Shown here one piece after another: positions 1-33,542 of a stretch of DNA of 33,542 bases. A model generated the notes under the pieces. The model had not been told where the DNA came from. It did not search any database and worked only from the letters and a program-made list of their open reading frames with translations. The translations under genes and the position numbers were made by a program. Source of the stretch: a virus; IMG/VR virus record IMGVR_UViG_3300034117_001199, positions 1 through 33,542 of that record; one strand, written 5' to 3'. Each line of letters starts with the position of its first letter. Positions within the stretch are counted from its first letter, which is position 1.

Positions 1-2
1 GG

Positions 3-593
3 ATTGTTTCTGATGACGATGAACTCCAAGTATACCCGTATGATATAAGGGATATAATCAAAGAATGTGAAGAAAATAAGTTTACATTTGTAAGTGGTGG
101 TTTTTTAGATAGGATTGGACCGGATGGTACCTTTCCTGTTGTTAATAGAGACACCAACATCCACGAAGCGTTCCCATATGCGGGATACTTTAGGTATCCA
201 ATGTCAAATGCTTGTCCAAATAAAGTAACATTAATGCTTGGTTCTCAAGACATTACGTCAGGTCAACACTACGCAGATTTTGGATATAATAAAAATAGTT
301 GGGGGAGATGGCACAGAAAACGAATGCCGATTGATATTGTTTTTACACAGGTACACCATTTCAAATGGGACTCAACATGTAATGTAAGAATAAAAGAAGT
401 TGCAGATACGAGGATTGATTATAGTTGGTTTTGGGAGTATGAAAAATTATATGAAAATTTAGAATCAACCAATTGGGTAGTAGATTTAAATAATCCTGAG
501 TATTTTTTTGAAAAATTGAATAATTTTTCGTATATTGACTATAATGACTACTCAAAGTGGAATATATTAAGAGATAAAATAGTACTAATCTAA
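3..593 (+). CDS. Probable glycosyltransferase, C-terminal part (5' end outside window)
   Basis: The reading frame is open from the first bases of the window, so the 5' end is missing; 196 codons plus stop are present. An internal ATG at 201 is not the real start because the same frame continues upstream without a stop. Visible near the beginning is an acidic DDDE stretch, like the DxD metal/nucleotide-sugar site of GT-A glycosyltransferases. Further on are SGGFLDRIG and, after a Gly-Gln-His-Tyr segment, HHFKWDST, which resemble the acceptor-side blocks of family-2-like enzymes that use an H-x-x-W element. The stop is one base before the next ATG, so it belongs to the radical SAM operon. The protein ends in DKIVLI, like many genes here. 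Family assignment is by motif reading only; another nucleotide-sugar enzyme is possible. Confidence 0.6.
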   Translation: MVSDDDELQVYPYDIRDIIKECEENKFTFVSGGFLDRIGPDGTFPVVNRDTNIHEAFPYAGYFRYPMSNACPNKVTLMLGSQDITSGQHYADFGYNKNSWGRWHRKRMPIDIVFTQVHHFKWDSTCNVRIKEVADTRIDYSWFWEYEKLYENLESTNWVVDLNNPEYFFEKLNNFSYIDYNDYSKWNILRDKIVLI

Positions 594-594
594 T

Positions 595-1959
595 ATGAAC
601 AAAAAAACACCAGTAAGTGACACGTTTTGCATTTTACCTTGGAATCATCTAATGATTCAACCGAATGGTAATATACAACCATGTTGCATGACTCCACATG
701 ATATGCCAATTGGTAACACTAAAGATGATACTTTGGAAGAGGTGTGGAATGGATTTGTTATGAAGAACATTCGTAAAAAGATGTTAAAGGGTGAAAGACC
801 GATGCTTTGTAATAGATGTTATATGATGGAGGATAATGGTGCGGTTAGTCCGAGAGTTAATCTTACTGATAAATTTAGAAGAGATGTTAAAGATTTAGTT
901 GCACAAACAGACCCCGAAACAGGACATAGTAACACGTTCACTTTAAAATATTGGGATTTTAGATTTTCAAATATCTGTAACTTTAAATGTAGAATGTGTG
1001 GAACATTTGCAAGTAGTAAATGGGTGGATGATGAGATGGCATTACACGGAAAATCTTTTAATGGTTTAATGAATTTTAGAAGTGAATCCAAAGAGGACAT
1101 AATGAACTATGTTGATAAATTTATCTACGATGTTGAAGAGATATACTTCGCTGGTGGTGAACCTCTTATCATGGACGAACACTACATTATATTAGAGAAG
1201 TTAATTGCTGCAGGTAGAACGGATGTGTTATTAAGATATAACACAAACTTCAGTCACATCCAATTTAAAAAATGGGATTTACAAAAATTGTGGAAACCAT
1301 TCATCGATAACCCAAGAGGTAGGGTACAACTATTTGCATCATTAGATGCGGTTGGTCCTGTTGCCGAATTAGCTCGAAATGGTACTAAATGGAATGATGT
1401 ACATAACAATATTAAAACGGCATTAAGTAGCGGTGTTGAAGTATTCGTATCACCAACAGTAAGTGTTATCAACGTATTCCACGTTACAGATTTATTTGAT
1501 ACAATTGTCAATTTAGGTGTTAAACCTGAATACATTATTTTTAATAACTTCTTAACTGACCCACAATGTTATGACATTAGAATTCTTCCCGAAGATTTAA
1601 AGGAGGAGTTGATGAGAAAGTTAGAAAAGTACGGAGATAATTTACCAAACGGACCATATAAAAATGCAATCAACAACGCAATTAATGCGTGGGTTAACTT
1701 TTTATATTCAGAGTTCAATGTTGATTTATTACAACTACAAATTAGTAGAAGAGAATTACTAAGAGTTACCACAATTTTAGATGTTAGAAGAAATGAAAAT
1801 TTCTTAGATGTCAATCCACAATATAAAGATTGGTTTGAGGAAATTAGAGCAACAATTAGAAACTACGAAACCGAAGAATCATTCTTCAGAGATAGAAGTT
1901 TACCTGAACAATTAATTGATGTTCCTAAAACCATTGATGATAAGAAAAACGTTTACTAA
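595..1959 (+). CDS. Twitch-domain radical SAM protein 1
   Basis: A 454-residue radical SAM enzyme. The 4Fe-4S motif CX3CX2C is at C128, C132 and C135, preceded by a beta strand (YWDFRFSN) as in the family, and the SAM-binding GGEP is at 187-190. The N-terminal 90 residues carry extra cysteines (C12, C30-C31, C72, C75) in a layout like a SPASM/twitch auxiliary cluster domain moved to the N terminus. Near the C terminus is a D-x-x-R-x-N-x-x-F block shared with paralogs 3 and 4. It starts one base after the preceding stop and its own stop overlaps the next ATG (TAATG), indicating translational coupling. The substrate is unknown. SPASM/twitch relatives modify peptides or sugars; nothing here fixes which. 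Confidence 0.9.
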   Translation: MNKKTPVSDTFCILPWNHLMIQPNGNIQPCCMTPHDMPIGNTKDDTLEEVWNGFVMKNIRKKMLKGERPMLCNRCYMMEDNGAVSPRVNLTDKFRRDVKDLVAQTDPETGHSNTFTLKYWDFRFSNICNFKCRMCGTFASSKWVDDEMALHGKSFNGLMNFRSESKEDIMNYVDKFIYDVEEIYFAGGEPLIMDEHYIILEKLIAAGRTDVLLRYNTNFSHIQFKKWDLQKLWKPFIDNPRGRVQLFASLDAVGPVAELARNGTKWNDVHNNIKTALSSGVEVFVSPTVSVINVFHVTDLFDTIVNLGVKPEYIIFNNFLTDPQCYDIRILPEDLKEELMRKLEKYGDNLPNGPYKNAINNAINAWVNFLYSEFNVDLLQLQISRRELLRVTTILDVRRNENFLDVNPQYKDWFEEIRATIRNYETEESFFRDRSLPEQLIDVPKTIDDKKNVY

Positions 1960-2975
1960 TGTTAGATAAAAAAGATTTTGTTTGTTTACAACCATTTGAG
2001 TTCACAGAGTTCTTTGACTATAAGACTTATATGTGTTGTCCAAACTGGTTACCTCACGATTTAGGTGACCCTAATAAAATTGCTGAAATATGGAATTCAG
2101 AATTGGCAAATAACATTAGAGAAAGTATGTTAGATGGTAGTTACAAATATTGTATCGAATCTAGATGTCCAAAATTAACAGGTCTTAAGGAAGGTAAAAG
2201 TGAAGGGTTCATTACCAAAGAAGAATTTTTAAGAGATAAAGAACTTTATGATTATCCCGTACCCAAAAGTGTTAAATTTAATTTCGACCAAAGTTGTAAT
2301 TTACAATGTCCAACTTGCAGAATTGAGAAAATAAATTACGAGGGTGAACTAAGAGATAGGACGGAACTTATTTTAGAAAATATTGAAACTCACTTAGCGG
2401 AGAACTTAGAACATATTGAATGTACGGGATCAGGTGACCCATTCTTTTCTAGAACATTTAGAAAATGGATGATGAAGTTCGACCCAAGCATTTATCCAAA
2501 CTTAAAAAGTATTCACTTACATACCAACGGAACTCTTTGGAACGAATCTAATTGGTCACGTATGGGTAGAATTTCTAAGTTCATAAAATCTGCGGAAATA
2601 TCTGTGGATGCAGCAACTAGAGAAACATATTCAATAACAAGACTAGGAGGTAATTGGGATGATATACAAACAAACTTAAGATTTATTGCAACCATACCAA
2701 CGATTGAATACCTAACTTTATCATTTGTGGTCCAAGATACGAATTATAAAGAAATGGAAATGTTTTATAAAATGACAGAAGAGATATTTGATGACACACA
2801 TATAAATTGGATGGTGTTCTATAATAGAGTTGTCAATTGGGGGACATTTAGTGAATCGGTTTTTAAAATTAAAGACGTTGGTAATCCTGAACATCCTGAA
2901 TATAAAAATATGGTTGAATTATATAAAAAATTACCATTGGCTAATAACATCCGACATAATTTAACTATTATATAA
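1959..2975 (+). CDS. Twitch-domain radical SAM protein 2 (short, divergent)
   Basis: This is the shortest of the array at 338 residues. It has CX3CX2C at C113, C117 and C120 and N-terminal cysteines at C9, C26-C27, C65 and C70. The GGEP motif is replaced by GSGDP (157-161), which still offers a glycine turn and an acidic residue in the SAM-binding position but is a clear departure from its neighbours. The C-terminal D-x-x-R-x-N-x-x-F block of paralogs 1, 3 and 4 is absent, which accounts for most of the size difference. It shares single-base overlaps (TAATG) with both flanking radical SAM genes. It could be an active enzyme of altered specificity or a partner subunit; the cluster cysteines are intact, so an inactive remnant seems less likely. 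It ends in NLTII. Confidence 0.85.
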   Translation: MLDKKDFVCLQPFEFTEFFDYKTYMCCPNWLPHDLGDPNKIAEIWNSELANNIRESMLDGSYKYCIESRCPKLTGLKEGKSEGFITKEEFLRDKELYDYPVPKSVKFNFDQSCNLQCPTCRIEKINYEGELRDRTELILENIETHLAENLEHIECTGSGDPFFSRTFRKWMMKFDPSIYPNLKSIHLHTNGTLWNESNWSRMGRISKFIKSAEISVDAATRETYSITRLGGNWDDIQTNLRFIATIPTIEYLTLSFVVQDTNYKEMEMFYKMTEEIFDDTHINWMVFYNRVVNWGTFSESVFKIKDVGNPEHPEYKNMVELYKKLPLANNIRHNLTII

Positions 2976-4246
2976 TGATTTGTAAAAATGTAACTAATGG
3001 ATTAAGAATTGCGACATCGGGAGCATACTTTGCTTGTTGTCACACATTCAATCATCCATTTAAAGATAAAGATGGTAACATAATGTTAGCGAGTACACAT
3101 ACTGTGGATGATGCCATGAATAGTGCCACTCGACAAGAGATGTTGGAATACTTTAAAGAAGATAAAAGACATCCGGCGTGTAAAGTATGTTGGGATGCTG
3201 AAGATGCGGGATTTGTTAGTAAGAGAGAACGTGATAATGATACGTTTAATATGTTCCCGCAAAGAAATAACGATGATTTATTTTTCTTAGAATTAAATTT
3301 AGGTAACACTTGTAATTTAGCTTGTAGAATATGTCACGTATCCGCATCGTCAAGATGGAGAAACTTTCATCATGTTACTGAACCAAACGTAACAGAAGAA
3401 AAATTAGACGAGTATGTTGCTAAATTTTCCAAATCATTTACTGACGATAGTATTGTTTGGGATGAATTGGGTAAAATACTACCTAAAGTTAGGACGGTTG
3501 ACATTTATGGAGGTGAACCAATGTTGATGAAAAAACAATGGGAGATTTTGGAAATGTGTGTTGAAAAGGGTTATTCAAAAAACCAACAAATGAGTTTCAA
3601 CACAAACGGAACAATCATAAACGACAAGTATGTTAACATATTAAGTTCTTTTGAACAATGTCGTATTGGTTTTAGTTTAGATGGAGTGGGTAAACGTTTT
3701 AACTATCTAAGATATTATGCAGATTGGGATGCAGTTAAAAATAATGTAACAAGTTGGAAAGAAAAGACTAAACACCTAAAAGACAATCAAATATTTTTTG
3801 AGGTATGTGCAACTATTTCAATTTTAAATGTTTTATATGTTTTTGAAATCATTGACTATGTTATTGAAAATGAGATTACATTATATGTTGCGTTTGTACA
3901 TAATCCGAAACACCTACACATTGGTTACATACCCGACCATATTAAATTAGTTATTATTGAAAGATTATCTACCGAATTAGAAAAAAGAACGTTAGATTTG
4001 AATAATGACCAAACACTTGACGAATCTCAAAAGAATTATAGAAGAAGAATCATATATCAAGCAGAAAAGGTAATCAATATGTTAAAGTTACCAAGACTTG
4101 ATGACGACCTCGAACCATGGGAGATTTTTATTAAACAGACTAACGACTTAGATGTTTTAAGAAATGAATCTTTTGCTGAGACTTTCCCCGAATTAGAAGA
4201 ATTATATAAAATTAAAAAACAAAAAACAACTAAAAAACTATTATAA
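2975..4246 (+). CDS. Twitch-domain radical SAM protein 3
   Basis: A 423-residue enzyme with CX3CX2C at C113, C117 and C120 and GGEP at 179-182. N-terminal twitch-like cysteines are at C3, C21-C22, C69 and C72, with the usual K-V-C-W-D-A-E-D block that also appears in paralog 4 as CSYCWKVED. A conserved C-terminal region, R-N-E-S-F-x-E-T-F-P followed by LEELYK, matches the R-N-K-N-F-R-E-T-F-P of paralog 4. After LEELYK there is an extra basic tail ending TTKKLL that the closest paralogs do not have. The gene begins at the TAATG overlap with the preceding gene and stops one base before the next start. Function: radical SAM chemistry on an unknown substrate. Confidence 0.9.
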   Translation: MICKNVTNGLRIATSGAYFACCHTFNHPFKDKDGNIMLASTHTVDDAMNSATRQEMLEYFKEDKRHPACKVCWDAEDAGFVSKRERDNDTFNMFPQRNNDDLFFLELNLGNTCNLACRICHVSASSRWRNFHHVTEPNVTEEKLDEYVAKFSKSFTDDSIVWDELGKILPKVRTVDIYGGEPMLMKKQWEILEMCVEKGYSKNQQMSFNTNGTIINDKYVNILSSFEQCRIGFSLDGVGKRFNYLRYYADWDAVKNNVTSWKEKTKHLKDNQIFFEVCATISILNVLYVFEIIDYVIENEITLYVAFVHNPKHLHIGYIPDHIKLVIIERLSTELEKRTLDLNNDQTLDESQKNYRRRIIYQAEKVINMLKLPRLDDDLEPWEIFIKQTNDLDVLRNESFAETFPELEELYKIKKQKTTKKLL

Positions 4247-4247
4247 C

Positions 4248-5720
4248 ATGTCAGAAAGATTATTAAAATTTAAAGAAGAACAATTAAACTCCGTAAGTTG
4301 TAGTTTTTGTCCTGCAAAATGGTACAATGCAACAATTGATTTAGGTAGTGGGTATTCTCGTTCATGCTTCTTACCATTACCCCATCCAATAGATGTGGAA
4401 GAAATAAAAACAAATCCATCGGCATTACATAACACTAAACATAAGAAAAAGATTAGAAAACAAATGCTTGAGGGTACAAGACCTGCTGAGTGTTCTTATT
4501 GTTGGAAGGTTGAAGACATTGGTAGAAATAATATATCTGATAGAGTTTATAGAAGTTTAGAATATAAACTAGAAGACATTGCGGTATTGAAAGATACTCC
4601 TTGGGATGCAAATGTGAATTTAAGAACGGTAGAATTATCTTTTGATAGAAGTTGTAATTTCGCGTGTTCATATTGTAACCCAAGTTATTCTACAACATGG
4701 GGTAGAGATATCGATAAACACGGACCATACCAAAAATTCAAAACATTAACCGCAGGTGCATATCAACAAAATGGTTCATGGGCGGACCCTGAAAATAAAT
4801 TTATTGGAGAGAACCCATACGTTGAGGCATTTTTAAAATGGTGGCCCGATTTATCAAAGGATTTACAAACATTGAGAATTACTGGTGGAGAGCCATCAAC
4901 TAGTCATAACTTTTGGAAATTTTTAGACCAAATTAAAAATCAATCGTATCCGAATCTTAATTTATCTATTAATTCTAATTTAGGTGTCAAAGATGAATTG
5001 ATCGACAAGTTAATTCAAACAACACACGAATTGGACATTCAATCATATGACATCTATACAAGTAACGAATCATATGGTGCACACGCCGAATATTTGAGAG
5101 ATGGTTTAATATATGATAAATGGAGAGCAAATGTTGTAAGAATGATTGAGGAGGCGAATATCAGACAAATCGTTATTATGATGACAGTTACAGGATTATC
5201 ATTAATGTCATTAACCGATTTCATGGACGATATGTTAGAGTTAAAGAAAAAGTACGGACCAAACAAACCAACAATGGATCTTAACTTTTTAAGATGGCCA
5301 GGATTTATGTCACCATTGAATCTACCTGATAACATTAAAATGGAGGCAAAAGATAAAATCCAAGTTTGGTTAGATAAAAATAGAGACTCAGGTTTATTAT
5401 TGGAACACGAAATCACCCAAACACAGAGAGTAATTGACTATATTGATGTTGTTGACCAAGGACATGCGAGAGCTGAGTTTGATAAGGACAAACACTTCCA
5501 CGACTTTAAAAGTTTTTATGAACAATATGATATTAGAAGAAACAAAAACTTTAGAGAGACGTTTCCAATGTTAGTTGAATGGTACGATAGTATTGTTGTT
5601 GATAATTACATTCCCGATGTTAAATTATCGCCAGGTGGTATGGAAGGATGGGAAACTGGAGAATATAAACCAGACATTATGAAACGAAACTTAGTAAGAC
5701 AAAACAATTTAAATGGATAA
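4248..5720 (+). CDS. Twitch-domain radical SAM protein 4
   Basis: The longest array member at 490 residues. CX3CX2C is at C136, C140 and C143, and the GGEP motif is at 213-216 (ITGGEP). There is a longer insertion between the cluster motif and GGEP than in the paralogs. N-terminal cysteines are at C18, C21, C40, C82 and C85. The C-terminal R-N-K-N-F-R-E-T-F-P block is followed by a further stretch of about 40 residues, unlike the other copies. The gene overlaps the next by eight bases, so ribosomes may re-initiate. All canonical residues for reductive SAM cleavage are visible, so it is probably active. Substrate unknown. Confidence 0.9.
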   Translation: MSERLLKFKEEQLNSVSCSFCPAKWYNATIDLGSGYSRSCFLPLPHPIDVEEIKTNPSALHNTKHKKKIRKQMLEGTRPAECSYCWKVEDIGRNNISDRVYRSLEYKLEDIAVLKDTPWDANVNLRTVELSFDRSCNFACSYCNPSYSTTWGRDIDKHGPYQKFKTLTAGAYQQNGSWADPENKFIGENPYVEAFLKWWPDLSKDLQTLRITGGEPSTSHNFWKFLDQIKNQSYPNLNLSINSNLGVKDELIDKLIQTTHELDIQSYDIYTSNESYGAHAEYLRDGLIYDKWRANVVRMIEEANIRQIVIMMTVTGLSLMSLTDFMDDMLELKKKYGPNKPTMDLNFLRWPGFMSPLNLPDNIKMEAKDKIQVWLDKNRDSGLLLEHEITQTQRVIDYIDVVDQGHARAEFDKDKHFHDFKSFYEQYDIRRNKNFRETFPMLVEWYDSIVVDNYIPDVKLSPGGMEGWETGEYKPDIMKRNLVRQNNLNG

Positions 5721-6963
5721 AAATTATAACAAAGAGACTTTTTGTGTGGCACCTTGGGTGTCCACACATTTAAGTACTTTCGGTAAAATCATTCCTTGTT
5801 GTTTATACAAACAAGAACGAGTATTTGGGGAATTAAAAAGCGAAGTATCGATTGAAGAATCGTATAATTCAGAGACCGCAAAAGAAGTTAGAAGACAATT
5901 GTGGAATGGTGAAAAAATAAACGAATGTCAAATATGTTGGTACCGAGAAGAAGTATCAAAAGATAAAAGTGTTGTCGATAGTTACCGATACAATTTATGG
6001 AATCGTTTTGGTAAAGACATCGATGCAATTATTGATAATACAAATGACGACTTTTCATTAAAGGAAGTTAAGTTTAAAATGATGGATTTACGTTTTGATA
6101 ATAAATGTAATCTAAAATGTCGTATTTGTAATCCAGGATTTTCATCTTCACTATACAAAGAATATAAAGACTTGGGATTTGGGAATTTTGTGGATTACGG
6201 ACAACCATATAGTCAATCTGTTAGTGATAATGATTATGAATTTATTAAGAGTCAATTAGGTAATGTTGAAGTCTTATTTTTTGCTGGAGGGGAACCACTT
6301 ACCCAAGACAAACACTATGAAATTCTACAACATTGTATTGATAAGGGATATGCAAAAAACATTACAGTATGGGTAACAACCAACTTCACTAAACTATTTT
6401 ACAAATCATATAATATTATTGAGATGTGGAAGCAGTTTAAGGCTGTTGAAATTACCGCAAGTATCGATGGATTTGAAGAAAGGGGAGAATATTTGAGAAA
6501 AGGTTCTAAGTGGGAACAAATTGTTGAGAACAGAAAAACACTACTAAAAGAAATGCCAAATATCTTCTTTGCAATTGTACCAACAATTAATTTAATGAAT
6601 AGTTACACAATAATTGATTTATATAAGAATTGGATAGAATCTGGTTATATTAGTCCAGGTAAAATGCATGTGAATTTACTCACACATCCAGAACATATGC
6701 AAATTAGAAATCTACCCGAAAACCATAAAGAAACGTTAAGAATTAAGTATGGTGAAATCATCCAATGGATAAAAAGTAAATCTTTTAAAAATAACGAAGG
6801 ACAAAAAGATATTGAACAATTTGAATTTGTACTTGGGTTACTAAATCAAGAACGTTCTGAAGAGGAGTATCAAAAATTTATAGAATTAACCTACAAAGTT
6901 GATAACTATCGAGGAGATGATTTTTTCAACATATTCACAGAATTTAAAGATTTCATCAACTAA
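5713..6963 (+). CDS. Twitch-domain radical SAM protein 5
   Basis: A 416-residue protein with CX3CX2C at C132, C136 and C139, the preceding strand M-M-D-L-R-F-D, and FFAGGEP with GGEP at 192-195. N-terminal twitch-like cysteines are C11, C29-C30, C72 and C75, starting with F-C-V-A-P-W, which is the same opening as F-C-I-L-P-W in paralog 1 and F-C-Y-L-P-F in paralog 6. These three therefore look like the most canonical members of the array. The stop codon shares one base with the next ATG (TAATG). No short basic C-terminal tail is present; it ends FKDFIN. Activity is likely; substrate unknown. Confidence 0.9.
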   Translation: MDKNYNKETFCVAPWVSTHLSTFGKIIPCCLYKQERVFGELKSEVSIEESYNSETAKEVRRQLWNGEKINECQICWYREEVSKDKSVVDSYRYNLWNRFGKDIDAIIDNTNDDFSLKEVKFKMMDLRFDNKCNLKCRICNPGFSSSLYKEYKDLGFGNFVDYGQPYSQSVSDNDYEFIKSQLGNVEVLFFAGGEPLTQDKHYEILQHCIDKGYAKNITVWVTTNFTKLFYKSYNIIEMWKQFKAVEITASIDGFEERGEYLRKGSKWEQIVENRKTLLKEMPNIFFAIVPTINLMNSYTIIDLYKNWIESGYISPGKMHVNLLTHPEHMQIRNLPENHKETLRIKYGEIIQWIKSKSFKNNEGQKDIEQFEFVLGLLNQERSEEEYQKFIELTYKVDNYRGDDFFNIFTEFKDFIN

Positions 6964-8198
6964 TGAATAAATTATTACCCAACACTTTTTGCTATTTACC
7001 ATTCGGTTCTATTTTCGTATTTCCAAATGGAAAGTTACACCCATGTTGTATTGCGTCCCCATTCAAAGAAGACATTAACTACCAAGACTTTAATTCAATT
7101 GATGAGGTAATCAATAGTGAACCATATAAAAGAATTAGAAAAGAGATGTTGGATGGAATTGCACCATCAGAATGTGCGGAATGTTTTATCTACAAAAATC
7201 AACATAAGGAAAATTCGAATAGAGAGTTTTATAATGAAATTGGTGACCCCGGTCTTTATAACTCAGATTATAGTGTAAACAAAATAGTGTACACCGATCT
7301 AAGATTGTCAAACCATTGTAATTTTAGATGTAGAATGTGTTATCACGGGTCATCATCAAGTTGGTACGATTACTGGGGTTATGTGATGGGTAAACCAGAT
7401 TATAATGATACAACAACAAGAATAATCACGGCAGGTGAAGATGGTATCGGTAAATTTTCAGAAAAAAACATAGACTCAATACGTAAAATTTATTTGGCTG
7501 GTGGAGAACCATTCATCACACCAACAACCTTTGAATTGTTAGATAGGTTCACAAACGAACAGGCTAGTAATGTATCAGTATTGGTTAATACTAACCTATC
7601 AAATTTAACATATAAGGGAATAGACATCTTAGAAAAATTAAGTAAATTTAAATCTATTAACCTTTCTTGTTCTTGCGATGGATATGGTAAAATAGGTGAA
7701 TATCAGAGACCCGGTTTTAATACAAACAAATTCTTTAATAACTTAGAGACCCTATTAAAATTTAAAGAAACTCATCCGAACTTTATTGTTGAAATAGACT
7801 ACACCATTTCAACAATCAATATGTACCATACATTTGACTTTATTGATTTTGTTGGTAAAAATTATTTAGACTCAAATAAGATTAAAACCCACACTGTTAC
7901 ACAACCATTTTACTTTGCACCTGGTGCGTGTTCACCCGAAGTAAAGAAAGAATTGGTTAAATTTTATGAGGATAAAATGCGTAGTCTGAATTACGAATCA
8001 AATCGTTCACTTTTAAACACATTGGTGGAGTTTGTGAAATATTTAAAAGTAACAAATGAGGAGGATGTACAGAATCATTTAATGTCAAATAAACAACATA
8101 TGAGTATTTCATTGGAGGAAACGTTGAGGAGATTTGATGAAATAAATAACACGAGCTATAAGGATGTTTGTCCGTGGTTAGAGGAAATTTTTAAATAA
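6963..8198 (+). CDS. Twitch-domain radical SAM protein 6 (last of the array)
   Basis: A 411-residue protein closing the radical SAM array. CX3CX2C is at C119, C123 and C126 (HCNFRCRMC) and GGEP at 180-183 (YLAGGEP). N-terminal cysteines are C10, C28-C29, C71 and C74, with a P-N-G-K-L-H-P-C-C segment typical of SPASM/twitch cluster domains. The protein ends PWLEEIFK, matching the LEELYK region of paralog 3 but without that copy's extension. The gap to the following carbamoyltransferase start is 21 bases and AT-rich, so the array and the carbamoyltransferase are probably co-transcribed. Confidence 0.9.
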   Translation: MNKLLPNTFCYLPFGSIFVFPNGKLHPCCIASPFKEDINYQDFNSIDEVINSEPYKRIRKEMLDGIAPSECAECFIYKNQHKENSNREFYNEIGDPGLYNSDYSVNKIVYTDLRLSNHCNFRCRMCYHGSSSSWYDYWGYVMGKPDYNDTTTRIITAGEDGIGKFSEKNIDSIRKIYLAGGEPFITPTTFELLDRFTNEQASNVSVLVNTNLSNLTYKGIDILEKLSKFKSINLSCSCDGYGKIGEYQRPGFNTNKFFNNLETLLKFKETHPNFIVEIDYTISTINMYHTFDFIDFVGKNYLDSNKIKTHTVTQPFYFAPGACSPEVKKELVKFYEDKMRSLNYESNRSLLNTLVEFVKYLKVTNEEDVQNHLMSNKQHMSISLEETLRRFDEINNTSYKDVCPWLEEIFK

Positions 8199-8219
8199 TT
8201 TTTAACATAATTATAAGTA

Positions 8220-9887
8220 ATGGGATATATAATTGGGATATCGGCTTATTACCACGATTCGTCGGCTTGTTTGTTCAGAAACGGACAACTTATCTTTGCT
8301 TGTGAAGAAGAAAAATTCACAGGTATAAAACATGACCACTCATTCCCAACAAAGACTTTAGAATACATATTTAAAAAATTTAAAATATCTAAAAAAGATA
8401 TAGAGACAATTTGTTATTATGAAGATCCAAAATTAAAAATTAAAAGGGTCATCGATAACATCAAACCACAACTTTTTAAAAACCCATTATATTCCATAAT
8501 GTCATATTTTAATACTCGTAAGAATATTATAAATTTGAATAAAAAATTAAAGGAATACTCAGATAATGTGTTTTTTTCAGAACATCATTTATCACATCAG
8601 TACTATTCATTTTTTACATCTAATTTTGAAAGTTCAATTGTCTTATCAATTGATGGTGTTGGTGAATATGATACATTATCTTTAGGTTTAGGTGATAATG
8701 TTGGGATAGACTACATTTCGATGGCAAAGTATCCACACTCAATTGGGTTATTCTATTCAGCCATGACCTCATTTTTAGGATTTAGACCAAATGAAGGTGA
8801 GTATAAGGTAATGGGTTTGGCACCATATGGTAATCCTGACATATACATAGATAAGGTTAGAGAATTAATTAATTATAAGAACACTAAACTAACGTGTAAT
8901 ATGGATGTCTTCACGTGGAACACATCAAACACACATATGTTTAATGAGAAACTAATAGAGTTGTTAGGTATCGAACCAAGAGTACCGGGTAGTGGAATAG
9001 AACCCCACCATAAAGACCTTGCGGCGTCAGTACAGAAAAGATACGAGGAGTTATTTTTTGAAATTATAAAATCAATTGCAATTATAAACGATAATCGAAA
9101 CCTTTGTTTAGGTGGTGGGTGTGCATACAACGGAACTTTAAATGGTAAGATAGTCAAGAATTCACACTTCAATAACCTATGGATACCACCAGCACCATCT
9201 GATGCGGGATCGTCGATAGGTGCTTGTTTACATTACCTTTCTAAGAATAAAAAATTGAAGGAGAGGGTAAATAAAAATCCATTTATTGGTCCTGAATTTT
9301 ATTATGATGATATATTAGCATCTATTAAAGATAAAAAATATTTTAAATTTAAAAGTGAGGAAAGTTTAATAAGAAATGTTGCGAAATTATTAAACGATGG
9401 TAAAATAGTTGGTTGGTATCATGGTAGAATGGAGTTCGGTGCTAGAGCGTTGGGAAACAGGAGCATATTAGCAAACCCAACTAGACCTGAGATGAAAGAT
9501 AAAATAAATAAAGTTATCAAAAAAAGGGAAGGATTTAGACCATTCGGACCTATGGTGAGTAAAGATAGTCAACATTTATTTTTTAATGTAAGTGATGACG
9601 TACCATATATGAATCAAGTTGTACAAGTTAAACCGGAACATAGAGAAAAATTACCAGCCATTACACATGTCGACGGAAGCGCCAGAATACAAACCGTTTA
9701 TCGGAATACAATTATCAACTTACTATTAAAGGAATTTGAAAAATTATCGGGATATCCCATACTATTAAACACTTCAATGAACATTAAAGATAAGACAATG
9801 GTTTTAACACCTAAAGATGCTGTCGATATGTTTTTTGAAACTAAAATGGACTTCATGGTTATCGGGAATTACTTACTATACAAATAA
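8220..9887 (+). CDS. Carbamoyltransferase, NodU/TobZ type
   Basis: A 555-residue two-domain enzyme. The N-terminal YrdC-independent Kae1-like domain begins G-I-S-A-Y-Y-H-D-S-S-A (H12 and following) and contains the metal-binding HHLSH at 122-126, then LSIDGVGEYD near 142-151 and the Y-K-V-M-G-L-A-P-Y-G block. The C-terminal domain carries the hallmark G-R-M-E-F-G-A-R-A-L-G-N-R-S segment near residues 400-413. These enzymes transfer a carbamoyl group from carbamoyl phosphate, via carbamoyl-AMP, to a hydroxyl of a sugar or small molecule (Nod factors, antibiotics, some glycans). Length is normal for the family. It follows the radical SAM genes closely and precedes genes for sulfate activation, so a glycan or small-molecule decoration role is likely, but the acceptor is unknown. 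Confidence 0.92.
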   Translation: MGYIIGISAYYHDSSACLFRNGQLIFACEEEKFTGIKHDHSFPTKTLEYIFKKFKISKKDIETICYYEDPKLKIKRVIDNIKPQLFKNPLYSIMSYFNTRKNIINLNKKLKEYSDNVFFSEHHLSHQYYSFFTSNFESSIVLSIDGVGEYDTLSLGLGDNVGIDYISMAKYPHSIGLFYSAMTSFLGFRPNEGEYKVMGLAPYGNPDIYIDKVRELINYKNTKLTCNMDVFTWNTSNTHMFNEKLIELLGIEPRVPGSGIEPHHKDLAASVQKRYEELFFEIIKSIAIINDNRNLCLGGGCAYNGTLNGKIVKNSHFNNLWIPPAPSDAGSSIGACLHYLSKNKKLKERVNKNPFIGPEFYYDDILASIKDKKYFKFKSEESLIRNVAKLLNDGKIVGWYHGRMEFGARALGNRSILANPTRPEMKDKINKVIKKREGFRPFGPMVSKDSQHLFFNVSDDVPYMNQVVQVKPEHREKLPAITHVDGSARIQTVYRNTIINLLLKEFEKLSGYPILLNTSMNIKDKTMVLTPKDAVDMFFETKMDFMVIGNYLLYK

Positions 9888-9891
9888 AAAC

Positions 9892-10008
9892 ATGAAAATA
9901 TTAATTCAATGGTTTATAAACAAATATAATGATTATAAACGTAAAAAACGTATAAAGAAAAAAATGGAAGAACTTCGTAAAAGAGACCCGTTTATTTATC
10001 GACATTAA
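9892..10008 (+). CDS. Small basic protein, 38 residues
   Basis: An ATG five bases after the carbamoyltransferase stop opens a 38-codon frame with a hydrophobic start (MKILIQWFINKY) followed by a strongly basic stretch rich in Lys and Arg. An earlier in-frame ATG at 9817 would overlap the carbamoyltransferase by about 70 bases and is less likely. Its stop at 10008 lies just before the promoter at 10012. No family is recognised. It may be a small membrane-associated or nucleic-acid-binding peptide, and it could also be untranslated. Confidence 0.5.
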   Translation: MKILIQWFINKYNDYKRKKRIKKKMEELRKRDPFIYRH

Positions 10009-10011
10009 TAT

Positions 10012-10040
10012 TTGTCTTTTTGGAATATTTTCATTATATT
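10012..10040 (+). promoter_or_regulatory. Sigma70-like promoter (TTGTCT-17-TATATT)
   Basis: A -35 element TTGTCT at 10012-10017, a 17-base spacer and a -10 element TATATT at 10035-10040. The ATG at 10050 would be only a few bases from the expected start of transcription, giving a nearly leaderless mRNA. The same architecture with the same -10 sequence occurs at 25524, 29775 and 31818. Confidence 0.65.
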
Positions 10041-10049
10041 AATAGTATT

Positions 10050-10484
10050 ATGATATATTGGTTAACAGGTCAACCCGGTGCCGGAAAAACAACATTAGCA
10101 AAATATTTGACAGAATACTTTCCGAAAAACAATGTCATCCATATTGATGGAGACGACTTAAGGGATGTCTTTAAAAATAAAGATTATTCCATCACAGGAA
10201 GAAGATTAAACATTCAAAGAGCTCAATACATTGCTCAATTTTTACATAGTAAAGGATATGTGGTGATAGTATCATTAGTTTCACCATATAGAGACCAAAG
10301 AGAGGAATTCAAATTCAACACATCCGTTACTGAAATTTATGTTCACACAACCGAAGATAGGGGTAGGAATCACTTCCATGTTGAGGAATACGAACCACCC
10401 TTGTTGAATTTTATAGATATAGATACAACAATAAAAAACGAAACAGATTCATATTATGAACTGTTAAAAAAATTATCATTATGA
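10050..10484 (+). CDS. cysC: Adenylylsulfate (APS) kinase-like protein
   Basis: A 144-residue P-loop kinase. The Walker A motif GQPGAGKT is at 7-14, D33-G-D-D-L-R is at 33-38 (the APS kinase DGDxxR motif), the N-I-Q-R helix follows at 54-57, and V-S-L-V-S-P-Y-R-D-Q-R at 74-84 matches the family's F-I-S-P-Y-R block. YEPP near 114-117 corresponds to the Y-E-x-P motif. Cellular APS kinases are usually about 170-200 residues, so the lid region is short here. The product PAPS is the donor used by sulfotransferases, two of which lie 4-5 kb downstream. The ATG at 10050 is chosen because an earlier in-frame ATG at 10020 lies between the -35 and -10 elements. The stop overlaps the next gene (ATGA). 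Confidence 0.82.
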   Translation: MIYWLTGQPGAGKTTLAKYLTEYFPKNNVIHIDGDDLRDVFKNKDYSITGRRLNIQRAQYIAQFLHSKGYVVIVSLVSPYRDQREEFKFNTSVTEIYVHTTEDRGRNHFHVEEYEPPLLNFIDIDTTIKNETDSYYELLKKLSL

Positions 10485-10843
10485 GTAAAAAGTACGCGAT
10501 GTACATCGGAAGATGGCAAAATTGGCACAAAGGACATGAATGGTTAATTAACCAACAATTGGAAAAGGGAAAGGATATTTGGGTGGCAATTAGAAACGTA
10601 CCCACAGATGAGAATAACCCAAAAACCGCACAACAAGTGATGATGGAATTGGTTGACACTAAATTCTTTATTGATAATTCACATAAGATCCAAGTATCTA
10701 TTATACCGGATATTGAATCAGTTAATTATGGTAGAGGGGTTGGATATGAGGTTATCTACCACGAACCCCCAACCGACATTGAGGTTATAAGTGGAACTAA
10801 AATCCGTAATGGAGAAATGAATTCAGATGGCAGTACAACGTAA
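10481..10843 (+). CDS. Small HxGH nucleotidyltransferase
   Basis: A 120-residue nucleotidyltransferase-fold protein. The HxGH motif is at 16-19 (WHKGH) after the first strand Y-A-M-Y-I-G-R-W, and ISGTKIR at 103-109 is the C-terminal phosphate-binding motif found in this superfamily, including ATP sulfurylase, PPAT and NMN adenylyltransferases. It is very short, containing essentially only the catalytic core. It overlaps the APS-kinase-like gene by four bases, which suggests a linked reaction; adenylation of sulfate would be an appealing role but ATP sulfurylases are normally much longer, so this is inference. A cytidylyltransferase or NMN adenylyltransferase-like role is equally consistent with the motifs. 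The last 17 bases overlap the next gene. Confidence 0.75.
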   Translation: MSKKYAMYIGRWQNWHKGHEWLINQQLEKGKDIWVAIRNVPTDENNPKTAQQVMMELVDTKFFIDNSHKIQVSIIPDIESVNYGRGVGYEVIYHEPPTDIEVISGTKIRNGEMNSDGSTT

Positions 10844-11042
10844 ACGACATATTGCTAAGACAATATCCTACAGAATTGTTAGTACCTTGATTGGATTTAT
10901 AATAATGTGGTGGATAAGTGGTTCCGTTAAGATTGGGGCGGCGTTCGGTGTTGCTGAACTTGTATATAAACCAATACAATATTACATCCATGAAAGGATT
11001 TGGTATAGGTGGATAAAATTCGGTCTAAAAGATAAAAAATAG
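10827..11042 (+). CDS. DUF2061 family small membrane protein
   Basis: A 71-residue protein matching the DUF2061 pattern: a basic start, K-T-I-S-Y-R-I-V-S-T, a first membrane helix (L-I-G-F-I-I-M-W-W-I), a G-x-x-K-I-G-A-A-F-G-V-A-E second helix, and the closing Y-Y-I-H-E-R-I-W signature. DUF2061 proteins are known to occur beside, or fused to, sulfate-activation genes in bacteria. Here it follows an APS-kinase-like gene and a nucleotidyltransferase with a 17-base overlap, so the three probably form one operon. Its biochemical function is not known; a role in sulfate handling at the inner membrane is inferred from context. Confidence 0.82.
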   Translation: MAVQRKRHIAKTISYRIVSTLIGFIIMWWISGSVKIGAAFGVAELVYKPIQYYIHERIWYRWIKFGLKDKK

Positions 11043-11056
11043 GTATTTATATATAA
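11043..11056 (+). promoter_or_regulatory. Candidate late-type promoter motif (GTATTTATA)
   Basis: The sequence GTATTTATATATAA lies 14-27 bases before the ATG at 11070. Related GTATTTAT motifs occur before the tail-fibre gene (16959) and the second adhesin paralog (23280). No -35 element is visible, as in T4-like late promoters, but the orientation and consensus differ from TATAAATA, so this is tentative. Confidence 0.3.
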
Positions 11057-11069
11057 ACAATAAAATAGC

Positions 11070-12569
11070 ATGAGAACAGTATTAATAGGTTCGGACTTTA
11101 TGTACGATAAGGATGGTAACTTAAAACCCATCGAGATAAATACCGCAGTTGGTTGGGACGGACCTGAAAAAGTGGAAGATGATGAGGATTGTTTAGACCT
11201 AACAAATTTATATCAATTTGTTGAAGATAACAATTTTGATACGATACATTATGTTGGCGATATTGGACCATTACACGTAAAATTATCCGCACATTATAGT
11301 GGTAGTTCTGTTACATACGAATTTCATGGTGTTGGAAGTACATCCATCACAATTCCATATATAGAAGACAGCGAAACAACTTTAATTATTAGAAGTGCAT
11401 ACGACACCACGGCCTTAGTGGACGACACGTATTGTAGGGACAAAATTGAATTTATGAATTTAATTAAAAATTCTTCTTTCGGATCCCAATTCGCTTATAT
11501 TGATGACAATGACACATTGGTGTCAAACATTACAACTATACACGATAACGGAGAACACCCTAATTTTATTTTAAAGTCTAGATTCCCCGGTTATGACAAA
11601 ACAGTTTACCCAAAATTATTTAAAGTAACAACTGAATCCGAATTAGATACTATAATCGAGAACAATGTCACTTCCGAATATTTCTTAATGGAATATCTAT
11701 ATAACCCAAATAAACTATGGGAAGGACATTTGACGGTAATAAGAAGTTTAAACATTTTATTCCCACCAAATTTAGAATCAATTCAAATCGGTCAATATAC
11801 AAAATTGAATCAAAATATGTTACTAAGTGGTGTAACATATGATGCAACCACATTTGAGGTGGATGTGGATTTTAAAGAGAGTTATAGTACAAATCCACCT
11901 AGCGGTTTCCAACCTAAATTGTTGGATACGGACATGGTGGAAATGGCGGACGGAACATTAAAAACCGCATTGGATTTACAAGTTGGCGATGTTATTAAAA
12001 CAATTCAAATCCCAAATGAAAGAGGAACAAGTATAGATAGTTATATTTCCTCCGAGTTTGGACTTACATACGAAGCGTTAGCATCAAATGCGATATATAC
12101 GAGCAATATTGTAACCAAGAAACAAAAAGTCAATACTTTAACATTTGTAAATGAATTAACATTTGAAGATGGTAGTACTTGGGAAGATACGATGGGTTCA
12201 AAGTATTTGATAGATAGGGAAGGTGTAATTATTTTTAGATCATTATTTAACATAATTCCTGGAGATGTTGTTTTATTATTAGACACAACTGATAATAATA
12301 TAAATTTCGTAAGAAAAACGGTTACATCAAACATTCAAGTAAAGAGAGTATTTTCCGGTTGGTACATATCAGTTGAAACTGCAATGTTATTCTTAACTAA
12401 AACATCTGGATCAACTAATAACGAATCCTTTGTTTCAATTGAACATAACCTTTTTAGTTGTCCGAGTTGGGCCTGTATAAACGCTTGTTGGGTTACATGT
12501 GCATCATGCCCCAAAAATATGTCTTGTACTGGTTCGTGGGGAACTTATTATTGTCAACCAGTATGTTAA
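11070..12569 (+). CDS. ATP-grasp-like / degenerate Hint-domain protein with Cys-rich tail
   Basis: A 499-residue composite protein. Residues 10-27 (YDKDGNLKPIEINT) look like an ATP-grasp metal-binding strand, and 165-235 (FILKSRFPGYDK, YFLMEYLY, GHLTVIRSLNILFP) resemble other ATP-grasp blocks, but the order is unusual and the match is weak. From 283 a Hint-like fold begins (MVEMADGTLK, LDLQVGDVI) and ends near 458-460 with the Hint-type H-N (SIEHN). The catalytic Cys expected at its first position is absent (PKLLDTD). After H-N comes a tail with eight cysteines (464, 469, 473, 477, 480, 486, 495, 499). The cysteines could bind metal, form disulfides, or be a modification substrate. It sits alone between two modification-gene blocks. 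Function unknown; a virion-associated protein is possible. Confidence 0.7.
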   Translation: MRTVLIGSDFMYDKDGNLKPIEINTAVGWDGPEKVEDDEDCLDLTNLYQFVEDNNFDTIHYVGDIGPLHVKLSAHYSGSSVTYEFHGVGSTSITIPYIEDSETTLIIRSAYDTTALVDDTYCRDKIEFMNLIKNSSFGSQFAYIDDNDTLVSNITTIHDNGEHPNFILKSRFPGYDKTVYPKLFKVTTESELDTIIENNVTSEYFLMEYLYNPNKLWEGHLTVIRSLNILFPPNLESIQIGQYTKLNQNMLLSGVTYDATTFEVDVDFKESYSTNPPSGFQPKLLDTDMVEMADGTLKTALDLQVGDVIKTIQIPNERGTSIDSYISSEFGLTYEALASNAIYTSNIVTKKQKVNTLTFVNELTFEDGSTWEDTMGSKYLIDREGVIIFRSLFNIIPGDVVLLLDTTDNNINFVRKTVTSNIQVKRVFSGWYISVETAMLFLTKTSGSTNNESFVSIEHNLFSCPSWACINACWVTCASCPKNMSCTGSWGTYYCQPVC

Positions 12570-12596
12570 TAATCTTATTAAATAAATTTAAATAAA

Positions 12597-12686
12597 ATGG
12601 CAAAAATTATAACAAACACAGATATTAATACATTAAATACCACAATGACAACGATAGGTAATTTAATTTTAACGGCAAATAGTTAG
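12597..12686 (+). CDS. Possible 29-residue peptide
   Basis: A short frame of 29 codons begins 27 bases after the Hint-protein stop, behind an AT-rich leader (TTTAAATAAA), and ends in TAG. The peptide is rich in Thr, Asn and Ile and has no cysteine. It fills most of the 140-base gap before the first oxygenase gene. No family is recognised. Its position in the middle of a block of modification enzymes makes a precursor or regulatory peptide imaginable, but coding potential cannot be judged from one sequence. Confidence 0.35.
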   Translation: MAKIITNTDINTLNTTMTTIGNLILTANS

Positions 12687-12709
12687 TACAAAATCAAATA
12701 AACTATTTT

Positions 12710-13243
12710 ATGATACATTTCATACCAAATATTCTTACGGAGGATGAGTGTAAATACTTAACGAACCAATTTGACATTGAAAGAAAGTATGAAAACTCAA
12801 CTGATGGTGAATACTCTGGAACAAATGTATCATACGGATTCTCACCTTCATTTGTATTTAATACCTATTTAAATAAATTAAAATCAAAAGTATTAGAATA
12901 TAATAGTAATTTTGACGATTTACTTAATGTAAACACGTTTGTTAGGGAGTATGTAAACACCTCGACATTAAAAAAACATTTAGATAGAAAAGACATTAGT
13001 GTTACTATGTCTATATGTTTAGAATCCACAATAAATAAGGAATGGCCGTTATGTGCGGAAATTGAAAGTAAGGAGTATTGTTTCAACACAAGTGTCGGGG
13101 ATGGTATTTTATTATTTGATGCGGATAAAATAACACATTGGAGAGACTATTTAGAATGTTCAGAAAATGAAAGAGTTGTCCAATTTTTTTTACATTGGAA
13201 ACCTTCCGATTATGTTGCCAAAAAAACAAAATCATTATTATAA
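12710..13243 (+). CDS. 2OG-Fe(II) oxygenase 1
   Basis: A 177-residue protein with the double-stranded beta-helix iron site: H90-x-D92 (KKHLDRKD), a distal H143 (ITHWRD) and the 2-oxoglutarate-binding R155 (ERVVQFFLHW). It opens with F-I-P-N-I-L-T-E-D-E-C, the usual start of the prolyl-4-hydroxylase-like subgroup in phages. Such enzymes hydroxylate proteins or small molecules using 2-oxoglutarate and oxygen. It is followed after 11 bases by a second oxygenase of different sequence, so the pair may act on related substrates. It ends KKTKSLL, a C-terminal pattern shared by the next six genes. Confidence 0.82.
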   Translation: MIHFIPNILTEDECKYLTNQFDIERKYENSTDGEYSGTNVSYGFSPSFVFNTYLNKLKSKVLEYNSNFDDLLNVNTFVREYVNTSTLKKHLDRKDISVTMSICLESTINKEWPLCAEIESKEYCFNTSVGDGILLFDADKITHWRDYLECSENERVVQFFLHWKPSDYVAKKTKSLL

Positions 13244-13254
13244 AAAGATAAATT

Positions 13255-13836
13255 ATGCCATTTACATATACAATAGAGCCCGCCTTTTTAACAAAAGAAG
13301 AATGTAATCAAATATTAGATTTTTCATTAAAAGAATTGGAATTAGTGCCTTCAAAAATCGTTAGTGATTATATGGACGGTAACGTTAATACAGATGTTAG
13401 AGAATCAAATCAAGTATTTTACCCTTATTATAAAAAATTTCCATTTTTATTAGAAAAAATGAGTGAATTATTAAATAAACATATTTTTGTGAAAGGGTTT
13501 GATTTAGATTTTGAAGAAAGTCAATTTCAGTTTACTGAGTACCATCCGGGTGGACATTTTGATTGGCATAGAGATGGTCATGCGAAAAAAATAACGGATT
13601 ATGATAGATATTGCTCACTGGTTATACAACTAAATGATGAATACGATGAAGGTGATTTACAAATAAAAGATAATCAAAATGAAACACTAACAGTTGAAAA
13701 GGGTACAGGAAATTTAATATTATTCTTATCAAATATCGAACACAGAGTGGTACCAGTAAAAAGTGGGATTAGATATACGTTAGTTAATTGGGTAAGATTA
13801 AAACAAAAAAAAGATTATAAAAAAACATTATTATAA
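13255..13836 (+). CDS. 2OG-Fe(II) oxygenase 2 (PKHD/prolyl-hydroxylase type)
   Basis: A 193-residue oxygenase. The block Y-H-P-G-G-H-F-D-W-H-R-D (96-107) supplies the iron ligands H105 and D107, with distal H163 (IEHRVVPV) and 2-oxoglutarate-binding R173 (GIRYTLVNWVR). This matches the PKHD-type/P4H-like hydroxylase family well in both motif order and spacing. The role would be hydroxylation of a protein or small molecule; the substrate is not indicated. The gene stop is one base from the next ATG. The extra basic end after VNWVRL, closing KKTLL, lies beyond the conserved fold. Confidence 0.9.
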   Translation: MPFTYTIEPAFLTKEECNQILDFSLKELELVPSKIVSDYMDGNVNTDVRESNQVFYPYYKKFPFLLEKMSELLNKHIFVKGFDLDFEESQFQFTEYHPGGHFDWHRDGHAKKITDYDRYCSLVIQLNDEYDEGDLQIKDNQNETLTVEKGTGNLILFLSNIEHRVVPVKSGIRYTLVNWVRLKQKKDYKKTLL

Positions 13837-13837
13837 T

Positions 13838-14155
13838 ATGAAATTAAATTTTAAAGAAATAGTAACCGCCTGGTACAATGTCTTAAATCATACACTTGAA
13901 CAACAGGAATTGGCTGAAAAAAGATTTAATATATGTTTAGAATGTCCATCTAAAAAAGAGATATTCGAAGGTAAAGAATGGTCTTTTCAATGTGGAGAAT
14001 GTGGATGTCCATTAAAGGCGAAGATTTATACAGAATCAACATACCTTATTAGGGCTGGATCATGCCCACTTGGTAAATGGAAAGAAGTTGAAATGGAATA
14101 CCTTGATAAACACAGCGGTAACATTAAATATAAAATCAAAAAAACATTTCTTTAG
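13838..14155 (+). CDS. Zinc-ribbon-like small protein
   Basis: A 105-residue protein with cysteine pairs C33-x2-C36 and C52-x2-C55, plus C57 and C76, a typical zinc-ribbon layout. The N-terminal 30 residues are helical and polar. Small zinc-ribbon proteins of this shape are common in marine phage genomes next to oxygenase genes, but no function is established. It begins one base after the oxygenase stop and ends in KKTFL, with a TAG stop eight bases before the next ATG at 14163. Confidence 0.7.
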   Translation: MKLNFKEIVTAWYNVLNHTLEQQELAEKRFNICLECPSKKEIFEGKEWSFQCGECGCPLKAKIYTESTYLIRAGSCPLGKWKEVEMEYLDKHSGNIKYKIKKTFL

Positions 14156-14162
14156 TCATCAT

Positions 14163-14828
14163 ATGGCAACTATTTGGACATTCGGAGATTCATTCACTGC
14201 GGGAGACGGGTGTGTAGAGAGCCTCGCAATTAGGGACGGTGAATTTAAATATTACAATGAATATAAAGAGTTGGATAGTGATATTTGGCCAAATATATTA
14301 GGTAAAACTATTGGTTGTGATGTAAAAAATTTAGGTAAAAGTGGAGCAAGTAATGATTACATTTTAGATTCTATTATTGATAATTTTAACATGATGGAAT
14401 CCGACGATGTGGTAATAATTGAGAAGACATTTTACCAAAGATTCGATGTTCCTAAATTAAATAGTAATGAATTTCATACACAATATGGTGAAGGACTTTA
14501 TTCACTTTCTATTGATTTAAAAACAAATAAATATAAAAAAGACAAATTGGAAATTGAAACAATATTGAATTATGGTTTATTATTTGCCGATAATCAACTG
14601 TTCAAGGAAAGACAGAATAAACGATTTGAGTTTCTTGAGACGTTATTAAAAACAAAGGTAAGTAAAATTTTATTTTGGGATGTTGATAGTGATTTAAGAA
14701 AATCAATTGAAACAATAGGACAACACACCGAGGGTAAAATAAAAGATTATCATTTTAGTTTTAATGGCCATAAAACATTTAGTGATTTTTTATATAAAAA
14801 ATTATACACCAAACCCTCACTAATTTAA
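14163..14828 (+). CDS. SGNH/GDSL hydrolase 1
   Basis: A 221-residue SGNH-hydrolase-like protein. The catalytic-Ser block TFGDSFTAGDG starts at residue 6, giving S10 as nucleophile. A conserved Gly region follows (N-L-G-K-S-G-A-S-N-D-Y), matching block II/III with the oxyanion Gly and Asn. Near the C terminus, F-N-G-H occupies the place of the D-x-x-H dyad, although the acidic residue is less clear. These enzymes hydrolyse or transfer acyl groups on glycans. The ATG at 14163 is preferred over an upstream in-frame start at 14070, which would bury the start inside the zinc-ribbon gene and add 31 unrelated residues before the first strand. It ends KPSLI. Confidence 0.78.
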   Translation: MATIWTFGDSFTAGDGCVESLAIRDGEFKYYNEYKELDSDIWPNILGKTIGCDVKNLGKSGASNDYILDSIIDNFNMMESDDVVIIEKTFYQRFDVPKLNSNEFHTQYGEGLYSLSIDLKTNKYKKDKLEIETILNYGLLFADNQLFKERQNKRFEFLETLLKTKVSKILFWDVDSDLRKSIETIGQHTEGKIKDYHFSFNGHKTFSDFLYKKLYTKPSLI

Positions 14829-14833
14829 ATTAA

Positions 14834-15565
14834 ATGTTAGTAGATAAAAAATTTATTTTCATAAGTTTACCAAGATGTGCGTCGACGTCATTTATGATTA
14901 CATGTCTTAAAAACAAAATACCATTGGAACATTTGAACCCAAACCATGATAATCAGTTAAATAACATAATTGATTGGGAAAAAATGAATAATGAAGAGTT
15001 GGCTGATAGTTTAGTTCATGCGCATGAACCATTATATAAGTTACAGGAGAAATTTGGGGTGAATAATCAAATCATTTCAATAAGACGAAACAAATATGAT
15101 AGGTTTTTATCTTTATGGAAACATATTATAGATGAATTACATCGAGTTGGGAAACTTGATATTGCGGACATATTTTCAAAATTAACAACTAACGATATAT
15201 TTGATAATATTACACCTAATGACATTTATAATTCGGAAAATAGATATAAAGTTATTGATGATTTTTTAACTAAATTAGAAATATTAAAAGAGGAATCCTA
15301 CACTAAAAATATGTTAGACATATTGTTTACACCTGTAGTTGAACTTACAAATAATGACCCAAACATTATTTGGTTTGATATTAATAATTTGGGAGAATTA
15401 GAAAATTGGGTGTCAAAAAAATTAAATAGGGAGTTTAAAATGGAAAAGATAAACTCAAGTAAACATTTTAATTCTGTAATTGAAATCAATGATGATTTTA
15501 AAGAGAAATATGATAATCTCTATAGAGAATTTGAAGAAAGAAAAACGAACAAAACTATAATATAA
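14834..15565 (+). CDS. Sulfotransferase-family protein 1
   Basis: A 243-residue protein. The 5'-phosphosulfate-binding loop is F-I-S-L-P-R-C-A-S-T-S (9-19), and the 3'-phosphate-binding segment is R84-R-N-K-Y-D-R-F-L-S93. Both are the defining PAPS-binding elements of the sulfotransferase family. An H-A-H-E-P block near 62-66 may contribute the catalytic base. It is next to a second sulfotransferase-like gene with no gap, and an APS-kinase-like gene for PAPS synthesis lies 4.4 kb upstream. The acceptor could be a phage or host-surface glycan or a protein. It ends KTNKTII. Confidence 0.82.
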   Translation: MLVDKKFIFISLPRCASTSFMITCLKNKIPLEHLNPNHDNQLNNIIDWEKMNNEELADSLVHAHEPLYKLQEKFGVNNQIISIRRNKYDRFLSLWKHIIDELHRVGKLDIADIFSKLTTNDIFDNITPNDIYNSENRYKVIDDFLTKLEILKEESYTKNMLDILFTPVVELTNNDPNIIWFDINNLGELENWVSKKLNREFKMEKINSSKHFNSVIEINDDFKEKYDNLYREFEERKTNKTII

Positions 15566-16129
15566 ATGTTTATTACGATAATTGCAGAACCAAGGAGTGG
15601 ATCAACTAATTTGGCTAAATGGTTTACTCGATACAAAAACTTTACGGTTTTACAGGAACCGACAAATAAAGAGAGTGTTAATTATAAAAAGGGGGAACCA
15701 ATTACTAATTGGACATATAATACCGAACATTTTTTAATTAAAGAAATCTATTTACCTGATACCGATTTAACAGAACTCATCAACCTATCCGATAAAGTAA
15801 TTTTACTTTACAGAGAAAATGATATCGAACAATTAGAATCTTGGTTAGTTGCAACTGAAACTAAAAATTGGGTTTTAGAATGGGTTACTAATCGAATTAA
15901 AATAACCAATCAAGAAGATAAGGAAAAATATTTTTATTCTCTTAAAAATGGTTTTAAAAATGAATACCTTAATAATGATAATTTTTTTAAAATATCATAC
16001 GAAGAACTATATTATAACAATGGGATTGAAAAAGTAATTAATTATTTAAATATTGATTACATTGAAAATAAAGACTTTCCATATGGTAAAAAATATAAAA
16101 TTATACAAAATACGAATAAATTGATATGA
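15566..16129 (+). CDS. Sulfotransferase-family protein 2
   Basis: A 187-residue protein beginning with the PAPS loop A-E-P-R-S-G-S-T-N (7-15), and with L-Y-R83-E-N-D-I-E-Q-L-E-S92-W as the 3'-phosphate-binding helix, followed by a conserved Trp-rich helix (TKNWVLEWV). It is shorter than most sulfotransferases, so it may be a minimal version. It begins directly after the stop of sulfotransferase 1 and overlaps the next gene (ATGA). The two copies differ enough in sequence to suggest different acceptors. It ends NTNKLI. Confidence 0.78.
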   Translation: MFITIIAEPRSGSTNLAKWFTRYKNFTVLQEPTNKESVNYKKGEPITNWTYNTEHFLIKEIYLPDTDLTELINLSDKVILLYRENDIEQLESWLVATETKNWVLEWVTNRIKITNQEDKEKYFYSLKNGFKNEYLNNDNFFKISYEELYYNNGIEKVINYLNIDYIENKDFPYGKKYKIIQNTNKLI

Positions 16130-16929
16130 ACCCGTTAAAATTTTGGACACCAAATGAGTTTGAAATTTCCTCATACAAATTCAATTTATCTGATAGGGTA
16201 AATAAGATATATAAAACGTCTGGTTCGGATGATACGGAAAAATGTATATATACGTATAATTCATTAGGATTCAGGGGAGATGAACCAACAAAGAATGGGT
16301 TTAAAATAATGTCAATAGGATGTTCTATTACTGAGGGGGTTGGTGTTAATGATAATGAAACGTGGTCTTCACAATTTACAAAACTAATACCATATGGTGT
16401 TGATATGAATTTTGGAACGGGTGGTAGAAGTAATGATTTCATTGTCAGATGTTTATTAACTTATTATGATTTAATAAACCCCGACTTGGTTTTAATAATG
16501 TACACATCACCACAAAGACGTGAAATATATACAAATGACGGAGGTATTGAACCATTTATCCCCACAGCAAAATGGGGATATATGGAAGAAACCAACCAAG
16601 GTAAAGAGACACATGAATATTTGGTCAATCTACAAAACGATAACGAAGATTATATAAATTGGTATAAAAATCATTCATTGATAAAATATTTTTTAGAATC
16701 AAAAAAATGTAATTGGTTATGGAATGGGTTTTTTGATATCCCATCAGAATATACGGAATTCAATAGATTCGATGGGGAATATGGTCATCTCATAGATAAA
16801 GGGGTTGACGGAGTACATCCAGGTCCTTTACACAATAAATCATACGCTAAGTCATTATATGATTATATTTTACTAAAATTCCCAAATTACATAATGTTTG
16901 ATGGTAGTAAACCGACCAAATTATTATAA
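16126..16929 (+). CDS. SGNH/GDSL hydrolase 2
   Basis: A 267-residue protein. The nucleophile block is I-G-C-S-I-T-E-G-V-G-V with S67, and the C-terminal catalytic pair is D228-G-V-H231 within V-D-G-V-H-P-G-P. A middle block G-T-G-G-R-S-N-D-F supplies the oxyanion Gly/Asn. An N-terminal extension of about 60 residues (including Y-N-S-L-G-F-R-G-D) is typical of SGNH proteins that act on polysaccharides or acetylated sugars. It starts in an ATGA overlap with the sulfotransferase gene and ends KPTKLL, closing the modification block before the fibre genes. Confidence 0.85.
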   Translation: MNPLKFWTPNEFEISSYKFNLSDRVNKIYKTSGSDDTEKCIYTYNSLGFRGDEPTKNGFKIMSIGCSITEGVGVNDNETWSSQFTKLIPYGVDMNFGTGGRSNDFIVRCLLTYYDLINPDLVLIMYTSPQRREIYTNDGGIEPFIPTAKWGYMEETNQGKETHEYLVNLQNDNEDYINWYKNHSLIKYFLESKKCNWLWNGFFDIPSEYTEFNRFDGEYGHLIDKGVDGVHPGPLHNKSYAKSLYDYILLKFPNYIMFDGSKPTKLL

Positions 16930-16958
16930 TCAAACGACGAAACAATCCACTTACCAAA

Positions 16959-16977
16959 GTATTTATCTAAGTATAAT
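16959..16977 (+). promoter_or_regulatory. Candidate promoter before the tail-fibre gene
   Basis: The 59-base gap before the fibre ATG at 16989 contains GTATTTATCT (from 16959) and a perfect TATAAT at 16972-16977. The best -35 candidate (CTTACC at 16950) gives a 16-base spacer and is weak. The GTATTTAT part resembles motifs before 11070 and 23293. Confidence 0.35.
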
Positions 16978-16988
16978 ACCATATTTAG

Positions 16989-19900
16989 ATGAATATATTT
17001 GACGCACATATATCGGGATCGTTATCCGTATCAAGTTCGGCCGAAATTTCGGGTGATTTAAACGTATTGGGGACTTTAAGTGGTTCCTTTAAAGGTGACG
17101 GGTCAGAAATCACTAACATTCCCGCTAGCGGTGTCACAGGACTCAATTTAACACAAATTGCCGATGGTTCGGCTACCGCATCTATTTCCTCAGTAAACGG
17201 ATTAAGAATAAACACCGATACCGAAATAACGGGAGCATTAAAACTTAATGAAGTTGAATTGGGTAGTAATAACATTGTTGATATGACCCTAACAGATGGT
17301 GGTGGGAAATATTATATTAACGGAGTTAAAGCACCAAGATTATCCTTCATTAAGGGATTCAAATACAGATTCTATTATAATAACAATGAGACTCACCCAT
17401 TACTTTTCTCTTTAACTAGCGACGGGGAACACAATGGAGGTACAAGATACACCACCGGAATAACAACAAATTCCGATCCTTTCTATGTTGAAGTTGATGT
17501 TACCGATGCCACAGCCACAACATTCTATTATTGGTGCGACCATCACATTGGAATGGGTAATGCTATTTCGAAATATTCGGATTTTATGCATGGTCAATCT
17601 AACATCGGTCTCATTAATGTAGATACAACCACATTTGCCACAACCGGATCAAATAACTTTACAAATATACAAAGAACAAGTGGGTCGTTAGTAGTAACAG
17701 GTTCTGTTGATATTAGTGGTTCCCATAACGTTACAGGTTCAGTTAACATAACTGGTTCAATAACATTAAATGGTCAAGCGATTGGTACTGGTAAGTTAGA
17801 TGAAACAACTTTTCAGGCGTACACATCATCAAATGATGGTAGATTGTTTGCGATTGAAAATTCTACATCATCGTATAATACGTTTACAAGTTCTATAGAT
17901 ACAAGAATTAAGAACGAGATAAATGAAGAAAATGTCATCTCTGGATCAATTCAGGTTTTAATAACAGGAACCACAGGATACTCAACATTTAGTTCATCCG
18001 TTTCTTCAAGTATCGGCGAATTAAGTTCTAGTATTAGTGCAACAACATCTGGTTTAAGTTCAAGCATAGGTTCTTTAAGCTCATCTGTTGAAGGGGTGAC
18101 ATCGGGTCTTAGTTCATCAATAACTTCTTTAAGTTCTTCAGTAGCAACAACCACATCTGGATTAAGCTCAAGTATTGGAAGTTTATCTTCATCACTTAGT
18201 TCTACTAACGATACACAAAATGGTAGATTGGGTAGTATTGAATCTGCAACAAGTAGTTTAAATACATTTACCAGTTCAATTGATACAACAATTAAAAATA
18301 AAATTAATACCGACTCTGTTATATCTGGTAGTATTCAAGTGTCGATTACAGGAACTACGGGGTATTCAACATTTAGCTCAAGCATATCTACAAGTTTATC
18401 TGCGAGTGTTGCGTCATTAAGTTCTAGTATTAGTACGTCAATCGATAGTTTAAGTTCATCGATTGCCACAACAACTAGCGGTTTAAGCTCAAGTATTGGA
18501 AGCGTATCGTCATCACTAAGTACAACTAACGATACCCAAAATGGTAGATTAACAAGTATTGAAACATCAACCGGTTCGTTAAACTCATTCACATCTTCTA
18601 TTGATACAACAATTAAGAATAAACTTAATACTGAATCAGTAATATCTGGTAGTGTACAAGTTTTAATTACGGGAACTACCGGTTATTCAACATTTAGTTC
18701 AAGTGTATCCACAAGCATTAGTGAGTTGAGTTCTAGTGTGGGTACCGCAATTAATGGATTAAGTTCATCAGTTGCAACAACAACAAACGGATTAAGTTCT
18801 AGCATTGCCACAACAACAAGCGGGTTAACACTTTCAATAAGTTCTTTAAGTTCATCGGTTGCAACAACAACATCAGGACTAAGTTCAAGTATTGGAAGTT
18901 TATCTTCATCCATAGCAACAACAAATTTAGGTCAAAATAATAGATTAGATTCTATCGAAGGTAAAACCGGAAGTTATGCGACTACGGGATCGAATACATA
19001 TCAAGGTAATCAAACAATAACGGGGTCGTTATATATTTCAGAAAACTTAATAGTTGCCGGATCATCTTCGATTCAACATATCAGCTCATCTGTTGTTAAT
19101 ATAGCTGATAATATCATAACAGTTAACGCACAGAACCCAGCATTAAGATTCGGTGGTCTTTCGGTTATCGATAGTGGTTCTTCACCACAGGTGTCGGGTT
19201 CATTATTATTCGACGCAACTGAAAACGAATGGATATTTGTTCATCAAAATCAAACATCCGTTACATCGGCGTTATTAATAATGGGTCCTGAGACTTTTGA
19301 TGATTTAGGTAACGAAATTCATTTAACAAATAATAGATTAGTTAAATCAACGATTGATGAACACGTTGGTGATAGTAATATTACAGACACCGGTACAAAG
19401 GTTTCTATAAATTCAAATACAGAAGTAACTGGGACATTAAAAGTTACAGGAAATATAACTAGCCCTAATATAACTGCAATAGAAACATCTACCAGCAGTT
19501 TAAATACTTTCACATCATCATTATTAACGGCTGTGGAATTAACCGGATCTAACTTAACTGTTAGAGGTAACTTATTGGTTAAAGGAACAACAACAAACGT
19601 TAATACATCAACATTAGATGTTGATAACAATTTAATTAATCTTAATGGTGCCGGCGCATCTAATGCGGGTCTAAGAGTAAAAGATATCACCGGAGTAAGT
19701 CAAATTTCTGGCTCACTATTATGGGATGCAACAAATGATTATTGGATTGCCGGTCAATTAGGTTCTGAACAAAGATTAGTAAGAGAAACTGAATTTAATA
19801 CACAAGTTACTAGAATTGGTAATCTTGAAACAAGTAGTGGTTCATTAAATTCATTCACATCCTCTATTAATACAACTATTAAAAGTAAATTAAATACTGA

Positions 19901-22115
19901 TGGTGTTATTAGTGGTTCTGTACAGGTTAATCATAATGCAACAACAAACTATGACGCAAATCAACACGTTGACCACACAACCGTTTCAATTTCTGCTGGT
20001 AGTGGTTTAAGTGGTGGAGGTACAATTGCTGCAACAAGAACATTAACATTAGACACAGGTTCAGTACACTTTTTAGATGGTGTTAAAAAAGAATTAAACA
20101 CCGAGGGTGTTATATCGGGTTCATCACAAGTATTATCAGGAACAGGTATTTGGTCTGGTTCGGCACAATTACCATCAGGAGTTATTTCAGGATCAGCACA
20201 AGTTATTTCTTCATTACCTTCCGGTACGGTATCAGGTTCATCACAAGTTTTATCTGGTACAGGTATATGGTCCGGATCCGCACAACTACCATCGGGGGTT
20301 ATTAGTGGGTCAGCACAAGTAATATCATCATTACCATCAGGTACAATATCAGGTTCAGCACAATTAACATCAACCTTTGTACAAAAGGCTGGGGATACCA
20401 TGACTGGTCAATTAATTATAGGTTCAACAGGAACCGCAGGTGCTGCAACTTTAAAGGTAAACACTTCAAGTGCAATCACGTTTATACATTCACAAGAGAA
20501 CTTCTCACCAAATATGACTGCCGGTCAAACAAACATTTTAGTTGTTGGTCAAGCTGGTAGTACTAAAAATGCGGGTTACTTAGGATACAATTGGTCTAGT
20601 TCCGCGTCAAATAGTAACTTCATAAGTCTTGGTCATTGGGGTTCTGATAATTTATTAAGAGTATATGGTGATGGTACAGTTTATATGGGTACTGTTACAA
20701 CAGGTGTGTGGAATGGTACTGCGATTGGTGACACATATATTAGTTCCGCATCGAATTGGAACACAGCATATAATAAAAGAATATCCTCATTAGGGTTTAC
20801 GAGCTCAACTGTTACAATCACATTAGCTGATAGCTCAACAGTCACCGCTTCAGTACCAACGTTTAATCAAAATACAAGTGGAACCGCAGCTAACATAACT
20901 GCGAGTTCAAATACAAGTTTAACATCGTTAGCTAACTTAGCCACGATTGGCACAATTACAACAGGTGTGTGGAATGGTACGGCAATTGCAAACGCATATT
21001 TAGTAAATTCATCTTTTAATATTGGTACAACGTCAATATCATTAGGTAGGGCGAGTGCTTCTCAAACATTGACAGGTGTTAGTGTTGATGGTTCTGCAGC
21101 AAGTGCCGGAGTTATAACAGCATCAGGAGGATTAACAACTCAATATGGCAATGGAACCGTTGGATATTCATACGCAATTACTAATCCACAAACTGGTTTA
21201 TTTGCTGCGGTCGATAATTCAAATAGTATTCTTACTGTTAATAGACACCCTGACAATTATTATAGTCAATTAGGATTTAGTTCTAATGGAAATTTATATT
21301 ATAGAAGTTTTTCAGCAACTGCAATTAACACATCACAGGCTTGGAAAACAATTATTGATTCAGGTAATATTGGTTCACAAACAGTATCCAATGTTTCAGG
21401 AACGGTTGCGGTTGCAAATGGTGGAACCGGCGCAACAACTGCGGCTAATGCAAGAACAAACTTAGGATTAGTGATAGGTACGGACGTACTGGCACAAAGA
21501 ACTTTTGGAACTGCGGCAAATAATAACACAGGAGATTTTGCGGCATTCAATGCAACAACATATGTTGGTACGACCGCAATTGCACTTAACAGAGCTAGTG
21601 GGGCACAAACATTAACAGGTGTCTCAATTGATGGAAACGCCGCAACTGCAACATCCGCAGACCAAATCGATGGTATCGGTATTAGAAACACAAATACAAG
21701 TGGAGTTGCCGCAAATACATTAGATTCAAACGGATTTACATATGTAACAGATGTTGATGGTAGTAGTACCAACTTAACTGGTAACTCAACAGATGGTGCA
21801 TTGTATTCTCAAATATATAGTTCTAGTTGGCAACATCAAATATATGGAGATTATCGGACGGGTATTATGTATGTTAGAGGTAAGAACAATGGTACATGGG
21901 CTAGTTGGAAGAGAGTTGCATTAAGTAGTGCAACAACATTCTCTAACGTGTCAAGTGTAACTTTTAACCATACTTTGGGAACGGCAAATGTAACGGCACA
22001 AGTGTTTGATTCAAACGGAGACATGTTCTTCCCTTCCAATATAAGAATAACATCGACACAAGTGATATTAACTTTTGCGTCAAATAGAAGTGGAAGACTT
22101 GTAGTTACAGGATAA
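16989..22115 (+). CDS. Large tail-fibre/virion structural protein, 1708 residues
   Basis: A very long Ser/Thr/Gly-rich fibre. Residues 1-90 carry ISGSL/ISGDLNV/GTLSGS-type beta-helical repeats and FKGDGSEITNIP, typical of phage fibre necks. Residues 103-195 form a cupredoxin-like insert (H136, C183, H186, M189). Residues 284-655 are long repeats alternating GLSSSIGSLSSS with a T-F-T-S-S-I-D-T block. Around 1043-1120 is a duplicated 39-residue unit. Paired V-W-N-G-T-A-I and Q-T-L-T-G-V-S blocks follow at about 1240-1540, and the end contains Y-G-D-Y-R-T-G-I-M-Y-V-R with T-W-A-S-W-K-R, which resembles a pyocin-knob carbohydrate-binding fold. No signal peptide. It probably builds a long fibre or baseplate-attached spike that reaches the host surface. 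Base composition and codon use match the neighbours. Confidence 0.85.
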   Translation: MNIFDAHISGSLSVSSSAEISGDLNVLGTLSGSFKGDGSEITNIPASGVTGLNLTQIADGSATASISSVNGLRINTDTEITGALKLNEVELGSNNIVDMTLTDGGGKYYINGVKAPRLSFIKGFKYRFYYNNNETHPLLFSLTSDGEHNGGTRYTTGITTNSDPFYVEVDVTDATATTFYYWCDHHIGMGNAISKYSDFMHGQSNIGLINVDTTTFATTGSNNFTNIQRTSGSLVVTGSVDISGSHNVTGSVNITGSITLNGQAIGTGKLDETTFQAYTSSNDGRLFAIENSTSSYNTFTSSIDTRIKNEINEENVISGSIQVLITGTTGYSTFSSSVSSSIGELSSSISATTSGLSSSIGSLSSSVEGVTSGLSSSITSLSSSVATTTSGLSSSIGSLSSSLSSTNDTQNGRLGSIESATSSLNTFTSSIDTTIKNKINTDSVISGSIQVSITGTTGYSTFSSSISTSLSASVASLSSSISTSIDSLSSSIATTTSGLSSSIGSVSSSLSTTNDTQNGRLTSIETSTGSLNSFTSSIDTTIKNKLNTESVISGSVQVLITGTTGYSTFSSSVSTSISELSSSVGTAINGLSSSVATTTNGLSSSIATTTSGLTLSISSLSSSVATTTSGLSSSIGSLSSSIATTNLGQNNRLDSIEGKTGSYATTGSNTYQGNQTITGSLYISENLIVAGSSSIQHISSSVVNIADNIITVNAQNPALRFGGLSVIDSGSSPQVSGSLLFDATENEWIFVHQNQTSVTSALLIMGPETFDDLGNEIHLTNNRLVKSTIDEHVGDSNITDTGTKVSINSNTEVTGTLKVTGNITSPNITAIETSTSSLNTFTSSLLTAVELTGSNLTVRGNLLVKGTTTNVNTSTLDVDNNLINLNGAGASNAGLRVKDITGVSQISGSLLWDATNDYWIAGQLGSEQRLVRETEFNTQVTRIGNLETSSGSLNSFTSSINTTIKSKLNTDGVISGSVQVNHNATTNYDANQHVDHTTVSISAGSGLSGGGTIAATRTLTLDTGSVHFLDGVKKELNTEGVISGSSQVLSGTGIWSGSAQLPSGVISGSAQVISSLPSGTVSGSSQVLSGTGIWSGSAQLPSGVISGSAQVISSLPSGTISGSAQLTSTFVQKAGDTMTGQLIIGSTGTAGAATLKVNTSSAITFIHSQENFSPNMTAGQTNILVVGQAGSTKNAGYLGYNWSSSASNSNFISLGHWGSDNLLRVYGDGTVYMGTVTTGVWNGTAIGDTYISSASNWNTAYNKRISSLGFTSSTVTITLADSSTVTASVPTFNQNTSGTAANITASSNTSLTSLANLATIGTITTGVWNGTAIANAYLVNSSFNIGTTSISLGRASASQTLTGVSVDGSAASAGVITASGGLTTQYGNGTVGYSYAITNPQTGLFAAVDNSNSILTVNRHPDNYYSQLGFSSNGNLYYRSFSATAINTSQAWKTIIDSGNIGSQTVSNVSGTVAVANGGTGATTAANARTNLGLVIGTDVLAQRTFGTAANNNTGDFAAFNATTYVGTTAIALNRASGAQTLTGVSIDGNAATATSADQIDGIGIRNTNTSGVAANTLDSNGFTYVTDVDGSSTNLTGNSTDGALYSQIYSSSWQHQIYGDYRTGIMYVRGKNNGTWASWKRVALSSATTFSNVSSVTFNHTLGTANVTAQVFDSNGDMFFPSNIRITSTQVILTFASNRSGRLVVTG
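17838..18990 (+). repeat. Three-and-a-half tandem Ser-rich coding repeats
   Basis: Units begin at 17838, 18222, 18543 and 18939, each at an N-x-R-L-x-x-I-E block, with lengths of 384, 321 and 396 bases and a truncated last copy. Each contains T-F-T-S-S-I-D-T, I-S-G-S-[IV]-Q-V, G-T-T-G-Y-S-T-F and several G-L-S-S-S-I minor repeats. Unit lengths vary in codon multiples, as expected from in-frame recombination. They look like trimeric coiled-coil shaft segments. Confidence 0.85.
20115..20348 (+). repeat. Tandem duplicate of a 39-codon fibre unit
   Basis: Two head-to-tail 117-base units (20115-20231 and 20232-20348) encode the same peptide except for the last residue (Val/Ile). At the DNA level about 22 of 117 bases differ, almost all synonymous, including a Ser TCA/AGT change. 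A partial third copy begins at 20349. Confidence 0.9.
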
Positions 22116-22134
22116 AATCCGTATATTATACAAT

Positions 22135-23274
22135 ATGTTAAGAGAAAACGTAGAAGTTAGTGGTTCATTAAATGTAAGTGGACAATATATCATACCTAAA
22201 GGACCAAGGGCTAACAGACCGACTAGTCCTGATATTGGTTCATTATATCTAGAGGAATCAACTAGTGGTAGTTTTGTTGTAACATACACGGCATCCTCAA
22301 ACTATGATGGTGGGTGGGAACCAGTTGGTTCACAAAATACCGATAGAACAGGATTCAAATATAGACAGGTTGTAAATTTTTCATATTTAGCTGGAGGTTA
22401 TAAGGACGCCTCACCTTGGAAAAATGTTCATAGAACAACAAATTCAACGGATCAGACGGTTCACTTAGGTGAACTATTAGATTATCCGGCATCATATACG
22501 TCCGGTGCTTGTAGTAAAAGTATTTTATTTCTTTGGTCAACAAACACAGACGGTACATTTAAAGGAGATAGTACTATTCACTCAACGTGGACTAGTGGTG
22601 TACATATGGTTAATGAAACAGCTTATGCTCACCAATCAAAATGGGATTTAGCGAATGCAAGAGATGACTGCGGTACTTTACATCAAGAAACAGAATTTGC
22701 ATGGATATTTGGTGCGGGTGTGGCTGCAGTTGAAAAATTTAATCTAACAAACGAAACAATGTATAGTGTATACTATCAGGCTGGTGAACCATACATTACT
22801 ACAACATCATCAATTACTGGTAGTGGACCATCAGGTGCTTCGGGATTTTCTGACGAAAACTACGGATATGGTTGGACACAACAAAGCGGAACTAAGTTAT
22901 TTTTTGCAAATGATACATTTACAAACAATCAACAATGGGGTGCTAGTGGACAACAAAAAGGAATTAGCTCAAAAGTTGGAAAAGGGTATGCCGGAAACGA
23001 AGGTACATACAATGGTGGTTATAACTTAAGAAGGTGGAATGTTTTTACTGAAACAAATATCGGTAACGTATCGAAGCCTCATCCTAACTGCGGTGAAGAA
23101 AATTTCACAATGGGACAAGACCATCAGTATATGTTGGGATGTTACGACGGACTTCAAGTAAACACCAGTTGGAAATTTGTTTATACGACAGACACAGGAA
23201 CAGTTAATCCTAGTGGATTGGCTCCCGGTGTAAATGGAGGAACATCATCGGGACATTGTGGTTGGAGAACATAA
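22135..23274 (+). CDS. Tail/adhesin-like paralog A
   Basis: A 379-residue protein, first of three tandem paralogs. It begins with the same V-E-V-S-G-S-L neck as the large fibre, then a R-A-N-R-P-T-S-P linker with Y-L-E-E-S-T-S-G-S-F. The long C-terminal domain has S-Y-L-A-G-G-Y-K-D, Y-T-S-G-A-C-S-K, K-V-G-K-G-Y-A-G-N-E-G, H-P-N-C-G-E-E-N-F and a final S-G-H-C-G-W-R. Three to five conserved Cys residues (GAC, NCG, GHC) could bind metal or form a disulfide. It follows the fibre gene after 19 bases, so it is probably a fibre tip or receptor-binding protein. It differs from B and C by a Y-Y-Q-A-G-E-P insert. The family is recognised only as a marine-phage type, without a known function. Confidence 0.7.
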   Translation: MLRENVEVSGSLNVSGQYIIPKGPRANRPTSPDIGSLYLEESTSGSFVVTYTASSNYDGGWEPVGSQNTDRTGFKYRQVVNFSYLAGGYKDASPWKNVHRTTNSTDQTVHLGELLDYPASYTSGACSKSILFLWSTNTDGTFKGDSTIHSTWTSGVHMVNETAYAHQSKWDLANARDDCGTLHQETEFAWIFGAGVAAVEKFNLTNETMYSVYYQAGEPYITTTSSITGSGPSGASGFSDENYGYGWTQQSGTKLFFANDTFTNNQQWGASGQQKGISSKVGKGYAGNEGTYNGGYNLRRWNVFTETNIGNVSKPHPNCGEENFTMGQDHQYMLGCYDGLQVNTSWKFVYTTDTGTVNPSGLAPGVNGGTSSGHCGWRT

Positions 23275-23292
23275 AATTTGTATTTATAAGAT

Positions 23293-24399
23293 ATGCTACA
23301 CGAAAATATAGAAATAAGCGGTTCGTTAAGAGGACAAGGGGTAACCAAACCACCAACAGGAACACGGGCCAATAGACCAAGTAGTCCACAAACCGGTTCA
23401 TTATACTTAGAACAGGCGGTTAGTGGTAGTTTCTTAATGGTTTATGCTGGAATTAGTAATAATGATAGTGGTTGGGTTAGAGTGTCATCACAAGTAAATG
23501 CTAATGTTGGATTTAAATTCAGACAAATAATTAGTGTTTCTTATCTTGCTGGTGGATACAAAGATTCATCTCCTTGGAAAAATGTTCACAAAACAATTAA
23601 TTCTACCGATCAAACAACACACATTGGAGAATTATTAGATTTTCCCGCAACATATACATCAGGTGCTTGTAGTAAATATATCTTTTTTGTTTGGTCTGTT
23701 AATACAGATGGTGCATTTAAAGGACCAACTGATGTTCATAGTATTAGAACATCAGCTATTAATATGGCGAATGATACAAAATATGCACATAATGTTAAAT
23801 TTAATATAACAAATGCAAGAAGTGACGTGGGAACTATGCACAAAGAAACAGAATATGCGTATATGTTTGCTGCGGGTAGTACCACGGTTGAAAAATTTGA
23901 CCTAAGTACTGAAACAATTGCAACTGGTTTTAACTTAACAACAATTGATGGTAGTGACGGGGCTTCGGCTTTTTCCGATGAAAATTTTGGTTATGGTTGG
24001 ACATCTGCATCGGGCGTTAAAATGAGTTTTGCCACAGAAACCTTCCAATCGTCCACCCAATGGGGTGCACACTCACAACAAAAAGGTATCAGCTCAAAAG
24101 TTGGAAAAGGGTATGCCGGAAACGAAGGTTCATACAATGGTGGTTATAACCTTAGACGATGGAGCAACGCTAACGACACCAACATAGGTAACGTTGCAAA
24201 ACCTCACCCTAACTGTGGAGAAGAAAACTTTACATTAGGTCAAGACCATCAATATATGTTAGGAAATTATGATGGAGCACAAAATAATACAAGTTGGAAA
24301 TTCTTCTATTCGACAGATACGGGAACGACCAGTGTGAGTGGATTAAACCCTGGAGTAAACGCCGGAACATCATCGGGTCATTGTGGATGGAGAGCATAA
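23293..24399 (+). CDS. Tail/adhesin-like paralog B
   Basis: A 368-residue paralog of the preceding protein, with the same order of blocks: I-E-I-S-G-S-L neck, R-A-N-R-P-S-S-P linker, S-Y-L-A-G-G-Y-K-D, G-A-C-S-K, S-S-K-V-G-K-G-Y-A-G-N-E-G-S, H-P-N-C-G-E-E-N-F, and the S-G-H-C-G-W-R end. Identity with A is patchy: the C-terminal domain is close while the stretch around residues 150-230 varies, as expected for a receptor-contacting region. Short DNA stretches are identical to A and other stretches to C, suggesting gene conversion. The Arg in the linker uses a rare CGG codon. Confidence 0.7.
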   Translation: MLHENIEISGSLRGQGVTKPPTGTRANRPSSPQTGSLYLEQAVSGSFLMVYAGISNNDSGWVRVSSQVNANVGFKFRQIISVSYLAGGYKDSSPWKNVHKTINSTDQTTHIGELLDFPATYTSGACSKYIFFVWSVNTDGAFKGPTDVHSIRTSAINMANDTKYAHNVKFNITNARSDVGTMHKETEYAYMFAAGSTTVEKFDLSTETIATGFNLTTIDGSDGASAFSDENFGYGWTSASGVKMSFATETFQSSTQWGAHSQQKGISSKVGKGYAGNEGSYNGGYNLRRWSNANDTNIGNVAKPHPNCGEENFTLGQDHQYMLGNYDGAQNNTSWKFFYSTDTGTTSVSGLNPGVNAGTSSGHCGWRA

Positions 24400-24412
24400 A
24401 AAGAATTAAATT

Positions 24413-25522
24413 ATGATATACGAGAATTTAGAAGTTAGTGGTAGTTTAACGTCAGATAGGGTAGTTAATAGACCACCTAAAGGAACTAGAACAAATAGAC
24501 CAGGCTCACCATTATCGGGATCTTTGTACTTAGAAGAATCCAACAGTGGTAGTTTTTTAATGTTATATACGGGAGTATCAAATATAGATAACGGGTGGGA
24601 AAGAATTGCGGCACAAGAAACAATTCCAATTGCATTTAGATATAGACAAGTTTTATCATATTCATATTTGGCGGGAGGATATAAGGATTCGTCACCATGG
24701 AGAAACGTTCATAAAACAACTAACTCAACAAATCAAACAACACATGTGGGGGAATTATTAGATTACCCCGTATCTTATACCTCAGGAGCCTGTAATAAAA
24801 CAATATTATTTATTTGGTCAGTAAATGATGATGGTGCGTGGAAAGGTCCTGATAGTATCCACGGAACTAGAACGTCCGCAATTAATATGTTCAACGACAC
24901 AAACTATGCACATCAAACCAAATTTAATACGGGTATTGCAAGAAGTGACGTTGCAACCATGCAAAAAGAAACTGAATTTGCTTATTTAATTTCAGGAGGG
25001 TCAACAACAATTGAAAAATTTAATTTATCTAATGAAAGTTATGTAAGTGGATTCGGTGTAACCTCAATTAATGGTAATGATGGTGGGGCTGCATTTTTTG
25101 ATGAAAGTTTTGGATATGCTTGGACAAATAGTGGAGGAATTAAATTTAATTTTTCTAATGAAACACCAAGTTCTTCAACACAATGGGGTGCACACTCACA
25201 ACAAAAAGGTATTTCATCTAAAGTTGGAAAAGGATATGCTGGAAATGAGGGATCATACAATGGTGGCTATAACCTAAGAAGATGGAGTAATTCAACAGAT
25301 ACAAATATTGGTAATGTTGCTAAGCCACACCCAAATTGCGGTGAAGAAAACTTCGCAATGGGTCAAGATTGGCAATATATGTTAGGAAATTACGATGGAA
25401 CGGGACAAAACAATACGTCTTGGATAATGTTTTATGCAACCGACACAGGTTCAAATGCTATTACGGGATTGGCACCTAGAGTTAATGCTGGAACATCGTC
25501 TGGCCATTGTGGTTGGAGATAG
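24413..25522 (+). CDS. Tail/adhesin-like paralog C
   Basis: A 369-residue third copy, starting 13 bases after B. It has the L-E-V-S-G-S-L neck, R-T-N-R-P-G-S-P linker, S-Y-L-A-G-G-Y-K-D, G-A-C-N-K, K-V-G-K-G-Y-A-G-N-E-G-S, H-P-N-C-G-E-E-N-F and S-G-H-C-G-W-R blocks. The conserved cysteines are all kept. It is followed by the promoter at 25524, so this is the end of the fibre operon. Three adjacent versions suggest either a hetero-oligomeric tip or a reservoir of alternative receptor-binding modules. Confidence 0.7.
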   Translation: MIYENLEVSGSLTSDRVVNRPPKGTRTNRPGSPLSGSLYLEESNSGSFLMLYTGVSNIDNGWERIAAQETIPIAFRYRQVLSYSYLAGGYKDSSPWRNVHKTTNSTNQTTHVGELLDYPVSYTSGACNKTILFIWSVNDDGAWKGPDSIHGTRTSAINMFNDTNYAHQTKFNTGIARSDVATMQKETEFAYLISGGSTTIEKFNLSNESYVSGFGVTSINGNDGGAAFFDESFGYAWTNSGGIKFNFSNETPSSSTQWGAHSQQKGISSKVGKGYAGNEGSYNGGYNLRRWSNSTDTNIGNVAKPHPNCGEENFAMGQDWQYMLGNYDGTGQNNTSWIMFYATDTGSNAITGLAPRVNAGTSSGHCGWR

Positions 25523-25523
25523 G

Positions 25524-25552
25524 TTGACATTTTAAAAAATTTTCACTATATT
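25524..25552 (+). promoter_or_regulatory. Sigma70-like promoter (TTGACA-17-TATATT)
   Basis: A consensus -35 TTGACA at 25524-25529, a 17-base spacer and TATATT at 25547-25552, starting immediately after the TAG of paralog C. It would drive the operon starting at 25569. This is the best promoter in the window and is unlike the Bacteroidetes TTG/TAnnTTTG consensus. Confidence 0.75.
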
Positions 25553-25568
25553 AATATAAAAAACAATT

Positions 25569-26333
25569 ATGGAACAAGGTTACAAATACGATAGGTCTAA
25601 TTTCATCAACAATCCATTTGATGAAAAACTAATGCAAATATCTGAAAGTATGTCTTTCGCATTACCAAAGTACAAGGCATATAATTTTGTTGGTGGCGCA
25701 CAAATAACACCATATGCAAGATTAAAACAATGGCTTTTGGAATTAAGGGGTAGAGAAGATGCTGTCGAACATTTAGAATATACAGTAAGAAAGGCTGAGC
25801 TAGAAATTCAAATGGACGAGGAAAGTAAAGAATTTATCACCGACCCTAAGAGAAAAGAAATGGTTGATTTAACTGTTGCCGACAAACATGTTGACTTAAG
25901 AAAGTTCAAAAGGAATCTTAAAGATGCATATAGAGAAAGACAAGGGTTTATTGATTTAATTAAGGAATATTTAGAAACGGATGATGCCATCTTACCCGAT
26001 GGTACTAAATTAATTGACGTTTTTGGTAATCCAGAATTAGAAGAAAAATATGAACACGAATATTGGACTGTTCGTATGGCTAAACAAGCGATGTTGGATA
26101 TGATTTCATATGGTAGAATCGGTACAGGTAACTTAGATTCAATTCTTATGATGGATCCGGAACAACAAAAACAAGTTTTAACATTGGCTTCAGCATATAC
26201 AATTTCAATTGATAAAAATATAAATCAATTAATGGCGGAAGCCACAACAAATAATTTCTCAATTGAAGACTCATTAAAGAACCAATTGAAATTAACACAA
26301 CCAAATAAAACAGAAACAGAAAAATTATTATAA
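25569..26333 (+). CDS. Unknown helical protein, 254 residues
   Basis: No family recognised. The protein is acidic/basic and strongly helical. A middle stretch of about 100 residues (near 55-150) is rich in Glu, Lys, Arg and Leu and looks like a coiled coil. There is a P-D-G-T-K-L-I-D-V-F-G-N turn near residue 143 and no signal peptide, membrane helix or catalytic motif. It is the first gene behind a strong promoter and shares its stop with the next start (TAATG), so the two proteins are likely partners. It ends ETEKLL. A structural or assembly role is plausible from the neighbouring fibre genes, but unproven. Confidence 0.75.
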   Translation: MEQGYKYDRSNFINNPFDEKLMQISESMSFALPKYKAYNFVGGAQITPYARLKQWLLELRGREDAVEHLEYTVRKAELEIQMDEESKEFITDPKRKEMVDLTVADKHVDLRKFKRNLKDAYRERQGFIDLIKEYLETDDAILPDGTKLIDVFGNPELEEKYEHEYWTVRMAKQAMLDMISYGRIGTGNLDSILMMDPEQQKQVLTLASAYTISIDKNINQLMAEATTNNFSIEDSLKNQLKLTQPNKTETEKLL

Positions 26334-27073
26334 TGACACACATACTTTTTAAAGTTCAGGGAGATGTTCCGGGTTATATACAAGTAGTTGGAATGTATTT
26401 AAATTACAATTATGGTAGAATAGCTGACGAGTATAATGACATGAGAGTTGAATTAAATAAACTCGGTGCAATCGTTATACCAGAAGAGGTTGCCAAAGGG
26501 TTTGTTTTCGCGGATATATACAAAGATTATATTAGCGTTAGAACAAATTCACATATTATGGATGAGATTCCTCAGTTAGCTGAATCTGGTGAAACAGAAG
26601 CGGAAAAAGTAAAACATTTTCTTACTGACGAAGACAAAGCGGCGGGAGTTGCATTTAATAAAGTGGCAATGAAAAAAGTTGTCGCGGATAGATTTTCTGA
26701 AAGATATAAAGAATTAATGGTTGATGCGTCTATCTTAGAGAAAGATACATGGGAAGAACAAAAAAGAGAAGCATTTGGTTGGACTGCAGATGAAGATTAC
26801 CAAACACCTATCATTGATATTTTATGTGCTGGTAGAAACATTGACAAATCAGTATTCGTACAAAAAATTATTAATAATGTTACCACATACAATACAAAAT
26901 TAGCAAACTTACTATTAGAACAACAACTATTAGAAGAAAGAATTAAGGCGTGTGTAAACATTGCTGATTGTCATAGACTTAAGCACGAAAAATTTGGAAT
27001 TGCGTTAAGTAAACAACAAAGAGAAGATGAGAATATCGAAACAACACCTCTCACATTGAGAATGGACTTTTAA
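26333..27073 (+). CDS. Unknown protein, 246 residues, partner of preceding gene
   Basis: No family recognised. It opens with an alternating hydrophobic strand region (T-H-I-L-F-K-V-Q-G), then becomes helical with charged segments (E-E-Q-K-R-E-A and the L-L-L-E-Q-Q-L-L-E-E-R-I region near 205-215, which looks like a coiled coil). No catalytic, signal or membrane motif is seen. It overlaps the preceding gene by one base and precedes the radical SAM gene by 10 bases, so expression is linked to both. Without homologs the function cannot be guessed. Confidence 0.72.
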   Translation: MTHILFKVQGDVPGYIQVVGMYLNYNYGRIADEYNDMRVELNKLGAIVIPEEVAKGFVFADIYKDYISVRTNSHIMDEIPQLAESGETEAEKVKHFLTDEDKAAGVAFNKVAMKKVVADRFSERYKELMVDASILEKDTWEEQKREAFGWTADEDYQTPIIDILCAGRNIDKSVFVQKIINNVTTYNTKLANLLLEQQLLEERIKACVNIADCHRLKHEKFGIALSKQQREDENIETTPLTLRMDF

Positions 27074-27083
27074 ATAGTTTTTA

Positions 27084-28085
27084 ATGAATTTAGCAATTAA
27101 CGGAACGTGTGCTAAAGGTTGTTCATTTTGTTTCACAAAAGAAGATGCAAGATTAAAACACACGTTAGGAGAAATGGATATAGAAATGGTCGATAAAATT
27201 ATCGACCATTATCGTCTAAGTAACTCTAATGAAGAGATTACTATACTTGGAGGAGAACCAACACAACATTCAAATTTTATTGGGATATTAGATCACATAT
27301 TTTCTAAGGGATTTAAAGTAAATCTCGTTAGTAATTTTCTATTTAGTAAAACTACTAGAGAGTACATAATAGAGAATATCAAAAACATTAGATGGGTCTT
27401 TCCAAATGCCGCAGAACTTAATGAAAAAAATAGAATGGTTCTATTCAAAAAGAACTATATAGAAATTTATAAGGCATATGCGAACACTTGGGGTTTTGAA
27501 AATCACCCAAGATTGTATTTGGCAATAACAATGTCGAGTGATTGGAAGAGTAGAAATTTCTATGAATATGTTAAGTGGTTATATCACGAATTAGATGGTA
27601 AAATAAATGCCATTAGACTAGGTTTAGACTTAACCGGCACCTATCTTATTAATAATAAAGAGATGGGTGAAGAGATGACCAAAATACTTAAATTTGGTTT
27701 TTATAATCAAATAAAGATTACATCCGATTGTCAAGTACCTCCATGTCTTTGGGAGGGTAAAACAAAAAAAGCAGTATTAGAAAACTCATTAAATTTTGCA
27801 ACATTTAAAATCCCCGAGTATGAAACCATATGTGGGTTTATGCCGTTAGATATCTTTCCCGATGGAAGTTCGATTCATTGTTATCCATTGGAAGATAAAG
27901 TAAAAATAGATAATGTTTTGGAAATATCAGGAAAAAATGGTATATTAGGGTTAAGAGAGGAATTCGATAAACTTTATATTAATAATCATAAAAATTATTC
28001 AATCCCACAAGATTGTTTAGATTGTGTTTTTTACAAGACAGAATGTAATGGAATATGTGGAGGTTGTATGGAAGGTAGCAAATGA
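27084..28085 (+). CDS. Radical SAM protein 7 with C-terminal Cys-rich SPASM-like region
   Basis: A 333-residue radical SAM enzyme of a different subgroup from the array at 595-8198, because the cluster motif is right at the N terminus: C9, C13 and C16 (GTCAKGCSFCF). The SAM-binding ILGGEP is near 54-59. At the C terminus are C-G-F, H-C-Y and then D-C-L-D-C, E-C-N-G-I-C-G-G-C, a SPASM-like arrangement for auxiliary clusters. SPASM enzymes usually modify peptides or proteins. It overlaps the U32-like gene (ATGA), so these two and the methyltransferase may form one pathway. Its substrate is unknown. Confidence 0.88.
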   Translation: MNLAINGTCAKGCSFCFTKEDARLKHTLGEMDIEMVDKIIDHYRLSNSNEEITILGGEPTQHSNFIGILDHIFSKGFKVNLVSNFLFSKTTREYIIENIKNIRWVFPNAAELNEKNRMVLFKKNYIEIYKAYANTWGFENHPRLYLAITMSSDWKSRNFYEYVKWLYHELDGKINAIRLGLDLTGTYLINNKEMGEEMTKILKFGFYNQIKITSDCQVPPCLWEGKTKKAVLENSLNFATFKIPEYETICGFMPLDIFPDGSSIHCYPLEDKVKIDNVLEISGKNGILGLREEFDKLYINNHKNYSIPQDCLDCVFYKTECNGICGGCMEGSK

Positions 28086-29122
28086 CAAAGAAAATATTTT
28101 CAATACCATTTAATCCGATGTTAACGGAGGATATGTTCGTAAATAAATTTTATCCATTCTTAGAAAGAAACAAAGATTGGATTTATGACATTTATTTCAC
28201 GTGTAGAATACCTCCATTTACACAGGATGCAATGGGCGCTATATTCAGAGAGGAAGATAGAGATATCGTATTTGAAAACGCGATGATTATACAAAAGGCT
28301 TTGGGTATTAAAATAAGTGCAACATTTAATAACATTAACGTTTCACCCAAGTATGAAAATTATAAATTATTTGTTGATAATTTAAAACCATTATATGAAA
28401 AGGGGTTAAGGTGTATAACTATTCCACATGGTCATTGGGTTGCGATGGGTCTTAAGAAACACTTTCCTGAAATGGAAATCAAAAATACTATCTTAAGAAA
28501 GGTTGCAACAGGACAAGACTTTTGGTATAATGCCGACCAAGGATTTGACTACATTAATCTCGATAGGATTTTAATGAGGGATGTTGAAGAATTAAAAAGT
28601 ATTAAGAGAGCACAATTAAAATATTACGAGGAAAAAGGTAGGTATGTTAAACTATCATTACTTGTTAATGAAGGTTGTTTAGGTAGATGTCCTGTCATGG
28701 ATGAACATTACACATATAATAACTTAAGAACAAATAATGAACTACCATACTTTCATCATGAGATATCTAAAGTAACCTGTGAATATAAATGGGAAAAAGA
28801 AATCAATGCTTTCTTTTTTAAGGCGGCAACAATACCACCATTTAAAGAAGAGTTTGATGAGTTCTTAGAGTACATCGATGTCTTTAAAATGCATGGTAGA
28901 GATAGTTTTAATAGACTGGATGAAACAATTGAAATTGTCGAGTCGTATGTTGCAAATAGTGAAGTCCTATCCAAAACCTCTGAAACATATTTGGATGGCA
29001 TTCCATATGACGAATTAAAAGGTTGGAGAAATAAAATAAAGAAATGTAAATTCCAATGTTGGGATTGTAATTATTGCGACATCGTTGCTGACCATAAAAA
29101 GAAATCACATGGACTTAATTAA
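28082..29122 (+). CDS. U32-peptidase-like protein with iron-sulfur-type cysteines
   Basis: A 346-residue protein resembling the peptidase U32 / UbiU-UbiV / RlhA family: an N-terminal TIM-barrel-like half (with I-P-H-G-H and I-T-I-P), then a V-N-E-G-C-L-G-R-C-P segment near residues 196-205 in the position of the family's conserved Cys region, followed by C-E-Y-K-W and, at the C terminus, C-K-F-Q-C-W-D-C-N-Y-C (near 322-332). Known members (UbiU/V, RlhA) bind a 4Fe-4S cluster and carry out hydroxylation. It overlaps the radical SAM gene before it and the methyltransferase gene after it, suggesting joint action. The subgroup assignment is inference from layout; motif matching is moderate. Confidence 0.6.
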   Translation: MTKKIFSIPFNPMLTEDMFVNKFYPFLERNKDWIYDIYFTCRIPPFTQDAMGAIFREEDRDIVFENAMIIQKALGIKISATFNNINVSPKYENYKLFVDNLKPLYEKGLRCITIPHGHWVAMGLKKHFPEMEIKNTILRKVATGQDFWYNADQGFDYINLDRILMRDVEELKSIKRAQLKYYEEKGRYVKLSLLVNEGCLGRCPVMDEHYTYNNLRTNNELPYFHHEISKVTCEYKWEKEINAFFFKAATIPPFKEEFDEFLEYIDVFKMHGRDSFNRLDETIEIVESYVANSEVLSKTSETYLDGIPYDELKGWRNKIKKCKFQCWDCNYCDIVADHKKKSHGLN

Positions 29123-29774
29123 ACACATTGACGACTCTATTGAATGGGGTAAACTTGAGGTGTCTAAATTAAATCAAGACATTCTTAATATTCACGGAAT
29201 AACAAGTAATAAAGTTAAATGTTTTCTTAATAACATTTGTAATATCGATAACGCCACATATCTCGAAGTCGGTGTTTTTAGAGGTGCAACTTTTTGTTCT
29301 GCGGTATATGGTAATGACATTTACTCAATAGGTATTGACAACTTTATGTCCCCCAACTTAACACCAAAAGGTGTAAGTCAAAAAATTGGCAACTACTATA
29401 AACATAATATTGATATACCACCACAAGAGGAATTTTTATTGAATGTTAAAAAACATTGTAATGTAAATAAAACATCTATATATAAAACTGATTATCAAAC
29501 CTTTGATTTTAAATCATTACCAAATGTTGATATCATTTTTTATGACGGAGAAACAAAATTTCATGACCAATACGTTGCGTTAACAAACATGTTACCAATA
29601 TTTTCTAAAGAAACCATAGTCATTATGGATGATTGGAATTGGAATAGTGGTGCCTTTGAAAAGTTTGTTAGTGATAACAACTTATTTATTAGCCATTATA
29701 GGGAATTATATACATCAGGTGAAGACTCCGAAGATTTTTGGAATGGACTGGGTATATTTTTAATTGAGAGATAG
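29109..29774 (+). CDS. Class I SAM-dependent methyltransferase
   Basis: A 221-residue methyltransferase. Motif I is E53-V-G-V-F-R-G59 following Y-L, and a post-motif segment I-Y-S-I-G-I-D-N-F supplies the ribose-binding acid. Near residue 143 is I-I-F-Y-D-G-E-T-K-F-H, and further on I-V-I-M-D-D-W-N-W, as in the methyltransferase_24-like type. Starting at ATG 29109 is preferred over a TTG at 29085 since the ATG sits closer to the overlap with the preceding stop. It closes the radical SAM/U32 cassette; the gap to the next promoter is a few bases. The target is unknown. Confidence 0.8.
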   Translation: MDLIKHIDDSIEWGKLEVSKLNQDILNIHGITSNKVKCFLNNICNIDNATYLEVGVFRGATFCSAVYGNDIYSIGIDNFMSPNLTPKGVSQKIGNYYKHNIDIPPQEEFLLNVKKHCNVNKTSIYKTDYQTFDFKSLPNVDIIFYDGETKFHDQYVALTNMLPIFSKETIVIMDDWNWNSGAFEKFVSDNNLFISHYRELYTSGEDSEDFWNGLGIFLIER

Positions 29775-29803
29775 TTGAATACTTAATTTTTTTTGTTTAT
29801 ATT
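29775..29803 (+). promoter_or_regulatory. Sigma70-like promoter for the tRNA (TTGAAT-17-TATATT)
   Basis: A -35 TTGAAT at 29775-29780, a 17-base spacer and TATATT at 29798-29803, ten bases before the tRNA 5' end at 29813. The spacing fits transcription starting close to the mature 5' end. Confidence 0.65.
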
Positions 29804-29812
29804 AGTATTGTT

Positions 29813-29904
29813 GGGGAGGTGGGTGAGTGGTCTAAACCAGCAACCTCCGAAGTTGTCATTGGACCTAAAAAAGTCAATCGAGGGTCCGAATCCCTTTCTC
29901 CCCG
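29813..29904 (+). tRNA. Serine-type tRNA with CCG anticodon (would read Arg CGG)
   Basis: A full cloverleaf folds: acceptor GGGGAGG with TCTCCCC (one G-U), T8 and G9, D stem GGT/ACC, anticodon stem GCAAC/GTTGT with a seven-base loop CTCCGAA, and T stem GAGGG/CCCTT. A long variable arm with a stem (TTGGAC/GTCAA, one bulge) and discriminator G73 are serine identity elements, and the body resembles Bacteroidetes tRNA-Ser. The anticodon is CCG at 29847-29849, which pairs with the Arg codon CGG, not a Ser codon. Position 55 of the T loop is C instead of T. CCA is not encoded. Because seryl-tRNA synthetase ignores the anticodon, charging with serine is possible. A degenerate or decoy tRNA is the alternative. 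Confidence 0.82.
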
Positions 29905-29935
29905 CACAATAAACTTTTCTTAAACAAAAAACAAA

Positions 29936-30820
29936 ATGAGAAAAACAATCACAATGCTATCGCTAATGTTAGCACTATTGTTTACTACCACTATGTCATT
30001 TGGACAATATAGTAGTAGTGCAATTCAGAAAGGTTCGGAACAATCCTTAAACGTTCGAACGGATACACTCCCTAATCAATTACAAGAAATTATTGTTTCT
30101 GCAAAGAAGGTACCATTAATGACCAAAGTTGGTCCTTATGGTCAACCACTTTGGACAACAATGAGAATGTTTGCATCTACAAGAGTCTATGTGATGAACC
30201 CCCCATGTACAGCAATGTACGAGAAGTGGTTTGACATTAGACAAAGAAGAAATGGACCCGCTCAAATCAGAATGAGAGATGAGTTTACATTTGGTTTAGG
30301 TAAACGACTTCAATTGGATATGTATTCACACACTGTTTATGATGGATACAATGGAGACAAAGAATTCAAATGGAGAGGTTTCTCTTGGGAATTCCGTTAT
30401 GCTCTTGCTGATTGGGGTAAGTTATGGGGTAACCCAACCTTATATTGGGAAACAAAAATGTTAGATGGTCGTTGGGGTATCGAACCTAAATTATTATTGG
30501 GTGACAGAGTTGGTGAAAGAGGTATTTGGGGATTTAATGCGATTTATGAAGGTAATTTATCAAGAGTTAAAGAACTTCGTGAAGATGAATACGCTTACAC
30601 AGCATCGTACGCTAACATCATCAATAATGATTTAACTTTAGGTGTGTCACATATGTTTAGATACAACGATTTTGATGGAGGTTCACAAGAATGGTATCTC
30701 GGACCATTACTTCAATATCGATTTAATAACAAGGCTTATTTGAATGTTGAACACATGCCAGGTCTTAATCAAGACGCAAAACAATCAAGAACCACAATTA
30801 TATTTGCATGGAGATTTTAA
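29936..30820 (+). CDS. Outer-membrane beta-barrel-like protein with signal peptide
   Basis: A 294-residue protein. A basic start and hydrophobic stretch (residues 1-20) followed by S-F-G/Q look like a Sec signal peptide cut near residue 23. A short L-Q-E-I-I-V-S-A-K linker follows; the rest has many alternating aromatic strands (WRGFSWEFRYAL, LYWETKML, LGVSHMFRYNDF, YLGPLLQYRF, YLNVEH, TIIFAWRF) and a terminal Phe, the classical outer-membrane barrel end. It is probably a small barrel in the host outer membrane. It overlaps the next gene by 13 bases, so outer-membrane barrel and inner-membrane permease are co-expressed. It could be a nutrient channel or a receptor-masking protein; an intermediate host origin is likely. 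Confidence 0.75.
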   Translation: MRKTITMLSLMLALLFTTTMSFGQYSSSAIQKGSEQSLNVRTDTLPNQLQEIIVSAKKVPLMTKVGPYGQPLWTTMRMFASTRVYVMNPPCTAMYEKWFDIRQRRNGPAQIRMRDEFTFGLGKRLQLDMYSHTVYDGYNGDKEFKWRGFSWEFRYALADWGKLWGNPTLYWETKMLDGRWGIEPKLLLGDRVGERGIWGFNAIYEGNLSRVKELREDEYAYTASYANIINNDLTLGVSHMFRYNDFDGGSQEWYLGPLLQYRFNNKAYLNVEHMPGLNQDAKQSRTTIIFAWRF

Positions 30821-31815
30821 TCAAAGGACAAGAGTTCCTTGTCTACTTAATATTCATTATGTTCGTAACAGGTATCCTCAAAGAAAGAGGATACCTTATG
30901 GACATCTTCAGACTGCTTGAACAAAAAGTTAAGTCTAAAAGAATGGTAGTATTTTTAGTATCACTATTTGGCGGTATCTTACCAATCCCTGGTCGTGTTG
31001 CATTATCGGCATCAATGTTAAACAGCATTGCTCCTGTTGATAATAAGAAACGTAAGAAGTTTGGTATCATTGATTATTTGGCGACACATCATTACTATCT
31101 ATGGTCACCATTAGAGAAGACGGTTATCATCCCAATGGCCGTGTTAAGTTTAACTTATATGCAATTCATGTCATATATTTGGCCATTACTTTTAATATCG
31201 GTATTGTATGTTACATATTATATCCTATCATTAAAAGATGATGAAATTGATATTGAAGTTAAAGATGAACCAATTAATATACAAAACATAACCATGGTGG
31301 TTATACCATTCTTGGTTACCATACTAATGTGTGTATTTCTTACTGAATACTATTTTGGTTTCTTTACAGGATTCACTCTATGGTTAGTATATTACTCTAA
31401 AAGCTGGAATAAACTAATGGGGTATATTGATTGGGAATTGATATGGATCGTTGCATTAGTAATCATTCTAGGTAACCTTGTTGGTTCTTACTATAGTGTG
31501 ATAGAATCATATATTAAACAATATAGTAAACCCGAATATATTTTGGTTGTCTCTGTTATATCATTCCTTTCATCATTTATGTTAGGTTCTTCAGCCAAGT
31601 ATGCGAGTATTGTTAGTTTACTAACGAGTGTGTTTGGTATGCAGTACTTTGTTTTATTCTTTACATTGGAATATTCAGCGTACTTGATTTCACCATCTCA
31701 TAAGTGTTTACCAATTGGTCAAAAGTATTTTCATACTGGATTTATGACTTATTTGAAAGCACTGATTGTGTGGATCTCTTTAATGATGACATACGCACTT
31801 TTAACAATTATATAG
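30808..31815 (+). CDS. DUF401-like multi-pass inner-membrane protein
   Basis: A 335-residue integral membrane protein with about nine hydrophobic segments. The block G-G-I-L-P-I-P-G-R-V-A-L-S-A near residues 54-67 and the later F-M-L-G-S-S-A-K-Y-A-S-I-V-S-L resemble the re-entrant motifs of DUF401-type transporters related to the citrate/gluconate permease group. The start lies inside the outer-membrane gene, so the ATG at 30808 is translationally coupled. Together they suggest a two-membrane uptake or export unit, rarely seen in phages. The substrate cannot be inferred. It ends ALLTII. Confidence 0.65.
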   Translation: MEILIKGQEFLVYLIFIMFVTGILKERGYLMDIFRLLEQKVKSKRMVVFLVSLFGGILPIPGRVALSASMLNSIAPVDNKKRKKFGIIDYLATHHYYLWSPLEKTVIIPMAVLSLTYMQFMSYIWPLLLISVLYVTYYILSLKDDEIDIEVKDEPINIQNITMVVIPFLVTILMCVFLTEYYFGFFTGFTLWLVYYSKSWNKLMGYIDWELIWIVALVIILGNLVGSYYSVIESYIKQYSKPEYILVVSVISFLSSFMLGSSAKYASIVSLLTSVFGMQYFVLFFTLEYSAYLISPSHKCLPIGQKYFHTGFMTYLKALIVWISLMMTYALLTII

Positions 31816-31817
31816 TG

Positions 31818-31846
31818 TTTACTTTTTTAAAAATAAGATATATATT
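31818..31846 (+). promoter_or_regulatory. Sigma70-like promoter (TTTACT-17-TATATT)
   Basis: A weaker -35 TTTACT at 31818-31823, a 17-base spacer and TATATT at 31841-31846. It begins three bases after the permease stop and 20 bases separate it from the ATG at 31867. Confidence 0.5.
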
Positions 31847-31866
31847 ATAAAGATAATTAAAAATTT

Positions 31867-32337
31867 ATGGAAAAAATCACATTAAAATTAGGAGACGTTC
31901 TACAATTAGAAAGTGAAATAAACGGATACACGGATCCACAAAATGGAGAACAAGTATTTGAAGGTTTTAGTAAACAAAACCTGTCGATTATTTTGAAATA
32001 TGAGTTGAGCGACTTTTCAACAGAACTTAAAGGTGAAAGAAGTAAAGTCGAAACTTTAAGAGATGAGTTAATCAAAAAATATGGAGAAGACGATGGTAAT
32101 GGTGGTATCTTAGTAAAAATGTATAATGAAGTGAAAGATGAGGAGGGTAACGTAGTTGGTAAAGTCGTTAACCCACAATATCTTGAATTCGATAAGGAAT
32201 ATGGTTTACTTTTAAATCAAGAAATTGAAATCGAATATCCAGAAATCACTAAAGAAGATTTAAAGGATGCTGGTAAAACCAAAGACAAATATCAGGTTTT
32301 ATTTAAATTAATCAAAAAAGAAAAAGGGACTTTATAG
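31867..32337 (+). CDS. Unknown acidic protein, 156 residues
   Basis: No family recognised. The protein is rich in Glu, Lys and Asp, with a short opening strand (I-T-L-K-L-G-D-V-L-Q-L-E) and helices in the middle (near residues 55-75). No signal, membrane or catalytic motif. It is a single-gene unit: its own promoter lies at 31818 and its stop TAG at 32335-32337 sits inside the terminator hairpin. Its stop overlaps the convergent epimerase gene by six bases. Confidence 0.7.
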   Translation: MEKITLKLGDVLQLESEINGYTDPQNGEQVFEGFSKQNLSIILKYELSDFSTELKGERSKVETLRDELIKKYGEDDGNGGILVKMYNEVKDEEGNVVGKVVNPQYLEFDKEYGLLLNQEIEIEYPEITKEDLKDAGKTKDKYQVLFKLIKKEKGTL

Positions 32338-32349
32338 TCCCTTTTTTTT
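32324..32349. terminator. Bidirectional rho-independent terminator
   Basis: The stem AGGGACT/AGTCCCT with a short TTAT loop is followed by eight T on the plus strand and preceded by an A-rich run, so it works in both directions. It contains the stop codons of the unknown gene (plus) and of the epimerase gene (minus), which converge here. Confidence 0.9.
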
Positions 32350-33180
32350 ATATTCATCAATATAGTCATATAGATTTATAATTGGTTGCCAATCTAAAAT
32401 TAATCTGGCCAACGTACTTTCACATAAAGTTTCCTGAGCTTCACCCGGCTTATCTTCAGTATAAACTCTATCTTTTTTAAACATATCGGCAACCTCATTC
32501 AACGAGAAATTTTGACCTCTACCCAACTCAAACGTGTGACCCCACATTTCTTTAACCATTATCTTAATTAATGCATTAACAATATCATCAACGTGTGTGA
32601 AGTCCCTTCTCTTTGAACCATCACCATATATTGTTAAAGGTGTATTATCATCATATTGTTTCTCCCATCTACCAATCACCGTACTATAACCACCATCTTT
32701 TAAATGATAGGGACCATAGACATTGTAAAAGCGAGTTACTGATGACTTTAAATTAAAATGTTCCTGATAAAGTTTAACAATCTCCTCACCAACATCTTTA
32801 CTAAATGTATATGGGTTTTTAAACTTACCACTATGATGTGAACTACTTCCCGCATAAATTAATGGTATCTCATTCTTAACACAATATTGTGCCACATTTA
32901 ATGTACCATTTGTATTTGTTTGAAAATATTCAACAGGATGTTTAAATGATGGCTGTATTCTTGCGATTGCAGCTAAATGAAACACAATATCGTATTTCAC
33001 ATCATCTAATATCGATAAGTTTCTAACATCACCACATATATAATTTGCACCATCTTGATGGTTAGAACTAAAACCACTTAAGTAGTTATCTAACGATGTC
33101 ACCTCGTGACCATCTTTTAATAGTCTTTTAATTAAATTAGTACCAACAAATCCCGCACCTCCTGTAACTAGTATGTTCAT
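32332..33180 (-). CDS. NAD-dependent sugar epimerase/dehydratase (extended SDR)
   Basis: A 282-residue extended short-chain dehydrogenase. The dinucleotide-binding motif G-G-A-G-F-V-G is at 7-13, with D31 binding the ribose, and the catalytic Y124-x3-K128 follows Ser112-Ser113 (YAGSSS). The R-F-Y-N-V-Y-G-P block at 146-153 and R-R-D-F-T-H-V-D-D match UDP-glucose/UDP-glucuronate epimerases and dTDP-glucose dehydratases. It would act on a nucleotide sugar, in keeping with the glycosyltransferase fragment at the other end of the window. It is slightly shorter than usual (about 310-330). It begins right at the stop of the upstream minus-strand gene (shared base), so the two are co-transcribed from outside the window. 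It ends YKKKGL. Confidence 0.9.
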   Translation of the reverse strand: MNILVTGGAGFVGTNLIKRLLKDGHEVTSLDNYLSGFSSNHQDGANYICGDVRNLSILDDVKYDIVFHLAAIARIQPSFKHPVEYFQTNTNGTLNVAQYCVKNEIPLIYAGSSSHHSGKFKNPYTFSKDVGEEIVKLYQEHFNLKSSVTRFYNVYGPYHLKDGGYSTVIGRWEKQYDDNTPLTIYGDGSKRRDFTHVDDIVNALIKIMVKEMWGHTFELGRGQNFSLNEVADMFKKDRVYTEDKPGEAQETLCESTLARLILDWQPIINLYDYIDEYKKKGL

Positions 33181-33542
33181 TAAATTGTTTTTCTTATATC
33201 TATCTTCATATTACCAACCTCGTACTCGCCAGATTCATAGTAAGGTATGGATAGTCTTATTTTTTGTAAAGTATATAAATCTTCTTCCGTGAATGGGTTA
33301 ACTTCATAAATCATTACGTCTACGTTGTCAGTAAGGGTAAATTTGGACCTTAAATCATATCGAGTATTATCTTGTTCGTTTTTGATATAGTCCTCAGGAA
33401 TCGTCCCTAAATCGATTTTATCGAAGAATGGTTCAATATTATTAATATTGTTAATATTTCTTGTCGTCAACCCCATTGTAAATGTCTTATACTTGAATTC
33501 CTTATCCTCCCAATATCTAAGTTCATTAAATGCAGAAATTTG
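33180..33542 (-). CDS. Unknown protein, C-terminal part (5' end outside window)
   Basis: The frame has an ATG at 33476 but stays open to the window edge (22 more codons, reading F-N-E-L-R-Y-W-E-D), so the gene probably starts outside. The visible part is acidic, with N-I-N-N-I-N-N and P-F-T-E-E-D segments and no recognised motif. It ends DIRKTI. Its stop shares a base with the epimerase start on the same strand, so the pair is one operon. No function can be proposed. Confidence 0.65.
   Translation of the reverse strand, partial: QISAFNELRYWEDKEFKYKTFTMGLTTRNINNINNIEPFFDKIDLGTIPEDYIKNEQDNTRYDLRSKFTLTDNVDVMIYEVNPFTEEDLYTLQKIRLSIPYYESGEYEVGNMKIDIRKTI

Follow-up and report, generated by a model that had tools for sequence, protein, structure and literature searches.

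The analyzed window is a 33.5-kb viral fragment (33,542 nucleotides); the T4-like capsid gene gp23 is present in sister contigs. ORF calls placed six radical SAM genes, designated A to F, side by side on the plus strand at positions 595–8198, as an earlier note on this DNA had claimed. rSAM A (595–1959), B (1959–2975), C (2975–4246), D (4248–5720), E (5713–6963), and F (6963–8198) encode proteins of 454, 338, 423, 490, 416, and 411 amino acids, respectively, the same range of 338–490 residues as previously given. The junctions also exactly matched the earlier description. TAATG joins A to B, B to C, and E to F; one base separates C from D; and D and E overlap by 8 bases. One base lies between A and the preceding ORF, and 21 bases lie between F and the ORF of the following carbamoyltransferase.

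The preceding ORF (3–593, plus strand) is the 3' part of a glycosyltransferase-like gene. Its full-length homologue in a related contig (L008:9160–9999, 279 amino acids, 91% identical) matched the GT2-type Pfam family Glyco_tranf_2_4 below the threshold (24.6 bits vs 27.5 bits; E 3.5e-5), and an SDDDEL motif is invariant in this family. This truncated ORF is the glycosyltransferase that the earlier note placed before the array; in sister contigs, unmistakable GT7-type glycosyltransferases are located just upstream. The carbamoyltransferase expected after the array was clearly recognized. The gene at 8220–9887 (plus strand, 555 amino acids) encodes an O-carbamoyltransferase of the NodU/TobZ/NovN type with the Pfam domains Carbam_trans_N and Carbam_trans_C (207 and 210 bits), and its best PDB matches were NovN, GdmN, and TobZ.

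All six proteins contain the CX3CX2C motif, which lies at residues 128, 113, 113, 136, 132, and 119 in A to F and places them in the radical SAM superfamily, and all have five Cys residues N-terminal to it. Four of these five form the twitch-type pattern C-x17/18-C ... C-x2-C (x4 in B), and the fifth is the partner in a CC pair (C18 in D). The N-terminal four-Cys pattern was present in 354 of 362 collected relatives, compared with 12.7 expected from shuffled N-termini, which rules out a chance origin of the Cys patterns. The Pfam radical SAM core (PF04055) was matched with E-values of 2e-12 to 7e-6, B falling slightly under the cut-off. Five proteins passed the curated cut-off of 170 bits for NF033640 (N_Twi_rSAM), with scores of 278–379 bits (A, 378.7; C, 284; D, 305; E, 354; F, 278). 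B scored 65 bits and was not assigned to this family; judging from its Cys pattern, it resembles an N_Twi_rSAM member, though outside the formal family. Pfam SPASM matches were located N-terminally in A (residues 12–76), E, and F, and profile matching of the N-terminal domain gave, among others, the BtrN twitch. Thus, the N-terminal twitch-like domains and the SPASM/twitch cluster pattern proposed for the array are borne out by the ligand pattern in all six proteins and by the family assignment of five.

The six proteins were compared with each other and with their orthologues. The paralogues are 21–30% identical to A, consistent with the strong divergence claimed before. Orthologues in other viral contigs are 53–96% identical (72–96% for A and 60–88% for B), and their order is unchanged. 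Patristic distances were 2.8–7.5 among the six and 0.35–0.9 to most orthologues, and the D clade was supported at 0.999. The low paralogue identity and the tree rule out a recent tandem duplication and indicate ancient paralogues. The order A–F is kept in three further contigs, and A–D in others, which agrees with the outcome that the earlier note had named as support. Genes closely related to A, B, C, E, and F turned up exclusively in the same arrays, with the exception of C, which also occurs in one diverged, interleaved array; an occurrence of these five as singletons with unrelated neighbours was therefore rejected. Every pair with unsaturated dS showed purifying selection (dN/dS about 0.04–0.22; 0.14–0.22 for C).

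That the order stayed fixed and the coupling tight over a long divergence speaks for a pathway that the genes share. This persistence counts against the explanation that they have no common product and encode generic auxiliary or support enzymes, such as enzymes of cofactor or metal-enzyme maturation or viperin-like enzymes with antiviral or nucleotide functions. This explanation, which we consider improbable, gains some weight from the variable composition of arrays among viruses and from the radical SAM core, which weakly resembles viperins and, in NCBIfam, metalloenzyme maturases. However, the viperin matches were restricted to the core, and the best scores, 42.7 bits in PADLOC and 36.5 bits in NCBIfam, were far under the equivalog cut-off of 180 bits (NF038283), so that the proteins were not classified as viperins (pVip).

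The array probably belongs to a T4-like marine myovirus and sits in its tail-fibre/host-recognition cluster, as suggested by the gene content of related contigs. In the sister contig L011, fibre-like genes border the block on one side and tail sheath/tube-like genes on the other, all on one strand, and gp23 was detected in 12 of the 16 array-bearing records; the placement rests on these related records, the window itself being a fragment. A gene for a Ser/Gly-rich fibre protein of 1,708 amino acids and other fibre genes are on the operon strand.

Carbohydrate-type genes recur around the arrays. GT7 glycosyltransferases and LamG-lectin proteins are encoded upstream of the arrays in sister contigs, and in L130 GT7-type and epimerase-like genes are interleaved with the array genes. 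In L033, D′ carries a fused lectin-like domain (E 3.6e-5), and in L080 an A-like enzyme is joined to a sulfotransferase-like domain. The window also encodes a small sulfotransferase-like P-loop protein (15566–16129, plus strand), which matched the N-terminus of this fusion protein (L080:16487–18415, E 5.4e-8) and weakly matched Pfam Sulfotransfer_3 (E 0.084). The O-carbamoyltransferase family was found in 14 of the 16 array-bearing virus records, while a tblastn search matched 144 of 50,697 phage records. It was not found in a 251-kb relative of the window's lineage. A StrB1-like inosamine-phosphate amidinotransferase is encoded near the arrays of relatives (E 9e-97), and a scyllo-inositol/sugar-type (DegT) aminotransferase near one array; the amidinotransferase was not found in the same 251-kb relative. 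Families 0 and 1, conserved proteins encoded directly upstream of D′-D in 39 loci, had been labeled by eye as glycosyltransferases. Neither Pfam nor PDB supported this label, and a tally in which 50 of 59 loci had GT-type neighbours was dropped as evidence for this reason. The model of another conserved partner family near the arrays (P, pLDDT 75) had no PDB match.

Alternatively, the array could act on a RiPP-like peptide or on protein, in the latter case on residues of the large fibre proteins encoded next to it. Most characterized twitch/SPASM enzymes act on peptides, several members of the array show sub-cut-off NCBIfam similarity to peptide maturases, and the fibre genes on the operon strand would be candidate substrates. 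The AF2 model of D (pLDDT 85) gave only weak, core-level matches to PDB structures, in which the peptide enzymes EpeE and SuiB were about equal to the sugar enzymes AprD4, DesII, and BlsE, and the sole match in a profile search with D was a weak one to MoaA. The array has no room for a conserved precursor peptide gene, and none was found in the gaps of the window, L008, or L010; a single small ORF is conserved downstream, and its product resembles a membrane protein. The PqqD/RRE leader-binding domain was detected in none of the 16 array-bearing virus records. The neighbouring genes and the fused domains, together with the fact that these searches found neither a precursor peptide nor a PqqD domain, favour a carbohydrate substrate, so that we regard a peptide or protein substrate as unlikely. 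The earlier suggestion of a glycan or a peptide is thus narrowed towards carbohydrate by the gene context, but not by the structure matches of D, which are about equal for both.

The carbohydrate-type genes also resemble an aminoglycoside-like part list, as StrB1-like amidinotransferase, DegT aminotransferase, TobZ/NovN-like carbamoyltransferase, and BtrN-like twitch are all represented. Hence the array might make a diffusible small molecule of the aminocyclitol/aminoglycoside type rather than edit a polymer. However, the complete enzyme set is absent from the window and no cyclitol synthase was identified, and both the tail-fibre cluster placement and the lectin domains suggest a surface polymer. 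We consider a diffusible product very unlikely.

The keystone of the arrays is D, whose family was found in 78 viral loci, mostly in arrays of 2–8 such genes. Related loci are phylogenetically non-independent. Array composition differs among viruses, and up to 19 N-twitch family matches occur on a single viral contig. D had no match in isolate phages, and A, C, and E gave only distant Vibrio-phage homologues, with one marine record in addition for E. Collinear arrays and D relatives were also found on chromosomes of Bdellovibrionota, bacteria of a predatory type, where most arrays adjoin housekeeping genes and lack glycosyltransferases. Some relatives carry MetK, SufT-like, and A-type Fe-S carriers, and in some a gene assigned only at the level of the nucleosidase superfamily lies inside the array; 5'-deoxyadenosine inhibits radical SAM enzymes (PMC8102628). 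The 251-kb relative from the lineage of the window yielded neither MetK nor the A-type carrier, and such a support kit is therefore lineage-specific rather than universal.

Our preferred explanation, which we hold about as probable as its negation, is that the array, as part of the host-recognition cluster of a phage, tailors sugars with a line of several enzymes. The sequences show an operon structure, intact ligands of the SAM and twitch clusters, paralogues of old origin in a fixed order, purifying selection, and a recurrent linkage to carbohydrate enzymes. A to F would form a translationally coupled operon of ancient, specialized N-terminal-twitch radical SAM enzymes. Each enzyme would cleave SAM to a 5'-deoxyadenosyl radical and thereby remove hydrogen at one unactivated C-H position in the sugar residues that the adjacent glycosyltransferases have added. 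The outcome would be epimerized, deoxygenated, or oxidized sugars, comparable to the action of twitch/SPASM enzymes such as BtrN, AprD4, and NeoN on aminoglycosides, and the O-carbamoyltransferase would then cap a hydroxyl. D may perform the core step, with the other members as an exchangeable set deciding the final pattern, and all six may work one after another on the same product, which probably serves to decorate virion fibres or to remodel the glycan of the host surface. In a more far-reaching reading, which we consider unlikely, a viral radical SAM assembly line would rewrite C-H positions of a surface glycan into aminoglycoside-like, guanidino- or carbamoyl-bearing sugars and would be exchanged with Bdellovibrionota, where collinear arrays would serve the bacterial surfaces; in some viruses it would bring along a SAM synthetase, an Fe-S carrier, and a nucleosidase that clears 5'-deoxyadenosine.

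BtrN, AprD4, and NeoN are twitch/SPASM enzymes that work on aminoglycosides. Together with TobZ-type carbamoyltransferase and the amidinotransferase StrB1, they combine enzyme classes similar to those described here for sugar/cyclitol tailoring; the array twitch is similar to BtrN and the array carbamoyltransferase to TobZ/NovN. The aminoglycoside enzymes act on small molecules, and the twitch of BtrN is C-terminal, whereas the present enzymes have an N-terminal twitch, are many tandem paralogues, and lie in a phage tail-fibre region. A, C, D, E, and F match N_Twi_rSAM over their full length, including the N-terminal twitch, but this model represents a subfamily without assigned function and is silent on ordered arrays, and B is too divergent for it.

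The locus, whose viral nature the earlier note had not mentioned, belongs to a kind of phage multi-radical-SAM cassette already known in T4-like phages (PMC2853527, PMC5332604, PMC7029224). The T4-like Campylobacter phages CP220 and CPt10 contain several radical SAM genes and an amidinotransferase in an interchangeable block, whose gene contents differ between the two phages (PMC2853527). The CP220 amidinotransferase is 30% identical to that of the sister loci. Its radical SAM proteins scored at most 31 bits against N_Twi_rSAM, mainly by core matches, so that CP220 is not supported as a homologous array; in contrast, the array order is conserved here. Pelagimyophages carry radical SAM cassettes in the host-recognition cluster (PMC7029224), and a T4-like TARA genome has 12 radical SAM genes and an Fe-S carrier (PMC5332604). 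These marine myoviruses share with the present loci a hypervariable tail-fibre region with glycosyltransferases and many radical SAM genes, and the Fe-S carrier with some relatives; an N-terminal twitch, a keystone gene, a fixed order, fusions, and chromosomal bacterial counterparts are not mentioned in the text available (PMC7029224, PMC5332604). An ordered N-twitch array common to viruses and bacteria appears to be undescribed in the literature searched.

Studies of radical SAM enzymes usually deal with one or two of them at once and with small-molecule or peptide substrates. Arrays that keep a fixed order under purifying selection, in marine viruses and on bacterial chromosomes, would be a natural series for learning how radical enzymes share the editing of one polymer. 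With D and the carbamoyltransferase as markers, further loci of this kind can be located, and what the unassigned N_Twi_rSAM family does can now be put to a direct test. Should the product be a glycan, phages and their relatives would synthesize chemically unusual sugars, with a bearing on adsorption, superinfection exclusion, and host recognition.

The lengths, overlaps and motifs that the earlier note had described for the six consecutive radical SAM (rSAM) genes A to F (595–8198, + strand) were all borne out when the sequence was re-read, and CX3CX2C and five N-terminal Cys residues are present in all six proteins. A, C, D, E, and F passed the 170-bit cut-off of the NCBIfam profile N_Twi_rSAM (NF033640), whereas B scored 65 bits. 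Pfam SPASM was placed N-terminally in A, E, and F, and profile matches of the N-terminal stretch included the twitch domain of BtrN. The N-terminal Cys pattern is far above chance, occurring in 354 of 362 relatives versus 12.7 with shuffled N-termini.

Conservation of gene order among homologous arrays, which the earlier note had named as support for its reading, was observed. The order A-B-C-D-E-F is identical in three related loci (L008, L009, and L010), and other contigs carry A-B-C-D or whatever portion of the order fits on the contig; C is missing from one array (L021). Orthologues share 53–96% identity in aligned comparisons versus 21–30% for paralogues, and dN/dS was about 0.035–0.22 for pairs with unsaturated dS. 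The same note had weighed two contrary cases. Six very recent duplicates are contradicted by a midpoint-rooted FastTree phylogeny of 161 sequences, in which each protein clustered with its orthologues, at a wide distance from the other five. D fell inside the clade of D and its paralogue D' (support 0.999), and the deep branching of A, C, E, and F relative to one another was weakly supported. Singletons with unrelated neighbours did not appear either: relatives of A, B, C, E, and F were recovered only in arrays, which for C include an interleaved one (L130).

A search with D (4248–5720) recovered 78 viral loci at 34–100% identity, with D' adjoining D in most of them and arrays of 2–8 genes. 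Junctions were close (211 of 217 were overlaps or gaps of ≤ 30 bases), and one 103-kb viral record gave 19 family matches, a few partial. D was found in no isolate phage of the collection searched. Vibrio phages K566 and K567 carry a distant cluster of three to four N-twitch rSAM genes, only partly annotated as radical SAM in K566 (L090:11971–18707). A protein family of about 300–360 aa (L066:15661–16713, alignment A4), for which Pfam, PHROG, and PDB fold searches gave no match, neighbours the arrays at many viral loci; at L099 and L110, both Bdellovibrionota loci, it lies beside D.

Ten loci were found in the bacterial collection. Three of them look viral and include phage structural genes; the others belong to Bdellovibrionota-type bins (Bacteriovoracaceae, Oligoflexia, Bdellovibrionales, and one titled only 'bacterium'), several having, by inspection, clear chromosomal neighbours (Obg, Lgt, and ATP-synthase genes). 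One bacterial locus (L093) has five array genes whose types, as judged from their nearest neighbours in the tree, come in the order seen in viral L051 and L058. The family cut-off was passed in 16 of 59 sampled genomes of the Bdellovibrionota phylum group, mostly metagenome assemblies. In a Bdellovibrionota-type genome (L104:10739–14515), a carbamoyltransferase 40% identical to that of the window is separated by about 700 bases from an N-twitch rSAM gene of A type, echoing the viral linkage.

The conserved ligands and the support genes in some relatives count toward the array enzymes being active as radical SAM enzymes. One group of relatives has MetK, SufT-like genes, and, within the array, a gene of the PNP_UDP_1 nucleosidase superfamily; 5′-deoxyadenosine inhibits rSAM enzymes (PMC8102628). 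At L065:13798–17941, the nucleosidase-superfamily gene lies within the array with MetK (SAM synthetase) and SufT-like genes nearby, a set that may serve radical SAM enzymes as a support kit in one viral lineage. A-type Fe-S carriers were found in 6 of 16 array records and MetK in 135 of 50,697 phage records. Neither MetK nor the Fe-S carrier was found in the close 251-kb relative of the window, and they therefore lie outside the core.

Several features count toward a carbohydrate substrate: GT7 and LamG genes near arrays, GT7-type and epimerase-like genes interleaved with array genes in L130, an N-terminal domain on a D' enzyme (L033) that matches, with E 3.6e-5, the lectin domain associated with GT7, an amidinotransferase in sister loci whose closest match is StrB1, and a sugar/inositol-type aminotransferase on one viral-looking contig. 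In an A-like enzyme (L080), one domain is a homologue of the window's sulfotransferase-like protein at 15566–16129 (E 5.4e-8). A carbamoyltransferase, located at 8220–9887 in the window, occurs in 14 of 16 array records, whereas tblastn hit 144 of 50,697 phage records, a comparison that is indicative only as the methods differ. A peptide (RiPP) product is a rival reading; no precursor ORF was found in the array or in the gaps of the window, L008, and L010, and no PqqD domain in the 16 array-bearing virus records, both of which argue against it. The confident model of D (pLDDT 85) matched both peptide and sugar enzymes in the PDB at the core level only, and aligned almost end to end with uncharacterised phage radical SAM models.

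The window is a complete IMG/VR record (33,542 bases, linear viral fragment) in which the left context of the array is cut off. L008 and L010 have the same glycosyltransferase-like gene upstream of the array, plus two GT7-family genes, and a lectin domain was also found in the tested member of that GT7 family. Three genes at 10020–11042 of the window recur in both loci: one for a kinase similar to adenylylsulfate kinase, a small one of nucleotidyltransferase type, and a 71-aa ORF resembling a membrane protein. As 12 of 16 array-bearing relative records carry the T4-type capsid gene gp23, the virus is most likely one of the T4-like myoviruses. By inspection or Pfam/PHROG, its cargo includes fibre-like repeat proteins and 2OG-oxygenase, sulfotransferase-like, and SGNH-like genes. 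The region 16989–25522 encodes a fibre-like protein of 1,708 aa, marked by Ser/Gly-rich repeats and a tandem repeat of 117 bp, and then three tandem paralogues of 368–379 aa, the first matching phrog_1417. A second, unrelated radical SAM gene (27084–28085), sub-threshold for N_Twi_rSAM, overlaps a gene of the conserved phage family phrog_1458/phrog_36869 with a Cys-rich C-terminus; this pair (27084–29122) is possibly another Fe-S pair. In the region 29813–31815, a tRNA-Arg (CCG; 29813–29905) precedes an outer-membrane-protein-like protein and a DUF401/CitMHS-like transporter, the latter two being unusual phage cargo.

Multi-rSAM blocks in T4-like phages are already known: CP220/CPt10 have them with an amidinotransferase (PMC2853527), and two further reports describe 12 rSAM genes plus an Fe-S carrier in a TARA T4-like genome (PMC5332604) and rSAM cassettes in host-recognition clusters of pelagimyophages (PMC7029224). 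A literature search of open-licence papers found no description of an N-twitch array that combines fixed order with a keystone gene, of lectin and sulfotransferase-like fusions of array enzymes, or of collinear array copies on Bdellovibrionota chromosomes.

In L011, a related locus, the array block is flanked by fibre-like genes on one side and by tail sheath/tube-like genes on the other. Pelagimyophage glycosyltransferases are interpreted as remodelling the host O-chain (PMC7029224), and the array product might by that view act likewise. The co-direction of the array with tail genes suggests instead that its product may decorate the virion.
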